Assembly: GCF_000826525.2 (NCBI RefSeq) | Contig: NZ_LN651329.1 | Coordinates: 28,004 to 92,003, forward strand | Reading direction: 5' to 3' | Length of the DNA: 64,000 nt | Source: Mobilicoccus massiliensis | GTDB lineage: Bacteria > Actinomycetota > Actinomycetes > Actinomycetales > Dermatophilaceae | In this document: positions 1 through 64,000 of the stretch, one piece after another | Layout: each line of letters begins with the position of its first letter | Position numbering within the stretch: position 1 is the stretch's first letter | The notes under the pieces: model-generated | Told to the model about the DNA's origin: nothing | Databases searched by the model: none | What the model saw: the letters and a program-made list of their open reading frames with translations, nothing else | Made by a program: the position numbers and the translations under genes

Positions 1-45
1 GACGCGTTGCGCGGCATCGACGACGTCACGGGCCGCCTGTTCTGA
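1..45 (+). CDS. nucS: nucS, last 14 codons of the mirror copy
   Basis: The first 45 bases encode the last 14 residues ([14 protein letters not shown]) and the stop of a second copy of the NucS gene that is complete on the right arm at 17940-18644. The rest lies outside the window. It shows that the palindrome extends further left. Confidence 0.85.
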   Translation, partial: DALRGIDDVTGRLF

Positions 46-278
46 GATCACGAGTCCCCCTCCTCGCCGAGACAGGCGCTTTCGTCGTCTGCCGACACCG
101 GCGAGGACAGGTCGCGCCGAAGGGGACCTGAGAAGCAGAAGCCGTCTCCGGCGCCGGTGAAGAACCGTCGTCCCCCGCACCGTCGTATCCCGCTGCTGGT
201 GGCACACTGGCGTCCACCCGCCACGCGGGAGCCCCTCCCACCGCTTGGACACCGGGGTCGGAAGAACGAGGAAACACG

Positions 279-1829
279 ATGACACGTCGGCAGGTCGCCG
301 TCGCCACGCCGGCACACGAGGCCGCGGAGGCCGCCATGGCCGTCGTCGAGGCGGGTGGCAACGCCGTGGACGCGGCGATCGCGGCGATCTGCGTCGCGTG
401 CGTCACCGAGGTCGGCATCGTCAGCCCGATGGGCGGCGCGTACGTCAACATCTGGGCTCCCAGGGAGCAACCGATCGTGCTCGACGGGTACGTCGAGATG
501 CCGGGCCGCGGACGTCCGGCCGAGTGGTTCGGCACCGGACTGCGCGAATTCTGGATGGACTACTACGGCGGGATGACGGTCAACGGCGGTCATGGCTCGG
601 TGGCGACTCCGGGGATGTTCGCCGCCCTCGACGAGGCGTCGACGCGGTGGGGAGCGCTGCCCTGGCGCGAGTTGGTCGCGCCCGCGGCCCACGTGGCGCG
701 CAACGGGTGGGCCGCCGGGCCTTCCGCCGTGTTCTACCTCGAGGCCTCCGGCGGCAACCTCTTCGCGTTCGATCCCGGCACACGCGCGTTCATGACCCAG
801 GGCGGCGGGGAGTACCCCGAGCTCGGCGACATCGTGCGTTCGAGCGAGCTCGCCGACTCCCTCGACACCATCGGCCGCGACGGTGCCGCCACCCTCTACA
901 CCGGCGAGATCGCGCACGTCATCGCCGCGGACATGGACGCCAACGGTGGTCTGCTCGGGCTTGAGGACCTGGCCTCCTACCGCACCGTCGCTCGCCCACC
1001 CCTGCGCACCCGGCTGCTGGACTGGGACGTGGCCGCCAACCCCGCCCCCTCGATCGGCGGCCCGGTGCTCACCGCGATGCTGCGCCTGCTCGCCGACCGG
1101 CGCGCGACGCGCGGACGTACCGACGCCTCCGACATCATCGACATCCAGTACGCCGTGCTCGACTACCGGCGTCGCGCCATCGACGCGGCCGAGGACCTCG
1201 AGATCGCCGGCCAGGAACTCCTGCGCGCGCTGCACGAACTCGGGCCGGAGGGCCTCGCGGCGGTGTCGAGTTCCCCGGAGACCATCCACGTCTCGGCGAT
1301 CGACGACACGGGCCTCGCGTGCTCCATCACGACCTCGGCGGGGTACGGCTCGGGGGTCACCGTGCCGGGTACCGGGCTCATGCTCAACAACGCACTCGGC
1401 GAGCCCGAGCTCAACCGCCGCGGTCTGCACGCGCTCGCGCCGGGCACGCGGCTCGCGTCGAACATGACCCCGACGACCGCACGGCGCGACGACGGCACCC
1501 GACTCGCGATCGGCAGTCCCGGCGCCGACCGCATCACCACCGCGCTCATGCAGGTCATCGGCGGCGTGTGCCTCGACCAGAAATCGCTGCAGGAGGCGAT
1601 CGACCAGCCCCGCCTGCACGTGGCGTTCGACGACGCCGGTGACGCCCGGGTGGAGTACGAGGCGGGCCCCGGTGTCACCCCAGCGGTCGAGGCAAGCCCG
1701 TTCCCGGGTGCCGCTCATGACCGGATCGCCATGTACTTCGGCGGGGTCGGCGCCGCCGGTCTGCGTCCCGACGGCACCCTGGTCGCCGCCGGTGACCCCC
1801 GGCGCACCGCCGCCACCGCGATCGGCTGA
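279..1829 (+). CDS. Gamma-glutamyltranspeptidase-like protein (left-arm mirror copy)
   Basis: This is an exact mirror copy of the gene at 16156-17706, which carries the full annotation. Start, length (516 residues) and sequence are the same. It may be a palindrome artefact rather than a second gene. Confidence 0.8.
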   Translation: MTRRQVAVATPAHEAAEAAMAVVEAGGNAVDAAIAAICVACVTEVGIVSPMGGAYVNIWAPREQPIVLDGYVEMPGRGRPAEWFGTGLREFWMDYYGGMTVNGGHGSVATPGMFAALDEASTRWGALPWRELVAPAAHVARNGWAAGPSAVFYLEASGGNLFAFDPGTRAFMTQGGGEYPELGDIVRSSELADSLDTIGRDGAATLYTGEIAHVIAADMDANGGLLGLEDLASYRTVARPPLRTRLLDWDVAANPAPSIGGPVLTAMLRLLADRRATRGRTDASDIIDIQYAVLDYRRRAIDAAEDLEIAGQELLRALHELGPEGLAAVSSSPETIHVSAIDDTGLACSITTSAGYGSGVTVPGTGLMLNNALGEPELNRRGLHALAPGTRLASNMTPTTARRDDGTRLAIGSPGADRITTALMQVIGGVCLDQKSLQEAIDQPRLHVAFDDAGDARVEYEAGPGVTPAVEASPFPGAAHDRIAMYFGGVGAAGLRPDGTLVAAGDPRRTAATAIG

Positions 1830-1886
1830 CGCGGACCGGCTCGAGCGGCCGGGTGGTCGCGTGGTCGCGTGGTCAGGGTGGTCGGG

Positions 1887-2213
1887 CTACCGGCGGTCCA
1901 CCCGCTCGATGCTGCGGCCGTCGGCGTCGATCCGGACCACGAGCTCGTCGCTCGGGTCGTGCACCGGTGGCGAGACCACGCCGGGCAGGACGAGGACGTG
2001 AAGTCCTCGGTAGAGATCCGAGAGCTCGACGAGCACGACGTCGAGGGGTCGGTCCTCGTCGAGCTCCGCCACCTCGACGTTCGCTCCCTCCGGGCGCCGT
2101 TCGGCGGCCGCATGCACGGCGGCGATCGGTGCTCCGTGGACGAGGTCGTGACGCTCCGGTGTCACGCCGGGCCCGACGACGTGGAACGTCGCCGGGCATT
2201 GGAGGTCACTCAC
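1887..2213 (-). CDS. Small hypothetical protein (left-arm mirror copy)
   Basis: This is an exact mirror copy of the 108-residue gene at 15772-16098. The GTG start overlaps the stop of the glycosyltransferase-like gene by the GTGA overlap. It may not exist as a separate copy. Confidence 0.55.
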   Translation of the reverse strand: MSDLQCPATFHVVGPGVTPERHDLVHGAPIAAVHAAAERRPEGANVEVAELDEDRPLDVVLVELSDLYRGLHVLVLPGVVSPPVHDPSDELVVRIDADGRSIERVDRR

Positions 2214-3214
2214 GAAGTCCGCACCCCCGTCGCCGGGACGACGGTGGCGCGCACCGAGTCGGCCCACGCGGGCTGCCGCACCACCGGCTCCACGACATCT
2301 GCAGCCACCTGCGCGCGCGAGCGCGTGGCCATCCGGTCGGCCTCGGCCAGCACCTCCGGCGAGACGTCGGGGGCGATCTTTCGTGCGAACGGCGCCGCGG
2401 ACGTGCGTCGGATCCGCTCGAGCGCCTCGAGGTCGAGCCACCGTGGACTCGGGCTCCAGGGCTCCCACACCTTGGCCGTCGTCGCCGCGAACGCGACCCG
2501 CAGCGACGGGTCGTCGCAGACGATCGACGGCACGGTCCACTCGTCGGGGATACGCACACCGCGGAAGTACTCCCCCACCCGGGGGTCGGCGTGGTCACGA
2601 TGCAGGAGCGCGTCGATCGCCATCGCGCTCAACGTGATCCACTGGGCGCACTTCACCGGCAACAGAGGGGGACGCTGCGACCCGCGAGGGACGCCGACCC
2701 AGATCCTCGGCTCGCCGGGCTTGACGAGGACACGCGCGGGCGAGAAGGCGCCGAGGCGTACGGTCGCGCGCCGGAGGAGCGCTTCGTCGCCCCGCAACGC
2801 CGCGGGCGGCGTGATGATCGACCAACGAAGCTCGTGATCCGCGGGCTGCTCGGCCGACGCATCGAGCAGCGCGTCGGCGCCGAGGGCATCGACCTCGGCC
2901 TCCCAGTCCGCCAGATCGCGGATCGGGTAGTCCTGCCCCGAGACGAGCACGGCGTGGTCGCACCCGGTCAACGCCCTGGCCACGGAGAATCCCTCGAGCG
3001 CCGCGTCGACGAGGGACTGGTCACCCCACCTCGTGGGAATGCGGCTGACGAACCGCCGCCCACCGGCCTCGGTGACGGATGCGGCGTCGAGGAATTCCGG
3101 ATCCCGAAAGCGGACGAGCACCTCGCTCCCCGGGCTCAGGCTCCTGACACGGCGGACGAGCCGAAGCACACCCGCGGGGTCGGTATGGCACATGAGCACG
3201 TAACAGAACGACAT
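2210..3214 (-). CDS. GT14-like glycosyltransferase (left-arm mirror copy)
   Basis: This is an exact mirror copy of the gene at 14771-15775, described there. It may be a palindrome artefact. Confidence 0.72.
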   Translation of the reverse strand: MSFCYVLMCHTDPAGVLRLVRRVRSLSPGSEVLVRFRDPEFLDAASVTEAGGRRFVSRIPTRWGDQSLVDAALEGFSVARALTGCDHAVLVSGQDYPIRDLADWEAEVDALGADALLDASAEQPADHELRWSIITPPAALRGDEALLRRATVRLGAFSPARVLVKPGEPRIWVGVPRGSQRPPLLPVKCAQWITLSAMAIDALLHRDHADPRVGEYFRGVRIPDEWTVPSIVCDDPSLRVAFAATTAKVWEPWSPSPRWLDLEALERIRRTSAAPFARKIAPDVSPEVLAEADRMATRSRAQVAADVVEPVVRQPAWADSVRATVVPATGVRTS

Positions 3215-3340
3215 GGGATCTCTCCGGCGTGCGGTAGCGAGGGCCGGTGTCGAGGCGCACCGGCACGGTCAGAGCGTAGGCGCATCGAGGCGGTCGCGCG
3301 TCAAGGACGACGATGGGCGCGGCCAGCCAGTGTCGCGGAG

Positions 3341-5407
3341 TCAGCCGCTGAGGGCCGGTGCCGTCGTCAGGCCGTGGCGTTCGCGGATGACCTCGACGAT
3401 GTGGCCGATCGAGGTCGTGAGGTCGTGGTGCTTGGGGGTGAAGACCTCGCTGACGCCCATGGCCCGCAGTCGCGCGGCGTCGGACTCCGGGATGATCCCG
3501 CCGACGATGACCGGCACGTCACCCGCGCCCGCGGCCTTGAGTCCCTCGACGATCTCGGGAACGAGCTCCATGTGCGAGCCCGAGAGGATCGAGACCCCGA
3601 CCGCGTGGACGTCCTCGTCGACCGCGGCGCGCACGATCTGCGCGGGGGTGAGGCGGATGCCCTGGTAGACGACCTCGAACCCCGCGTCGCGCGCCCGGAC
3701 GGCGACCTGTTCGGCGCCGTTGGAGTGGCCGTCGAGGCCGGGCTTGCCGACGAGGAAGCGCAGGCGGGTGCCCATCTCCTCGCCCGTCTTCGCGACGAGG
3801 TCGCGCACGGCGGCGAGCGTGCTGCCCGCCTCCGCCTCGCCCACGCCGACGCTGCCGGAGACACCGGTGGCCGCGCGGTACTCGCCGAACACGTCCCGCA
3901 GCGCCTGGGCCCACTCCCCCGTGGTGACGCCCGCCCGGGCGCACCGCAGCGACGCGGGCATGAGGTTGACCTGCTCGTTCGCCGCGTCCTCACGAAGCTG
4001 CGCGAGTGCGGCCTGGGCCTCGGCCTTCTTCTCGGGGTCGGCGTCGCGGGTCTCACGCCAGGTGCGCACGGCCTCGGCGGCAGCGTTCTCGACGGCGGCA
4101 TCGACGGTCTGGATCGCGGTGTCGAGATCGGCGGTGAGCGGGCTGGGCTCGGTCGTCGTGAACTTGTTGATGCCGACGACGACGTCCTCACCCGACTCGA
4201 TGCGCTGACGACGGCGGGCGTGCGAGGCGACGAGCTCGGTCTTCATGTACCCGGACTCGACGGCGGCGACCGCCCCGCCCATCTCCTCGATGCGCCGCAT
4301 CTCGGCCTTGGCGCCCTCCACGATCTCGGCGACCTTGGCCTCGACCACCGGCGAGCCGTCGAACAGGTCGTCGTACTCGAGAAGGTCGGACTCGAATGCG
4401 AGCACCTGCTGCAGACGCAGGCTCCACTGCTGGTCCCACGGGCGCGGCAGGCCGAGCGCCTCGTTCCACGCCGGAAGCTGGACGGCGCGGGCGCGAGCGT
4501 TCTTGCTCAGCGTGACCGCGAGCATCTCGAGCACGATGCGCTGGACGTTGTTCTCGGGCTGGGTCTCGGTGAGCCCGAGCGAGTTGACCTGCACGCCGTA
4601 ACGGAACCGGCGGTGCTTGGGATCCTGGACGCCGTAGCGCTCCCGGGTGAGCTCGTCCCACAGCTCGACGAAGGCGCGCATCTTGCACATCTCCTCGATG
4701 AACCGCACGCCCGCGTTGACGAAGAAGCTGATGCGCGCGACGACGTCGCCGAACTTCTCCTGCGGCACCTCGCCGCGCTCACGCACGGTGTCGAGCACCT
4801 CGATCGCCGTGGCCATGGCGAACGCGACCTCCTGGACGGGGGTCGCGCCGGCCTCCTGCAGGTGGTAGCTGCAGATGTTGACCGGGTTCCACTTGGGCAT
4901 CGTGGAGACCGTGTACGCGATCGTGTCGGCGGTGAGCCGCAGCGACGGCGCGGGCGGGAACACGTGGGTGCCGCGTGAGAGGTACTCCTTGATGATGTCG
5001 TTCTGGGTCGTGCCGGCGAGCTTGGCCACGTCGGCCGTGACCTCCTCGCCCGTGCGGCCCGCGGCCTCGGCCTGTTGTTCGGCCACGACCTGATACATCG
5101 CGAGCAGCCACATCGCGGTCGCGTTGATCGTCATCGACGTGTTCATCTCGGCCAGCGGGATGCCGTCGAACAACGCCGCCATGTCGCCGATGTGCGAGAT
5201 CGGGACCCCCACCTTGCCGACCTCACCGCGCGAGAGCTCGTGATCGGGGTCGTAGCCGGTCTGCGTGGGCAGGTCGAAGGCCACCGAGAGCCCCGTCTGC
5301 CCCTTCTCGAGGTTGCGGCGGTAGAGCTCGTTGCTCGCGGTGGCACTGCTGTGCCCCGCGTACGTGCGCATCACCCACGGCCGGTCGCGTTCACCCGTTG
5401 CACCCAT
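3341..5407 (-). CDS. ecm: Ethylmalonyl-CoA mutase (left-arm mirror copy)
   Basis: This is an exact mirror copy of the gene at 12578-14644, with the same 688 residues and the same near-leaderless start. See the right-arm entry. Two identical ecm genes facing away from each other would be unusual, and the palindrome is the simpler explanation. Confidence 0.82.
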   Translation of the reverse strand: MGATGERDRPWVMRTYAGHSSATASNELYRRNLEKGQTGLSVAFDLPTQTGYDPDHELSRGEVGKVGVPISHIGDMAALFDGIPLAEMNTSMTINATAMWLLAMYQVVAEQQAEAAGRTGEEVTADVAKLAGTTQNDIIKEYLSRGTHVFPPAPSLRLTADTIAYTVSTMPKWNPVNICSYHLQEAGATPVQEVAFAMATAIEVLDTVRERGEVPQEKFGDVVARISFFVNAGVRFIEEMCKMRAFVELWDELTRERYGVQDPKHRRFRYGVQVNSLGLTETQPENNVQRIVLEMLAVTLSKNARARAVQLPAWNEALGLPRPWDQQWSLRLQQVLAFESDLLEYDDLFDGSPVVEAKVAEIVEGAKAEMRRIEEMGGAVAAVESGYMKTELVASHARRRQRIESGEDVVVGINKFTTTEPSPLTADLDTAIQTVDAAVENAAAEAVRTWRETRDADPEKKAEAQAALAQLREDAANEQVNLMPASLRCARAGVTTGEWAQALRDVFGEYRAATGVSGSVGVGEAEAGSTLAAVRDLVAKTGEEMGTRLRFLVGKPGLDGHSNGAEQVAVRARDAGFEVVYQGIRLTPAQIVRAAVDEDVHAVGVSILSGSHMELVPEIVEGLKAAGAGDVPVIVGGIIPESDAARLRAMGVSEVFTPKHHDLTTSIGHIVEVIRERHGLTTAPALSG

Positions 5408-5531
5408 AGCAGTGAAGGTAGCGGGGCCGGGTGAGCGAGCGGGACGACTCGCGCCGGTGACTCGCCTCACGTCCGGCGATCGGTCTCCGCCTCACCCCTG
5501 CGGCGGCGCCGCGGTCTGAGACGATCGGGCC

Positions 5532-6173
5532 ATGGTCAACATCACACGCGTCTACACGCGCACGGGCGACGACGGCACGACTCACCTCGGCGATTTCAGC
5601 CGCACGAGCAAGACCGATCCCCGCCTCGCGGCCTACGCCGACGCGAACGAGGCCAACGCCGCGATCGGCATCGCGGTCGCGGCCGGTGACCTGCCCGAGG
5701 AGGTTCGTGCGACGCTGACCCGGGTCCAGAACGACCTCTTCGACGTGGGCGCCGACCTGTGCAACCCGCTCGTCGACGGCGAGGAGAGCGCGGAGTACCC
5801 GCCGCTGCGCGTCAAGGCCGAGTGGATCGACGAGCTCGAGGCCGACTGCGACCGCTACAACGAACAGGTCGAGAAGCTGCGCTCGTTCATCCTGCCCGGC
5901 GGCACCCCCGGTTCGGCCTATCTGCACCTCGCCTGCACGATCACCCGCCGCGCCGAACGCTCGACGTGGGCCGCGATCCACGCCTACGGCGACACCCCGG
6001 CGGCAGCGGCCAAGGACCCCGAGCACCCCGGCGGCGTCAACATCCTCACGGCCAAGTACCTCAACCGACTCTCGGACCTGCTGTTCATCCTCGCCCGGGT
6101 CGCGAACGTCGGCCGCGGCGGGGACGTGCTCTGGCAACCGGGCGGTGGGCGGGAGACACCGGCGAAGAAGTGA
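5532..6173 (+). CDS. Cob(I)alamin adenosyltransferase, PduO type (left-arm mirror copy)
   Basis: This is an exact mirror copy of the gene at 11812-12453, annotated there. It is divergent from the ecm copy, as on the right arm. Confidence 0.82.
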   Translation: MVNITRVYTRTGDDGTTHLGDFSRTSKTDPRLAAYADANEANAAIGIAVAAGDLPEEVRATLTRVQNDLFDVGADLCNPLVDGEESAEYPPLRVKAEWIDELEADCDRYNEQVEKLRSFILPGGTPGSAYLHLACTITRRAERSTWAAIHAYGDTPAAAAKDPEHPGGVNILTAKYLNRLSDLLFILARVANVGRGGDVLWQPGGGRETPAKK

Positions 6174-6284
6174 GGCCGCGCCGTCGCTGCAGCGACAAGG
6201 GATGACGTCGGCGAGAGATGACGCCGGTCAGGGGCCGCCATGAGAGACCGACGTGAGCGACCGAGGTGAGCGCGCCCGGCGGGC

Positions 6285-6749
6285 TCAGAGCGGCCAGTCG
6301 GGAACGGGCGGAGCGGATTCGACCCAGTAGCGCAGAGCCGTGTACTGCACCGGGCCTAGGGCGAGGTCGAAGGTCATCGTCGTGCCGGCCTCCGTGGTGC
6401 CCACCGTTCGCACCCGGCGGCCGCGGCCCTGGAGGTCGATGACGCTCGCGAGACCGGCGTCCTCCTCCAGCATCGAGATGGCGCTGATGTCGATCGTGCG
6501 GCGCTCCCACGTGCGAGCCGGACGCAGAGTCCAGCCGAAGAGCGGAAAGACCTGCAGTGTGGTCGCGTTCATGCGCAGGAGCGCGGGACGCCAGCGCGCG
6601 GCGCGGTCGCTGCGGTAGCCGCACATGACGACGTCGCCCTCGTGAGAGATGAGCCGACGCCGAGCGTAGACGAAGAGGACCAGCAGGAGGACGAGCAGGA
6701 CGAGCCCGGCCACGATGATCTCGACGACCTCCGCGGTGGGGCTCTGCAT
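6285..6749 (-). CDS. DUF2550 membrane protein (left-arm mirror copy)
   Basis: This is an exact mirror copy of the gene at 11236-11700. It follows the atpC copy by 10 bases, as on the other arm. Confidence 0.78.
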   Translation of the reverse strand: MQSPTAEVVEIIVAGLVLLVLLLVLFVYARRRLISHEGDVVMCGYRSDRAARWRPALLRMNATTLQVFPLFGWTLRPARTWERRTIDISAISMLEEDAGLASVIDLQGRGRRVRTVGTTEAGTTMTFDLALGPVQYTALRYWVESAPPVPDWPL

Positions 6750-6759
6750 ACCTGTCGGC

Positions 6760-7020
6760 TCAGCGAGAGGAGACGGTCTCGGAGACGATCCTCACGACAT
6801 CGCTGTCGACCGAGAGGAACCCACCGTCGACGACGAAGGCCTGGCTACCCGAGCCACCGCCCTCGATGCGCACCTCACCCTCGCGCAGCACGGTGAGCAG
6901 CGGCGCGTGGCTGGGGAGGATGCCGATGTCGCCCTCGACAGCGCGCGCGACGACACGCTCGGCGTCGCCCTCCCAGACCTTGCCGTCTGCGGCGACGAAC
7001 TCGACATGCAGCTGACCCAC
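6760..7020 (-). CDS. atpC: ATP synthase epsilon subunit (left-arm mirror copy)
   Basis: This is an exact mirror copy of the gene at 10965-11225. As on the right arm, no atpD lies upstream. Confidence 0.8.
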   Translation of the reverse strand: MGQLHVEFVAADGKVWEGDAERVVARAVEGDIGILPSHAPLLTVLREGEVRIEGGGSGSQAFVVDGGFLSVDSDVVRIVSETVSSR

Positions 7021-7169
7021 GTGAGACCCCTTCGAAGCTCGGTGTTGGCGGCGAGTCTACCCGGCCGCCAGGACCGACCCGGGCCGGTCCGACGGGTGGG
7101 CGCCGAGGATGCGTCGCACCGTCGAGACGCGGCTGTCGCTGCTCGACTGCGGTCGCAGCTCGACGGCGG

Positions 7170-7826
7170 TCACTGCTTGAAGAGGTCGCCGCTCTCGTCG
7201 CCGATCTCACGCTTACGGCTGAAGTAGTCGTTGATGATCGTGCGGAACCGATCGGCGTCGGGACGGGCCCAGTTGCGCATGAGCTCACAGCCGAACGCCA
7301 GCGACGTCACCGGGTGCGCACCGGCCTGGACCATGCGGGTGATCGCGGTGTCGTGGGAGACGGTCGAGACACCGCCGACCGCGTCGATCACCGGGTAGAT
7401 CTCGTAGCCCTCGTCGAGCATGTCGAGGGTGGGGAACGCGAGGCAGACCTCGGTCCACAGCCCGGCCATGACGATCGTCTTGCGGCCGGTGGCCTCGACT
7501 GCGGCTCGAAAGTCGGCGTCCTCCCACGAGTTCACGCCGGTGCGGTCGATCTGCTCCACACCGGACAGTTCGTTCATGATCTCGGGAACGGTGGCCTCGT
7601 TGACCCCCATGTCGACCGCAACCGTGGTGGCGACGGTCGGCACCTCGTAGGCGTGCGCCAGCTTCGCCAGCGTCACGGCACCGAGGTCGATCTGGGCCCT
7701 GGTGGCCGACCCCACCGTCGCGTACTGCCCCGGCTGGAAGTCGATGAAGACGATCGCGCAGTTCTGCGGCGTCAGGAGGTGGCCGTTCTGCGGGTCGCGG
7801 ACGGGCTCGGGCTGGGTCTTGGGCAT
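7170..7826 (-). CDS. Isochorismatase-family hydrolase (left-arm mirror copy)
   Basis: This is an exact mirror copy of the gene at 10159-10815, annotated there. Confidence 0.8.
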   Translation of the reverse strand: MPKTQPEPVRDPQNGHLLTPQNCAIVFIDFQPGQYATVGSATRAQIDLGAVTLAKLAHAYEVPTVATTVAVDMGVNEATVPEIMNELSGVEQIDRTGVNSWEDADFRAAVEATGRKTIVMAGLWTEVCLAFPTLDMLDEGYEIYPVIDAVGGVSTVSHDTAITRMVQAGAHPVTSLAFGCELMRNWARPDADRFRTIINDYFSRKREIGDESGDLFKQ

Positions 7827-7947
7827 CGGGGTCTCCTACTGGGGTCGTGGGTCTGTGTCGTCCGAGTCGAGCGGCGGAAGCGTTCAGGTGCGAGCGGGTG
7901 GGGCCATCTGAGGCGGAGGGTCGGCCCCTGGCACGTGTGATCGCCGG

Positions 7948-8448
7948 TCAGGAGCGGCCGGGCCAGACGTAGCTGGCCGGGCCGGAGACGTGGGCGTCGA
8001 GTCGGTGGGGATCGAGGTCGAGGGCCTGCCGATTCCACACGCCGTTGTCGGCGGCGAGCGCGTAGGCGCGGTCGAGGAACGACAGGAGCATCGCGTCGGG
8101 GTCATCGGCGGTGCGCACGGTCTCGTAGGGCAGGATCCACTCCCCGAGGGACTCGTCGAACGTCGCGGGTGAGAGATCGGCGTCGGTGTACCCGTCGGGT
8201 TGGGGAACGGCGTAGGCATAGAACGACCCCTCGGCCGAACCACCGGGCCAGAAGCCGACGGCGGCGTTCTCCTCGTTCTCGGCCTCGGCCATGACCCACT
8301 CCGGACAGTTCGGAGGAGCCCCGCCCTCCCACGCGGGGGCGGGCCGGCCGGAGAAGCGTGTCGCCGACAGATCCATCGAGCCCCAGAAGAGCTGGACCGG
8401 GCTCGCCTTGCCACCGAAACCGGCTCGGTGGGCCTCGAAGACGTTCTG
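7948..8448 (-). pseudogene. DUF5996 family protein, C-terminal half only (left-arm mirror copy)
   Basis: This is a mirror copy of the fragment at 9537-10037. The family-like sequence stops abruptly at about 8448, where a fragment of an unrelated gene on the opposite strand begins. Confidence 0.65.
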
Positions 8449-8449
8449 G

Positions 8450-8992
8450 GGTCTGCGCGAGTTCGATCGCTCGTTCGCGAAGCGACTCGAGGAGGTGGCC
8501 GCCCTGATCGATCCGTGCGACGCCGACCCCGACACTCCCCTGGTGCTCCTGCCGGTCCGGTTGGAGACGCGCTACGCCACCGAGGATCGACGTCCGGTCC
8601 TGAAGGTCCGTATCTATCCCGACGAGATCCACGTCGACGACCTGGTTCGCGGTCTGACCGACGAAGAGGCTGCGGCCGGGCAGGCGTTCTGGAGGAGCGT
8701 CTGGACCGATCCCGCTTCGGAGACGGCCTTTCCGGCGCTGGTCGCCGCCACCATGCCCGACCGCGCCGAGTGGGTCGCCCATGCCACCCGCCCGGTCAAC
8801 CTGGATCAGCGCGGTGCGCTCGCTCCGGTCTTCCCGGACACTCTTCCGCGCGGATCACGCAACGTGGTGGCCCGGGCGCTACCGGATCGCTTCGTCGTCT
8901 TCGCGGTGCAGGACGGGGTGGTCCGCCGCGAACTGGGCCGACCGATCCCGCCGGATCTGCCTCTCACGCCCATTCCCATGCCGGGTGACGAC
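8450..8992 (+). CDS. Fragment of an unrecognised large protein, cut at the palindrome axis
   Basis: About 181 codons on the plus strand read as protein-like sequence, with segments such as LLPVRLETRY, LKVRIYPDEIHVDDL and ALPDRFVVFA. I have a general memory of this pattern near the N-terminus of large bacterial proteins of unknown function, but I cannot name the family. It has no start of its own: to the left it abuts a truncated DUF5996 gene on the other strand, and to the right it folds back on itself at 8992. The only signals nearby come from the antisense DUF5996 frame. It is best treated as a chimeric fragment. Confidence 0.5.
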
Positions 8993-9535
8993 GTCGTCAC
9001 CCGGCATGGGAATGGGCGTGAGAGGCAGATCCGGCGGGATCGGTCGGCCCAGTTCGCGGCGGACCACCCCGTCCTGCACCGCGAAGACGACGAAGCGATC
9101 CGGTAGCGCCCGGGCCACCACGTTGCGTGATCCGCGCGGAAGAGTGTCCGGGAAGACCGGAGCGAGCGCACCGCGCTGATCCAGGTTGACCGGGCGGGTG
9201 GCATGGGCGACCCACTCGGCGCGGTCGGGCATGGTGGCGGCGACCAGCGCCGGAAAGGCCGTCTCCGAAGCGGGATCGGTCCAGACGCTCCTCCAGAACG
9301 CCTGCCCGGCCGCAGCCTCTTCGTCGGTCAGACCGCGAACCAGGTCGTCGACGTGGATCTCGTCGGGATAGATACGGACCTTCAGGACCGGACGTCGATC
9401 CTCGGTGGCGTAGCGCGTCTCCAACCGGACCGGCAGGAGCACCAGGGGAGTGTCGGGGTCGGCGTCGCACGGATCGATCAGGGCGGCCACCTCCTCGAGT
9501 CGCTTCGCGAACGAGCGATCGAACTCGCGCAGACC
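8993..9535 (-). CDS. Fragment of an unrecognised large protein (right-arm mirror copy)
   Basis: This is the reverse-complement copy of 8450-8992 on the right arm. Together the two copies make a 1.09-kb insert of foreign gene sequence at the centre of the palindrome, flanked on both sides by the truncated DUF5996 gene. Confidence 0.5.
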
Positions 9536-9536
9536 C

Positions 9537-10037
9537 CAGAACGTCTTCGAGGCCCACCGAGCCGGTTTCGGTGGCAAGGCGAGCCCGGTCCAGCTCTTCT
9601 GGGGCTCGATGGATCTGTCGGCGACACGCTTCTCCGGCCGGCCCGCCCCCGCGTGGGAGGGCGGGGCTCCTCCGAACTGTCCGGAGTGGGTCATGGCCGA
9701 GGCCGAGAACGAGGAGAACGCCGCCGTCGGCTTCTGGCCCGGTGGTTCGGCCGAGGGGTCGTTCTATGCCTACGCCGTTCCCCAACCCGACGGGTACACC
9801 GACGCCGATCTCTCACCCGCGACGTTCGACGAGTCCCTCGGGGAGTGGATCCTGCCCTACGAGACCGTGCGCACCGCCGATGACCCCGACGCGATGCTCC
9901 TGTCGTTCCTCGACCGCGCCTACGCGCTCGCCGCCGACAACGGCGTGTGGAATCGGCAGGCCCTCGACCTCGATCCCCACCGACTCGACGCCCACGTCTC
10001 CGGCCCGGCCAGCTACGTCTGGCCCGGCCGCTCCTGA
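9537..10037 (+). pseudogene. DUF5996 family protein, N-terminally truncated
   Basis: About 166 residues match the second half of DUF5996 proteins as I know them: GKASPVQLFWGSMDLSATRF, then FWPGG, FYAYAVPQPDGY and GEWILPYETVR in that order. Full-length members are roughly 300 residues, so the N-terminal half is missing. Upstream of about 9537 the frame runs into antisense sequence of a different gene, and no credible start exists. The stop codon is normal and the isochorismatase-family gene follows after 121 bases on the same strand. The function of the family is unknown. The break coincides with the chimeric centre of the palindrome, so truncation may be an artefact. Confidence 0.65.
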
Positions 10038-10158
10038 CCGGCGATCACACGTGCCAGGGGCCGACCCTCCGCCTCAGATGGCCCCACCCGCTCGCACCTG
10101 AACGCTTCCGCCGCTCGACTCGGACGACACAGACCCACGACCCCAGTAGGAGACCCCG

Positions 10159-10815
10159 ATGCCCAAGACCCAGCCCGAGCCCGTCCGCGACCCGCAGAAC
10201 GGCCACCTCCTGACGCCGCAGAACTGCGCGATCGTCTTCATCGACTTCCAGCCGGGGCAGTACGCGACGGTGGGGTCGGCCACCAGGGCCCAGATCGACC
10301 TCGGTGCCGTGACGCTGGCGAAGCTGGCGCACGCCTACGAGGTGCCGACCGTCGCCACCACGGTTGCGGTCGACATGGGGGTCAACGAGGCCACCGTTCC
10401 CGAGATCATGAACGAACTGTCCGGTGTGGAGCAGATCGACCGCACCGGCGTGAACTCGTGGGAGGACGCCGACTTTCGAGCCGCAGTCGAGGCCACCGGC
10501 CGCAAGACGATCGTCATGGCCGGGCTGTGGACCGAGGTCTGCCTCGCGTTCCCCACCCTCGACATGCTCGACGAGGGCTACGAGATCTACCCGGTGATCG
10601 ACGCGGTCGGCGGTGTCTCGACCGTCTCCCACGACACCGCGATCACCCGCATGGTCCAGGCCGGTGCGCACCCGGTGACGTCGCTGGCGTTCGGCTGTGA
10701 GCTCATGCGCAACTGGGCCCGTCCCGACGCCGATCGGTTCCGCACGATCATCAACGACTACTTCAGCCGTAAGCGTGAGATCGGCGACGAGAGCGGCGAC
10801 CTCTTCAAGCAGTGA
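10159..10815 (+). CDS. Isochorismatase-family cysteine hydrolase
   Basis: This is a 218-residue protein of the isochorismatase/YcaC-like hydrolase superfamily, an alpha/beta fold with an Asp-Lys-Cys triad. The Asp lies in IVFIDFQPG near residue 29, the Lys in GRKTIV near 114 and the nucleophile Cys in GLWTEVCLAFP near 126. Length is typical. The sequence AGLWTEVCL resembles the YcaC-like branch of predicted amidohydrolases more than true isochorismatases, so no substrate is assigned. An in-frame ATG follows AGGAGACCCCG, a good ribosome site. It sits 149 bases upstream of atpC, a place where atpD would be expected, so its position next to atpC is odd. Confidence 0.85.
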   Translation: MPKTQPEPVRDPQNGHLLTPQNCAIVFIDFQPGQYATVGSATRAQIDLGAVTLAKLAHAYEVPTVATTVAVDMGVNEATVPEIMNELSGVEQIDRTGVNSWEDADFRAAVEATGRKTIVMAGLWTEVCLAFPTLDMLDEGYEIYPVIDAVGGVSTVSHDTAITRMVQAGAHPVTSLAFGCELMRNWARPDADRFRTIINDYFSRKREIGDESGDLFKQ

Positions 10816-10925
10816 CCGCCGTCGAGCTGCGACCGCAGTCGAGCAGCGACAGCCGCGTCTCGACGGTGCGACGCATCCTCGGCGCCCACCCGTCGGACCG
10901 GCCCGGGTCGGTCCTGGCGGCCGGG

Positions 10926-10931
10926 TAGACT
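10926..10931 (+). promoter_or_regulatory. Candidate -10 element for atpC
   Basis: TAGACT lies 33 bases upstream of the atpC GTG start and fits the actinobacterial TANNNT -10 pattern. No clear -35 is seen. It suggests that atpC has its own promoter here instead of being read through from atpD. Confidence 0.35.
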
Positions 10932-10964
10932 CGCCGCCAACACCGAGCTTCGAAGGGGTCTCAC

Positions 10965-11225
10965 GTGGGTCAGCTGCATGTCGAGTTCGTCGCCGCAGAC
11001 GGCAAGGTCTGGGAGGGCGACGCCGAGCGTGTCGTCGCGCGCGCTGTCGAGGGCGACATCGGCATCCTCCCCAGCCACGCGCCGCTGCTCACCGTGCTGC
11101 GCGAGGGTGAGGTGCGCATCGAGGGCGGTGGCTCGGGTAGCCAGGCCTTCGTCGTCGACGGTGGGTTCCTCTCGGTCGACAGCGATGTCGTGAGGATCGT
11201 CTCCGAGACCGTCTCCTCTCGCTGA
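10965..11225 (+). CDS. atpC: F-type ATP synthase epsilon subunit
   Basis: This is an 86-residue epsilon subunit with the usual beta-sandwich start (LHVEFVAADGKVWEGDAERV) and the signature GDIGILPSHAPLLTVL, ending after the sandwich. It lacks the long C-terminal helical hairpin of enterobacterial epsilon, as is common in actinobacteria. The start is GTG behind GAAGGGG. In the cell it is part of the F1 central stalk and couples proton flow to ATP synthesis. DUF2550 follows after 10 bases, the normal actinobacterial order. What is missing is the rest of the atp operon: an isochorismatase-family gene lies upstream instead of atpD. Confidence 0.9.
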   Translation: MGQLHVEFVAADGKVWEGDAERVVARAVEGDIGILPSHAPLLTVLREGEVRIEGGGSGSQAFVVDGGFLSVDSDVVRIVSETVSSR

Positions 11226-11235
11226 GCCGACAGGT

Positions 11236-11700
11236 ATGCAGAGCCCCACCGCGGAGGTCGTCGAGATCATCGTGGCCGGGCTCGTCCTGCTCGTCCTCCT
11301 GCTGGTCCTCTTCGTCTACGCTCGGCGTCGGCTCATCTCTCACGAGGGCGACGTCGTCATGTGCGGCTACCGCAGCGACCGCGCCGCGCGCTGGCGTCCC
11401 GCGCTCCTGCGCATGAACGCGACCACACTGCAGGTCTTTCCGCTCTTCGGCTGGACTCTGCGTCCGGCTCGCACGTGGGAGCGCCGCACGATCGACATCA
11501 GCGCCATCTCGATGCTGGAGGAGGACGCCGGTCTCGCGAGCGTCATCGACCTCCAGGGCCGCGGCCGCCGGGTGCGAACGGTGGGCACCACGGAGGCCGG
11601 CACGACGATGACCTTCGACCTCGCCCTAGGCCCGGTGCAGTACACGGCTCTGCGCTACTGGGTCGAATCCGCTCCGCCCGTTCCCGACTGGCCGCTCTGA
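11236..11700 (+). CDS. DUF2550 single-pass membrane protein
   Basis: This is a 154-residue protein with one N-terminal membrane segment (about residues 9-29, IIVAGLVLLVLLLVLFVYA) followed by RRR and a cytoplasmic domain of mixed strands (VMCGYRSDRAARWRPALLRM, FPLFGWTLRPARTWERR, DLALGPVQYTALRYWVESAPP). This pattern and its place just after atpC identify the actinobacterial DUF2550 family, whose function is unknown. It starts with ATG 10 bases after the atpC stop, so the two are likely cotranscribed. The convergent adenosyltransferase gene ends 111 bases downstream. Confidence 0.85.
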   Translation: MQSPTAEVVEIIVAGLVLLVLLLVLFVYARRRLISHEGDVVMCGYRSDRAARWRPALLRMNATTLQVFPLFGWTLRPARTWERRTIDISAISMLEEDAGLASVIDLQGRGRRVRTVGTTEAGTTMTFDLALGPVQYTALRYWVESAPPVPDWPL

Positions 11701-11811
11701 GCCCGCCGGGCGCGCTCACCTCGGTCGCTCACGTCGGTCTCTCATGGCGGCCCCTGACCGGCGTCATCTCTCGCCGACGTCATCCCTTGTCGCTGCAGCG
11801 ACGGCGCGGCC

Positions 11812-12453
11812 TCACTTCTTCGCCGGTGTCTCCCGCCCACCGCCCGGTTGCCAGAGCACGTCCCCGCCGCGGCCGACGTTCGCGACCCGGGCGAGGATGA
11901 ACAGCAGGTCCGAGAGTCGGTTGAGGTACTTGGCCGTGAGGATGTTGACGCCGCCGGGGTGCTCGGGGTCCTTGGCCGCTGCCGCCGGGGTGTCGCCGTA
12001 GGCGTGGATCGCGGCCCACGTCGAGCGTTCGGCGCGGCGGGTGATCGTGCAGGCGAGGTGCAGATAGGCCGAACCGGGGGTGCCGCCGGGCAGGATGAAC
12101 GAGCGCAGCTTCTCGACCTGTTCGTTGTAGCGGTCGCAGTCGGCCTCGAGCTCGTCGATCCACTCGGCCTTGACGCGCAGCGGCGGGTACTCCGCGCTCT
12201 CCTCGCCGTCGACGAGCGGGTTGCACAGGTCGGCGCCCACGTCGAAGAGGTCGTTCTGGACCCGGGTCAGCGTCGCACGAACCTCCTCGGGCAGGTCACC
12301 GGCCGCGACCGCGATGCCGATCGCGGCGTTGGCCTCGTTCGCGTCGGCGTAGGCCGCGAGGCGGGGATCGGTCTTGCTCGTGCGGCTGAAATCGCCGAGG
12401 TGAGTCGTGCCGTCGTCGCCCGTGCGCGTGTAGACGCGTGTGATGTTGACCAT
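11812..12453 (-). CDS. Cob(I)alamin adenosyltransferase, PduO type
   Basis: This is a 213-residue ATP:cob(I)alamin adenosyltransferase that transfers the 5'-deoxyadenosyl group of ATP to reduced cobalamin, making coenzyme B12. Family signatures are the N-terminal P-loop-like segment TRTGDDGTTHLGDFSRTSK (residues 8-26), the motif DLFDVGADLCNP near residue 75, and the C-terminal catalytic helix LHLACTITRRAERSTWA and YLNRLSDLLFILARVAN. Length is normal. It is divergent from ecm with 124 bases between, which makes sense because Ecm needs adenosylcobalamin. Start ATG at 12453. Confidence 0.92.
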   Translation of the reverse strand: MVNITRVYTRTGDDGTTHLGDFSRTSKTDPRLAAYADANEANAAIGIAVAAGDLPEEVRATLTRVQNDLFDVGADLCNPLVDGEESAEYPPLRVKAEWIDELEADCDRYNEQVEKLRSFILPGGTPGSAYLHLACTITRRAERSTWAAIHAYGDTPAAAAKDPEHPGGVNILTAKYLNRLSDLLFILARVANVGRGGDVLWQPGGGRETPAKK

Positions 12454-12577
12454 GGCCCGATCGTCTCAGACCGCGGCGCCGCCGCAGGGGTGAGGCGGAG
12501 ACCGATCGCCGGACGTGAGGCGAGTCACCGGCGCGAGTCGTCCCGCTCGCTCACCCGGCCCCGCTACCTTCACTGCT

Positions 12578-14644
12578 ATGGGTGCAACGGGTGAACGCGA
12601 CCGGCCGTGGGTGATGCGCACGTACGCGGGGCACAGCAGTGCCACCGCGAGCAACGAGCTCTACCGCCGCAACCTCGAGAAGGGGCAGACGGGGCTCTCG
12701 GTGGCCTTCGACCTGCCCACGCAGACCGGCTACGACCCCGATCACGAGCTCTCGCGCGGTGAGGTCGGCAAGGTGGGGGTCCCGATCTCGCACATCGGCG
12801 ACATGGCGGCGTTGTTCGACGGCATCCCGCTGGCCGAGATGAACACGTCGATGACGATCAACGCGACCGCGATGTGGCTGCTCGCGATGTATCAGGTCGT
12901 GGCCGAACAACAGGCCGAGGCCGCGGGCCGCACGGGCGAGGAGGTCACGGCCGACGTGGCCAAGCTCGCCGGCACGACCCAGAACGACATCATCAAGGAG
13001 TACCTCTCACGCGGCACCCACGTGTTCCCGCCCGCGCCGTCGCTGCGGCTCACCGCCGACACGATCGCGTACACGGTCTCCACGATGCCCAAGTGGAACC
13101 CGGTCAACATCTGCAGCTACCACCTGCAGGAGGCCGGCGCGACCCCCGTCCAGGAGGTCGCGTTCGCCATGGCCACGGCGATCGAGGTGCTCGACACCGT
13201 GCGTGAGCGCGGCGAGGTGCCGCAGGAGAAGTTCGGCGACGTCGTCGCGCGCATCAGCTTCTTCGTCAACGCGGGCGTGCGGTTCATCGAGGAGATGTGC
13301 AAGATGCGCGCCTTCGTCGAGCTGTGGGACGAGCTCACCCGGGAGCGCTACGGCGTCCAGGATCCCAAGCACCGCCGGTTCCGTTACGGCGTGCAGGTCA
13401 ACTCGCTCGGGCTCACCGAGACCCAGCCCGAGAACAACGTCCAGCGCATCGTGCTCGAGATGCTCGCGGTCACGCTGAGCAAGAACGCTCGCGCCCGCGC
13501 CGTCCAGCTTCCGGCGTGGAACGAGGCGCTCGGCCTGCCGCGCCCGTGGGACCAGCAGTGGAGCCTGCGTCTGCAGCAGGTGCTCGCATTCGAGTCCGAC
13601 CTTCTCGAGTACGACGACCTGTTCGACGGCTCGCCGGTGGTCGAGGCCAAGGTCGCCGAGATCGTGGAGGGCGCCAAGGCCGAGATGCGGCGCATCGAGG
13701 AGATGGGCGGGGCGGTCGCCGCCGTCGAGTCCGGGTACATGAAGACCGAGCTCGTCGCCTCGCACGCCCGCCGTCGTCAGCGCATCGAGTCGGGTGAGGA
13801 CGTCGTCGTCGGCATCAACAAGTTCACGACGACCGAGCCCAGCCCGCTCACCGCCGATCTCGACACCGCGATCCAGACCGTCGATGCCGCCGTCGAGAAC
13901 GCTGCCGCCGAGGCCGTGCGCACCTGGCGTGAGACCCGCGACGCCGACCCCGAGAAGAAGGCCGAGGCCCAGGCCGCACTCGCGCAGCTTCGTGAGGACG
14001 CGGCGAACGAGCAGGTCAACCTCATGCCCGCGTCGCTGCGGTGCGCCCGGGCGGGCGTCACCACGGGGGAGTGGGCCCAGGCGCTGCGGGACGTGTTCGG
14101 CGAGTACCGCGCGGCCACCGGTGTCTCCGGCAGCGTCGGCGTGGGCGAGGCGGAGGCGGGCAGCACGCTCGCCGCCGTGCGCGACCTCGTCGCGAAGACG
14201 GGCGAGGAGATGGGCACCCGCCTGCGCTTCCTCGTCGGCAAGCCCGGCCTCGACGGCCACTCCAACGGCGCCGAACAGGTCGCCGTCCGGGCGCGCGACG
14301 CGGGGTTCGAGGTCGTCTACCAGGGCATCCGCCTCACCCCCGCGCAGATCGTGCGCGCCGCGGTCGACGAGGACGTCCACGCGGTCGGGGTCTCGATCCT
14401 CTCGGGCTCGCACATGGAGCTCGTTCCCGAGATCGTCGAGGGACTCAAGGCCGCGGGCGCGGGTGACGTGCCGGTCATCGTCGGCGGGATCATCCCGGAG
14501 TCCGACGCCGCGCGACTGCGGGCCATGGGCGTCAGCGAGGTCTTCACCCCCAAGCACCACGACCTCACGACCTCGATCGGCCACATCGTCGAGGTCATCC
14601 GCGAACGCCACGGCCTGACGACGGCACCGGCCCTCAGCGGCTGA
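12578..14644 (+). CDS. ecm: Ethylmalonyl-CoA mutase (MeaA-like)
   Basis: This is a 688-residue adenosylcobalamin-dependent mutase converting (2R)-ethylmalonyl-CoA to methylsuccinyl-CoA in the ethylmalonyl-CoA pathway. The N-terminal TIM-barrel domain begins with MRTYAGHSSATASNELYRRN and GLSVAFDLPTQTGYDPDHEL, the pattern of Ecm/MeaA rather than of methylmalonyl-CoA mutase. The C-terminal B12 domain has the DxHxxG motif in GLDGHSNG (the axial His), then SILSGSH and VGGIIPES. ATG 12578 was chosen because the conserved N-terminus follows at once. A TACCTT -10 ends 7 bases before it, implying a near-leaderless transcript. Its partners Ccr and epimerase lie at 23.5-25.5 kb, MeaB at 27.1 kb, and the cobalamin adenosyltransferase is divergent. 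Confidence 0.93.
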   Translation: MGATGERDRPWVMRTYAGHSSATASNELYRRNLEKGQTGLSVAFDLPTQTGYDPDHELSRGEVGKVGVPISHIGDMAALFDGIPLAEMNTSMTINATAMWLLAMYQVVAEQQAEAAGRTGEEVTADVAKLAGTTQNDIIKEYLSRGTHVFPPAPSLRLTADTIAYTVSTMPKWNPVNICSYHLQEAGATPVQEVAFAMATAIEVLDTVRERGEVPQEKFGDVVARISFFVNAGVRFIEEMCKMRAFVELWDELTRERYGVQDPKHRRFRYGVQVNSLGLTETQPENNVQRIVLEMLAVTLSKNARARAVQLPAWNEALGLPRPWDQQWSLRLQQVLAFESDLLEYDDLFDGSPVVEAKVAEIVEGAKAEMRRIEEMGGAVAAVESGYMKTELVASHARRRQRIESGEDVVVGINKFTTTEPSPLTADLDTAIQTVDAAVENAAAEAVRTWRETRDADPEKKAEAQAALAQLREDAANEQVNLMPASLRCARAGVTTGEWAQALRDVFGEYRAATGVSGSVGVGEAEAGSTLAAVRDLVAKTGEEMGTRLRFLVGKPGLDGHSNGAEQVAVRARDAGFEVVYQGIRLTPAQIVRAAVDEDVHAVGVSILSGSHMELVPEIVEGLKAAGAGDVPVIVGGIIPESDAARLRAMGVSEVFTPKHHDLTTSIGHIVEVIRERHGLTTAPALSG

Positions 14645-14770
14645 CTCCGCGACACTGGCTGGCCGCGCCCATCGTCGTCCTTGACGCGCGACCGCCTCGA
14701 TGCGCCTACGCTCTGACCGTGCCGGTGCGCCTCGACACCGGCCCTCGCTACCGCACGCCGGAGAGATCCC

Positions 14771-15775
14771 ATGTCGTTCTGTTACGTGCTCATGTGCCAT
14801 ACCGACCCCGCGGGTGTGCTTCGGCTCGTCCGCCGTGTCAGGAGCCTGAGCCCGGGGAGCGAGGTGCTCGTCCGCTTTCGGGATCCGGAATTCCTCGACG
14901 CCGCATCCGTCACCGAGGCCGGTGGGCGGCGGTTCGTCAGCCGCATTCCCACGAGGTGGGGTGACCAGTCCCTCGTCGACGCGGCGCTCGAGGGATTCTC
15001 CGTGGCCAGGGCGTTGACCGGGTGCGACCACGCCGTGCTCGTCTCGGGGCAGGACTACCCGATCCGCGATCTGGCGGACTGGGAGGCCGAGGTCGATGCC
15101 CTCGGCGCCGACGCGCTGCTCGATGCGTCGGCCGAGCAGCCCGCGGATCACGAGCTTCGTTGGTCGATCATCACGCCGCCCGCGGCGTTGCGGGGCGACG
15201 AAGCGCTCCTCCGGCGCGCGACCGTACGCCTCGGCGCCTTCTCGCCCGCGCGTGTCCTCGTCAAGCCCGGCGAGCCGAGGATCTGGGTCGGCGTCCCTCG
15301 CGGGTCGCAGCGTCCCCCTCTGTTGCCGGTGAAGTGCGCCCAGTGGATCACGTTGAGCGCGATGGCGATCGACGCGCTCCTGCATCGTGACCACGCCGAC
15401 CCCCGGGTGGGGGAGTACTTCCGCGGTGTGCGTATCCCCGACGAGTGGACCGTGCCGTCGATCGTCTGCGACGACCCGTCGCTGCGGGTCGCGTTCGCGG
15501 CGACGACGGCCAAGGTGTGGGAGCCCTGGAGCCCGAGTCCACGGTGGCTCGACCTCGAGGCGCTCGAGCGGATCCGACGCACGTCCGCGGCGCCGTTCGC
15601 ACGAAAGATCGCCCCCGACGTCTCGCCGGAGGTGCTGGCCGAGGCCGACCGGATGGCCACGCGCTCGCGCGCGCAGGTGGCTGCAGATGTCGTGGAGCCG
15701 GTGGTGCGGCAGCCCGCGTGGGCCGACTCGGTGCGCGCCACCGTCGTCCCGGCGACGGGGGTGCGGACTTCGTGA
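14771..15775 (+). CDS. Core-2/I-branching-like (GT14) glycosyltransferase
   Basis: This 334-residue protein resembles beta-1,6-N-acetylglucosaminyltransferases of the GT14 type. It starts with a short strand and CHTDP, has the characteristic VLVSGQDYPIRDLADW near residue 92, then GSQRPPLLPVKCAQWITLS and a closing PDEWTVPSIVCDDP region like the acceptor half of that family. No signal peptide or membrane segment is seen, so it is presumably cytoplasmic. Donor and acceptor cannot be told from the sequence. An ATG start follows GGAGAGATCCC. The next gene overlaps its stop by the GTGA overlap, so the two are translationally coupled. Confidence 0.75.
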   Translation: MSFCYVLMCHTDPAGVLRLVRRVRSLSPGSEVLVRFRDPEFLDAASVTEAGGRRFVSRIPTRWGDQSLVDAALEGFSVARALTGCDHAVLVSGQDYPIRDLADWEAEVDALGADALLDASAEQPADHELRWSIITPPAALRGDEALLRRATVRLGAFSPARVLVKPGEPRIWVGVPRGSQRPPLLPVKCAQWITLSAMAIDALLHRDHADPRVGEYFRGVRIPDEWTVPSIVCDDPSLRVAFAATTAKVWEPWSPSPRWLDLEALERIRRTSAAPFARKIAPDVSPEVLAEADRMATRSRAQVAADVVEPVVRQPAWADSVRATVVPATGVRTS

Positions 15776-16098
15776 GTGACCTCCAATGCCCGGCGACGTT
15801 CCACGTCGTCGGGCCCGGCGTGACACCGGAGCGTCACGACCTCGTCCACGGAGCACCGATCGCCGCCGTGCATGCGGCCGCCGAACGGCGCCCGGAGGGA
15901 GCGAACGTCGAGGTGGCGGAGCTCGACGAGGACCGACCCCTCGACGTCGTGCTCGTCGAGCTCTCGGATCTCTACCGAGGACTTCACGTCCTCGTCCTGC
16001 CCGGCGTGGTCTCGCCACCGGTGCACGACCCGAGCGACGAGCTCGTGGTCCGGATCGACGCCGACGGCCGCAGCATCGAGCGGGTGGACCGCCGGTAG
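15772..16098 (+). CDS. Hypothetical protein coupled to the GT14-like gene
   Basis: This is a 108-residue protein that I do not recognise. GTG at 15772 overlaps the upstream TGA, the typical geometry of translational coupling. The sequence is rich in valine and acidic residues, with protein-like strands (FHVVGPGVTPERHDLVHG, DVVLVELSDLYRGLHVLVLP, ELVVRIDADGRSIERVDRR) suggesting a small beta-rich fold. No motif or membrane segment is visible. Coupling points to a role linked to the glycosyltransferase. It converges on the gamma-glutamyltranspeptidase-like gene, 57 bases away. Confidence 0.6.
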   Translation: MSDLQCPATFHVVGPGVTPERHDLVHGAPIAAVHAAAERRPEGANVEVAELDEDRPLDVVLVELSDLYRGLHVLVLPGVVSPPVHDPSDELVVRIDADGRSIERVDRR

Positions 16099-16155
16099 CC
16101 CGACCACCCTGACCACGCGACCACGCGACCACCCGGCCGCTCGAGCCGGTCCGCG

Positions 16156-17706
16156 TCAGCCGATCGCGGTGGCGGCGGTGCGCCGGGGGTCACCGGCGGC
16201 GACCAGGGTGCCGTCGGGACGCAGACCGGCGGCGCCGACCCCGCCGAAGTACATGGCGATCCGGTCATGAGCGGCACCCGGGAACGGGCTTGCCTCGACC
16301 GCTGGGGTGACACCGGGGCCCGCCTCGTACTCCACCCGGGCGTCACCGGCGTCGTCGAACGCCACGTGCAGGCGGGGCTGGTCGATCGCCTCCTGCAGCG
16401 ATTTCTGGTCGAGGCACACGCCGCCGATGACCTGCATGAGCGCGGTGGTGATGCGGTCGGCGCCGGGACTGCCGATCGCGAGTCGGGTGCCGTCGTCGCG
16501 CCGTGCGGTCGTCGGGGTCATGTTCGACGCGAGCCGCGTGCCCGGCGCGAGCGCGTGCAGACCGCGGCGGTTGAGCTCGGGCTCGCCGAGTGCGTTGTTG
16601 AGCATGAGCCCGGTACCCGGCACGGTGACCCCCGAGCCGTACCCCGCCGAGGTCGTGATGGAGCACGCGAGGCCCGTGTCGTCGATCGCCGAGACGTGGA
16701 TGGTCTCCGGGGAACTCGACACCGCCGCGAGGCCCTCCGGCCCGAGTTCGTGCAGCGCGCGCAGGAGTTCCTGGCCGGCGATCTCGAGGTCCTCGGCCGC
16801 GTCGATGGCGCGACGCCGGTAGTCGAGCACGGCGTACTGGATGTCGATGATGTCGGAGGCGTCGGTACGTCCGCGCGTCGCGCGCCGGTCGGCGAGCAGG
16901 CGCAGCATCGCGGTGAGCACCGGGCCGCCGATCGAGGGGGCGGGGTTGGCGGCCACGTCCCAGTCCAGCAGCCGGGTGCGCAGGGGTGGGCGAGCGACGG
17001 TGCGGTAGGAGGCCAGGTCCTCAAGCCCGAGCAGACCACCGTTGGCGTCCATGTCCGCGGCGATGACGTGCGCGATCTCGCCGGTGTAGAGGGTGGCGGC
17101 ACCGTCGCGGCCGATGGTGTCGAGGGAGTCGGCGAGCTCGCTCGAACGCACGATGTCGCCGAGCTCGGGGTACTCCCCGCCGCCCTGGGTCATGAACGCG
17201 CGTGTGCCGGGATCGAACGCGAAGAGGTTGCCGCCGGAGGCCTCGAGGTAGAACACGGCGGAAGGCCCGGCGGCCCACCCGTTGCGCGCCACGTGGGCCG
17301 CGGGCGCGACCAACTCGCGCCAGGGCAGCGCTCCCCACCGCGTCGACGCCTCGTCGAGGGCGGCGAACATCCCCGGAGTCGCCACCGAGCCATGACCGCC
17401 GTTGACCGTCATCCCGCCGTAGTAGTCCATCCAGAATTCGCGCAGTCCGGTGCCGAACCACTCGGCCGGACGTCCGCGGCCCGGCATCTCGACGTACCCG
17501 TCGAGCACGATCGGTTGCTCCCTGGGAGCCCAGATGTTGACGTACGCGCCGCCCATCGGGCTGACGATGCCGACCTCGGTGACGCACGCGACGCAGATCG
17601 CCGCGATCGCCGCGTCCACGGCGTTGCCACCCGCCTCGACGACGGCCATGGCGGCCTCCGCGGCCTCGTGTGCCGGCGTGGCGACGGCGACCTGCCGACG
17701 TGTCAT
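16156..17706 (-). CDS. Gamma-glutamyltranspeptidase-family hydrolase
   Basis: This is a 516-residue Ntn-hydrolase of the gamma-glutamyltranspeptidase family. The N-terminal half has VATPAHEAAEAAMAVVEAGG and NAVDAAIAA. The predicted autocleavage nucleophile is Thr335 in SPETIHVSAID, followed by GLACSITTSAGYGSGVTVPG and LNNALGEPE. Classical enzymes have TTH at the nucleophile, here TIH, and no signal peptide is seen. A cytoplasmic relative acting on another gamma-glutamyl amide or a cephalosporin-acylase-type substrate is therefore possible. Start ATG at 17706. It is followed at 233 bases by nucS on the same strand upstream. Confidence 0.85.
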   Translation of the reverse strand: MTRRQVAVATPAHEAAEAAMAVVEAGGNAVDAAIAAICVACVTEVGIVSPMGGAYVNIWAPREQPIVLDGYVEMPGRGRPAEWFGTGLREFWMDYYGGMTVNGGHGSVATPGMFAALDEASTRWGALPWRELVAPAAHVARNGWAAGPSAVFYLEASGGNLFAFDPGTRAFMTQGGGEYPELGDIVRSSELADSLDTIGRDGAATLYTGEIAHVIAADMDANGGLLGLEDLASYRTVARPPLRTRLLDWDVAANPAPSIGGPVLTAMLRLLADRRATRGRTDASDIIDIQYAVLDYRRRAIDAAEDLEIAGQELLRALHELGPEGLAAVSSSPETIHVSAIDDTGLACSITTSAGYGSGVTVPGTGLMLNNALGEPELNRRGLHALAPGTRLASNMTPTTARRDDGTRLAIGSPGADRITTALMQVIGGVCLDQKSLQEAIDQPRLHVAFDDAGDARVEYEAGPGVTPAVEASPFPGAAHDRIAMYFGGVGAAGLRPDGTLVAAGDPRRTAATAIG

Positions 17707-17939
17707 CGTGTTTCCTCGTTCTTCCGACCCCGGTGTCCAAGCGGTGGGAGGGGCTCCCGCGTGGCGGGTGGACGCCAGTGTGCCACCAGCAGCGGGATAC
17801 GACGGTGCGGGGGACGACGGTTCTTCACCGGCGCCGGAGACGGCTTCTGCTTCTCAGGTCCCCTTCGGCGCGACCTGTCCTCGCCGGTGTCGGCAGACGA
17901 CGAAAGCGCCTGTCTCGGCGAGGAGGGGGACTCGTGATC

Positions 17940-18644
17940 TCAGAACAGGCGGCCCGTGACGTCGTCGATGCCGCGCAACGCGTCGTAGTCGAGGGTGACG
18001 CAGCGGATGCCGCGGTCGGTGGCCAGAGTCCTGGCCTGGGGCTTGATCTCCTGGGCGGCGAAGACGCCCTGCACCGGGCCGCCGGTGACGAGGTGCGGAT
18101 CGCGGTTCATGAGCTCGAGGTAGCGCGTGAGCTGCTCGACCCCGTCGATCTCTCCCCGCCGCTTGATCTCCACGGCGACGTGGACGCCGTCGGCGTCGCG
18201 GCAGAGGATGTCGACCGGCCCGATCGCGGTCATGTACTCGCGGCGCACGAGCCGGTAGCCGTCGCCGAGGGTGTGGATGTGCTCGGCGAGCAGCTTCTGC
18301 AGGTGGGCCTCGACGCCGTCCTTGACCAGGCCGGGATCGACGCCGAGCTCGTGACTGGAGTCGTGGAGCACCTCGTGGATGCGGATGCGCAGCCGTCCGT
18401 CGCTCTTGGCGTGCTGCACGACCCACACCGTCTCGACCCCGTCGGCCCGCTCGCTCTCGTCGGGCTCGATCTCGGCCGTCGCGCACGGCGGCGACATCCA
18501 GTTGAGCGGCTTGTAGGAGCCGCCGTCGCTGTGGACGAGCACCGACCCGTCGGCCTTGACCAGCAACAACCGCGTCGCGAGCGGAAGGTGGGCCGCCAGA
18601 CGGCCCTCGTAATCGACACTGCACTTCGCGATGACCAGACGCAC
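17940..18644 (-). CDS. nucS: NucS (EndoMS) mismatch-specific endonuclease
   Basis: This is a 234-residue RecB-fold nuclease that cuts both strands at mismatches, the non-canonical mismatch repair enzyme of actinobacteria and archaea. The N-terminal DNA-binding/dimerisation part begins [20 protein letters not shown]. The C-terminal catalytic core shows Asp145 (GPVDILC), Glu159 and Lys161 ([20 protein letters not shown]), and it ends in GRLF, similar to the beta-clamp-binding tail of the family. The GTG start at 18644 gives the conserved N-terminus. A longer frame upstream has no family similarity. It is divergent from the hydroxyacyl-CoA dehydrogenase gene. Confidence 0.92.
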
Positions 18645-18680
18645 GCCGCACACCCTAACCCCCGGCGACACCGCGGGGGC

Positions 18681-18719
18681 GGTGGCGATCGGTCGGTGGC
18701 GATCGACCGGTGGCGATCG
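18681..18719. repeat. Three direct GGTGGCGATCG repeats, 14-bp period
   Basis: GGTGGCGATCG occurs at 18681, 18695 and 18709 in the 143-bp divergent region between nucS and the dehydrogenase gene. The spacing is close to constant. It could be an operator array or a simple tandem expansion. Confidence 0.6.
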
Positions 18720-18787
18720 ACTGACGTGCCGAGTGCCACAGGAGCGGAACCGGGCCACGACGTCGCGCGGTCTGGAAGACTCCGGGC

Positions 18788-20563
18788 ATGGCTCGCGAAA
18801 TCACGAAGATCGGTGTGATCGGACTCGGCACGATGGGTGCCGGAATCGTCGAGGTGTGTGCCCGCAGCGGGTTCGAGGTGGTCGGCGTCGAGATGAACGC
18901 CGCGGCCGTCGAGCGCGGGCGGGGCCACCTCGAGAACTCCACGGGCCGCGCGGTGCAGCGCGGCAAGATGTCCGAGGAGGATCAGGCGGCGCTGCTCGGC
19001 CGGGTCACGACGACCGACGACATGTCGGCGCTCGCCGACTGCGGGCTGGTCATCGAGGCGGTGCCCGAAAGCCTCGACATCAAGCGGTCGGTGTTCACCA
19101 CGCTCGACGGCATCGTCGGAGACGACGCGATCCTCGCGACGAACACCTCCAGCCTCTCGGTCACCGACATCGCGACGGCGACGAAGGACCCGAGCCGTGT
19201 CATCGGCCTCCACTTCTTCAACCCCGCCCCGGTGCAGAAGCTCGTCGAGATCATCGCGACGGTCATCACCTCGCCCGACGTGCTCGAAGACGTGCGTGCG
19301 CTCGCCGAGAAGCTCGGCAAGGAGCCCGTCGTCGTCGGCGACCAGGCCGGCTTCATCGCCAACCGTCTGCTGCTCGCCTACCTCAACCGGGCCGTCATGA
19401 TGTACGAGAATAAATACGCGAGCCGCGAGGACATCGACGCCGCGATGACGCTCGGCTGCGGCCTGCCCATGGGGCCGCTCGCGCTGCTCGACCTCATCGG
19501 TCTCGACGTGGCGTACGCCGTGCTCGACACGATCTACAAGGAGGGGCGCGACAAGCTCCACGCGCCCGCGCCGATGCTCAAGCAGATGATCACCGCGGGT
19601 CTGTTGGGCCGCAAGACCGGTCGCGGGTTCTACACCTACGAGAAGCCCGGCTCCGGCAAGGTGGTCGACGACCCGCAGACGCCCAGGCCCGCAGCCGACG
19701 GCAAGGGCATCCGCCCGATTCACAAGGTCGGCGTGGTCGGCAGCGGCACGATGGCCACCGGGATCGCCGAGGTCTTCGCCAAGGCCGGCTACCCGGTGCA
19801 GATGGTCTCGCGGCACAAGGGACGCGTGGAGGAGGCCTACGGCGCGATCCAGAAGTCGCTCGCCAAGGCCGTGCAGCGCGGCAAGCTCACCGACGAGGTG
19901 CGCGAGAAGGCGATCGCGTCGATCACGACGAGCGACTCCCTCGAGACCCTGGCCGACGTCGACATCGTCGACGAGGCCATCAGCGAGGAGCTCTCGACCA
20001 AGCAGGCGATGTTCGAGAACCTCGACGAGATCTGCAAGCCCGGTGCGATCCTCGCGACGACAACCTCGTCGCTGCCGGTCATCGAGGTGGCCGTCGCCAC
20101 CTCCCGCCCGGCCGACGTCATCGGCATGCACTTCTTCAACCCGGCGCAGGTGATGAAGCTCGTCGAGATCGTCTCCACGGTCGCGACCGCCGCCGACGTC
20201 GAGGCCACGATCGTCGACCTGTGCGACAAGATCGGCAAACGCGGCGTCGAGTGCGCCGACCGTTCGGGGTTCATCGTCAACTCGCTGTTGTTCCCCTACC
20301 TCAACGACGCGATCAAGATGCTCGAGGCGCACTACGCGACCACCGACGACATCGACCTGGCGATGAAGGCCGGATGTGGTTATCCGATGGGTCCGTTCGA
20401 GCTGCTCGACATCGTCGGCCTCGACGTCTCGCTCGCCATCCAGAGGGAGCTGTACCTCGAGTTCCGCGAGCGCGGCTTCGCTCCGGCCCCGCTGCTCGAG
20501 CACCTGGTCAAGGCCGGGTATCTCGGTCGCAAGTCCAAGCGGGGGTTCCGCACGTACGCCTGA
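18788..20563 (+). CDS. 3-hydroxyacyl-CoA dehydrogenase, tandem duplicated
   Basis: This is a 591-residue NAD-dependent 3-hydroxybutyryl/hydroxyacyl-CoA dehydrogenase made of two full copies fused head to tail. Copy one (about 1-285) has the Rossmann motif GLGTMGAG and catalytic [13 protein letters not shown]. Copy two (about 310-591) has GSGTMATG and [13 protein letters not shown]. Each ends with a (L/M)GPxxLLDxxGLDV helix and a GRKxxxGFxTY closure. Single-copy enzymes are about 285 residues. It probably makes or oxidises 3-hydroxybutyryl-CoA and fits between the thiolase at 25.8 kb and Ccr. The ATG at 18788 follows a weak ribosome site. A strong hairpin at 20591 ends transcription. Confidence 0.9.
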
Positions 20564-20590
20564 GCCGGGCCGTCGCGCTCACGGAATGCC

Positions 20591-20626
20591 GACGCCCCGC
20601 CACCTCCGAGGAGGTGGCGGGGCGTC
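20591..20626. terminator. Bidirectional hairpin terminator
   Basis: GACGCCCCGCCACCTC (20591-20606) pairs perfectly with GAGGTGGCGGGGCGTC (20611-20626) around a CGAG loop, between two convergent genes. There is no T-tract, as is common for actinobacterial hairpins. Confidence 0.75.
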
Positions 20627-20659
20627 GACGTTCTCGCGCGCGGCCGGCGCGAGACCGGT

Positions 20660-22843
20660 TCAGGGCGTGGCGCGCGAGGTGGCGGCGAGAGCGTCGCGCA
20701 GGGCGTCCATGCCGCTCTTGAGACGTTCGGTCGTGCGCGGCACCGACTTCCACCCCGGCACGTCGACGTGGAAGTTCGCGGGGCTGCCGGGGGTGCTCGA
20801 CTCGATCATCACGTCCATGCCGGTGACGGGGACGAGCGAGGGCTCGCCCAGGTCGGGGACGAGTCCCTGGCGCCCGGCGGGGTCGGCGAACGTGAGCATC
20901 GACCACGGCAGCCGGAGGCGCCACTCCATCGGCAGGGCGGGGTCGGGGCGCACGAGCTGCCACGTGGCCAGCGAGGTGTACGCCGGGCTCGCGGAGTCCC
21001 ACGTTCCCATGACGAGCTCGCCGACCTTCTGCATCTCCGCGGGGACGGCGTTGCGGCGGCCCGGGACCTCCATCGGCGGCGCGAGGGTGAGCTGCTCGAC
21101 GACCCATCCGCGCAGGTTGGCGCGGGGAAGGTACAGCGTGGGCAGACCGTCGAGACGCGCCGGGTCGAGGGTGCGGCGCACGTACATCGTCACGGTGCTC
21201 ATCGTGGGGACGAGGCGCAGAGCGACGTCGTAGTCGGCGTCGCCCGAGCCGCCGGGCAGGCGCAGACCGCTCGTGTCGTAGAGGCTGAAGCCCACGTCGA
21301 CCGGAGAGGTGACGCGGCGTGTGAAGTAGAACGTGATGTAGAAGTACGAGGCGTCGTGGTCGACGGCGACCTTCGTCATCTCGTCCTCCGGCGCCTCGTG
21401 CACGACCTTCGTGCCTCCGAGCGCGGAGTCGTGCGCGAGCAGACCGAACCACTGTCCGCTCGTCAGCGGGTCGTGGAACAGCGCGCGTCGCGCCGGGGCG
21501 ACGAGGCGCGACCGCGGCTCGGTCGGGGGCGAGGTGGCCGACCAGTCGTCGGTCCACGACGGCAGGAGGCCGCCGGCGATGCCGATCTCGCGGAACATCG
21601 TCAGCATGTCGGCGTTCGCGCGCATCGCCTGCTGCTCGGAGAGGAACCCCTCGGTGCGCCCGTTGGCGCCGGTACTGCTCTGGCCGAGCGAGGCCGGCAC
21701 ACCGAACTCCGTGATGAGCAGCGGCATGCCCTGGTGATGCGCGCGCAGGTCGAGCAGGTAGGCGCGATAGGGGTCACCGGTCTGATAGGAGGCCTGGTAG
21801 CGCAGGAACATCGGCGCGTACGGCATCGCCCGGTAGGCCGCGAACGTTCCGGCAGGCCACGCCGTGCGTGCCCCGATGTTGTTGACGTCGACGCCCACCT
21901 GGTCGTCGGTCGCGACCGGCTCCTCGGGGTGGGACAGGGGATCGGTGGCGGCGTGGTTGGCCGCGCCGATGGGGGCACACGAGCCCCGCTTCGCCTCGTG
22001 CGTGGCGAGTTCGTCCATGCGGGCGGCGATCCACGACTCCGTGGCACTCGCCTGCGGTGTCGAGATGAAGTAGGTGCCGGAGAACGGTCGGGCCTTGTTC
22101 TCGCGGTCGGTCGCGAGGACGACCCGTGGATCCCAGGGTGAGCCGACGACCCAGGCCGCCACCCAGCGCGACACGTCGCTGCGCCATCGCCCCGTCGGTC
22201 CGGTCGCCGAGGACGCGCGGCTGAGGTCGCCGTGGATCGCCGCACTCGTGTCGGCGATCTCGGCGCTGAGGGCCCGGCGCACCGCCGAGCCGAGGGGTGC
22301 GGGCTTGTCCACCGGCGCCCGCAGCGCATCGATCGTGACCCCCTGCACGAGGTAGAGCGGGGCGTCGGGGTGGGCCTTGTTGTAGGCGAGCAGCTCGTCG
22401 TAGAGGGCGGGCGCCTGCAGTGAGTCCAGACGCACGGCCCGGATGCCGGTCTCGCCCATCATCGTCAACCACCGGCGGTAGTCGGCGGCCTTGGGCGCGA
22501 AGTCCTCGGGCAGGTGCCCGGGCAGCACCGCCGTGAGACCGACGCCGGCGAGGAACGACCGATCGCCGTCGAGGGTGTGCAGCAGCAGCTGTTCGCCCTG
22601 CTGGGAGGCCGTGACCGACAGCTTTCCGACCTTCGTCGGGTTGGGCGCCCAGGAGTCGTTGTCGAGGGTGGGAGAACCCGTCGGGCTCGCCGGTGTGGTC
22701 GGCCTGGCGGAGGTCGTGGAGGTCGTCGACGTGGCCGGCGCGGGGGACTGCCCGGTGCACCCGGAGAACAACGCGACGGCCCCGGCCGCGAGAGCGCTCG
22801 TCCGCATGAAGTCGCGACGCGAGGGGAGGCGGGGGTCGGTCAT
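20660..22843 (-). CDS. Tat-exported lipoprotein with a glycosidase-like barrel
   Basis: This is a 727-residue secreted protein. The N-terminus SRRDFMR is a twin-arginine signal, followed by a hydrophobic stretch and the lipobox LFSGC, so it is likely Tat-exported and lipid-anchored. A Thr/Ser/Pro linker follows. The middle (about 90-430) resembles a TIM-barrel glycoside hydrolase: AVRLDSL, FLRYQASYQ and LLITEFGVPASLG, the last like the strand-7 catalytic Glu of clan GH-A. The C-terminal part (about 450-700) looks beta-sandwich-like (YFYITFYF, WRLRLPWSMLTF). Substrate unknown. The ATG start at 22843 is preceded by AGGAGGACCCG, a strong ribosome site; a longer frame upstream is not coding-like. 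Confidence 0.75.
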   Translation of the reverse strand: MTDPRLPSRRDFMRTSALAAGAVALFSGCTGQSPAPATSTTSTTSARPTTPASPTGSPTLDNDSWAPNPTKVGKLSVTASQQGEQLLLHTLDGDRSFLAGVGLTAVLPGHLPEDFAPKAADYRRWLTMMGETGIRAVRLDSLQAPALYDELLAYNKAHPDAPLYLVQGVTIDALRAPVDKPAPLGSAVRRALSAEIADTSAAIHGDLSRASSATGPTGRWRSDVSRWVAAWVVGSPWDPRVVLATDRENKARPFSGTYFISTPQASATESWIAARMDELATHEAKRGSCAPIGAANHAATDPLSHPEEPVATDDQVGVDVNNIGARTAWPAGTFAAYRAMPYAPMFLRYQASYQTGDPYRAYLLDLRAHHQGMPLLITEFGVPASLGQSSTGANGRTEGFLSEQQAMRANADMLTMFREIGIAGGLLPSWTDDWSATSPPTEPRSRLVAPARRALFHDPLTSGQWFGLLAHDSALGGTKVVHEAPEDEMTKVAVDHDASYFYITFYFTRRVTSPVDVGFSLYDTSGLRLPGGSGDADYDVALRLVPTMSTVTMYVRRTLDPARLDGLPTLYLPRANLRGWVVEQLTLAPPMEVPGRRNAVPAEMQKVGELVMGTWDSASPAYTSLATWQLVRPDPALPMEWRLRLPWSMLTFADPAGRQGLVPDLGEPSLVPVTGMDVMIESSTPGSPANFHVDVPGWKSVPRTTERLKSGMDALRDALAATSRATP

Positions 22844-22899
22844 CGGGTCCTCCTGACACGGCTGATCGAGCGGTGGGCCGTGGTGGGCAGAATGTGGTC

Positions 22900-23196
22900 G
22901 TGCCACGAGCCAACCGACGCCGCCGCGACGAGCGGGGCCTGCATCCCGGACTGTTCGTCCGAGAGTTGCGCGAGCAGTTCGACGGCACGACGTGGGTCGT
23001 GCGAGAGGTGACGGGCCGTGATCCCGGGCGCCGGTACGTGTGCCCGGGGTGCCAGCAGAGCTTCTCCGGAGGGTCGTCGCACGTCGTCGTGTGGCCCGAG
23101 AGCGGCCTCGGAGCGGGTGTCTCGGGACGCCGACACTGGCACACGTCGTGCTGGCGCGCCCGTCATCGACGACCACCGCGAGGCTCCTACCGCTGA
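22900..23196 (+). CDS. Small zinc-ribbon protein, conserved in actinobacteria
   Basis: This is a 98-residue basic protein starting at GTG 22900 (PRANRRRRDER). It has a CPGC knuckle (RRYVCPGCQQSF) and a downstream HWHTSCW, together forming a likely Zn site. WVVREVTG and HVVVWPESGLG complete a pattern I know from small actinobacterial proteins often labelled ATP/GTP-binding without real nucleotide motifs. Function unknown. It is divergent from the lipoprotein gene with 56 bases between them. Confidence 0.7.
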   Translation: MPRANRRRRDERGLHPGLFVRELREQFDGTTWVVREVTGRDPGRRYVCPGCQQSFSGGSSHVVVWPESGLGAGVSGRRHWHTSCWRARHRRPPRGSYR

Positions 23197-23543
23197 CGCG
23201 CGTGGTCGCACTCGTCCACCCCCGGGCCGTTCAGAACTCGTGAAGATTCGCGCCGGTCGATCGATCGGCGGCGCGGGCCCCGGGTCGTGGGCGAAGGCCC
23301 GTCGCCGCGCGGCTCCGGCCGAGCCTACTACGCCGCACGTCCTGGTCATGTGCCCGACTCGGCGAGGGTGAGCCACTCGACGCCCCTCGCGCACGAGGCA
23401 GTGGGCGAGCTCACGTGAGGATTACGCCGGGGTCACGGCGGGAGACGACGAGACGACGAGACGACGGGAGAGACGACGACGGCCCGCCGCCCGCGAGTGC
23501 GGGAGGCGGGCCGGTCGTGGCGGTCGGGGCGATCGCCGATCCG
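23197..23543. other. Intergenic region, no gene seen
   Basis: These 347 bases between the zinc-ribbon gene and the ccr stop hold no convincing reading frame. They contain a low-complexity GACGAGAC run (about 23447-23480) and the hairpin at 23481-23512. Confidence 0.6.
23481..23512 (-). terminator. Hairpin terminator downstream of ccr
   Basis: GGCCCGCC and GGCGGGCC pair, with an inner CCCGC/GCGGG stem around GAGT, beginning 31 bases after the ccr stop. One mismatch separates the two stem blocks. Confidence 0.65.
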
Positions 23544-24881
23544 TCAGATGTTGCGGAAGCGGTTGATCGCGTCGAGGTGCGGCTCGCGGCGCTCGGGCAT
23601 CGTCACGCCGAGGCCCTCCTTGGGGGCCAGGCACAGCACACCGACCTTGCCCTGGTGGGCGTTGCGGTGCACGTCCTGCGCGGCCTGACCGACCTCGTTC
23701 ATCGGGTAGGTCTTGGAGAGGGTCGGGTGGATGAGCCGGCGGCGGATGAGGCTGTTGGCCTCCCAGGCCTCGCGGTAGTTGGCGAAGTGGCTGGAGATGA
23801 TGCGCTTGAGGTTCATCCACAGGAACCGGTTGTCGTACTCGTGCATGTACCCCGAGGTGGACGCGCACGTGACGATCGTGCCGCCCTTGCGAGCGACGTA
23901 GACCGACGCACCGAACGTCTCGCGCCCCGGGTGTTCGAAGACGATGTCGACGTCGTGCCCGCGGGTGAGTTCACGGATGTCCTTGCCGAACCGGCGCCAC
24001 TCCTTGGGGTCCTGGGTCTTCTCGTCCTTCCAGAACCGGTAGCCCATCTCGTTGCGGTCGATGACGTGCTCGGCGCCCATGCGGCGGCAGATCTCGGCCT
24101 TCTCGGGCGAGGAGACGACGCACACCGGGGTGGCGCCGCCGGCGAGGGCCATCTGGGTGGCGTAGGAGCCGAGGCCGCCGCTGGCGCCCCAGATGAGGAC
24201 GCGGTCGCCGAGCTTCATGCCGGCGCCGTTCTTGCTGATGAGCTGACGGTAGGCAGTGGAGTTGACGAGGCCGGGGCTCGCCGCCTCCTCCCACGTGAGG
24301 TGCTCGGGCTTGGGCATGAGCTGGTTGGCCTTGACGATCGCGAGCTGGGCGAGCCCGCCGAAGTTCGTCTCGAAGCCCCAGATGCGCTGCTCGGGGTCGA
24401 GCATCGTGTCGTTGTGGCCGTCGTGGTGCTCGAGCTCGACGCTGAGGCAGTGCGCGACGCACTCCTGGCCGGGCTTCCACAGGTGCACGCCGGGGCCCGT
24501 GCGCAGCACGACGCCCGAGAGGTCGGAACCGACGATGTGGTAGGGCAGGTCGTGCCGCTTGGCGACGTCCGACAACCGGCCGTACCGCTCGAGGAACCCG
24601 AACGTGGGTACGGGCTCGAAGATCGAGGTCCACACGGTGTTGTAGTTGACCGAGCTCGCCATGACCGCGACGAGCGCCTCACCGGGCGCGAGCTCGGGCA
24701 GCGGAACCTCGTCGACGTGGAGGCTCTTGCGGGGGTCCTTCTCCTTGCTGGGCACCCCCTCGAACATGTCGACCTCGTCCTTGCGGACGACCACGGCCTT
24801 GAACGACTCCGGTACCGAGAGGCCCGCGTAGGTCTCCTCGCTCCGGTCGCCGGACATGATGGCGTCGAGAATCTCCTGCAT
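23544..24881 (-). CDS. ccrA: Crotonyl-CoA carboxylase/reductase
   Basis: This is a 445-residue NADPH-dependent enzyme that reductively carboxylates crotonyl-CoA to ethylmalonyl-CoA, the key step of the ethylmalonyl-CoA pathway. It belongs to the MDR superfamily, with the nucleotide motif WGASGGLGSYATQ near residue 230. Residues associated with CO2 binding in characterised enzymes are present: the Asn in VNYNTVW, Phe-Glu in WGFETNF, and the His in SSHFANYREAWEAN. This supports carboxylation rather than plain reduction. The ATG at 24881 follows GGAGAG and gives the usual N-terminus; an upstream in-frame extension is rejected. Together with epimerase, Ecm and MeaB it defines the pathway. Confidence 0.93.
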   Translation of the reverse strand: MQEILDAIMSGDRSEETYAGLSVPESFKAVVVRKDEVDMFEGVPSKEKDPRKSLHVDEVPLPELAPGEALVAVMASSVNYNTVWTSIFEPVPTFGFLERYGRLSDVAKRHDLPYHIVGSDLSGVVLRTGPGVHLWKPGQECVAHCLSVELEHHDGHNDTMLDPEQRIWGFETNFGGLAQLAIVKANQLMPKPEHLTWEEAASPGLVNSTAYRQLISKNGAGMKLGDRVLIWGASGGLGSYATQMALAGGATPVCVVSSPEKAEICRRMGAEHVIDRNEMGYRFWKDEKTQDPKEWRRFGKDIRELTRGHDVDIVFEHPGRETFGASVYVARKGGTIVTCASTSGYMHEYDNRFLWMNLKRIISSHFANYREAWEANSLIRRRLIHPTLSKTYPMNEVGQAAQDVHRNAHQGKVGVLCLAPKEGLGVTMPERREPHLDAINRFRNI

Positions 24882-25103
24882 GGCCTCTCCTTCGGCTCGT
24901 CCTCGAGTCAACGACGTGGACCGGCACGTGGGCCGGATCCTCAGGTTCACCTTCCCGGCACGGGGGCCGAGGCGGGAGTAGGGGAGCGGGTGAGCTTCAT
25001 CACCAGCACTGCCGACGCCCCGCCCCGGGGTGCGAACAGGCGGCCCGTCCCCCGCCTCCTCGGCCGGGACGAGCCGCCTGCTCGGCGCGTCGATCGGGTG
25101 GGG

Positions 25104-25541
25104 TCAGTGCATGCCCTCGGGGTTGGGCTCGACGAGCTCGACGAGCACACCGCCCGCGTCCTTGGGGTGGATGAAGTTGATGCGGCTGCCCGCGGTGCCG
25201 CGCTTGGGCTCGGGGTAGAGCAGACGCAGACCGCGCTCCTTGAGCGTCTCGCAGACCTCGTCGATGTTCTCGACGCGGTAGGCCATCTGCTGGATGCCGA
25301 CGCCGCTCTTGTCGATGAACTTGGCGATCGTGGAGTTCTCGTTCAGCGGGGCGAGGAGCTGGATGCACGAGGTCGAGTCGCCGACCTCCATCATCGCCTC
25401 GGCGACGCCCTGCTCCTCGTTGATCTCGCGGTGGGCCATCTTCATGCCGTACTTCTCCTCGTAGAAGGCGATGGCCTCGTCGAGGTCGCGGACGGCGATG
25501 CCGACATGGTCGATGTGCGTGAACAGTCCCTGTGCGCTCAT
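25104..25541 (-). CDS. Methylmalonyl/ethylmalonyl-CoA epimerase
   Basis: This is a 145-residue VOC-fold metalloenzyme interconverting the (2S) and (2R) epimers of methylmalonyl- and ethylmalonyl-CoA. It has the paired beta-alpha-beta motifs starting [20 protein letters not shown] (metal His near residue 12), then [16 protein letters not shown] and a C-terminal [10 protein letters not shown] carrying the metal-binding Glu. Length is typical. The ATG at 25541 has GGAGAC directly before it. It lies between ccr and the divergent thiolase, and shares the same strand as ccr, 222 bases upstream of it. Confidence 0.92.
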
Positions 25542-25704
25542 GTCTCCAGGGTAGGAGCGCCGGCGTCCGCGCAGGGCGATCGCGGGCGGATCGGGGACGA
25601 ACGGCCCGCCCCGCACGTCGCCCGTGCCCGCCCGTGCCCGCCCGAACCGCGAGACAGCCGGCCGGTGGGCCGGGCAGTGCGTCGAGGCTGTCGGAGCACA
25701 CCCC

Positions 25705-25753
25705 TACAGTGGGGGCGCTGTCACCGACGACCCAGTCAAAGACGACCCAGTCA
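25705..25753 (+). promoter_or_regulatory. Candidate thiolase promoter with 13-bp direct repeats
   Basis: TACAGT at 25705-25710 fits a -10 element. Two exact GACGACCCAGTCA copies follow at 25726-25738 and 25741-25753 in the leader. The repeat may be an operator; nothing else supports that. Confidence 0.35.
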
Positions 25754-25777
25754 GGCACGACACGGAGGCCATCGCAC

Positions 25778-26986
25778 ATGACCGATTCATCCAACCGTCC
25801 GACCACCGTCATCGTCGATGGGGCGCGCACCCCGATCGGTCGGCTCCTCGGCTCGCTCGCGGGATTCACCGGTGCCGATCTCGGCGGCGTCGCCATTCGG
25901 GCCGCACTCGAGAAGTCCGGGGTGAAGCCCGAGCAGGTCGACTACGTCATCATGGGCCAGGTGTTGACCGCAGGCGCGGGTCAGATCCCCGCCCGCCAGG
26001 CCGCCACCAAGGCGGGCATCCCGATGAACGTTCCCGCGCTCACGATCAACAAGGTGTGCCTCTCCGGGCTCGACGCGATCGCGCTCGCCGACCAGCTCAT
26101 CCGTGCGGGTGAGTTCGACATCGTCGTCGCCGGCGGCCAGGAGTCGATGACCCAGGCCCCGCACCTGCTCGCCAAGAGCCGTTCGGGCTTCAAGTACGGC
26201 GACGTCACGATGAAGGACCACATGGACTACGACGGTCTGTGGGACGCCTTCACCGACCAGGGCATGGGCAACCTCACCGAGAGCGGCAACAGCGGTGACG
26301 CCGAGGTCAGCCGCGAAGAGCAGGACGCCTACTCGGCGCGGAGTCACCAGCGCGCCGCGAAGGGCTGGGAGGACGGGGTCTTCGACGACGAGGTCGTGCC
26401 GGTCTCCATCCCGCAGCGCAAGGGCGACCCGGTGCAGTTCACCAAGGACGAGGGCATCCGCCCCGACACCACGGCCGAGAGCCTGGGCAAGCTGCGTCCG
26501 GCCTTCGGCAAGGACGGCACGATCACGGCCGGCTCGGCCTCGCAGATCAGCGACGGCGCGTGCGCGGTCGTCGTCATGAGCAAGGCCAAGGCCGAGGAGC
26601 TCGGCCTGCAGTGGCTCGCCGAGATCGGTGCGCACGGCGTCGTCGCCGGGCCCGACTCCACGCTGCAGCTGCAGCCGTCGAACGCGATCGTCGAGGCCTG
26701 CCGCAAGGAGGGCATCGAGCCCGGCGACCTCGATCTCGTCGAGATCAACGAGGCGTTCGCCGCCGTCGGCGTCGCCTCGGCGCGTGCGCTCGGGCTGTCG
26801 GACGACAAGGTCAACGTCAACGGCGGGGCCATCGCGGTGGGCCACCCGATCGGCATGTCGGGTGCGCGCATCACGCTGCACGTCGCCAAGGAGCTCGCGC
26901 GCCGCGGCGGCGGCGTGGGTGCCGCCTCGCTGTGTGGTGGCGGCGGTCAGGGCGACGCGTTGATCGTCCGGGTCCCGAAGAACTGA
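25778..26986 (+). CDS. Acetyl-CoA C-acetyltransferase (thiolase)
   Basis: This is a 402-residue biosynthetic-type thiolase condensing two acetyl-CoA to acetoacetyl-CoA. The acyl-accepting Cys94 lies in [11 protein letters not shown], the catalytic His in [16 protein letters not shown], and the second Cys in [11 protein letters not shown] near the C-terminus. These are the three expected residues. The ATG start at 25778 follows CACGGAGGCC; the frame is open further upstream but without thiolase similarity. It is the likely entry step to the ethylmalonyl-CoA pathway or to polyhydroxybutyrate, with the dehydrogenase at 18.8 kb as next enzyme. meaB follows after a hairpin at 27002. Confidence 0.92.
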
Positions 26987-27001
26987 TCGCTGGGGCATGC
27001 T

Positions 27002-27033
27002 GGACCGGTGGGCAGGTTCCTGCTCACCGGTCC
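27002..27033 (+). terminator. Hairpin after the thiolase gene
   Basis: GGACCGGTG and GCAGG pair with CCTGC and CACCGGTCC across one G-T wobble, 15 bases after the thiolase stop. Confidence 0.6.
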
Positions 27034-27124
27034 GGCCTCCGCATCTTCCGTACCTTCCGCACATCCACTGCCGACGCCGGTCGCTGTAGTCCGCACTCGA
27101 GACCCCGAATGAGGTAGTTCACCG

Positions 27125-28084
27125 ATGGCCCGTCAGGTCGACGTCCCCGCACTCGTGGAGAACGCGCGAAAGGGTTCGCCGCGTGCCGTGGCGAGGCTCA
27201 TCTCGCTCGTCGAGGACGGGCACCCGGCGTTGCGCGACATCATGGCCGCGCTCGCGCCGCACACGGGGCACGCGCACATCATCGGCATCACCGGCAGCCC
27301 GGGCGTCGGCAAGTCGACGTCGACGAACGCGCTGGTCACCGCGCTGCGCAAGCAGGGTAAGCGGGTCGGCGTGCTCGCGGTCGACCCGAGCTCGCCGTTC
27401 TCCGGGGGAGCCCTGCTCGGTGACCGGGTCCGCATGCAGGATCACGCCCTCGACCCCGAGGTCTACATCCGCTCGCTCGCGAGCCGCGGCCACCTCGGTG
27501 GCCTCTCGGCCGCGACCCCCCAGGCGATGCGCGTGCTCGACGCCGCGGGCTGCGACGTCATCCTCGTCGAGACCGTCGGTGTCGGTCAGAGCGAGGTCGA
27601 GATCGTCGGCATGGCCGACACCACCCTCGTCCTGCTCGCCCCGGGCATGGGCGACGGCATCCAGGCCGCCAAGGCGGGCATCCTCGAGATCGGTGACGTG
27701 TTCGTCGTCAACAAGGCCGACCGCGACGGAGCCGACGCGACGGTGCGCGACATCCGCCACATGATCAGCCTCGGCGATCGCACCGAGCCCAACCTGTGGC
27801 GCCCGCCGGTCCTCAAGACCATCGCCGACCGCATGCAGGGGGTCGAGGAGGTCATCGAGGGCATCGAGAAGCACCAGGCGTGGATGGCCGAACACGGCGA
27901 ACTCGACCGTCGCCGTCGCGCCCGCGCCACCGAGGAGATCGAGTCGATCGTCCTCGCCCAGCTGCGGGCGCGTATGGGCGACCTGCGCGACGGCCACGGC
28001 ATCGACGACCTGGCGGGCGATGTCGTCGCCGGCCGCACCGACACCTATCGGGCCGCCGACGAGGTGCTCGCCGCCCTCACCTGA
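27125..28084 (+). CDS. meaB: MeaB-type GTPase chaperone of B12-dependent mutases
   Basis: This is a 319-residue G3E-family GTPase that loads and protects adenosylcobalamin in acyl-CoA mutases. Walker A is TGSPGVGKST (about 56-65). DPSSPFSGGALLGDRVRM (about 88-104) is diagnostic of MeaB/ArgK. The switch region is ILVETVGVGQSEVE, the base-specificity motif is NKAD near 198, and a C-terminal dimerisation helix follows. Length and order are normal. It is placed after the thiolase and before a MarR regulator on the same strand. It most likely serves both Ecm and the mutase large subunit at 30.3 kb. Confidence 0.93.
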   Translation: MARQVDVPALVENARKGSPRAVARLISLVEDGHPALRDIMAALAPHTGHAHIIGITGSPGVGKSTSTNALVTALRKQGKRVGVLAVDPSSPFSGGALLGDRVRMQDHALDPEVYIRSLASRGHLGGLSAATPQAMRVLDAAGCDVILVETVGVGQSEVEIVGMADTTLVLLAPGMGDGIQAAKAGILEIGDVFVVNKADRDGADATVRDIRHMISLGDRTEPNLWRPPVLKTIADRMQGVEEVIEGIEKHQAWMAEHGELDRRRRARATEEIESIVLAQLRARMGDLRDGHGIDDLAGDVVAGRTDTYRAADEVLAALT

Positions 28085-28177
28085 TCGTCGGCCGGGCCTG
28101 GCTCGCGGGGCGTCGCGCACGGCGACGACGCCGGGCCCGGGATCGTCGTGGGTCCGGTGAACAGTAGGCTGACCTGC

Positions 28178-28705
28178 ATGAAGTCATCTCGCACGCTCGC
28201 GTTCGACCCGATCCGCCGGGCGGCCGTGCTGTGGGAGCGCACGTGGGGGCGAGCCTCGGCGCCGCAGTCGATGGCGACGGCCACCTCGGTCATGCGGGTG
28301 CAGCAGTTGCTGCTCGCCGACTTCGACGCCGAACTGGCCGAGTTCGACCTCACCTTCCCTCGGTTCGAGGCGCTGGTGCTGTTGACCTTCAGCCGGGAGG
28401 GGCGGCTGCCCATGAGCAAGGTGGGGGAGCGGCTCATGGTGCATCCGACCTCGGCGACGAGCGTGATCCAGCGACTCGCGTCGCAGGGCTTCGTCGAGCG
28501 CGTGCCCAACCCGCTGGACGGGCGCGGCACGCTCGCGGTCATCACCCCGGCGGGCCGCGCCGTCGCCGAGCGGGGTATGGCCAAGCTCGTCGACTCCGGG
28601 TTCGGGGTCGCCGCGCTCACGGGCCCCGAACGGGTCGAGTTGTTCCGGCTGCTCGAGAAGATCCGCCGCCACCACGGCGACTTCGACGCGCTGGAAGGTG
28701 CGTAG
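28178..28705 (+). CDS. MarR-family transcriptional regulator
   Basis: This is a 175-residue winged-helix regulator. The core (about 50-150) has FPRFEALVLLTFSREGRLPMSKVGERL, the recognition helix HPTSATSVIQRLASQGFVER, and the wing NPLDGRGTLAVITPAGR, with dimerisation helices at both ends. ATG 28178 was chosen because a TAGGCT -10-like element lies just upstream, giving a very short leader. It follows meaB on the same strand by 93 bases and may control the acyl-CoA genes around it. Ligand unknown. Confidence 0.85.
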   Translation: MKSSRTLAFDPIRRAAVLWERTWGRASAPQSMATATSVMRVQQLLLADFDAELAEFDLTFPRFEALVLLTFSREGRLPMSKVGERLMVHPTSATSVIQRLASQGFVERVPNPLDGRGTLAVITPAGRAVAERGMAKLVDSGFGVAALTGPERVELFRLLEKIRRHHGDFDALEGA

Positions 28706-28773
28706 GTCGCGGCCTGCGGCCCTGACCGGCCACGCGCGCCGGTGGATCAGAGCTCACGGGTCATGCTCGCGGG

Positions 28774-29715
28774 TCACGGGTACCGGCACGCCTCGGGTTC
28801 GTGCGCGGCGATGCGCTCGGTCTCCATCTGGAACGTCGAGTGGTGGATCGACACCTCGAAGTGCTCCGCGACACACGCCCTGATGTCCTCCAGCATCTCC
28901 GCGGCGTGGCCGTCGGTGAAGCAGGTGTCGTCGACGACGACGTGGGCGGTGAGTGTCGGCAGACCGGTGGCCACGGTCGAGGCGTGCAGGTCGTGGACGT
29001 CCTTCACGTGATCGAGGGCGAGGATGTGGCGGCGGACCTCCTCGAGGTCGAGCCCTGCGGGCGCGAACTCCATGAGCACGCTCGTCGTCTCGCGCAGGAG
29101 GACGAACGCGCGAGGGAGGATGAGGGCGGCGATGAAGAGGCCCGCGACGGCGTCGGCCTGCTGGAAGCCGGTCGTCGAGATGACGATGGCCGCGACGATG
29201 ACGCCGAGCGAACCGAGCGCGTCGTTGAGCACCTCGAGGAACGCCGCGCGCATGTTGAAGTTCGCGCCGCGACTCGAGGCGAGGACCGTGATCGCGACGA
29301 CGTTGGCCGCGAGCCCCACGGCACCGAAGAACAGCAGTTCGCCGGCGGGGATCTCGGGTGGCTCGAGGAGGCGCCGGACCCCCTCGACCGCGGCGTAGAC
29401 GCCCACGGCGGTGAGCAGAGCCGCCTGACCGAGCGCCGCGATGACCTCGATACGACGAAAGCCCCAGGTGCGCCTGGCATCGGCCGGCCGAAGCATGAGC
29501 GTGGCGGCGACGAGCGCCACGAGCAGGCCCGAGGCGTCGGTCAGCGCGTGGACCGTGTCGGTGAGCAGGGCGAGGCTGCCCGTGACCACCGCTCCGATCC
29601 CCTGAGCGACGACGATCGTCGCCGTGAGGCCGAAGGCGATCCAGAGCCTGCGGCGGTGATCCCCGGGGCGGCCGGCCTCGGGGACAGTGGGCCGGTGGTC
29701 GTGTCCTGCGCCCAT
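28774..29715 (-). CDS. Cation diffusion facilitator (CzcD-like metal efflux)
   Basis: This is a 313-residue CDF transporter with six membrane segments (about 25-220). The typical metal site is altered only slightly: TDTVHALTDASGL in segment 2 (HxxxD) and EVLNDALGSLGVI in segment 5 (N/D pair). A C-terminal cytoplasmic domain follows with DVHDLHASTVATG and FEVSIHHSTFQME, the CzcD-type zinc-binding region. It exports Zn, Cd or Co in exchange for protons. The ATG at 29715 begins MGAGHDH with a short His-rich N-tail. It is second in an operon behind an ArsR gene, 50 bases away, so it is probably induced by its own metal. Confidence 0.9.
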   Translation of the reverse strand: MGAGHDHRPTVPEAGRPGDHRRRLWIAFGLTATIVVAQGIGAVVTGSLALLTDTVHALTDASGLLVALVAATLMLRPADARRTWGFRRIEVIAALGQAALLTAVGVYAAVEGVRRLLEPPEIPAGELLFFGAVGLAANVVAITVLASSRGANFNMRAAFLEVLNDALGSLGVIVAAIVISTTGFQQADAVAGLFIAALILPRAFVLLRETTSVLMEFAPAGLDLEEVRRHILALDHVKDVHDLHASTVATGLPTLTAHVVVDDTCFTDGHAAEMLEDIRACVAEHFEVSIHHSTFQMETERIAAHEPEACRYP

Positions 29716-29765
29716 GTGGATCCTCCTCCGGGTGTCGTGAGCGATGTGCGGGTGGGTGTCGTCGG

Positions 29766-30119
29766 TCAGGGGGTGTGCAGGTGCGGGCACAGCACCGCCT
29801 CGGAGCCGGTGGCGCGCAGGATGTCCCGGGCCGCGGCGATGAGCGTGCGCAGCCGCGCCGGGTTCTCGAGCGCGTACCAGGTCGCTCGGCCCTCGGGTCG
29901 CTGCGTCACCAGGCCGCACTCGTGCAGGAACGCGATGTGCTTGCTCACGGTCGACTGCGCGAGTCCGAGATGCTCGACGAGATCGCGCACCCGGTGCTCG
30001 CCGGAGGCGAGGTGCTGCAGGATGGCCAGCCGCGTGGGCTCGCCGAGGGTGTCGAACAGGTGCGCGTAGGCGGCGGTCGCCGTGTCGTCGAGCACGGGGG
30101 GCTCTTCTCGTATCGCCAT
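29766..30119 (-). CDS. ArsR/SmtB-family metal-sensing repressor
   Basis: This is a 117-residue winged-helix repressor. HLFDTLGEPTRLAILQHLASGEHRV leads into the recognition helix LAQSTVSKHIAFLHECGLV and wing RPEGRATWYAL. Possible metal ligands are Cys in LHECG and a C-terminal Cys-x-His-x-His (LCPHLHTP). This arrangement resembles Cd/Pb or Zn sensors, but the exact type is not settled. The ATG at 30119 lies 11 bases from an inverted repeat. It is first gene of the operon with the CDF transporter, so the probable target is its own promoter. Confidence 0.87.
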   Translation of the reverse strand: MAIREEPPVLDDTATAAYAHLFDTLGEPTRLAILQHLASGEHRVRDLVEHLGLAQSTVSKHIAFLHECGLVTQRPEGRATWYALENPARLRTLIAAARDILRATGSEAVLCPHLHTP

Positions 30120-30130
30120 TAGACGATCAT

Positions 30131-30146
30131 ATCGCTGTGTGGCGAT
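30131..30146. promoter_or_regulatory. Candidate ArsR operator
   Basis: ATCGC and GCGAT form an inverted repeat with a 6-base spacer, 12 bases before the ArsR start codon, where autoregulating ArsR proteins bind. Confidence 0.45.
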
Positions 30147-30256
30147 GAAAGCGAGGCCCACCCGAGCTGTCGTGGCCGTGATTCTCGCGTCCCACGACGC
30201 TCCGCGCCCCTCCGATCGCGTGGATCGATTCGAGAAATCGGAGATCGGGTCTGGAT

Positions 30257-30280
30257 AAGTACTAGGACTTCCTAGTACTT
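30257..30280. promoter_or_regulatory. Perfect 11+2+11 palindrome upstream of the mutase gene
   Basis: AAGTACTAGGA (30257-30267) and TCCTAGTACTT (30270-30280) are exact reverse complements separated by CT, ending 7 bases before the ATG of the acyl-CoA mutase gene. The AT-rich composition against about 70 percent GC and the position argue for a repressor operator overlapping a leaderless promoter. The regulator is not identified. Confidence 0.7.
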
Positions 30281-30287
30281 TGGGGGC

Positions 30288-32066
30288 ATGACGATGACGG
30301 AGCCACAGCAGACGCAGCAGCAAGCCATGTCCGGTCGCGAGCGCTGGCAGCAGCGTTTCGACAACTCCCGGGTCCGTCAGGCGGACTTCACGACGCTCTC
30401 GGGTATGGAGGTCGACCCGGTCTACGGCCCGACCCCCGAGCAGGAGGCCGCCGACCCCGACTTCGAGCGCATCGGCTGGCCGGGCGAGTTCCCGTTCACC
30501 CGAGGCCTGTACCCCACCGGCTACCGCGGACGCACGTGGACCATCCGCCAGTTCGCGGGCTTCGGCAACGCCAAGCAGACCAACGAGCGCTACAAGATGA
30601 TCCTCGGCCGCGGCGGCGGCGGTCTCTCGGTGGCGTTCGACATGCCCACCCTCATGGGACGTGACTCCGACGACGCGATGAGCCTCGGCGAGGTTGGTCA
30701 CTGCGGCGTGGCCATCGACTCGGCCAACGACATGGACATCCTGTTCTCCGACATCCCGCTCGGCGACGTCACCACCTCGATGACGATCTCGGGCCCGGCC
30801 GTGCCGGTGTTCTGCATGTACCTCGTCGCCGCCGAGCGTCAGGGCGTCGACCCCGGCGTGCTCAACGGCACGCTGCAGACCGACATCTTCAAGGAGTACA
30901 TCGCGCAGAAGGAGTGGCTGTTCTCTCCGGAGCCCCACCTGCGCCTCATCGGCGACCTCATGGAGTACTGCAACGCCGAGATCCCCGCGTACAAGCCGCT
31001 GTCGGTCTCCGGCTACCACATCCGTGAGGCGGGCGCGACGGCCGCGCAGGAGCTCGCGTTCACGCTCGCCGACGGCTTCGGCTACGTCGAGCTCGGCCTC
31101 TCCCGCGGTCTCGACGTCAACTCGTTCGCGCCCGGCCTGAGCTTCTTCTTCGACTCCCACGTCGACTTCTTCGAGGAGATCGCCAAGTTCCGCGCGGCGC
31201 GTCGCATCTGGGCGAAGTGGCTGCGCGACGTCTACGGCGCGACCAGCGAGAAGGCGCAGTGGCTGCGCTTCCACACCCAGACCGCGGGCGTCTCGCTCAC
31301 CGCGCAGCAGCCGCTCAACAACGTCGTGCGTACCGCCACCGAGGCGCTCGCCGCAGTGCTCGGCGGCACGAACTCCCTGCACACCAACGCGCTCGACGAG
31401 ACCCTCGCGCTGCCCACCGAGCAGTCCGCCGAGGTCGCGCTGCGCACCCAGCAGGTCATCATGGAGGAGACCGGCGTCGTCAACGTCGCCGACCCGCTCG
31501 GCGGCTCGTGGTACGTCGAGGCGCTCACCGACAAGATCGAGGCCGAGGCCGAGCGCATCTTCGACTCGATCCTGCGCATGGGCACCAGCGGTCTGGGCTC
31601 GGCCGACAAGGAGGCGCTCGCCGAGGTCGTGCGCGCCAACGCCGGCAACAAGGGCGACGACGCGGTGTGGCCGATGACCTCGGGCATCCTGCGCGGCATC
31701 GAGGAGGGCTGGTTCTCCTCCGAGATCGCCGACGCGGCCTTCCAGCACCAGATCGCGCTGGAGAAGGGCGACAAGAAGGTCGTCGGCGTCAACTGCCACA
31801 CCGACTCCGTCGCGAACGAGCTCGAGATCCTGCGCGTCAGCCACGAGGTCGAGAAGGAGCAGGTGCGTGAGCTCGACACGCGGCGCGCCGCCCGCAACGA
31901 GGACATCGCGGCCGACGCCCTGGCCCGGATGGTCGAGGTCTCCCGCACCAAGGAGAACATGATCCCGGCCATGCTCGACGCCGTGCGTGCCGAGTGCACC
32001 CTGGGTGAGATCTGCAACGCCCTGCGCGACGAGTGGGGCATCTACCGCGAGCCGGCCCGCTTCTGA
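30288..32066 (+). CDS. Isobutyryl-CoA-mutase-like large subunit (no B12 domain)
   Basis: This is a 592-residue catalytic subunit of an adenosylcobalamin-dependent acyl-CoA mutase. It has the barrel with [26 protein letters not shown] and [19 protein letters not shown], but no C-terminal cobalamin domain: the DxHxxG motif is absent. A separate small subunit must exist elsewhere; none is in the window. The Phe in TIRQFAGFG stands where methylmalonyl-CoA mutases have Tyr89, a change known from isobutyryl-CoA mutases. That favours a branched C4 or related substrate over methylmalonyl-CoA. The gene stands alone between a palindromic operator and a hairpin at 32088. Confidence 0.85.
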
Positions 32067-32087
32067 GCGAGGTCGCGCACACGGATC

Positions 32088-32125
32088 GTGGCCCGGATCG
32101 AGGAGATGTCGTCGATCCGGGCCAC
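32088..32125 (+). terminator. Hairpin terminator after the mutase gene
   Basis: GTGGCCCGGATCGA (32088-32101) and TCGATCCGGGCCAC (32112-32125) pair perfectly around a 10-base loop, followed by GTTGTT. Confidence 0.75.
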
Positions 32126-32179
32126 GTTGTTCAAGTGTGTCGGCTTCATGTGGGCCGGCCCGTCGCCGAAGGGAACGAC

Positions 32180-33076
32180 ATGCGACGCCTTCCCCTCGTC
32201 CTCGGCCTCGTGCTGATTCCCGCCCCCGTGGTCGCGACGGCCCCGACGCCGGCCGCCGCCTCCGGCGCGGGCCGGGTCACGGTCTCGACCACCCGTGTCT
32301 CCCAGGACACCCTGCGCGATCCGGTGTTGCGCGGCACCGCCCCCGCCGGCAGCCGCCTCACGGTGCAGGTCCGACTCGGTGGTCGTTGGCGCGCCAACCG
32401 CCACCTCACCGCCGGACGGGACGGGAGGTACTCGGTGCCCCTGTCGTACGGCCGGGGAGCAGTCGCGACCTTCTCGCACCGCGTCGTCTCCGCCCAGGGG
32501 GCGGTGAGCCCGCTGGTCACGCTGAGGCGCACCGCGGTGCTCGCGCCTGCGGTGCGCCGGACCACCCGCGCGGACGTGGCGAAGACGTGGCGTCCGGGAT
32601 GCCCCGTGCACTACTCCAGGCTCTCCACCGTCGAGATGAACCACTGGGGCTTCGACGGCCGCATGCATCGTGGCCGCATCGTCCTCGCCTCGACGGCGAC
32701 GACGAGTGCGCTGCAGGCGTTCCAGGTCGGCATCTCCTCGAAGTTCCCCATCGCCGCGATGCGCGAGGTGTCGGCGTACGGCGGCAGCGACGAGCGGTCC
32801 ATGGCCGCGAACAACACCTCTGCGTTCAACTGCCGGGCCATCACGAACGGCAAGGGGTGGTCGAAGCACTCCTTCGGCCGCGCGATCGACGTCAACCCCG
32901 TGCAGAACCCGTACATCTACAAGGGCACCGTCTCGCCCGCCGCGGGTCGGGCCTACCGGAACCGGGCCGACGTGCGGCCCGGGATGATGGTCGCGTCCAA
33001 CCCGTTGACGAGGGCCTTCACGAGTCGTGGCTGGACGTGGCTGTCGAGCTACGACTACCAGCACGTGGAGAAGTAG
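32180..33076 (+). CDS. Secreted M15-family peptidase (VanY/endopeptidase type)
   Basis: This is a 298-residue exported protein with a Sec signal peptide (about 1-27, RRLPLVLGLVLIPAPVVATA). Residues about 30-110 form a beta-rich segment (RVTVSTTRV, SRLTVQVRLGGRWRANRHL). The C-terminal peptidase M15 domain has HSFGRAIDVNPVQNPY (Zn His and Asp) and the closing YDYQHVEK (catalytic Asp and Zn His), as in peptidoglycan L,D- or D,D-endopeptidases. It should trim the cell-wall peptide. The ATG at 32180 follows GAAGGGAACGAC. Neighbours give no further hint. Confidence 0.85.
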   Translation: MRRLPLVLGLVLIPAPVVATAPTPAAASGAGRVTVSTTRVSQDTLRDPVLRGTAPAGSRLTVQVRLGGRWRANRHLTAGRDGRYSVPLSYGRGAVATFSHRVVSAQGAVSPLVTLRRTAVLAPAVRRTTRADVAKTWRPGCPVHYSRLSTVEMNHWGFDGRMHRGRIVLASTATTSALQAFQVGISSKFPIAAMREVSAYGGSDERSMAANNTSAFNCRAITNGKGWSKHSFGRAIDVNPVQNPYIYKGTVSPAAGRAYRNRADVRPGMMVASNPLTRAFTSRGWTWLSSYDYQHVEK

Positions 33077-33156
33077 GGCGCGTTCTCGCTCGTGATCGCT
33101 CGGTCGGAGCGCTGCCCGACTGTGCCCGGCGACGGTGGTTCGGCAAGAATGCAGAC

Positions 33157-34074
33157 ATGACCGAACAGCCTCCGATCCGTTCCTCCGCTCTTCGTGGTGC
33201 CGTCGACCTCTCCTCACTGGGTAAGGGTCCGAAGAACGACGCGCCCGGGTCGTCGCAGCCCGGCTCGATCCGGGTGGACGCCGACGAGGCGTCGTTCGAG
33301 GAGCTCATGCTCGGCACCCGCGAGGTTCCCGCGCTCGTCGTCGTCTGGTCGGCGTCGCACCCGGAGACCGAGGCCGCCGTGCGCAACGCGGTCACGGCGG
33401 CGGAGCGGCTGCAGGGGCGCCTGCGCGTCGTCGCGGTCGACGCCGACGCGCAGCCCCGGCTCGCGCAGGCGTTCCAGGTGCAGCAGTTGCCGTTCACCCT
33501 GGGTGTCATCGCCGCCCAGCCGGTGCCGCTGTCGCCGGGCGTCATCCCCGTCGACCAGCTCCTCCCGGCGCTCGAGCAGCTTCTCGAGGTCGCGGCCCAG
33601 AACGGTGTGACCGGTCGCGTCGTCGCCGGCGAGGGGGAGCAGGAGCCCGAGCCCGAGCCGCTCTCACCCGAGCACCAGGCCGCGTACGACGCGATCGAGG
33701 CCGGTGACTACGGCGCTGCGGCGGCGGCTTACGAGGCCGCGCTCAAGAAGAACCCCAAGGACGCCGACGCGGCGGCCGGTCTCGCTCAGGTCTCGCTCAT
33801 GCAGCGCACCGAGGGCGCCGATCTCGCCTCCGCGCGCGATGACGCGGCGTCTCGGCCCGACGACATCGACGCCCAACTCCTCGTCGCCGACCTCGACGTG
33901 CTCGGCGGGCATGTCGAGGACGCGTTCTCGCGGCTCGTCGACCTCGTGCGCCGTACCGCCGACGAGGACCGCGAGAAGGTCCGCACCCGTCTGGTCGAGC
34001 TCTTCGAGGTCGTCGGTGCGCAGGACGAGCGGGTCGTCAAGGCTCGTCGCGCGCTCATGAGCGCACTGTTCTGA
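33157..34074 (+). CDS. Thioredoxin-like TPR co-chaperone (CnoX/YbbN-like)
   Basis: This is a 305-residue protein with an N-terminal thioredoxin fold (about 40-145) and a C-terminal TPR region (about 165-300). The place of the redox CxxC is taken by SASHPE, so it is not a disulphide reductase. The cis-Pro region is QQLPFTLGV. TPR-like helices (AYDAIEAGDYGAAAAAYEAAL and following) match the YbbN/CnoX family that assists chaperones under stress. The ATG at 33157 was chosen because the conserved actinobacterial start RSSALRGAVDLSSL follows. It converges on the LysR gene with a palindromic repeat between. Confidence 0.82.
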   Translation: MTEQPPIRSSALRGAVDLSSLGKGPKNDAPGSSQPGSIRVDADEASFEELMLGTREVPALVVVWSASHPETEAAVRNAVTAAERLQGRLRVVAVDADAQPRLAQAFQVQQLPFTLGVIAAQPVPLSPGVIPVDQLLPALEQLLEVAAQNGVTGRVVAGEGEQEPEPEPLSPEHQAAYDAIEAGDYGAAAAAYEAALKKNPKDADAAAGLAQVSLMQRTEGADLASARDDAASRPDDIDAQLLVADLDVLGGHVEDAFSRLVDLVRRTADEDREKVRTRLVELFEVVGAQDERVVKARRALMSALF

Positions 34075-34131
34075 GCCTCCGGACGTTCCGCCGGCCACCC
34101 GGGTCCACTCGGGCCGAGTGGAGCGCGGAGG

Positions 34132-34200
34132 ACGTGGAAGATGGGATGGCAGCGGGAACGGGGTGATCACCCCCATCCGGCTGCCATCACGTCTTCCATC
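34132..34200. repeat. Dispersed palindromic repeat, copy A
   Basis: This is the first of three related elements of about 69 bases (others at 41827 and 53068). The left arm ACGTGGAAGATGGGATGGCA is followed by the central GGGGTGATCACCCC, and the right arm has GCTGCCATCACGTCTTCCAT with one substitution block. It lies between two convergent genes. Confidence 0.8.
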
Positions 34201-34267
34201 CCATCTGCCGTCACGGTAGGAGACACCACCGGGTGGGACGGGCGAGGCGCGTAGACCGGCTCGCTCG

Positions 34268-35158
34268 TCAGACGCCGCGGGCGTGGAGTACGAAGTCCCA
34301 CGCCACTCCGGTGAATCGGCGGGTCGGGCGCCAGATCGCGCGCAGCTCGCGCCGCAGTGACGCCCCGGCCAGGGGCACGACTCGCACGAGGCCCTCGCGC
34401 CGGGCCGCCTCGATCGCGTGCGTCGACACGACGGCCGGGCCGATGCCGGCGGCGACGCTCTGCACGATCGCCGCCGTACTCGACAACTCCATGACCGGCG
34501 CCGCGACCTCGCGACCGGCGAGAAGGTCGTCGATGGTCTGCCGGGTGCCGGAGCCGGGCTCACGGACCACCAGCGGTGTGACGGCGAGTTCGTCGAGTGT
34601 CACCTGCGCCCGGTGCGTCCACGAATGTCCCGGGGCGACGATGACGACGAGCTCGTCGCGGTCCACCACCGTTCCGTGCAGCGTCGGCGGGCGGCCCGGC
34701 GACTCGATGAAGCCGACGTCGAGCTCGCCGGATTCCACCGCGGCGACGACGTCGGTCGAGTTCATCACCCGAACACGTACCTGCACGTGCGGATGGACCT
34801 CGCGAAACGAGGTCAGCCAGCGGGGGACCAGGTGTTCGCCGATCGTCAGGCTCGCGCCGACGAGCAGGTGTGAGTCGAGATCCTCGCGCAGGGAGTCGGC
34901 GCCCGCGGCGAGAAGGTCGAGGGCCGCGAGCACCGGCTCGGCCCAGTCGACGACGAGCCGGCCGTGTGCCGTCAACCGCGATCCGGTGGGACTGCGGTCG
35001 ATGAGAGACAGCCCGAGATCGCGTTCGAGCCGCGCGAGAAGGCGGCTGGCGTTGGGCTGGGCGAGACCGAGCGATCGTGCGCCCGCCCCGACGCTGCCGG
35101 TCTCGGCCACCGCGGCGAGCAGGGCGAGACCGGCGATGTCCGGGCGGCGCGAGGTCAT
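34268..35158 (-). CDS. LysR-family regulator, probable controller of the YeiH gene
   Basis: This is a 296-residue LysR-type activator. The N-terminal winged helix-turn-helix is LALLAAVAETGSVGAGARSLGLAQPNASRLLARLE (quoted only by its ends: LALLAAV to LLARLE, residues about 10-45). The effector domain begins LLVGASLTIGEHLVPRWL with TPLVVREPGSGTR further on, as in CysL/YeiE relatives. The ATG at 35158 faces a T-N11-A site. The divergent neighbour is a YeiH-family transporter, the standard pairing for this group, so the effector is likely an inorganic sulfur or anion signal. Confidence 0.87.
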   Translation of the reverse strand: MTSRRPDIAGLALLAAVAETGSVGAGARSLGLAQPNASRLLARLERDLGLSLIDRSPTGSRLTAHGRLVVDWAEPVLAALDLLAAGADSLREDLDSHLLVGASLTIGEHLVPRWLTSFREVHPHVQVRVRVMNSTDVVAAVESGELDVGFIESPGRPPTLHGTVVDRDELVVIVAPGHSWTHRAQVTLDELAVTPLVVREPGSGTRQTIDDLLAGREVAAPVMELSSTAAIVQSVAAGIGPAVVSTHAIEAARREGLVRVVPLAGASLRRELRAIWRPTRRFTGVAWDFVLHARGV

Positions 35159-35161
35159 GCA

Positions 35162-35182
35162 CGAATGATATGGGCTCATTCG
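35162..35182. promoter_or_regulatory. LysR-type T-N11-A box
   Basis: CGAATGA (35162-35168) and TCATTCG (35176-35182) are a perfect inverted repeat with 7 bases between, containing T-N11-A, four bases from the LysR start and 39 bases from the transporter start. Confidence 0.65.
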
Positions 35183-35220
35183 AAAGAGGGTGCTAGCGCC
35201 GCCGGAGGCGCAGGAGCAGC

Positions 35221-36285
35221 GTGGACGGGGTGACATCCGTACGCAGAGACCGCCCCGCCACGTCGGGTCCGACACCACGCGCGACGACGCCGACGCGCCG
35301 TCTCGCCCCGGGGCTCGCGCTCGCCACCGCAGCGGCGCTCGTCGCGTATGGGGTGAACCTCCTGCTGCCGACGGTCAGCGCGCTGCTCGTCGCGATCCTC
35401 ATCGGCGTCGCGCTCACCAACCTCGTGCGTCTACCCGAGGCCACCGCGCCGGGCCTCGCGATCGCCTCGAAGCGAGTGCTGCGCGTCGGCATCGTCCTGC
35501 TCGGCCTTCAGGTCTCGTTGCTCGACATCGCGGGGCTCGGGGCCGGGATCGTCGGTGTCGTCCTCGCGGTCGTCGTGGGCGGTCTCGTCGTCGCCGAGGT
35601 GGTCGGGCGCCGGCTCGGGATCGTCCCCGCGCAGCGCAGCCTCATCGGGGCCGGGTTCTCCATCTGCGGCGCCGCGGCCGTCGCGGGCGTCGAGGGCGTC
35701 ATCGACGACAAGCGTGAGGAGGACGTCGTCACCGCGCTCGCCCTCGTCGTCCTCTTCGGCACCCTGATGATCCCGCTCGTGCCGCTGCTGGTGACGCTCC
35801 TCGGCCTCGACCAGCAGACCGCCGGGCTGTGGGCCGGCGGATCGATCCACGAGGTGGCCCAGGTCGTCGCCGCCGCCGGGATCATCGGTGGCCCGGCGCT
35901 CAAGACGGCCGTCGTCGTCAAGCTCGCACGAGTGCTCATGCTCGCGCCGGTCGCCGTGTGGTTCGGGTGGCAGACGCGGCGGCGTGCCGGCGCGGTCACC
36001 GCCGACGCGGACGGCGAGCGCCACCTGCCCCCGCTCGTGCCACTGTTCGTCGTGGGGTTCCTCGTCGCCGTCGTCGTGCGCACGACGGGGGTCGTGCCGG
36101 CCGAAGTGCTCGACGTGCTCAAGGTCGCGCAGACCCTTCTGCTCGCCGCGGCGATGTTCGCGCTCGGCTGCGGTGTGCGCTTCGCGACGCTCAAGACCGT
36201 GGGCGGGCGGCCGTTCGTGCTCGCGACCGCGACCACCGTCGCCGTCGCCCTCATCGCGCTCGGCGGGGTGCTCCTCGTCTCGTGA
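35221..36285 (+). CDS. YeiH-family putative sulfate/anion exporter
   Basis: This is a 354-residue integral membrane protein with about ten hydrophobic segments. Family marks are LLVAILIGVALTNLVRLP, GFSICGAAAVAGVEGVI and GGSIHEVAQVVAAAGIIG, the last two being the paired re-entrant-like motifs of the UPF0324/YeiH family. Members are linked to export of sulfonate-derived sulfate, but transport is not proved for most. The GTG at 35221 has AGGAG six bases upstream; an in-frame GTG three codons later is an alternative. It is divergent from its probable LysR regulator. Confidence 0.87.
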   Translation: MDGVTSVRRDRPATSGPTPRATTPTRRLAPGLALATAAALVAYGVNLLLPTVSALLVAILIGVALTNLVRLPEATAPGLAIASKRVLRVGIVLLGLQVSLLDIAGLGAGIVGVVLAVVVGGLVVAEVVGRRLGIVPAQRSLIGAGFSICGAAAVAGVEGVIDDKREEDVVTALALVVLFGTLMIPLVPLLVTLLGLDQQTAGLWAGGSIHEVAQVVAAAGIIGGPALKTAVVVKLARVLMLAPVAVWFGWQTRRRAGAVTADADGERHLPPLVPLFVVGFLVAVVVRTTGVVPAEVLDVLKVAQTLLLAAAMFALGCGVRFATLKTVGGRPFVLATATTVAVALIALGGVLLVS

Positions 36286-36326
36286 GGCGCACCGGTCGCG
36301 GCACGGTGCCGGTCGCGCCCGCCCGC

Positions 36327-37160
36327 TCAGCCACCCGGCCGGGAGGCCAGAACGCGCTCGAGTTCGGCGACCAGCACGAGGTCGCCGGTGCGGTGGATCG
36401 CCCCGATCGGGGGGCGTCCCCAGAAGGTGCACACGAGATCCTCGGCCGTGCCCGTGACGATCGCCGAGGGACGCACGGTGCCGTCGGCCGGGTCATGGTC
36501 GGCGACGTCGATGCCCGAGGCGTTGGGACCGACCGTGACGAGCCACGTCGTTCCGGTGTCGGAGGCGACGACCCGCAGGCGGCGGGTGTCCTCATCCCGA
36601 CCGTTGTCGCGCGTACCCGACGCGGCCGGGCAGAACGTCGCGATCAGACGCAGCACCTCGTCGACACCATCTGCTGCGAGCATCGGATCGACGAGGGTGC
36701 GGGCGCTGCCGTCGGGCGCCGCGGTGAGTTCGGCGTCCATGCGATGGATACAGGCCTCGTGCGCCTGACGGCGGAGGACGAAGCCCACCGTCTGCTCCGG
36801 AGACCATGACCACGCCGGTTCGTCCGGCGAGCGGTCCCGCAGCGCGTCGACGAGCCGGGCCGTGGCGTCACGCAGCAGCTCGAGCAGGGCTTCGTGGCTC
36901 TCGGCACCCGGCAGCGGATCATGCTCTCGCAGCGCGTCGACCTGGGCCTTCTCGGTCAGGCCCTCCCGCACGACCCCTCCCCAGAAGTGCTGGACGACCG
37001 CAAGGTGATGGATGAGCTCGTCGGTGTTCCAGGCGGGGCAGGTCGGCACGCGGGCATCGCCGGGGATGTCGGTGAGCGCCTCGGCGAATCGGGCAGAGTT
37101 CGACTCGATCGCCTCGAGATACCGGTCCGGGGTCAGTCCCGTCGAGGTGTGCTCGCTCAT
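36327..37160 (-). CDS. Mycothiol-dependent maleylpyruvate-isomerase-fold protein
   Basis: This is a 277-residue protein of the MDMPI/DinB-like family common in actinobacteria. The N-terminal four-helix bundle carries likely metal ligands in ELIHHLAVVQHFW and RRQAHEACIHRMD, and the C-terminal domain has WLVTVGPNASGIDV and a sterol-carrier-like close. Family members use mycothiol as thiol cofactor or have no known substrate, and no pathway genes are near. The ATG at 37160 was preferred to an upstream in-frame ATG because the bundle starts right after it. Confidence 0.78.
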   Translation of the reverse strand: MSEHTSTGLTPDRYLEAIESNSARFAEALTDIPGDARVPTCPAWNTDELIHHLAVVQHFWGGVVREGLTEKAQVDALREHDPLPGAESHEALLELLRDATARLVDALRDRSPDEPAWSWSPEQTVGFVLRRQAHEACIHRMDAELTAAPDGSARTLVDPMLAADGVDEVLRLIATFCPAASGTRDNGRDEDTRRLRVVASDTGTTWLVTVGPNASGIDVADHDPADGTVRPSAIVTGTAEDLVCTFWGRPPIGAIHRTGDLVLVAELERVLASRPGG

Positions 37161-37239
37161 GTGGACCACCCTTCCACCCGCGGTGTCGTCGTGCACCCTC
37201 TTCGCGCGCTCGGTGCTCGACGTCGGGCTCGCCGCCGCC

Positions 37240-37785
37240 TCACGGTGCGTCGGGTCGCGTCACCGTGCCGTCGGCATCGCCGGATCGCTCGTCGGGCGCC
37301 TCGACCACCGCCTCGTCGGCACGACGCACGATCTGCGCCGCGATGGCCTCGGCGTCGTCGTCGGAGACGCCCAGACCGACGGCGTCGGTGTCGAACTCGT
37401 CGCCGAGTCGGACGAGGTGTACGGGCGTGGGGGAGGCGAAGTCGAGATACGCCTCGAGATGCTCCAGCGGCACGTCCTCGGCGACGACCGCGTCGTACCC
37501 GGCCAGGCGAAAACTGTCGGCGAGCGCGATGCCCGCGGTGTAGCGCAGGAAGCGCCGTTCCATCTCGTCACGACCGCTCGCCCCGGCGTCGGAGCTCGAG
37601 AACATCGCCGCGACCACGGCACCGTCGACGGAGGCGGCGCGAGGAAGCGCCGCCGACAGCGCGCGGGCCACGTCGTCGGCGCCGGGGCCGGTGATGAGGA
37701 AGAACCGGCCCTCGGTGCTGTCGGTGCTGTCGGTGTTGGCTGTGTTGTCATCGGAGGGGTTCACGGAGTCGGGATCGCTGCTCAC
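37240..37785 (-). CDS. Degenerate P-loop protein, function unknown
   Basis: This is a 181-residue protein starting at GTG 37785 with an acidic Asp/Ser/Thr-rich tail (about 1-25). RFFLITGPGADDVARALSAAL occupies the place of a Walker A strand-loop-helix, but the GK[ST] is missing. The following VDGAVVAAMF, RYTAGIALADSFRLAGYDAVVAEDV and LEHLEAYLDF resemble AAA_33/chloramphenicol-phosphotransferase-like small kinases. A nucleotide-binding fold that has lost catalysis seems likely. It lies between two unrelated genes on the same strand. Confidence 0.6.
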   Translation of the reverse strand: MSSDPDSVNPSDDNTANTDSTDSTEGRFFLITGPGADDVARALSAALPRAASVDGAVVAAMFSSSDAGASGRDEMERRFLRYTAGIALADSFRLAGYDAVVAEDVPLEHLEAYLDFASPTPVHLVRLGDEFDTDAVGLGVSDDDAEAIAAQIVRRADEAVVEAPDERSGDADGTVTRPDAP

Positions 37786-37839
37786 AACGCGCCTTTCGTC
37801 GGGGACTTCACCCTGCCACGAGCCACCGACAAGCCGCCG

Positions 37840-38868
37840 TCAGCCGGCCTGCGGATCGGGGTCGGCCAGCGGCTTCCAGCCGGGAGCCGAGAGGGTGAGG
37901 AAGGCGCGGGCGACAAGCGGAGTCGCTTCCAGGCGGTCCTCGATGGCCTGGATGCGGGTCTGCAGCACGGATTCGGTGTCGTCGAGGGAGAGGTCGACCG
38001 CCGCGATGATCAGCACCTTCGACGGTCCGACGTACTCCATGTGGAGGAACGTCACCACGTCGATCTCGGGGTTGTCGTAGAGGGCCGCGAGGACCTTCTC
38101 TCGCGTGGCCGCGCTGACCTGTTGGCCGACGAGGAACGCGACGTTGCGCTGGATGAGAACGAAGGCGACGACACCGAGCAGGACGCCGACGAGGATCGAC
38201 CCGATCGCGTCGTAGATCGCGTCGCCGGTGATCTCGTGGAGAGCGAGTCCGCCCGCGGCGAGCAGGATGCCGATCAACGCGGCCGCGTCCTCGAAGAACA
38301 CGGCCCGCAGCGTCGTCTGCGACGTGTCGAGGATGTACCGCATCGGGTGCAGCCCCGCCTTATGAGCCGAAGACCGCGTCTGCCTCAGCGCCTGCGAGAA
38401 CGAGACCCCCTCGAGAACGAACGAGATGGCGAGCACGATGTAGCTCAGCAGGTAGTCCGCACCCTCGCCCTCGGCGTGCAGCTCCGAGATGCCGTGCGTG
38501 ATCGACAGGATCGAACCCGCGACGAAGAGGCCGAACGCCGCGATCATCGACCACACGTACGCGGCGCGTCCGTAGCCGAAGGGGTGGGACTCGTCGGCCG
38601 GCTTGGTCGCGCGGCGTTCGGCGATGAAGAGGAAGATCTCGTTGCCGGTGTCGGCCCAACTGTGCGAGGCCTCCGCCACCATGGACGCCGAGCCCGACAC
38701 CACGGCCGCCACCGTCTTCGCGATCGCGATGAGCGCGTTCGCCCCCAGCGCGATGAGGACGGTGAGCAGGCTGCCGGAGGACTCGCCCTTGCCCCCGCTC
38801 CCGCCGGTCGTCGTGGAAGCCGTGTCGGAGGCCGCCGCGTGCCCGCCTCGTTCCTTCGAGTTCGTCAC
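37840..38868 (-). CDS. Cation diffusion facilitator family transporter
   Basis: This is a 342-residue CDF protein (from GTG 38868), unlike the one at 28.8 kb. After a Ser/Thr/Gly-rich tail come membrane segments with SMVAEASHSWADTGNEIFLF (HxxxD site, segment 2) and FFEDAAALIGILLAAGG (DxxxD-type site, segment 5). The C-terminal domain lacks the usual His cluster. SHPFGYGRAAYVWSM marks the MMT1/FieF-like branch with Fe or Mn among possible substrates. An ATG at 38970 would add 34 Arg-rich residues. I prefer 38868, but neither has a clear ribosome site. Confidence 0.8.
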   Translation of the reverse strand: MTNSKERGGHAAASDTASTTTGGSGGKGESSGSLLTVLIALGANALIAIAKTVAAVVSGSASMVAEASHSWADTGNEIFLFIAERRATKPADESHPFGYGRAAYVWSMIAAFGLFVAGSILSITHGISELHAEGEGADYLLSYIVLAISFVLEGVSFSQALRQTRSSAHKAGLHPMRYILDTSQTTLRAVFFEDAAALIGILLAAGGLALHEITGDAIYDAIGSILVGVLLGVVAFVLIQRNVAFLVGQQVSAATREKVLAALYDNPEIDVVTFLHMEYVGPSKVLIIAAVDLSLDDTESVLQTRIQAIEDRLEATPLVARAFLTLSAPGWKPLADPDPQAG

Positions 38869-39098
38869 GGACGACGACGCTACCGCGACTCCGCGTGACC
38901 GGCGCTTCGCGGCGTGGGCGCGGACCGGCCGGGGGCTCTCGGTTCGTTCGGGCTGGGGCGTGAGGCGCATCCAGGCGCACCGCGGGGGCGGCTCGGCCGC
39001 GTTCGTGCGAAGTCCGTGCGGGGCTTGACACGGCGTGGTCCACTGGTCGTTGTTACCGGCACGTCACCGCGCGGTGAGTTCGCACCGGGGAGGTCCGT

Positions 39099-40325
39099 AT
39101 GGTCGGCAGGCGCATCGCCGCGTCGGGTCGGGTCGGGCATGCCATGGCCGCCCTCGACGCGCTGACCTCGGCGCTCGAGCCGCCGTTCGCCGTCGTCGAT
39201 CTCGACGCGTTCGACCGCAACGCCGCCCGACTGGTCGAACGCGCGGCCGGCACGCCGATCCGGGTGGCGAGCAAGTCGGTGCGGTGCCGTTCTCTGATGA
39301 TTCGCGCGTTGCGGCACGAGGGGTTCCGCGGAGTCCTCGCGTTCTCCCTGCCCGAGGCGCTGTGGCTCGTGGCTGGCGAGGGGGAGACTCTTGCCGCCGG
39401 CCACGACGTCCTCGTCGCCTACCCGAGCGTCGACCGCTCGGCGCTCGCCCGCCTCGCCGCGGACGAGGAAGCGCGCCGCCGGGTCACCGTCATGGCCGAC
39501 TGTCACACCCACCTCGATCTGGCGAGCGCCGCGATGCGCGAGCACGGCCGCGGTGACGCGCCGCTGCGGGTGTGTCTCGACGTCGACGCCTCCTACCGCA
39601 TCGGTCGCGTCCACGTCGGCGCCCGGCGTTCTCCGCTGCGCACCGAGAGCGACGTCGTGCCGCTGCTGCGACGCCTGGTGGACTCCGACGTCCTCGCCCC
39701 GGCGGGGCTGATGTTCTACGACGCGCAGATCGCGGGGATCGCGGATTCGAATCGCCTCATCCGCGAGGTCCAACGACGCTCGGCGGCCGAGTTGGCCGGG
39801 CGGCGCAGGCGCATCGTCGACGCCGCCAGGGCTGTCGCCGGCTCCGCTCTCCTCGTCAACGCCGGCGGCACCGGCAGCCTGCACGTCATGGGCATCGACA
39901 CCGTGGTCACCGAACTCGCCGCCGGATCAGGGCTGTTCGCACCGCACCTCTTCGACGGCTACAGCTCCTTCGCCCCCGAGCCCGCCGCGTTCTTCGTCGC
40001 TCCCGTGGTTCGGCGGCCCGCACCGCGCATCGTCACCGTGCTCGGTGGTGGGTTGGTCGCCTCCGGTGCGGCCGGCAGGTCGCGGTTGCCCAAGCCGTGG
40101 TGGCCCGAGGGGCTGCGCCTCATCGGCGCCGAGGGTGCGGGCGAGGTGCAGACCCCGCTCGTCACGCCACATGAGACGGGTCTCGACGTCGGTGATCGCG
40201 TGTGGTTCCGCCACGCCAAGGCGGGCGAACTCTGCGAACGCTTCGATCATCTGCACCTCGTCGCCGCCGGAGACCTGGCAGGCACCACCCCCACCTACCG
40301 AGGAGAAGGACGATGCTTCGGATGA
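39099..40325 (+). CDS. PLP-dependent amino acid deaminase/aldolase
   Basis: This is a 408-residue fold-type III PLP enzyme (alanine racemase-like barrel). The cofactor Lys sits in RVASKSVRCRSLM near residue 58. SFVVDLD-type start is AVVDLDAFDRN. The C-terminal domain has WFRHAKAGELCERFDHLHLV with His and Cys that bind metal in D-threonine aldolase and D-serine dehydratase. It likely cleaves or deaminates a beta-hydroxy D-amino acid. GGGAGG lies five bases before ATG 39099. Its stop overlaps the next start, so it is coupled to the FAD oxidase gene. Confidence 0.8.
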   Translation: MVGRRIAASGRVGHAMAALDALTSALEPPFAVVDLDAFDRNAARLVERAAGTPIRVASKSVRCRSLMIRALRHEGFRGVLAFSLPEALWLVAGEGETLAAGHDVLVAYPSVDRSALARLAADEEARRRVTVMADCHTHLDLASAAMREHGRGDAPLRVCLDVDASYRIGRVHVGARRSPLRTESDVVPLLRRLVDSDVLAPAGLMFYDAQIAGIADSNRLIREVQRRSAAELAGRRRRIVDAARAVAGSALLVNAGGTGSLHVMGIDTVVTELAAGSGLFAPHLFDGYSSFAPEPAAFFVAPVVRRPAPRIVTVLGGGLVASGAAGRSRLPKPWWPEGLRLIGAEGAGEVQTPLVTPHETGLDVGDRVWFRHAKAGELCERFDHLHLVAAGDLAGTTPTYRGEGRCFG

Positions 40326-41680
40326 ACGACGCACCCGGTTCGTGGTCCAACTGGGCCGGCAACGTCACGTGCCGCCCTGGCCGCGTCGAGTACGCGACGA
40401 CGGCGATCGAGGTGGCCGACGTGCTGCGGCGCGCACGTGATGCAGGGCGGCGGGTGCGTCCGGTCGGATCGGGGCACTCGTTCACCCCCTGCGCCGAGAC
40501 GGACGACGTCATGCTCGACGTCGCCGCCATGACCGGCCTCGACGGGGTCGAGCACCTGGAGGCGGCCCCGCCCGGAGCCCGACCCGAGACGTGCGCCCGC
40601 GTATGGGTGCGGGCCGGCACGACGCTGGGCGCGCTCAACAGCGTGCTCGCCAGTCTCGGGCTGGCGATGCCCAACCTCGGCGACGTCGACGGGCAGACGC
40701 TCGCCGGGGCGGTCTCCACCGGCACGCACGGCACCGGTCTGCACTTCACCGGGCTGGCCGGCTTCGTCTCGGCGCTGCGCCTCGTTCTTGCGGACGGTTC
40801 GCTGGTCGAGTGCTCCCGGGAGGAGCAGTCCGACCTGTTCCACGCCGCGCTCGTGGGGCTGGGTGCGTTCGGCGTCGTCGTCGCGTTGCGGGTCGACTGC
40901 GTGCCCGCGTTTCGCATGCGAGCCGAGGAGCGGCCGGAGAGCCTCGACGCCGTGCTCGATCGCATCGAGACGTTCCCCACGGAGGCCGACCACGTCGAGT
41001 TCTTCTGGTTCCCCGGCACCGATCGCGTCGCGGCCAAGTTCAACACCCGTCTGGCCGCCGACGACGACAGCGGCCGACCGCTGCCGGCGTGGCGGCGTCG
41101 CCTCGAGGACGAGCTGTTGTCGAACGACCTGTACGAGGGCGTCAACCGGCTCGGAGCCACGATGCCGCGGCTCGTCCCGGCCCTCAACGCGATCAGCGCG
41201 AGGTCGCTCTCGGCCCGCACGTACACGGCCGCTTCGGCCGACGTCTTCGTCTCGCCGCGACGCGTGCGGTTCCGGGAGACCGAATACGCCCTGCCCATCG
41301 AGGCCGCCGGCGAGGTCGTTCGCGAGCTCCGCCGTGAGCTCGATCGTCGTCGGATGCCGGTGACGTTCCCGCTCGAGGTGCGCTTCGCCGGCGCCGACGA
41401 CGCATGGCTGTCGACCGGCTTCGAACGTCGCAACGTCTACGTCGCCGCCCACCAGTACGTGCGTGCCGACCACCGGGCGTACTTCGAGGTCGTCGAGGAC
41501 GTCTTCGCCGCGTACGAGGGACGGCCGCACTGGGGCAAGATGCACCGCCTCGACGCCGCTCGACTCGGTGAGCTCTACCCACGATTCGCCGACGCCTGCC
41601 GCGTCCGGGCCCAGGTCGACCCCGACGGACTCCTACGCAACCCCTACCTCGACCGCGTCCTGGGCCCCATCGACGCCTGA
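40313..41680 (+). CDS. FAD-dependent aldonolactone-oxidase-family protein
   Basis: This is a 455-residue oxidase of the L-gulonolactone/D-arabinonolactone group. The N-terminal FAD domain (about 1-185) has PVGSGHSFTPCAET and LAGAVSTGTHGTG, with a His in the position used for covalent FAD in some members. The C-terminal ALO domain ends with the hallmark RPHWGKMH and DPDGLLRNPYLDRVL. ATG 40313 follows AGGAGAAGG and lies inside the end of the previous gene, overlapping by 13 bases. The pair suggests oxidation and cleavage of a polyol or sugar-acid, but the substrate is open. Confidence 0.83.
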   Translation: MLRMNDAPGSWSNWAGNVTCRPGRVEYATTAIEVADVLRRARDAGRRVRPVGSGHSFTPCAETDDVMLDVAAMTGLDGVEHLEAAPPGARPETCARVWVRAGTTLGALNSVLASLGLAMPNLGDVDGQTLAGAVSTGTHGTGLHFTGLAGFVSALRLVLADGSLVECSREEQSDLFHAALVGLGAFGVVVALRVDCVPAFRMRAEERPESLDAVLDRIETFPTEADHVEFFWFPGTDRVAAKFNTRLAADDDSGRPLPAWRRRLEDELLSNDLYEGVNRLGATMPRLVPALNAISARSLSARTYTAASADVFVSPRRVRFRETEYALPIEAAGEVVRELRRELDRRRMPVTFPLEVRFAGADDAWLSTGFERRNVYVAAHQYVRADHRAYFEVVEDVFAAYEGRPHWGKMHRLDAARLGELYPRFADACRVRAQVDPDGLLRNPYLDRVLGPIDA

Positions 41681-41690
41681 GCACCCAACG

Positions 41691-41775
41691 CGCCGAGACA
41701 GCCGTCGTTTCCGCCTCACGTCTCGGGATTCGGTCACGAGTCTCGTCGATTCCGGAAACGACGGCTGTCTCGGCG
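41691..41775. repeat. 23-bp perfect inverted repeat, 39-base loop
   Basis: CGCCGAGACAGCCGTCGTTT (start of the arm 41691-41713) is the exact reverse complement of 41753-41775. A single extra copy of one arm lies at 63694-63716, so this is a dispersed sequence rather than only a terminator. It starts 11 bases after the oxidase stop. Confidence 0.8.
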
Positions 41776-41826
41776 GTGGTGTGGGCCGGTGGGGCCCCGA
41801 GCGCCGGCGCACGCGCGCAGAGCCCG

Positions 41827-41892
41827 ACATGGAAGATGGGATGGCAGCGAAAGTGGGGTGAACACCCCAGATCTGATTCCATCCCATCTGCC
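41827..41892. repeat. Dispersed palindromic repeat, copy B
   Basis: The left arm ACATGGAAGATGGGATGGCA, the centre GGGGTGAACACCCC and the right arm TTCCATCCCATCT resemble copies A and C, with the right arm shortened. It again lies between convergent genes, next to the 23-bp inverted repeat. Confidence 0.78.
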
Positions 41893-41953
41893 ACCTTGTG
41901 GATTCACGCCGACAGGGCGGTCTGGGGCGGCGGCTGTCCCGTCAGGGCGGGAC

Positions 41954-42286
41954 TCACGTCAGCGCCGAATGCGGCACCCAGCCCTCCCGGCCGTCGCGGT
42001 CGCGACACCACGACCAGGCACTCGGATCGTCGGAGCGCAGGACCTCGACGAGATCGCCGGTCCCTACGGGAAGCTCCTGTGTGTCGTAGTCGTCGCAGAC
42101 GATCGCCTCGGGCCGCGACGCGTCGAGGTGTCGCTCCGGCACCCAACCCTCACCGTTCGTGGTGACGACGAAGACGAACGCCGGCCACTCGGGCGAGCGC
42201 TCACCGACACGCACGCATTCGCCCGGCCGAACGCGGATCGCCCGACGACTCGGGATGTCGTGGTCGTGCAGCACGCGGATACTCAC
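41954..42286 (-). CDS. Two-SH3-like-domain small protein
   Basis: This is a 110-residue protein from GTG 42286. It shows two bacterial SH3-like repeats, each ending in EGWVP: RPGECVRVGERSPEWPAFVFV with GEGWVPERHL, and GTGDLVEVLRSD with GREGWVPHSAL. No signal peptide is present, so it is probably cytoplasmic and binds peptides or proteins. It lies 252 bases downstream of the YcaO-like gene on the same strand, with no gene in the gap, so membership of the RiPP operon is possible but unsupported. Confidence 0.72.
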   Translation of the reverse strand: MSIRVLHDHDIPSRRAIRVRPGECVRVGERSPEWPAFVFVVTTNGEGWVPERHLDASRPEAIVCDDYDTQELPVGTGDLVEVLRSDDPSAWSWCRDRDGREGWVPHSALT

Positions 42287-42538
42287 GATCGTGCCTCTCG
42301 GGTGGGCAACACTGCGATCACGTCCATCCGTTCGACGAGGCCGGTGACGGCTCGGGGTCGGAGACGTGCGCTGACCCGAGATCCCAGTCGCGGAGACGAC
42401 CTTCCCGGCGCTCGTTCGGCACCGGCGCCTGGTGCGCGCTTCACGAAGCTCCGAGCATGCCGGGCGCGGGATCCCGTCATGGCCACATCCTGGCAGCGGA
42501 GACGCCGTCGGAGGGGTCGAGCGGTCCTGGTGGCCCGC

Positions 42539-43942
42539 TTACCAGCCGGGAAACGGTGGGACGCCATCGGTGCGTCGCGGGAAGGCCGGCGCGGCCACCC
42601 GACTCAGCCCGGGCGCGAGAACTCGGACGCAGCGCCACCCGGTCGGGGCGACATCGGGCGTCGTCAGGTCGACGACCCACCAGGGGCGGTCTCCCCGGGC
42701 CGGGGCCGAGTCGGGGAGCGGTTCCTCCCACCGCCGCAGCCCGGAGACGAACTCGAGAGTCCTTGCGACGCTACGGGGGTCGAGACCGACCTGGAGCGAG
42801 GCCAGCGGATCGGTGCCGGCACGCAGCGCCGCGGAATCGGGGGTCGGGGCGTCACCGAGGTAGGCCCGATCGGCGCGATGGGGCAGGACGCCGGGCGGTG
42901 GCCCACCCGAGAAGCGCCCCGGATCGTCGAGGAGGGTGCGAGCGAGCGAGTGCTGCCAGAGCGCACGGGCCGAGGCCTCCGCCGGCGTCGGTGCGGCCCC
43001 GAGGGTGACGACCGGCGACTCCCGCGTCGAGAACTTCGGCATCGAAGACCCCTCCATCGAAGACCCTGCCACCGAGGCCTCCGCCGGCGTCGGTGCGGCC
43101 CCGAGTGTGACGACCGGCGACTCCCGCGTCGAGAACTTCGGCATCGAAGACCTCTCCATCGAAGACCCTGCCACCGAGGCCTCCCGCACCGACGACTCCG
43201 GCACCGAAGCCTCCCGCACCGAGGACCCAGGCAACGAACAGGCCACCGCGAGGGCGACCCGGCGGCCTCCGGAGGCGGGCAGCGAGCGGACATCGACCGT
43301 GACGCCGGGACCCTCCGGGACAGGGGCCGTCTCGATGGCCGCCGGCACCCGGCCCTCCCACCAGGTCACGAGCGCGTCCTCGCAGATCAGTGCGGCCCAC
43401 GCCGCGTCGATCGCGGCGTCGAGGCCGATTCCCGCACCGAGGCCGCTCATGTTCATCGGACCGATGGGCGGCTCGTCGGGGTGGGCGTCGAGAAAGCGCA
43501 CCGGCACCTGTGCGTACGGAACCCACCCCGCCACCGGCCCGCCGCTGTCGCCGTGCCGCCACCCGCGGCACCACCGCATCACGTCGGCGGGCCCGGCCCG
43601 CACGAACGGTGACGCCGGATCGTCGACGACCTCCGCGGCGGGCCCGTCGAGCTCCTCGACCCGCAACACCGGCGCACCCTCTGCCCGCAACGCGTCCCAC
43701 GAGGCGGAGCGGACCTCGAGCTGACCGCCGTCCTCACCGCACCACGTGCGCACGGCCGCTGCCACGCGCACCGCCGGATCCGGCCCGCCGCCGCCGACGA
43801 GCTGCGGCGCCGGCGCCCACGCGTCGACGCCTTCCCGGGGCGGCATCCGCACCTGGTCGTGCACGAACGCCTCGGGCAGCCCGAAACGGCCCGGGACGCG
43901 GTGCACCTCGAGCGGGGTCGCGAACAACGACACCTCAGGCAT
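42539..43942 (-). CDS. Degenerate YcaO-like protein of the RiPP operon
   Basis: This is a 467-residue paralogue of the YcaO half of the preceding gene. Shared blocks in order: SASWDALRAEGAPVL (about 79-93; partner HASWDELRRRGIPAL), ICEDALVTWW (about 186-195; partner VERHATMLWW), HRADRAYLGD (about 355-364; partner WRADRAYLDD), VVDLTTPDVAPTG (about 423-435; partner VVDLTTPDVASTG). Key ATP/Mg residues are lost: SPLGESIER becomes DPAVRVAAAVR, and EEVVERH is only partly kept as ICEDA. It is likely a scaffold or regulatory partner. A 34-residue tandem repeat interrupts the domain at about 256-323, and the end is proline-rich (VPPFPGW). The ATG overlaps the upstream stop by 8 bases, so translation is coupled. 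Confidence 0.75.
   Translation of the reverse strand: MPEVSLFATPLEVHRVPGRFGLPEAFVHDQVRMPPREGVDAWAPAPQLVGGGGPDPAVRVAAAVRTWCGEDGGQLEVRSASWDALRAEGAPVLRVEELDGPAAEVVDDPASPFVRAGPADVMRWCRGWRHGDSGGPVAGWVPYAQVPVRFLDAHPDEPPIGPMNMSGLGAGIGLDAAIDAAWAALICEDALVTWWEGRVPAAIETAPVPEGPGVTVDVRSLPASGGRRVALAVACSLPGSSVREASVPESSVREASVAGSSMERSSMPKFSTRESPVVTLGAAPTPAEASVAGSSMEGSSMPKFSTRESPVVTLGAAPTPAEASARALWQHSLARTLLDDPGRFSGGPPPGVLPHRADRAYLGDAPTPDSAALRAGTDPLASLQVGLDPRSVARTLEFVSGLRRWEEPLPDSAPARGDRPWWVVDLTTPDVAPTGWRCVRVLAPGLSRVAAPAFPRRTDGVPPFPGW
42972..43175. repeat. 102-bp direct repeat inside the YcaO-like gene
   Basis: Two adjacent 102-bp units (42972-43073 and 43074-43175) differ at about two bases and encode two copies of a 34-residue Ser/Pro-rich block containing SSMPKFSTRESPVVTLG. 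The near identity implies recent duplication. Confidence 0.88.
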
Positions 43943-46238
43943 GGGGCATCGGAAAGTGATTGAGCTCGTCCTCGTCGAGAAGCCGGTCGGTCCATCCGAG
44001 CCGGTGGGCCAGCTCGGGGACCCGGCCGCGACCGAGGAACGGGAAGGCCGCGGGCGCGTTGCCGATCGTGCCGGGCACGAGCACGCGCACGACGGCCATC
44101 CCCGTACTCGCCACGTCGGGGGTCGTGAGATCGACCACAACGACCTCGTAGCCGGCCGATTCGACGGCGGCCCGGTAGGCGCCCAGCGAGCGCTCCGACA
44201 GGGCCGACGTCGCCGACATCGGCCGACTCGCGGGCGGCTCCAGCAGATGCCGCATCCGCTCCGCGGCCCGCGGGTCGAGGTACACCTGCTGCTGGACCAT
44301 GAGGTCGTCGCAGTCGTGCATGTCGGCGCGGAAGTCGTCGAGGTACGCGCGGTCGGCGCGCCACGGCTTGAACGCCCGGCCGTTGAGCTCTCCGCTCGCC
44401 ATGACGCCCCAGTGCAGGCCGTCCATGCGAAGCAGGTCACGCGACCCCTCCTGCAGGGTGAGCGCCTCGGTCCACGCCTTCGCCGCCGCGACCTGCGCGT
44501 CGTGCCGCGCGGAGAACCCGATGTTGACGAGCCGGTCGACGTCGTCGTGCACCGTGGCCCCGACGACCGGTACGGGGATGTCGCAGTCGATGTGGATCAG
44601 TCCGTGCCGCTGCCGACGCGGATCGGTTCCGTCCCAGAGCTGCTCCAACTCGTCGGTCGCCACGAGACCCGGCAGCACGTGACCGCTCAGCCACCAGAGC
44701 ATCGTCGCGTGGCGCTCGACGACCTCCTCGAGCCCGCTCATCACGGCGAAGTCGAGGTCCGGTCCTGCGGCGATGCCGGCGAACGCGCAGAAGTTCGTCA
44801 ACGGCGAGCCGGCGTAGCCCGCCGCGTACCAGTTGACGTAGACGAGCGAGGCCGGCACGAGCACCTCGGTGTCACGGCTCAGCGAGCGCCCCGGAACCCA
44901 GTGCACCCGGGTCTGCCGGGTCAGGGGGACGAAGGGAAAACCGCGTGCCGCGTACTGACGGTCCGAGTACAGCACGAGCGTGTCCGGATCGAGCGCGGGG
45001 ATGCCGCGTCGTCGCAGCTCGTCCCACGAGGCGTGGCGGACGGGCAGGGTGTCGAGGATGTTCGCGCAGTAGCGCTCGATCGACTCCCCGAGCGGAGAAC
45101 GGCCCGCGAGGTCGGCGTCGCCGAAGACGGACCCCTGGCACAGCGTGTTGTTGGCCCACCTGCTCACGGCCCGGATGTCGGCGACGTCGCACTGCCGCGT
45201 GACGAGTGACGCGGGCACCGACGCATCGTGGGTGATCGTGCGGGTCCGCACGACGAGGCCCGTGAGCTCGTCGACGAGATCCTCCGGCCGGTGCACGCGG
45301 TGGCGGGTCACGGATCCGGGCATCGGCAGCACCGGGTGCTCGGTGACGACCGGATCCCCGGACTCCCAGCGGACGCGGAGGAGGACGTCGCCGGCACTCC
45401 TCGCGCCGAGCATGAGAGCGAGCAGGAGCAGACCCGGGACGTCGGCGGGCGCCGGGCCGCAGTCGCCGGTCAGGGAAGGGGTGCGCAGCGCGCGGTGGAC
45501 GCGCCGATCGTAGGCGGCGGCGCAGCGACGGCCGACGAGGTCCTCGTAGGAGGCACCCTCGCCCGGGGTGACCCGCGGTCCGGCGAGGACGACACCTCGC
45601 CCGAGCTCGACCGGCAGCCAGTCCACCCGCATGTCGTGGCACCAGCGGTCGACGTCGACGAGGTCGGGGTCGCTCGGTCCGTGGGTGAGGACGACGAGCA
45701 GCCGCCTCGTGCCGAACGCCTCGTTGACCGCCGCGCGGCCGGTCGCCGCGGAGAAGCGCACGTCCCATCCGAGCGCCTCGACCTCCGGCCGGATCGCCTC
45801 GGCCACGGCCGTGTCTCCGGCGACGAGCAGCGGCGTCGCGGGCGGCGCCAGGCGCGCGGCCACGTCCTGCACTCCGACGGCGAGCGTGCCCGGTTCGAAC
45901 GCCCCGCAGCCGACGAGCTTCTCGCGCACTCCGGCAGCGGCCCGCGCGAGGTCGGGATCGAGCGCGCCCGCCGGCGGTGCCTCGGTCTCGCGCCCTCCGG
46001 CGGCGGCCCGCGCGAGGTCGGGATCGAGCGCGCCCGCCGGCGGTGCCTCGGTCGTCCCGCTCGTCCATAGGTCGAGGAGGCGCAGCACGTCGTCGGCCCG
46101 CAACGGCAGGACATGGTGGCGCCCGTCGGGGGTGGACAGGACGCTCGCGTGCGCGTCGAGGGCGCGGACGTCGACGCGGGCGCGCGGCGGCGCGACGGCG
46201 GGGGCAGGGACGCCGGTGGGGGCGGCGGACGTGGTCAT
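43935..46238 (-). CDS. Leader-binding/YcaO fused cyclodehydratase of a RiPP cluster
   Basis: This is a 767-residue protein. The first 300 residues resemble the E1/ocin-ThiF-like partner that binds RiPP leaders (LPLRADDVLRLLDLW, TPLLVAGDTAVAEAI, RRLLVVLTHGPSD), including a 22-residue duplicated Ala-rich segment. Residues about 340-767 are a YcaO domain with the ATP-site motifs SPLGESIERY (381-390) and GLEEVVERHATMLWW (502-516), the AKAWTEALTLQEG helix (586-598), and the proline-containing C-terminus HFPMPHA. YcaO enzymes use ATP to turn Ser/Thr/Cys and a backbone amide into azolines, or to form amidines or thioamides. It should modify the peptide encoded just upstream. No SagB-type dehydrogenase or TfuA is seen, so azolines are more likely than azoles or thioamides. 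Confidence 0.85.
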   Translation of the reverse strand: MTTSAAPTGVPAPAVAPPRARVDVRALDAHASVLSTPDGRHHVLPLRADDVLRLLDLWTSGTTEAPPAGALDPDLARAAAGGRETEAPPAGALDPDLARAAAGVREKLVGCGAFEPGTLAVGVQDVAARLAPPATPLLVAGDTAVAEAIRPEVEALGWDVRFSAATGRAAVNEAFGTRRLLVVLTHGPSDPDLVDVDRWCHDMRVDWLPVELGRGVVLAGPRVTPGEGASYEDLVGRRCAAAYDRRVHRALRTPSLTGDCGPAPADVPGLLLLALMLGARSAGDVLLRVRWESGDPVVTEHPVLPMPGSVTRHRVHRPEDLVDELTGLVVRTRTITHDASVPASLVTRQCDVADIRAVSRWANNTLCQGSVFGDADLAGRSPLGESIERYCANILDTLPVRHASWDELRRRGIPALDPDTLVLYSDRQYAARGFPFVPLTRQTRVHWVPGRSLSRDTEVLVPASLVYVNWYAAGYAGSPLTNFCAFAGIAAGPDLDFAVMSGLEEVVERHATMLWWLSGHVLPGLVATDELEQLWDGTDPRRQRHGLIHIDCDIPVPVVGATVHDDVDRLVNIGFSARHDAQVAAAKAWTEALTLQEGSRDLLRMDGLHWGVMASGELNGRAFKPWRADRAYLDDFRADMHDCDDLMVQQQVYLDPRAAERMRHLLEPPASRPMSATSALSERSLGAYRAAVESAGYEVVVVDLTTPDVASTGMAVVRVLVPGTIGNAPAAFPFLGRGRVPELAHRLGWTDRLLDEDELNHFPMPHA
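45921..46052. repeat. 66-bp tandem duplication inside the YcaO fusion gene
   Basis: Two 66-bp units (from 45921 and 45987) encode the repeated segment EAPPAGALDPDLARAAAG in the N-terminal part of the protein. Only a few bases differ. Confidence 0.8.
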
Positions 46239-46270
46239 CGGTGGGGCCTTCCACGAGCGGGAGAATGGGC

Positions 46271-46309
46271 GGTGGGCTCCCGGCCGATTGCGCCGGCCGG
46301 GAGCCCACC
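46271..46309 (-). terminator. Strong hairpin between precursor and YcaO genes
   Basis: GGTGGGCTCCCGGCCG (46271-46286) and CGGCCGGGAGCCCACC (46294-46309) form a perfect 16-bp stem with a 7-base loop, 17 bases after the precursor stop and 33 bases before the YcaO start. It probably attenuates read-through or protects the precursor mRNA, so more precursor than enzyme is made. Confidence 0.75.
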
Positions 46310-46325
46310 GGGTCGACGATCACGC

Positions 46326-46436
46326 TCAGCTCCAGGAGAAGCTGGTCGCGACGTGTCCGTGGTGGTTCGAGTTCGGGGCGAGGACGGCCTGCTCGGACCG
46401 CTCCTCACGCACCTCGACCATCTGGATCGTGGGCAT
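46326..46436 (-). CDS. RiPP precursor peptide, 36 residues
   Basis: A 37-codon frame starts at ATG 46436, eight bases after a near-perfect AAGGAGG ribosome site, and ends at TGA 46326. The N-terminal part is charged (MPTIQMVEVREERSEQ, a leader-like stretch). The C-terminal part PNSNHHGHVATSFSWS has five Ser/Thr residues and three His but no Cys, which suits a YcaO-modified core with imidazole metal ligands. It overlaps the end of the exporter gene by 32 bases in another frame. The order exporter, precursor, cyclodehydratase is typical of RiPP clusters. The leader/core boundary and the protease are not known; PN or the preceding LA are possible cut sites. Confidence 0.75.
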   Translation of the reverse strand: MPTIQMVEVREERSEQAVLAPNSNHHGHVATSFSWS

Positions 46437-48291
46437 CGTGTTCACCTCCTTCCTGCTCGTCGGTCGTGGGTGTCCCCGACGCGCCGTCGTGGAGGACCGC
46501 GGCGTACCGCGGCTCCGTACGCATCAGGTCGTCGTGGGCGCCGGTGGCGGCGATGCGCCCACCGGCGAGGAAGAGGGCGCGTTCGCACCCGGCGATCGTC
46601 GTCGGGCGGTGGCTGACGACGACCGTCGTGCGACCGCGGCGTCGCCGGTCGAGGGCGGCGAGCAGGTCGGCCTCGGTGAGCGCGTCGACGTCGGCGGTCG
46701 GCTCGTCGAGGACGAGGACGACGGGGTCGGCGAGCAGCCCGCGGGCCAGCCCGAGGCGTTGGCGTTGCCCGCCCGACCAGGATCGGCCCGCCTCGGCGAC
46801 GACGGTGTCGAGCCCGTCGGGCAGTGCTCGCACGTGACCGGCGAGGCCGACGTCGCGCAGCGCCGCCCACATCGCCTCGTCGCCGTGACCGACGCCCGCG
46901 AGATCGAGGTTCTCGCGCACGGTGGTGCGAAAGACGTACGGCCGCTGCTCGACGAGGACGACCGCCGAGCGCGTCGCCTCGCGGGACACGGTCGCCAGAT
47001 CGCGTCCGTCGAGCCGGACGCACCCGGTTGCCGGGTCGATGAGCCGCGTCAGTGTGTGGACGAGCGTCGTCTTGCCGGCCCCGCTCGCGCCGACGACGGC
47101 CACGTGCTCGCCGGCGCCGACGACGGCCGAGAGATCGTGCAGCACGTCGCGTTCGGTGTCCGGATAGCGCACGGTGATGCGGTCGACCTCGAGGCGCCCC
47201 GGTCCGACGAGATCGGCGAGGGCGGCGTCGCGTCCGCCGTCGCGTCCTGTTGCGTGGGGGACGACGTCGCGTCCGACACCCTCGGCGGTGGCGTCGTCAC
47301 GGCTCGCAGGAGAGGCCGTGACGATCCCGACGATCCGGGAGGCGGCAGCCGACATCTCGCCGAGGCGCTGGATTCCGGCCGTGGCGATGACGATGCAGAC
47401 GAGTCCCGCACCGGCGAGGGCGGTCGCCGGTGGGAGATCCTGCGGGGCGAGGTCTCCGGTGGCCACGCGTGCGGTGCACCCGACGAGCACACCGATGGTG
47501 ACGAGCGCAGCGACGAACTCGGTCGCGGCCTGCTCCCCGGCGAGCCGCAGCGCGATGGCGCGCCGCGCGGACTGCACGTCGGACGTGCCCCGGCGGATCT
47601 GCTCGTGATGTCGCCCGAGCAGCCCGAGAAGAACGATCTCGCGGGCGCTGTGGCGCGCCTCGACGGCCACGGCCGACAGTTCGGAGACGGTGTGCCGCAG
47701 GCGTGCCCCCTGCCGCGCCGCCGGCACCGCGGTGAGCACCGGGACGGCGACGAGCAGGAGCTGTCCGGCAGGGACGAGCAGCCCGACGGGACCGAGCCAC
47801 CCGACGGCGACGGCCGACACGACGACCGCGACGATCGACGAGGCGACCCATTGCGCGACCGTGTGGGCGTAGAACCACTCGAGGGCCTCGGCGTCCGACA
47901 TCGCGGCCGCGGCGACCTCACCCGAGCGGCGCCGTCGGAGTCCGAAGGGGACGAGGCGGCGCAGGGCCCGGTGCAGCTCGGCGCGCACGGAGTCGATGAC
48001 GCGGTAGGCGAGCACGTGCGCAAGCCACATGTCGGCCCAGCCGAACACGCCGACGAGCATGACGGCCACGGTGAGCGCGACGATGACCGCGACGGCACGG
48101 GGATCGCCCGTCGCCACGGCGGTCGCACCGCGGGCCCCGAGCACGGCGGCGGTGACGACCGCGAGCCCGGACGCGACCTCCACTACGATGACCTGCACGA
48201 ACAGTGCGCGGTCAGCCCGCAGGTGGACACCCAGATCGACGAGCGGGCGCACGAGGGCGCCGACCGACCGGGGCGGCGCGACGAGGCTCAC
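46405..48291 (-). CDS. ABC exporter half-subunit, second of a pair
   Basis: This is a 628-residue transporter with a six-helix membrane domain (about 20-320) and an ATPase domain (about 370-600). Walker A is GASGAGKTT, the signature is WSGGQRQR (first residue W in place of L), Walker B is VLVLDEPTADVD and the switch His is in VVSHRPTT. The GTG start at 48291 overlaps the previous stop (GTGA). It pairs with the next entry as a CydDC-like heterodimer. There is no C39 peptidase domain, so it does not cleave leaders itself. Probable cargo is the modified peptide made by the same operon. Confidence 0.87.
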   Translation of the reverse strand: MSLVAPPRSVGALVRPLVDLGVHLRADRALFVQVIVVEVASGLAVVTAAVLGARGATAVATGDPRAVAVIVALTVAVMLVGVFGWADMWLAHVLAYRVIDSVRAELHRALRRLVPFGLRRRRSGEVAAAAMSDAEALEWFYAHTVAQWVASSIVAVVVSAVAVGWLGPVGLLVPAGQLLLVAVPVLTAVPAARQGARLRHTVSELSAVAVEARHSAREIVLLGLLGRHHEQIRRGTSDVQSARRAIALRLAGEQAATEFVAALVTIGVLVGCTARVATGDLAPQDLPPATALAGAGLVCIVIATAGIQRLGEMSAAASRIVGIVTASPASRDDATAEGVGRDVVPHATGRDGGRDAALADLVGPGRLEVDRITVRYPDTERDVLHDLSAVVGAGEHVAVVGASGAGKTTLVHTLTRLIDPATGCVRLDGRDLATVSREATRSAVVLVEQRPYVFRTTVRENLDLAGVGHGDEAMWAALRDVGLAGHVRALPDGLDTVVAEAGRSWSGGQRQRLGLARGLLADPVVLVLDEPTADVDALTEADLLAALDRRRRGRTTVVVSHRPTTIAGCERALFLAGGRIAATGAHDDLMRTEPRYAAVLHDGASGTPTTDEQEGGEHDAHDPDGRGA

Positions 48292-50078
48292 GCGGGCACC
48301 TCCGTCACACCGGCGAGCCGGGCGAAGCCGCCGTCGGCGCGGCGCAGGTCGGCGGCGAGGCCGGACTCGACGAGCCGCCCGTCGGCGAGGACGTGCACCC
48401 GGTCGGAGCCCCCCAGTGAGCCGAGCCGGTGGGTGACGACGAGGACGATCCGGTCGGAGCGGTGCGTGGCGAGGCGGGCGACGAGAGCGGCCTCGCTGCG
48501 CAGGTCGAGCGCCGAGGTCGCCTCGTCGAGGACGAGGACGGGCCGGTCCTGGCGCAGGGCGCGTGCGATGGCGACGCGCTGGCGCTGGCCGCCGGAGAGC
48601 AGGCCGCCGCGCTCCCCGGCCTGCGTGTGCAGGTCGAAGGTCGGGTCGTCGGTGCCGATCCCGGCGAGCCGGGCGCACACCGAGACGTCGTCGTCCCCGG
48701 CGGCGTCATCCGCCGAGACGTCGCCCGATGCGAGGTGGGCCTGCGAGTCCGACGACGCGTCGCCGAGTGCGATGTTGTCGGCGACCGTGCCGGCGAACAG
48801 CGCCGGGTCCTGGGGAACGGTGGCGACGAGGGAGAGCAGATCGGCTGCGGAGACGGGGGCGCCGTCGACGAGCACGGTCCCCTCCTGCGGCACGAGCAGG
48901 CCGGAGAGGATCGCGGCCAGCGTCGACTTGCCCGATCCGCTGATCCCGACGACGGCGTTCATACCGGACGTCAGGCGCAGGTCGACCTCGGAGAGGGCGG
49001 CGGCGTCGCCCCCCGGGTAGGTGAGGGTGAGCCCGACGCCGTCGATCCTCGCGCAGGCGCGCGGGGGCCGGGACAGCGTGTCGAGTCGCGCGGCCCCGGG
49101 TGTCCAGCAGCCGTGCGGCGACGCGGCATCGAGCACGTCGAGGATCTGCCGGCCGGAGTAGGTGCCCGCGTAGCCGGCGTGCCAGTGGTTCGCGAGGTCG
49201 CGCAGGGGGCGGACGAGCTCGGTCGAGAGCATGACGAGGGCGAAGACGACCGTCGGCGCGAGCCCGCGGCCCAGCGCCGCGGCGAGCGCGACGACCGGGA
49301 CCGCCGACAGGGCGAAGGCCGAGAGGCCGGACTCGACGAGCGAGAGGCGCAGTTGCCCGAGCGTGCGGTCGAGCAGTGAGCGGGAGGCGCCCTCGAGGGT
49401 CTCCTGTCGCCGCGCGTCGGCGCCGGCGAGGACGAGCGTCGTCATCCCCGTCATCGAGTCGAGGAACTCGGCGTGCATGCGCCCGTAGGCGTCCCAGTGG
49501 TCCGCCCCGCGAGCGGCGAGCGCGCGATCCCAGAGCCGGGGCAGGAGGGGGAGGACGAGTACGGCGGCCACGGTGACCACACCAACGAGGGGGTCGACGG
49601 CGATGAGCACCGCGCCGACGACGAGGCAGGTGACGAGCACGGTGACCTGCTGAGGAAGGTAGCGGGAGAGGTACGGATCGAGATTCTCGACCCCGTCGAC
49701 GACGAGCGCGTGGTCGGCGCCCGTCCGCCCGCGGACGTCGGCGGCGGAGCGTCGCACGAGGGCCTCGGCGAGGTCGGCCCGCAGCGTGAGCTTGACCCGC
49801 GTCATGAGTCGGGCGGCGGCGAGCTCGCGCAGCGCGACGAGGGTGGGCCGGGCAACGAGCACCGCGAGGAGACCGGCGAGCCAGGGGGCGACGCGGGCGC
49901 CGAGGTCGGCGGGGTCGCGGCCCCACGCGCCGACGATCCCGCCGAAGACCTGCGCCATCAGCAGGGCCTGGGCGACGAACGTCGCGCCGAGCAGCACACC
50001 GATCGCCGCGAGCGTCGCGGTCACGACGATCGCCCGCGGGCGGGAGCCCAGGAGCCGGAAGAGTCGGAGGTGAATCAT
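48288..50078 (-). CDS. ABC exporter half-subunit, first gene of the RiPP operon
   Basis: This is a 596-residue transporter with a six-helix domain (about 15-310) and an ATPase domain. Walker A is GISGSGKST, the signature LLSGGQRQRVAIARAL, Walker B VLVLDEATSALD, and the switch His is in VVTHRLG. All catalytic motifs are intact. CydCD-like pairing with the next gene is expected from the GTGA overlap. The ATG at 50078 is 11 bases from the Zur/Fur-type box, so transcription of exporter, precursor and both YcaO genes should be set by that operator. Confidence 0.88.
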   Translation of the reverse strand: MIHLRLFRLLGSRPRAIVVTATLAAIGVLLGATFVAQALLMAQVFGGIVGAWGRDPADLGARVAPWLAGLLAVLVARPTLVALRELAAARLMTRVKLTLRADLAEALVRRSAADVRGRTGADHALVVDGVENLDPYLSRYLPQQVTVLVTCLVVGAVLIAVDPLVGVVTVAAVLVLPLLPRLWDRALAARGADHWDAYGRMHAEFLDSMTGMTTLVLAGADARRQETLEGASRSLLDRTLGQLRLSLVESGLSAFALSAVPVVALAAALGRGLAPTVVFALVMLSTELVRPLRDLANHWHAGYAGTYSGRQILDVLDAASPHGCWTPGAARLDTLSRPPRACARIDGVGLTLTYPGGDAAALSEVDLRLTSGMNAVVGISGSGKSTLAAILSGLLVPQEGTVLVDGAPVSAADLLSLVATVPQDPALFAGTVADNIALGDASSDSQAHLASGDVSADDAAGDDDVSVCARLAGIGTDDPTFDLHTQAGERGGLLSGGQRQRVAIARALRQDRPVLVLDEATSALDLRSEAALVARLATHRSDRIVLVVTHRLGSLGGSDRVHVLADGRLVESGLAADLRRADGGFARLAGVTEVPA

Positions 50079-50089
50079 CGCGTCCTAGG

Positions 50090-50104
50090 TGATATTGATT
50101 ATCA
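50090..50104. promoter_or_regulatory. Zur/Fur-type operator between exporter and importer
   Basis: TGATATTGATTATCA is a 15-bp 7-1-7 palindrome of the Fur-superfamily type, standing in a 27-base AT-rich gap between the divergent exporter and importer genes. It matches the common TGA-AA-TGATT-TCA pattern of actinobacterial Zur sites at 12 of 15 positions and matches the box at 59466 at 12 of 15. It does not look like an IdeR iron box. Confidence 0.7.
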
Positions 50105-50105
50105 A

Positions 50106-51167
50106 GTGCAGCAGACGCTAAGCGGTGTCGCGGGCAGGGTCAACACCGGGGTCCGGGCGGCGGCGACGATGATCGTCCTGCCGATTGCTCTCGTCCTGGC
50201 CTGCCTGTATGCGATCGCCTCCGGGGCCGCCGACCTCGGCGCGGGCGAGATCTGGGCGTCCGTGGCTGCTCGGATGGGCGTCGGATCCGACCCCCTCACC
50301 GCGCGGCAGCAGGCGATCGTCTGGGAGCTGCGGATGCCACGCGTGCTCGTCGGCGCGCTCGTGGGAGCGGCGCTGTCGGTGGGGGGCGCCACCCTGCAGG
50401 CGCTCGTGCGCAACGTGCTCGCCGATCCCTACCTGCTCGGTGTCTCCTCGGGCGCCGGCCTCGGCGCGGCCGGTGTCATCGCCCTCGGTCTCGGCGCCGC
50501 GCTCGGCGGGGTGACCCTCGTCGGCGGTGCGTTCCTCGGCGCCTGCCTCGCGGTCGTGCTCCTGCTCCTGCTCACCGGGCGAAGGGGCGCCGTCGCCGTC
50601 CATCACCTCGTGCTCGCCGGGCTCGTCGTCTCGTTCTTCCTCTCGGCCGTGACGAACCTCGTCGTCTCCGTCGCCGGCGACCGCGACACCGTGCGGGCGA
50701 TCATGTTCTGGACCCTCGGCTCGCTGGCCCGCGCCGACTGGACCCACCTGCCCGTGCTTGCGCTCGTCGTGCTCGGGATGCTTGCCGCGCTCACGCTCAT
50801 CGCGCGCCGGCTCGACGCGATCTCCCTCGGCGACGACGTCGCCCGTAGCCTCGGCACGGACCCCGGGCGTCTGCGCGTCCAGGCCACCGCGATCACCGCG
50901 ATCGGGGTCGCGGCCGCTGTCGCCGTGAGCGGCGCCGTCGGGTTCGTCGGGCTCGTCGTGCCCCACCTCACCCGGAGCCTCGTCGGTGCCTCCCACCGGG
51001 TGCTGCTGCCGACGTGCGCCCTGCTGGGGGCTCTCGTCATCGTCGTCGGCGACACCCTGGCCCGCACGGTCCTCGCCCCTCGCGAACTGCCACTGGGCGT
51101 GCTCACCGCGCTCCTCGGCACGCCCCTGCTCATGGTCCTCGTCCGCCGCCAGGGCGAGCGTCCCTGA
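50106..51167 (+). CDS. FecCD-family permease of a metal-chelate importer
   Basis: This is a 353-residue multi-pass permease of the BtuC/FecCD type. It has LRMPRVLVGALVGAALSVGG, then LQALVRNVLADPYLLGVSSG, and a C-terminal GFVGLVVPHLTRSLVG with TLARTVLAPRELPLGVLTAL, the coupling-loop and dimer regions of the family. GTG 50106, right after the operator, gives an N-terminus with two Arg before segment 1 and implies a leaderless message. ATG 50169 would start directly in the hydrophobic segment and is less natural. It lies upstream of its binding protein (43 bases) and ATPase. Confidence 0.85.
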   Translation: MQQTLSGVAGRVNTGVRAAATMIVLPIALVLACLYAIASGAADLGAGEIWASVAARMGVGSDPLTARQQAIVWELRMPRVLVGALVGAALSVGGATLQALVRNVLADPYLLGVSSGAGLGAAGVIALGLGAALGGVTLVGGAFLGACLAVVLLLLLTGRRGAVAVHHLVLAGLVVSFFLSAVTNLVVSVAGDRDTVRAIMFWTLGSLARADWTHLPVLALVVLGMLAALTLIARRLDAISLGDDVARSLGTDPGRLRVQATAITAIGVAAAVAVSGAVGFVGLVVPHLTRSLVGASHRVLLPTCALLGALVIVVGDTLARTVLAPRELPLGVLTALLGTPLLMVLVRRQGERP

Positions 51168-51209
51168 CCGTCGCCCATGTCGTCGCTTCAACCACCCAAG
51201 GAGACCCCG

Positions 51210-52211
51210 ATGGCCCCCACCACCTACGCCCGGATCGGCGCACTCGCCGCGACCCTTGCCCTGACCGGCTCGCTGTGTGCGTGCGGCGCCACGCCCGTCG
51301 CCACCGAGAATGCGAGCGGCGGCACGAGTACCCCCGCCTCCGGCAACTATCCGATGACGGTCGACGACTGCGGCACGACGGTGACGGTCGAGGAGGCTCC
51401 CCGTAAGGTGCTGACGATCGGTCAGGCGGCCGTCGGGCTGCTCGACGCCGCGGGCGCCTCCGACCGGATCGTCGCCCGCTCCGGCGAGTTCGGCGCGGAA
51501 CTGCCGCCCGGACTACGCACGCCTCCCACGTCGTCGACGATCCTCGACCCCGCGGACCCCAAGGCGGAGGCGATCCTCGACTCCGGCGCGGACACGGTCG
51601 TCGGCTACGGGCTGTTCGAGGCCGAGCCGTCCGACCTGTCGAAGGCGGGGATCACCCTGCTCACCGTCCAGGGGGAATGTGGCCACGACACCGGCGACTC
51701 CGGACCTGGGCTGGGGATCGACGTCGTCCCCGCCGACGTCCGCCGTCTCGGCACGGTGTTCGGCACCTCGGAGGTCGCGGAGAAGTCCGCGGCCGGGCTC
51801 GAGGCGGAGATCGAGCGACTCACCACCCGCAAGGGCTCGGGCACGGCCGCCTGGGTCTACTACTTCGGCGCAACCGATCCCCTCTCGGCGTACGGGGGGA
51901 CGGGCATCGCCCATGACGTCCTCGCCCGCACCGGCCTGACCAACGTCTTCGCCTCGCAGAAGAAGACCTACGTCGAGACGAGCCCCGAGGCCCTGCTCGC
52001 GCAGGACCCGGACTGGATCGTCCTCAGCTATGGGGGCTACGGCGAGAGCAAGGAGGCGGCCGAGGCCAAGTTCCGCGCCGAGAAGGGCGCCGCCACCCTC
52101 TCGGCGGTGAAGAACGACCGGATCATCCTCGTTCCCAGTGACTCCAGTGCGCCGTCCCCGCGGGTCGTCGAGGCGCTGAAGGCCGTGGCGGATGCGGTGA
52201 CCGGTGCCTGA
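51210..52211 (+). CDS. Metal-chelate ABC importer substrate-binding lipoprotein
   Basis: This is a 333-residue lipoprotein with signal peptide and lipobox LCAC (about 22-25). The mature part is a class III binding fold: PRKVLTIGQAAVGLLDAAG, AILDSGADTVVGYGLFEAEP, and C-terminal LLAQDPDWIVLSYGG, as in BtuF/FecB-type proteins for chelated metals. It lacks the His-rich loop of ZnuA, so it should bind a complex rather than the naked ion. AAGGAGACCCCG precedes ATG 51210. Its stop overlaps the ATPase start by 8 bases. The substrate is inferred to be the metal complex of the RiPP made next door. Confidence 0.85.
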   Translation: MAPTTYARIGALAATLALTGSLCACGATPVATENASGGTSTPASGNYPMTVDDCGTTVTVEEAPRKVLTIGQAAVGLLDAAGASDRIVARSGEFGAELPPGLRTPPTSSTILDPADPKAEAILDSGADTVVGYGLFEAEPSDLSKAGITLLTVQGECGHDTGDSGPGLGIDVVPADVRRLGTVFGTSEVAEKSAAGLEAEIERLTTRKGSGTAAWVYYFGATDPLSAYGGTGIAHDVLARTGLTNVFASQKKTYVETSPEALLAQDPDWIVLSYGGYGESKEAAEAKFRAEKGAATLSAVKNDRIILVPSDSSAPSPRVVEALKAVADAVTGA

Positions 52212-53034
52212 GCCCGATGAGTCCGGCAAATCCGGCACGGCCGTGGCCGCCGCGACGACGCGAACCCGTGCGCCGAGCGCCCGTCTTGAGGCGATCGGCG
52301 TCACCGTGCGTCACGGCACGACGACTGCCGTGCAGCGCGCCGATCTGCGCGTCGTGGCCGGGGCGACCACGGGGCTCGTCGGTCCCAACGGCAGCGGCAA
52401 GACGAGCCTGCTGCGAGTTCTCGCCGGGCTCGCGCGACCCGACGAGGGCGTGGCCAGGCTCGATGGGATCGACCTGGGCGAGGTCCGCGATCGCGACCGC
52501 GCGCGCCGCGTCGCCTACGTGGGCCAGGTCGAGAACGGCGACGCACCGTTCACCGCCCGGCAGATCCTCACCCTCGGCCGTGCCTGTCTGCGGCGCGACT
52601 GGGAGCGCACGACCCGCGGGGACGCGCACGCCGTCGAGGTCGTCCTCGAACGGATGGGGTTGACCGGGCTCGCCGACCGCCGCCTCGATGCGATGTCGGG
52701 CGGAGAACGTCAACGGGTGCTCATCGCGCGGGCGCTCGCGCAGGGGGCCGACACGCTCGTGCTCGACGAGCCGACCAATCATCTCGACGTCGCGCACCAG
52801 CAGCACGTGCTCGGTCTGTTGCACGACGGCCCCGAGACGGTGCTCGTCGTCCTCCATGACCTCGATCTGGCGGCAGCCTTCTGCGACCGCGTCGTCATGC
52901 TCGATGCCGGTCGGATCGTGGCCGCAGGGACGCCGGGGGAGGTGCTCGACCCCGCGCGGGTCGAGCAGGTCTACGGCGTGCGGGCGCGCCGCCTCGATCT
53001 CGCGGACCGGCCGCATCTCGTCCTCGGCCGATGA
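52204..53034 (+). CDS. ABC importer ATPase
   Basis: This is a 276-residue FepC/BtuD-type ATPase. Walker A is GPNGSGKTS (about 57-65), the Q-loop is VGQVENGDAPF, the signature MSGGERQRVLIARALAQ, Walker B LVLDEPTNHLD and the switch His is in VLHDLDLAAAF. GTG 52204 overlaps the lipoprotein stop. It completes a permease-binding protein-ATPase operon of the usual order. Copy C of the palindromic repeat follows between it and the convergent pgm gene. Confidence 0.9.
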   Translation: MPEPDESGKSGTAVAAATTRTRAPSARLEAIGVTVRHGTTTAVQRADLRVVAGATTGLVGPNGSGKTSLLRVLAGLARPDEGVARLDGIDLGEVRDRDRARRVAYVGQVENGDAPFTARQILTLGRACLRRDWERTTRGDAHAVEVVLERMGLTGLADRRLDAMSGGERQRVLIARALAQGADTLVLDEPTNHLDVAHQQHVLGLLHDGPETVLVVLHDLDLAAAFCDRVVMLDAGRIVAAGTPGEVLDPARVEQVYGVRARRLDLADRPHLVLGR

Positions 53035-53067
53035 CGCCGGCCTCCCGACGCGGCGGCGGGTCACCTG

Positions 53068-53136
53068 ACGTGGAAGACGGGATGGCAGCGAGGCTGGGGT
53101 GATCACCCCACGTCTGCTGCCATCCCGTCTTCCATC
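53068..53136. repeat. Dispersed palindromic repeat, copy C
   Basis: This is the best-preserved copy: TGGAAGACGGGATGGCAGC and GCTGCCATCCCGTCTTCCA are exact 19-bp arms around the 14-bp palindrome GGGGTGATCACCCC, with 6-base asymmetric joints. It lies between convergent genes, as do copies A and B. Confidence 0.85.
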
Positions 53137-53183
53137 ATGCGGAGGCGCCCCCGACCGGGGAGGACCCCCGCGTCGCTCGACGA

Positions 53184-54848
<1,665 letters not shown>

Positions 54849-54911
54849 GCCCCCATCCTGGCAGTCCCCGGACCGGCGCGGTGAGGTGAAGCCCGATCGC
54901 CGCCCGAGAAG

Positions 54912-55139
54912 TCACAGGCAGGAGGGCAACTCCCGTCGGGAGAGGGTTGCGGGCCCATCCACGGTGGCGTCCGCGAGGGCCATTCGCCGGGCGAGATCCT
55001 CGCGATGCCGATGCAGCAGCGCGGCCCGACCCGCCTCGTCGGAGGCGATGAAGAGGCGGACCCGGGCCAGGGAGAGCCCCGCGTCGATGGCATCGCCGTC
55101 GTCCGCGCCCACGAACCGTGGGACGGGTGAGGGCGTCAC
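54912..55139 (-). CDS. Small protein coupled to the tandem-domain gene
   Basis: This 75-residue frame starts at GTG 55139, overlapping the stop of the upstream gene as GTGA. It contains amphipathic helical stretches (SLARVRLFIASDEAGRAALL and HREDLARRMALADATVDG) and no recognisable motif. The coupling and codon usage suggest a real protein, perhaps a partner of the 363-residue product. Confidence 0.5.
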   Translation of the reverse strand: MTPSPVPRFVGADDGDAIDAGLSLARVRLFIASDEAGRAALLHRHREDLARRMALADATVDGPATLSRRELPSCL

Positions 55140-56227
55140 GGGTGGTTGCGTCGGGCCGGCTCGTCCCGGGTGAGGGTGGCATGGGTATGCGGGTCGGCGA
55201 GCAGAGCCGCGATCAGGGGATCGTCGCCCCCGATGAGGGTGGCTCGATCGGTGACCCCACGCTCGACGAGCCAGGATCGGTCGGCGGGCCACAGGAACCG
55301 AATCCACTCCCAGTCCATCTCCTGATCCCACCAAGGGGTGAGGAGGTCACCGAGCCGGCCACCGACGAACCGCGTGGCGATGGGCTCGACGTGAGTCGTG
55401 ACGGGAGGCTGCCAGACGGCGCCGGTGGCGTCACCGAACCCCCGGGTCGCTGCCGCCGACGCCGGGGTTCGCTCCAGCAGGCAGCGCCGCACGGCCTCCC
55501 GTTGTCGCGACGTGGGCCGGTCGCCCGGTCGATCGTGATGGGGGATCGCGACGGCGCGACCGAAGGCACCGTGCCGCACTCCGGCCTCTGTGTAGATCCA
55601 GGTGCTCGGGTGGGCGTCGACGACCCACGCCAGTTCGGCGCGGTCGGGCGCGAACCACTCGCCATCAGTGGGAGGACGTACCACGGGAGGGGAGAAGCCC
55701 TCTCCGTTCGATGCAGCCAAGGGGCGCGCAGCCAAGCCCGGCGTCGCGAGCAGGCTCGCGGCGAGGGCGTCGTCGCCGAACACGAAACCGGTCGGCAGAT
55801 CGGGGCTCGCGTACAGCAGCCAGGACCGGTCTGCAGGCCAGAGGAAGCACCGGAACTCCCCGGCGAGGGCTTCGTCCCACCACGGCGCCGTCAGGTCGGC
55901 GAGGGTGCCGGCGACGAAGCGGTAGCGCACATCCCTGTCCACGGCCACCGCGACATCCAGTGGGGGGTCCCACGGTTCGTCGAACCCACCTCCGTAGAAG
56001 CCGCGGACGCCGTTCGCGGTCGGTCCCGACCGCGCCAGCAGAGCGCGTCGGAGATGGCCGGCCTGCACCGTGGTGGGCCCACCGTCGGGTGAGTGGCCGT
56101 GTGGGATGGCGACCCCCGCCGCGAAGGTTGCGGGACGTCGCGGCGCGCCGCGGGCATCGGCAGGCCACGACTCCTCGATCCACGCCAGGTCGCCCGGCTC
56201 GACCGGGCGCAGCGTGCGGATGGTCAT
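55136..56227 (-). CDS. Unrecognised protein with two copies of one domain
   Basis: This is a 363-residue protein I do not recognise. Two diverged copies of a domain of about 140 residues (about 32-175 and 205-355) share AVAIPH, then FVxGxLxDLxxPWWDxE, FLWPADRSW and GDDxLxAxLLxxP in the same order. No signal peptide or membrane segment is seen, and the many Trp and Asp residues suggest a compact soluble fold. The ATG at 56227 follows AGGGCGAC. A small gene is translationally coupled downstream. thiC ends 81 bases upstream on the same strand, so read-through from it is possible. Confidence 0.65.
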   Translation of the reverse strand: MTIRTLRPVEPGDLAWIEESWPADARGAPRRPATFAAGVAIPHGHSPDGGPTTVQAGHLRRALLARSGPTANGVRGFYGGGFDEPWDPPLDVAVAVDRDVRYRFVAGTLADLTAPWWDEALAGEFRCFLWPADRSWLLYASPDLPTGFVFGDDALAASLLATPGLAARPLAASNGEGFSPPVVRPPTDGEWFAPDRAELAWVVDAHPSTWIYTEAGVRHGAFGRAVAIPHHDRPGDRPTSRQREAVRRCLLERTPASAAATRGFGDATGAVWQPPVTTHVEPIATRFVGGRLGDLLTPWWDQEMDWEWIRFLWPADRSWLVERGVTDRATLIGGDDPLIAALLADPHTHATLTRDEPARRNHP

Positions 56228-56308
56228 GTCGCCCTCCGCATCGTCACGCAGACACGACTGGCGGTTCTGCCCGTTGAACGAGATCGTCGCACGGTCACCA
56301 CGGCTGCG

Positions 56309-59417
<3,109 letters not shown>

Positions 59418-59465
59418 GGGCCCCACGGTGCCATGACGGAGGGCGCGACCGGGCGGGCGTCTAGA

Positions 59466-59480
59466 TGAGAAGGATTATCA
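59466..59480. promoter_or_regulatory. Zur-type operator between COG0523 and aztD-like genes
   Basis: TGAGAAGGATTATCA is a 15-bp imperfect palindrome 15 bases before the AztD-like ATG and 48 bases from the divergent COG0523 start. It shares TGA-A--GATTATCA with the box at 50090 and fits actinobacterial Zur sites at 12 of 15 positions. Confidence 0.65.
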
Positions 59481-59495
59481 CGTACGATCGCGACC

Positions 59496-60941
59496 ATGAT
59501 TGGAATGATTCTCGACAAGAAGTCTCGCTCCCGCACGCTCGCGGCCCTCTCGGTCCTCGCGCTCACGTCGACCGCCGCCTGCGGCGGTTCCCCCACGGCA
59601 CCCGCGCGCCAGGCGCCCACCGCCGTGCCGGCCTCCACGGGCTCGGCGGCCGAACAGGGTCCGGTGGCCGACTCGGATGCGGGTGGGAACGAGAAGGAGG
59701 TGGCAACCGTGAAGCCGCGGCTGCTCATGTCCCACGCCGAAGGCCTCACGCTGCTCGATGCGGACTCCGGAGTCGTCGTCGCGAACAAGAAGCACCCTGC
59801 GTTCCTGCGCCTCGCCAACGCCGGCGACGGCCGGCACGTCATGGTGGCCGACGGCGACACGTTCCGGGTGTACGACACCGGCATCCAGGCCCAGAAGCAC
59901 GGCGACCACTACCACAACTACGAATACATCCCGGGTCTCACCGCCAAGACGTACGCGATGCCCCACGCCGGGCACGTCGTCCTTCATCACGGCCGCACGG
60001 TGCTCTTCGCCGACGGCACCGGCGAGATCAAGGCCCTCGACTCGACGAAGATCGCGGGCGCCAAGCCCCAGATCACCGAGTACAAGACCGACACCCCGCA
60101 CCACGGCGTCGCGGTTGAGCTCGCCGACGACACCCTCGTGCGCACCGAGGGGACCGAGGACGAACGCCACACGATCAAGGCCATCAAGGACGGCAAGACC
60201 ACCGCCGAGACGACCGACTGCCCCGGCGTGCACGGCGAGGCCGTCGCCGAGCCCACGGCCAAGGGCGACGTGCTGGCCTTCGGCTGCGAGAACGGCCCGG
60301 TCGTCTACCGCGACGGCGCGTTCCACAAGGTGCCGGTCAAGGACGCGTACTCACGCAGCGGCAACCTCTTCGGGCACGAGGAGAGCCCGATCGTCCTCGG
60401 CGACTACAAGATCGACAAGGACGCGAAGCCGGTCGAGCGGCCGACGCGCATCTCGCTCATCGACACCCGCACCGACACCCTCCGGCTCGTCGACCTGAAG
60501 TCGCCGTACTGGTTCCGCTCGTTCGCGCGCGGCCCGCAGGGGGAGGGGCTCGTGCTCACCTACGACGGCAAGCTGCACGTGATCGACGTCGACTCCGGAA
60601 AGCAGACCGCCGCGATCGATGTCATCGAGCCCTGGCAGGAGAAGGAGGACTGGCAGGAGCCGGGACCGGCCGTCGAAGTCGCCGGTTCCAAGGCCTACGT
60701 CACCGACGCGGAGAACAAGAAGATGTCGGTCGTTGACCTCGCGACCCGAAAGGTCGTCACGACCTACGACCTGCCGGCCGCGCCCGTCGAGATCGCCGTC
60801 ACCACCGGAAAGGCCGAGGTGCCCGCCGACGCGCACGAGGGCCACGACCACACCGAGGGTCACGACCACACTGAGGGTCACGACCACACTGAAGGTCACG
60901 ACCACACTGAGGGCCACGATCACGCCGGTCACGAACACTGA
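59496..60941 (+). CDS. aztD: AztD-like periplasmic zinc metallochaperone lipoprotein
   Basis: This is a 481-residue lipoprotein (signal with lipobox TAACG near 26-30). The body (about 75-440) is built of repeated beta-propeller blades (LTLLDADSGVVVANK, RVYDTGIQ, HVIDVDSGKQTAAID) with clustered His such as HGDHYHNYEYIPG and MPHAGHVVLHHGR, as in AztD chaperones that hand zinc to a binding protein. The C-terminal tail is a tandem EGHDHT array, a mobile zinc-collecting tail; in typical AztD the His-rich stretch is near the N-terminus. The ATG at 59496 is used; ATG 59505 is equally possible. No aztABC genes are next to it. Confidence 0.82.
   Translation: MIGMILDKKSRSRTLAALSVLALTSTAACGGSPTAPARQAPTAVPASTGSAAEQGPVADSDAGGNEKEVATVKPRLLMSHAEGLTLLDADSGVVVANKKHPAFLRLANAGDGRHVMVADGDTFRVYDTGIQAQKHGDHYHNYEYIPGLTAKTYAMPHAGHVVLHHGRTVLFADGTGEIKALDSTKIAGAKPQITEYKTDTPHHGVAVELADDTLVRTEGTEDERHTIKAIKDGKTTAETTDCPGVHGEAVAEPTAKGDVLAFGCENGPVVYRDGAFHKVPVKDAYSRSGNLFGHEESPIVLGDYKIDKDAKPVERPTRISLIDTRTDTLRLVDLKSPYWFRSFARGPQGEGLVLTYDGKLHVIDVDSGKQTAAIDVIEPWQEKEDWQEPGPAVEVAGSKAYVTDAENKKMSVVDLATRKVVTTYDLPAAPVEIAVTTGKAEVPADAHEGHDHTEGHDHTEGHDHTEGHDHTEGHDHAGHEH
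60837..60926. repeat. 18-bp tandem repeats encoding the His-rich tail
   Basis: Five consecutive 18-bp units (GAGGGTCACGACCACACT and variants) encode EGHDHT, EGHDHT, EGHDHT, EGHDHT and EGHDHA at the C-terminus of the AztD-like protein. Confidence 0.85.
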
Positions 60942-60976
60942 GAGCCGGCCGCGCCACGAGGACCACGGCCACCGAC

Positions 60977-61031
60977 CGCTCGAACAGGCACTTTCATTCG
61001 GTTCGAGAGGGTGAAACCGCCTGTTCGAGCG
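60977..61031. repeat. Inverted repeat downstream of the aztD-like gene
   Basis: CGCTCGAACAGGC (60977-60989) and GCCTGTTCGAGCG (61019-61031) are 13-bp exact arms with a 29-base loop that has partial inner pairing. A terminator is the likely role. It lies between the gene and the insertion element. Confidence 0.6.
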
Positions 61032-61105
61032 TGAGGGGGGCCGATCGCGTCGTCGTCCTCCTCGGCGTTCCTCGGCACGCCTCGGTCCTCCTCGGTCCTC
61101 CTGGG

Positions 61106-62547
61106 GAGCAATGATCAGAACCTGTGGATGGCTCTCGGCGGGTGGGCGTGGTGGAGCGCACCTTCCCGAGGATGATCTTGTCGTAACAGAACTCTGATCA
61201 GGACCGGCGTTGGCGCGCTGGTTCAGAAAGGTGCGCTCATGCTCACCGTAGTCCAGGACGAGACGACGACCAACGCCGCCGGTGGCGGGTCGCTGTTGGA
61301 TGAACTCGCCCGCGAAGGCGCAAGGAAGATGCTGGCGACAGCGTTGCAGGCCGAGGTCGCCGCCTACATCGAAGCTCACGCCGAAGACGTGGACGAGAAC
61401 GGGCGCCGTTTGGTGGTCCGCAACGGCTACCACGAGCCGCGGGAGGTGACCACGGCCGCGGGCGCTGTGGCGGTCCGGCAACCGCGGGTGAACGACAAGC
61501 GCGTCGATCCTGCCACTGGGGAACGTCGCCGGTTCTCCTCGGCGATCCTGCCGGCCTGGTGCCGTAAGTCCCCGCAGGTCGCCGAGGTGTTGCCGCTGCT
61601 GTACCTGCATGGACTGTCCACGTCGGATTTCGTGCCGGCGTTGGAGCAGTTCCTCGGCACCAGCCATGGCCTGTCGGCAGCGACGATCACCCGGCTGGTC
61701 AAGGACTGGCAGGCCGAGGCCGCCGCGTTCACCCAAAGGTCCTTGACCGGGACCGACTTCGTGTACGTGTGGGTCGACGGCATCCATCTCAAGGTTCGCC
61801 TCGAGGCCGACCGGGTGTGTCTGTTGGTGATGATCGGGGTGCGTGCCGATGGCACCAAGGAGCTCATCGCCCTCGACGACGGCCATCGGGAGTCGACAGA
61901 GTCATGGCTGGACCTGCTGCGCTCGGTCCATGACCGCGGCATGAGGGCGCCGGTGCTGGCCATCGGGGACGGCGCGCTGGGGTTCTGGGCCGCGCTAGGC
62001 CAGGTGTGGCCCGAAACGCGTGAGCAGAGGTGCTGGTTCCACAAGATCGGCAACGTGTTGAACACGTTGCCGAAGTCGGCCCAGGCGGGCGCGAAGGCCG
62101 CACTCGGTGAGATCTGGAACGCCGAAGACCGCGCCCATGCCGAGAAGGCGGCCCGACGGTTCGCCGCGGACTACGGGGCCAAGTGGCCCAAGGCCGCCGC
62201 GAAGATCACCCAGGACCTCGAGGAGCTCCTGGCGTTCTACGACTATCCGGCCGAACACTGGATCCACCTACGGACCACGAACCCGATCGAGAGCACGTTC
62301 GCCACCGTCCGGCTGCGGCAGCGGGTCACCAAGGGCCCCGGCTCCCGCGCCGCCGGAGTCGCGATGGCGTTCAAGCTCATCCAGTCCGCACAATCCCGGT
62401 GGCGGGCCGTGAACGCGCCCCACCTCGTCGCCCTCGTCCGCGCCGGCGCGAAGTTCGACAAAGGCGTCCTCGTCGAACGACCCGACGAATCAAGCCCCGA
62501 CGCTCACGCCGCGTAACCCACCGATCCACAGGTCTTGACAATTACTC
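61106..62547 (+). mobile_element. IS256-family insertion sequence with 9-bp target duplication
   Basis: This is a 1442-bp element. Inverted ends of 24 bases begin GAG and end ACCTGTGGAT (61106-61129 and 62524-62547, about 19 of 24 matching). The flanks carry an exact 9-bp direct repeat CCTCCTGGG at 61097-61105 and 62548-62556, the 8-9 bp duplication expected of this family. One transposase gene fills the interior and looks intact. Confidence 0.87.
61239..62516 (+). CDS. IS256-family transposase
   Basis: This is a 425-residue DDE transposase. The DDE residues are in VWVDGIHLKVR (about 181-191), AIGDGALGFW (about 242-251) and TNPIESTFATVRLR (about 344-357). CWFHKIGNVLNTLPK is the family signature between the second D and E. 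The ATG at 61239 follows AGAAAGG. It lies within a complete element with intact ends and is therefore probably active or recently active. Confidence 0.93.
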   Translation: MLTVVQDETTTNAAGGGSLLDELAREGARKMLATALQAEVAAYIEAHAEDVDENGRRLVVRNGYHEPREVTTAAGAVAVRQPRVNDKRVDPATGERRRFSSAILPAWCRKSPQVAEVLPLLYLHGLSTSDFVPALEQFLGTSHGLSAATITRLVKDWQAEAAAFTQRSLTGTDFVYVWVDGIHLKVRLEADRVCLLVMIGVRADGTKELIALDDGHRESTESWLDLLRSVHDRGMRAPVLAIGDGALGFWAALGQVWPETREQRCWFHKIGNVLNTLPKSAQAGAKAALGEIWNAEDRAHAEKAARRFAADYGAKWPKAAAKITQDLEELLAFYDYPAEHWIHLRTTNPIESTFATVRLRQRVTKGPGSRAAGVAMAFKLIQSAQSRWRAVNAPHLVALVRAGAKFDKGVLVERPDESSPDAHAA

Positions 62548-62575
62548 CCTCCTGGGTGCTCCTAGGCGCTCCTCG

Positions 62576-63520
62576 TCAGTCCTCGTCGTCGGAGAGGCTG
62601 CCGGCCGTGATCGTCGTGCGGTCGAACGGGGTGCGCTGGTAGACGCTGTAGTTGAGCCAGTTGGCGTAGAGCAGGAAGCCGTGGGAGCGCCACGACTGCC
62701 GCGGCCGCTGCGTGGGGTCGTCGTGGGGGAAGTAGCGGCGCGGCACCTCGATCTGCCTGCCCTGGGCGATGTCGCGTTCGTACTCGCCGGCCAGTGTGTC
62801 GGCGTCGTACTCGGGGTGACCGGTGACGTAGATCTGTCGGCCGTCGCGGCTCGCGGCGAGGTAGAGCCCGGCCTCGTCGGAGGTGGCGATGACCTCGAGA
62901 GCCGGCTCGGCCTCGACGTCGGCGATACGCGTGCCGGTGTGCCGGGAGTGGGGGGCGAAGAACGTCTCGTCGAACCCGCTGACGATCCGGGCCCTCGGGG
63001 CGAGGACGTCGTGCTCGAACACCCCGAACATCTTGGCGTCGAGCTCGACCTTGTCGATGCCGAAGTACCGGTACAACGCGGCCTGCGCGCCCCAGCAGAC
63101 GTGCATCGTCGACCACACGTTCGTCCGGCTCCAGTCGAGCAGCTCACACAGCTCGGGCCAGTAGTCGACCTCTTCGAACCGGAGCTTCTCGACCGGTGCG
63201 CCGGTGATGATGAGCCCGTCGAACGTCTCGTCGCGCACGTCGTCGAAGCTGCGGTAGAACGCGTCGAGGTGCTCGGGGGCCGTGTTGCGTGACTCGTGGG
63301 TGCGCATCGTCAGCAGAGTGATCTCGACCTGCATCGCCGTGTTGCCGAGCAGCCGCAACAACTGGGTCTCGGTCGCGATCTTCGTGGGCATGAGGTTGAG
63401 GATCGCGATGGACAGCGGCCGGATGTCCTGATGATCCGCGCGCTCGCGCGACATGACGAAGATGTTCTCCTCCGCCAGGGTGCGCCGGGCGGGCAGAGAG
63501 TGCGGAATGTTGACGGGCAC
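62576..63520 (-). CDS. metA: Homoserine O-acyltransferase, probably acetyl-CoA specific
   Basis: This is a 314-residue MetA-family enzyme for the first step of methionine synthesis. The nucleophile Cys lies in MHVCWGAQAAL (about 139-149), the His in YVTGHPEYD, and the Glu follows in GEYERD. GAPVEKLRFEEVDYW carries Glu at the position that in Bacillus-type MetA confers acetyl-CoA specificity, where enteric succinyltransferases have Gly. O-acetylhomoserine is therefore the likely product. The GTG at 63520 follows GGAGACACCAC and gives the standard N-terminus PVNIPHSLPA. It is 28 bases from the right end of the insertion sequence, which just misses the stop. Confidence 0.93.
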   Translation of the reverse strand: MPVNIPHSLPARRTLAEENIFVMSRERADHQDIRPLSIAILNLMPTKIATETQLLRLLGNTAMQVEITLLTMRTHESRNTAPEHLDAFYRSFDDVRDETFDGLIITGAPVEKLRFEEVDYWPELCELLDWSRTNVWSTMHVCWGAQAALYRYFGIDKVELDAKMFGVFEHDVLAPRARIVSGFDETFFAPHSRHTGTRIADVEAEPALEVIATSDEAGLYLAASRDGRQIYVTGHPEYDADTLAGEYERDIAQGRQIEVPRRYFPHDDPTQRPRQSWRSHGFLLYANWLNYSVYQRTPFDRTTITAGSLSDDED

Positions 63521-63693
63521 GTGGTGTCTCCGGATCGAGCGGTCGGTGTGGCCTCGTGGCCGTGAAGCCGTCGCCACGATAGTGGGCGCGGCTCGTCGCC
63601 CTCCGGGGAGTTCGCCTGGTGGGCCGGGGGAAGGCGCAAAGGACCGGTCCTCACCTCGTCGCGCCTCCGACTCCGCGCAGGGTCGAGGGGTGC

Positions 63694-63716
63694 CGGAAAC
63701 GACGGCTGTCTCGGCG
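63694..63716. repeat. Solo arm of the 23-bp inverted repeat
   Basis: CGGAAACGACGGCTGTCTCG plus GCG is identical to the right arm of the repeat at 41753-41775. No second arm is found nearby. It lies between metA and the partial gene at the window end. Confidence 0.75.
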
Positions 63717-63728
63717 GGGTCGGGCGAC

Positions 63729-64000
63729 TCAGGCGGGGGCCGACGGGCCAGGGCGCGTCGATCCGCCTGGCTCGTGCCCGTCACCCTGCTCGCGCTCACC
63801 ACCCCGCTCGCGCTCGCCACCCTGCTCGGGTTCGAGCGTGAGCGGCGCGATGCGCGGTCGCTTGGGTGCGATGCCGTCTCCCGAGCTCTGTCCGCGGATG
63901 CGCCGAACGATCCACGGGCGCAGGTGGGTCCGGGCCCACTCCCGGTCGGCGGCGAGCGATTCCCACCGCGACAACGGCGAGGCGGCGGGCAACGGCTCCC
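63729..64000 (-). CDS. C-terminal part of a gene entering from beyond the window
   Basis: A frame open to the right edge ends at 63729. It reads SRWESLAADREWARTHLRP and WIVRRIRGQ, then a tail rich in Glu, Gly and Arg (EPEQGGERERGGEREQG). I do not recognise it. The start lies outside the window, and the repetitive tail may be unstructured. Confidence 0.45.
   Translation of the reverse strand, partial: EPLPAASPLSRWESLAADREWARTHLRPWIVRRIRGQSSGDGIAPKRPRIAPLTLEPEQGGERERGGEREQGDGHEPGGSTRPGPSAPA

What the first reader, a model, noticed from the sequence alone, without database searches (positions are those of the whole stretch)
42539..53034. Putative Zur-controlled RiPP metallophore system: synthesis, export and re-uptake from one divergent operator
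Seen: a minus-strand operon of two ABC exporter halves, a 36-residue peptide gene, a leader-binding/YcaO fusion and a degenerate YcaO, divergent from a FecCD permease, chelate-type binding lipoprotein and ATPase, with a Zur/Fur-type palindrome in the 27-bp gap. Known: YcaO proteins modify RiPP precursors; FecCD systems import metal chelates; Zur represses zinc-acquisition genes, including the non-ribosomal coelibactin cluster in Streptomyces. Inferred: the peptide, with His-His-Gly-His and Ser/Thr in its core, is an azoline-bearing zinc chelator exported and recaptured as its complex. I do not recognise a described system of this kind.
Basis: partly seen in the sequence, partly recalled or inferred. 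Interest (0 to 1): 0.95.

Follow-up and report, generated by a model that had tools for sequence, protein, structure and literature searches.

The report
Zur-controlled peptide zincophore system
A gene cluster shared by scattered actinobacteria encodes a short histidine-containing peptide, enzymes predicted to modify it, and two transport systems likely to export it and bring it back loaded with zinc, behind a DNA site that matches the binding site of the zinc regulator Zur, which would make it a gene-encoded, enzyme-modified zinc scavenger.

Summary
The window encodes a divergent cluster: FecCD permease, lipoprotein and ATPase on one strand; two ABC exporter halves, a 36-residue peptide, a fused leader-binding/YcaO enzyme and a second, decayed YcaO on the other, with a 15-bp palindrome at the head. 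Of 18 close loci read, 12 share the full gene order and 18 encode a precursor with HxH and FxW. The published Streptomyces Zur box fits the head in 14 of 18. In 13 other genomes searched (11 with matches), the same pattern has 31 further places; 13 are at znuA, azt, CobW or alternative ribosomal-protein genes. DtxR-type boxes occur elsewhere, some at iron genes, not at the 13 heads tested. The home genome has one Fur-family gene, beside a zinc-type permease. YcaO1 matches LynD/TruD/MusD, so azoline formation is likely. I read it as a Zur-repressed peptide zincophore, exported and recaptured. Shown: genes, conservation, operator match. Inferred: modification, export, zinc binding, recapture. 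Ten searches of an open-access library listed no description of it. New variant of a known kind; no chemistry or metal-binding data exist.

The parts
42539..43942 (-). YcaO2: second, decayed YcaO; first two Glu motifs lost, C-terminus PFPGW kept; carries an in-frame 102-bp tandem repeat
43935..46238 (-). YcaO1: fused leader-binding/YcaO cyclodehydratase, relative of LynD/TruD/MusD
46326..46436 (-). precursor peptide, 36 aa; core APNSNHHGHVATSFSWS (core boundary inferred)
46405..48291 (-). ABC exporter half B (CydC-like)
48288..50078 (-). ABC exporter half A (CydD-like)
50090..50104 (.). Zur-type operator TGATATTGATTATCA, starting 11 bp past the -10 of the predicted exporter-arm promoter
50115..50143 (-). 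predicted promoter of the exporter/biosynthesis arm: -35 TTGACC (50143-50138), 17 bp, -10 TAGCGT (50120-50115)
   Evidence: the stricter scan reported none
50106..51167 (+). FecCD-type permease; start uncertain, GTG 50106 or ATG 50169
51177..52211 (+). chelate-type substrate-binding lipoprotein (Peripla_BP_2), invariant ECGHD segment in 7 of 7 aligned
52204..53034 (+). FecE-type ATPase of the importer

Best explanation
This divergent gene cluster, headed by a site that matches the Zur box, encodes a short conserved His-containing peptide, a cyclodehydratase predicted to put azoline rings into it, a two-part ABC pump likely to export it, and an importer likely to bring it back with bound zinc. 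Likely order of events: when zinc is scarce, Zur leaves the operator, which lies just past the -10 of the predicted exporter/biosynthesis promoter, and both arms are transcribed. The fused YcaO enzyme would bind the leader and cyclise Ser/Thr of the core in an ATP-dependent way; with no dehydrogenase among the cluster proteins the rings would stay azolines. The decayed YcaO would act as a non-catalytic partner. The product would leave through the CydDC-like pair, bind zinc through HxH imidazoles and perhaps a ring nitrogen, be caught by the lipoprotein and return through FecCD/FecE. Shown: genes, order, conservation, operator match, company of the operator in other genomes. Inferred: regulation by Zur itself, chemistry, export, metal, recapture. 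The step that removes the leader is unknown.
For: Same gene order FecE-SBP-FecCD / ABC-ABC-peptide-YcaO1-YcaO2 in 12 of the 18 close loci. Precursor in 18 of 18, HxH and FxW in each; in the 10 LAPN-type precursors compared, the core is more alike than the leader, 0.75 against 0.41 mean identity. Published Zur box (PMC5472717, passages): 9 or more of its 11 fixed positions at 14 of 18 heads; in 9 of these the head holds the best place of the whole locus with no equal elsewhere. Same pattern at znuA, azt, CobW and L28/L33/L36 paralogue genes: 13 of 31 other places in 13 genomes searched. One Fur-family gene in the home genome, beside an ABC-3 permease gene. Window 59466: related site between a CobW and an AztD-like gene. 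DtxR-type boxes of the home genome: 2 of 4 places are at feoAB and at an Fe-siderophore-type binding protein; best match in 13 heads only 7-12 of 19. YcaO1 aligns with TruD, LynD and MusD in its YcaO part and C-terminus, more weakly in the N-terminal part, and keeps three Glu motifs in 8 of 8 aligned.
Against: No good head site in 4 of 18 loci (L024, L071 and L097 at 8 of 11; L072 at 9 of 11 but in a 1.9-kb gap with 14 equal or better places outside). In L069, L070, L074, L075 and L098 the head site (9 of 11) has 3 to 6 equal or better places elsewhere in the locus, and in L069 and L070 a better one. 18 of 31 other operator-like places are not at clear zinc genes; in the home genome 4 of 6 places of the pattern are not. 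No protease is among the eight cluster proteins. Ser or Thr between HxH and FxW is common to the 16 precursors compared, but no single ring site is fixed. The binding protein resembles heme, B12 and siderophore binders alike (model of mean pLDDT 66), so the ligand is open. HxH peptides can also bind copper or nickel. The cluster is sparse, not a general zinc gene. No binding or expression data exist.
Confidence: 0.62

Rival explanations
1. A Zur-controlled metallophore of the same design whose physiological metal is not zinc alone, for example copper, nickel or cobalt.
For: His-rich motifs bind Cu(II) and Ni(II) well (general knowledge). Known heterocycle-bearing peptide metallophores (methanobactin, captophorins) are copper-linked (PMC13097082, abstract and passages).
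Against: The operator keeps company with zinc genes. I noticed no copper gene beside the cluster but did not search for one.
Confidence: 0.13
2. An antibacterial azoline peptide made under zinc starvation, with the importer serving a separate purpose.
For: Most known azole peptides with fused cyclodehydratases are toxins or antibiotics (general knowledge). ABC exporters are common in such clusters (PMC4603692, passages, for cytolysins).
Against: The core is the better conserved part in the 10 precursors compared; the importer is present in 18 of 18 loci as FecCD and ATPase, with a binding-protein match in 15.
Confidence: 0.1
3. An iron or heme system under a Fur- or DtxR-type regulator.
For: FecCD/Peripla_BP_2 systems usually carry siderophores, heme or B12.
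Against: One Fur-family gene only in the home genome, beside a zinc-type permease; no DtxR-type box at 13 heads tested, while such boxes were found in 4 of 7 genomes, some at iron genes.
Confidence: 0.06
4. The peptide stays inside the cell or envelope as a zinc carrier or cofactor, and the ABC pair is an importer of the exporter fold, as in IrtAB or YbtPQ (recalled).
For: No protease family among the cluster proteins and no C39 peptidase domain on the ABC pair.
Against: Pairing with FecCD and ATPase genes in 18 of 18 loci makes a second importer unneeded; the best NCBIfam names of the pair are the CydDC exporters, below cut-off.
Confidence: 0.09

Closest known systems
Cyanobactin-type fused cyclodehydratases TruD, LynD, MusD (TOMM/azol(in)e RiPPs)
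   Same: Fused leader-binding and YcaO parts, conserved Glu motifs, C-terminus ending near a PxP
   Different: No protease/macrocyclase or dehydrogenase among the cluster proteins; single short conserved core; importer and Zur-type operator; decayed second YcaO in 12 of 18 loci
Coelibactin, Streptomyces coelicolor (PMC5472717, passages; PMC3430247, search listing)
   Same: Zincophore genes under Zur in an actinobacterium
   Different: Predicted non-ribosomal product, not made by ribosome and YcaO
Methanobactin and captophorins/bufferins (PMC13097082, abstract and passages)
   Same: Ribosomal, enzyme-modified peptide metallophores with heterocycles
   Different: MNIO enzymes, Cys-derived rings, copper; captophorins are proposed for copper sequestration, not zinc acquisition
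Opine zincophores such as staphylopine (PMC7438024, search listing)
   Same: Small zinc scavenger; export and re-import recalled
   Different: Opine made by different enzymes
Protein zincophores: Aspf2 of Aspergillus fumigatus (PMC9780748, search listing) and ZepA of Anabaena (PMC10957091, search listing)
   Same: Gene-encoded extracellular proteins that serve zinc uptake; ZepA is raised in a zur mutant
   Different: Proteins, not short YcaO-modified peptides
ZnuABC/AztABCD zinc uptake
   Same: Shares the operator pattern in related genomes
   Different: Takes up zinc with ZnuA-type binding proteins, no peptide

Membership tests
TOMM / linear azol(in)e-containing peptide (RiPP) | YcaO cyclodehydratase with leader-binding part | tested here: met
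   TIGR03604 over cut-off; TruD/LynD/MusD alignment
TOMM / linear azol(in)e-containing peptide (RiPP) | short precursor with Cys/Ser/Thr in the core near the enzyme gene | tested here: met
   precursor in 18 of 18 loci; Ser/Thr/Cys counted in 16 of 16
TOMM / linear azol(in)e-containing peptide (RiPP) | azolines or azoles in the product | not testable with these tools
   needs mass spectrometry
Zur regulon | published Zur box at the promoter | tested here: met
   10 of 11 fixed positions in the window; 9 or more at 14 of 18 heads
Zur regulon | same motif at known zinc genes of related genomes | tested here: met
   13 of 31 other places
Zur regulon | Zur binding and zinc-dependent repression | not testable with these tools
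   needs gel shift and transcript data
Metallophore system (synthesis, export, recapture) | biosynthesis, exporter-type pump and chelate-type importer encoded together | tested here: met
Metallophore system (synthesis, export, recapture) | product binds the metal and the importer takes up the complex | not testable with these tools
   needs binding and uptake assays
Methanobactin / captophorin (MNIO) class | MNIO (DUF692) modifying enzyme in the cluster | tested here: not met
   no such domain among the eight cluster proteins
DtxR/IdeR iron regulon | DtxR box at the promoter | tested here: not met
   best match 7-12 of 19 in 13 heads (consensus recalled)
CydDC exporters | NCBIfam cut-off for CydD/CydC | tested here: not met
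   292 of 435 and 264.7 of 329.05 bits: relatives, not members
F420-0 ABC transporter (NCBIfam) | curated cut-offs of TIGR03868/03869/03873 | tested here: not met
   108.2, 265.3 and 248.1 bits, each below cut-off

The most novel reading that the evidence does not exclude
This is the first family of RiPP zincophores: a YcaO-made azoline peptide with the core (A)P-...-HxH-...-FxW, made and recaptured under Zur control, carried by scattered actinobacteria in at least three gene arrangements, with a decayed YcaO kept as a structural partner in one of them and a wider circle of YcaO clusters beside FecCD importers still to be read.
Probability: 0.5. Interest if true: 0.92.

Novelty: new variant of a known kind. 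Interest (0 to 1): 0.82.

Why it matters
The small-molecule zincophores I know of are opines or non-ribosomal products (recalled, and the listing), gene-encoded zincophores are whole proteins, and modified-peptide metallophores are tied to copper. A short, enzyme-modified, gene-encoded zinc scavenger would join these lines, give YcaO chemistry a nutritional role, and offer a peptide scaffold for zinc chelation that is easy to vary. The cluster makes sharp tests possible: one short core, one operator and a dedicated binding protein. It also gives a sequence rule (HxH...FxW peptide beside a fused YcaO and FecCD) for finding more.

Tried and rejected
Iron reading: looked for DtxR-type boxes at 13 heads and found none, while they occur elsewhere, in the home genome at feoAB and a siderophore-type binding protein in 2 of 4 places. 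F420-0 transport: NCBIfam names of the importer are below cut-off. True gene duplication: the second copy lies in a perfect palindrome with 36,995-bp arms and no mismatch, so fold-back of the assembly is likelier. A strict promoter scan found nothing at the head; a looser search found a shared TTGAC-17-TANNNT layout in 6 of 14 heads with the site 11-12 bp past the -10, and not in the other 8. The recalled Zur consensus TGAAAATGATTTTCA gave 7 places in the home genome; apart from the two in the window none is at a zinc gene by reading. Of the 6 home-genome places, four (L006, L007, L008, L010) are not at zinc genes. The distant loci L077-L083 gave no convincing precursor and are left out of the counts; two of them (L077, L079) showed no importer. 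L023 and L025 were dropped as truncated. Matches not fetched: 9 of 19 non-own genomes, distant ones, and G861 and G900. The structure model of the binding protein is mediocre (mean pLDDT 66) and names only a fold class. In one search two rows are the other strand of one place, so 27 rows are 25 places.

Papers: seen as passages PMC5472717, PMC6711530, PMC12710340, PMC13174530, PMC12452194, PMC4603692, PMC13097082 (also abstract and outline); PMC6511847 searched, no occurrence of the terms; others seen as search listing with the start of the abstract. Statements that no description was found rest, an open-access library only, with capped listings.
Full report
WHAT IS THERE. Minus strand, in order of transcription: two ABC exporter halves, a 36-residue peptide gene, a fused YcaO (YcaO1) and a second YcaO (YcaO2). 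Plus strand: FecCD permease, Peripla_BP_2 lipoprotein, ATPase. A palindrome TGATATTGATTATCA lies between the arms (50090-50104). Up to three mismatches give three rows at two places in the window against 0.02 expected in shuffles. That the host is an actinobacterium is inferred from its relatives.

CONSERVATION. A protein search with YcaO1 gave 107 relatives among 7,994 scored candidates. Eight named loci came from genome contigs; six reach far enough to show the neighbourhood (Aeromicrobium, Actinomyces gerencseriae, two Microbacterium, Oerskovia, Cellulosimicrobium), two are cut off by contig ends. Whole-genome searches found a match at E 1e-60 in 7 of 396 genomes of the order and 20 of 394 of the class, own genome included, and at E 1e-100 in 5 of 221 and 1 of 47 of two families, their centre genomes included: the cluster is scattered. 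I fetched all 6 non-own matches of the order, 10 of 19 of the class (the rest are distant matches) and 2 more of the first family. Eighteen loci have the close, fused YcaO1: the window, L018-L022, L024, L068-L076, L097, L098. Twelve share the full order with YcaO2 (window, L018-L022, L024, L068-L070, L097, L098). L071 and L072 place YcaO1 before the pump genes, L073-L075 keep the divergent order, L076 has the genes on one strand; in these six a second YcaO was not found. FecCD and ATPase were found in 18 of 18, the binding protein by similarity in 15 of 18; in L073-L075 it was not matched, and L075 has a lipoprotein gene without similarity in that place. Seven more distant loci (L077-L083) are not counted.

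THE PEPTIDE. A precursor was found in 18 of 18 loci. In the 16 aligned, HxH, FxW near the end and Ser, Thr or Cys between them are in 16 of 16; the two added later (L097, L098) read LAPNSNHHGHVATAFSWA and LAPNSNHHGHVSTAFSWA. Twelve peptides from the protein database have the core VLAPNSNHHGHVAT(A/S)FSW; two of them are the same as in L019 and L097. Among ten LAPN-type precursors the core is more alike than the leader (0.75 against 0.41). Two precursors (L071, L072) carry Cys between two His residues.

THE ENZYMES. YcaO1 aligns with TruD, LynD and MusD, strongly in the YcaO part and the C-terminus, weakly in the N-terminal part. The motifs GE(S/A)xERYC, EE(V/I)(V/I)ER and EAxxLQ(E/D)G are present in 8 of 8 YcaO1 aligned. 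In YcaO2 the first two are lost in 10 of 10 aligned and the Glu of the third is kept in 2 of 10 (L068, L069), while the C-terminal PGW is kept in 10 of 10 (L097 and L098 were not in this alignment). That these Glu residues hold ATP and magnesium is recalled knowledge. No dehydrogenase or protease family was hit in the eight cluster proteins; the flanks were not searched for one.

THE SWITCH. The published S. coelicolor Zur box is tGaNNatSatNNtCa (PMC5472717, passages). I scored its 11 fixed positions over whole loci. The head holds the best place with no equal elsewhere in 9 of 18: the window, L018-L022, L068 and L076 at 10 of 11 and L073 at 9 of 11. L069, L070, L074, L075 and L098 have a 9-of-11 head site with 3 to 6 equal or better places elsewhere; in L069 and L070 a place of 10 lies outside the head. 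L024, L071 and L097 reach only 8, and L072 reaches 9 in a 1.9-kb gap with 14 equal or better places outside, which I do not count. That is 14 of 18. In L075 and L076 the site could lie inside the pump gene if its earliest start is used. In 6 of 14 heads searched (window, L018, L019, L020, L022, L098) a TTGAC-17-TANNNT promoter of the pump arm is followed by the site 11-12 bp past the -10, a place that suits repression; the other 8 lack this layout.

THE COMPANY OF THE SWITCH. TGAGAATGATTATCA with up to 2 mismatches gave 16 places in 6 genomes, 5 with a match, and 25 places in 7 more, 6 with a match; the reversed control pattern gave 0 and 1. Ten places are cluster heads. Of the 31 others, 13 are at clear zinc genes, in six genomes: znuA-type binding proteins (L033, L034, L035, L102), AztB-type permease and AztD-type chaperone genes (L038, L040, L105), CobW GTPases with L36, L28 or L33 paralogues (L028, L041, L101, L103, L117), and CobW beside a FecCD gene (L115). 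Ten of the 13 rest on family scans, L038 on 83 percent identity to the L040 protein, L041 and L117 on reading with an L36 gene found. Two more are suggestive: a class I aldolase gene (L039) and an anchored-repeat surface-protein gene (L032). The other 16 are unassigned or suggestive only (FecCD L104, pumps L106 and L108, a condensation domain L111). In the home genome the single Fur-family gene lies beside an ABC-3 permease gene, and the other good site in the window (59466) lies between CobW and AztD-like genes; four further places of the pattern in that genome are not at zinc genes. DtxR-type boxes (recalled consensus) were found in 4 of 7 genomes; in the home genome 2 of 4 places are at feoAB and at an Fe-siderophore-type binding protein, names below NCBIfam cut-off. 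The 13 heads tested have none.

READING. These results support a Zur-controlled peptide zincophore. The gene content is that of a metallophore system; the switch names zinc; the peptide's fixed part is its likely ligand set. The chemistry, the metal, the direction of the pump and the recapture are inference. The binding protein is of the class that carries siderophores, heme and B12.

COMPARISON AND NOVELTY. It works like coelibactin or the opine zincophores in purpose, like cyanobactin enzymes in chemistry, and like methanobactin in being a modified ribosomal peptide. Whole-protein zincophores such as Aspf2 and the Zur-linked exoprotein ZepA are also gene-encoded (search listing), so the claim is for a short modified peptide, not for any gene-encoded zincophore. 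A 2015 survey of YcaO clusters has no occurrence of siderophore, iron, zinc or FecCD in its main text (PMC4603692). Ten literature searches (some listings capped) showed no description of this system; most subscription papers are not held.

Noticed in passing
window 1-45987 (contig G000:C20:1-73990): The first 73,990 bases of the contig are a perfect gapless palindrome (36,995-bp arms, no mismatch, axis between window 8992 and 8993), probably a fold-back of the assembly; it duplicates YcaO2 and part of YcaO1.
   Followed up: yes
window 58362-62516: CobW-type GTPase and AztD-like zinc chaperone diverge from a Zur-like site at 59466; a transposase-like gene (61239-62516, by reading) follows AztD.
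   Followed up: partly
window 42970-43184 and 45920-46053: Tandem repeats of 102 and 66 bp inside both YcaO genes, 97-98 percent matches, as if recent.
   Followed up: no
relative genome G400:C34:10364-47342 (L106, L109, L117, L113, L115, L120): Six Zur-like sites within 37 kb around the peptide cluster, with CobW, L36, class I aldolase, FecCD, a pump and a solute-binding-like gene: looks like a zinc island.
   Followed up: partly
L078, L080, L081, L082, L083: More distant clusters with FecCD importers: two YcaO genes and a separate leader-binding-like protein in L078, L080, L081, L082, one YcaO in L083; no precursor found; Zur-like places of 10 or more only in L080 and L083.
   Followed up: partly
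L073:278, L081:12319, L028:2049, L041:1653: A His-rich repeat protein (HGDHVDYLHDGHxH type) lies near YcaO clusters in two loci and near CobW/L36 Zur-like sites in two others; possible zinc store.
   Followed up: no
L039, L117: Zur-like sites near class I fructose-bisphosphate aldolase genes, perhaps a zinc-sparing swap for the zinc-dependent class II enzyme (recalled).
   Followed up: no
window 37840-38970: By reading, a cation diffusion facilitator gene a few kilobases from the cluster; not checked against a family library.
   Followed up: no
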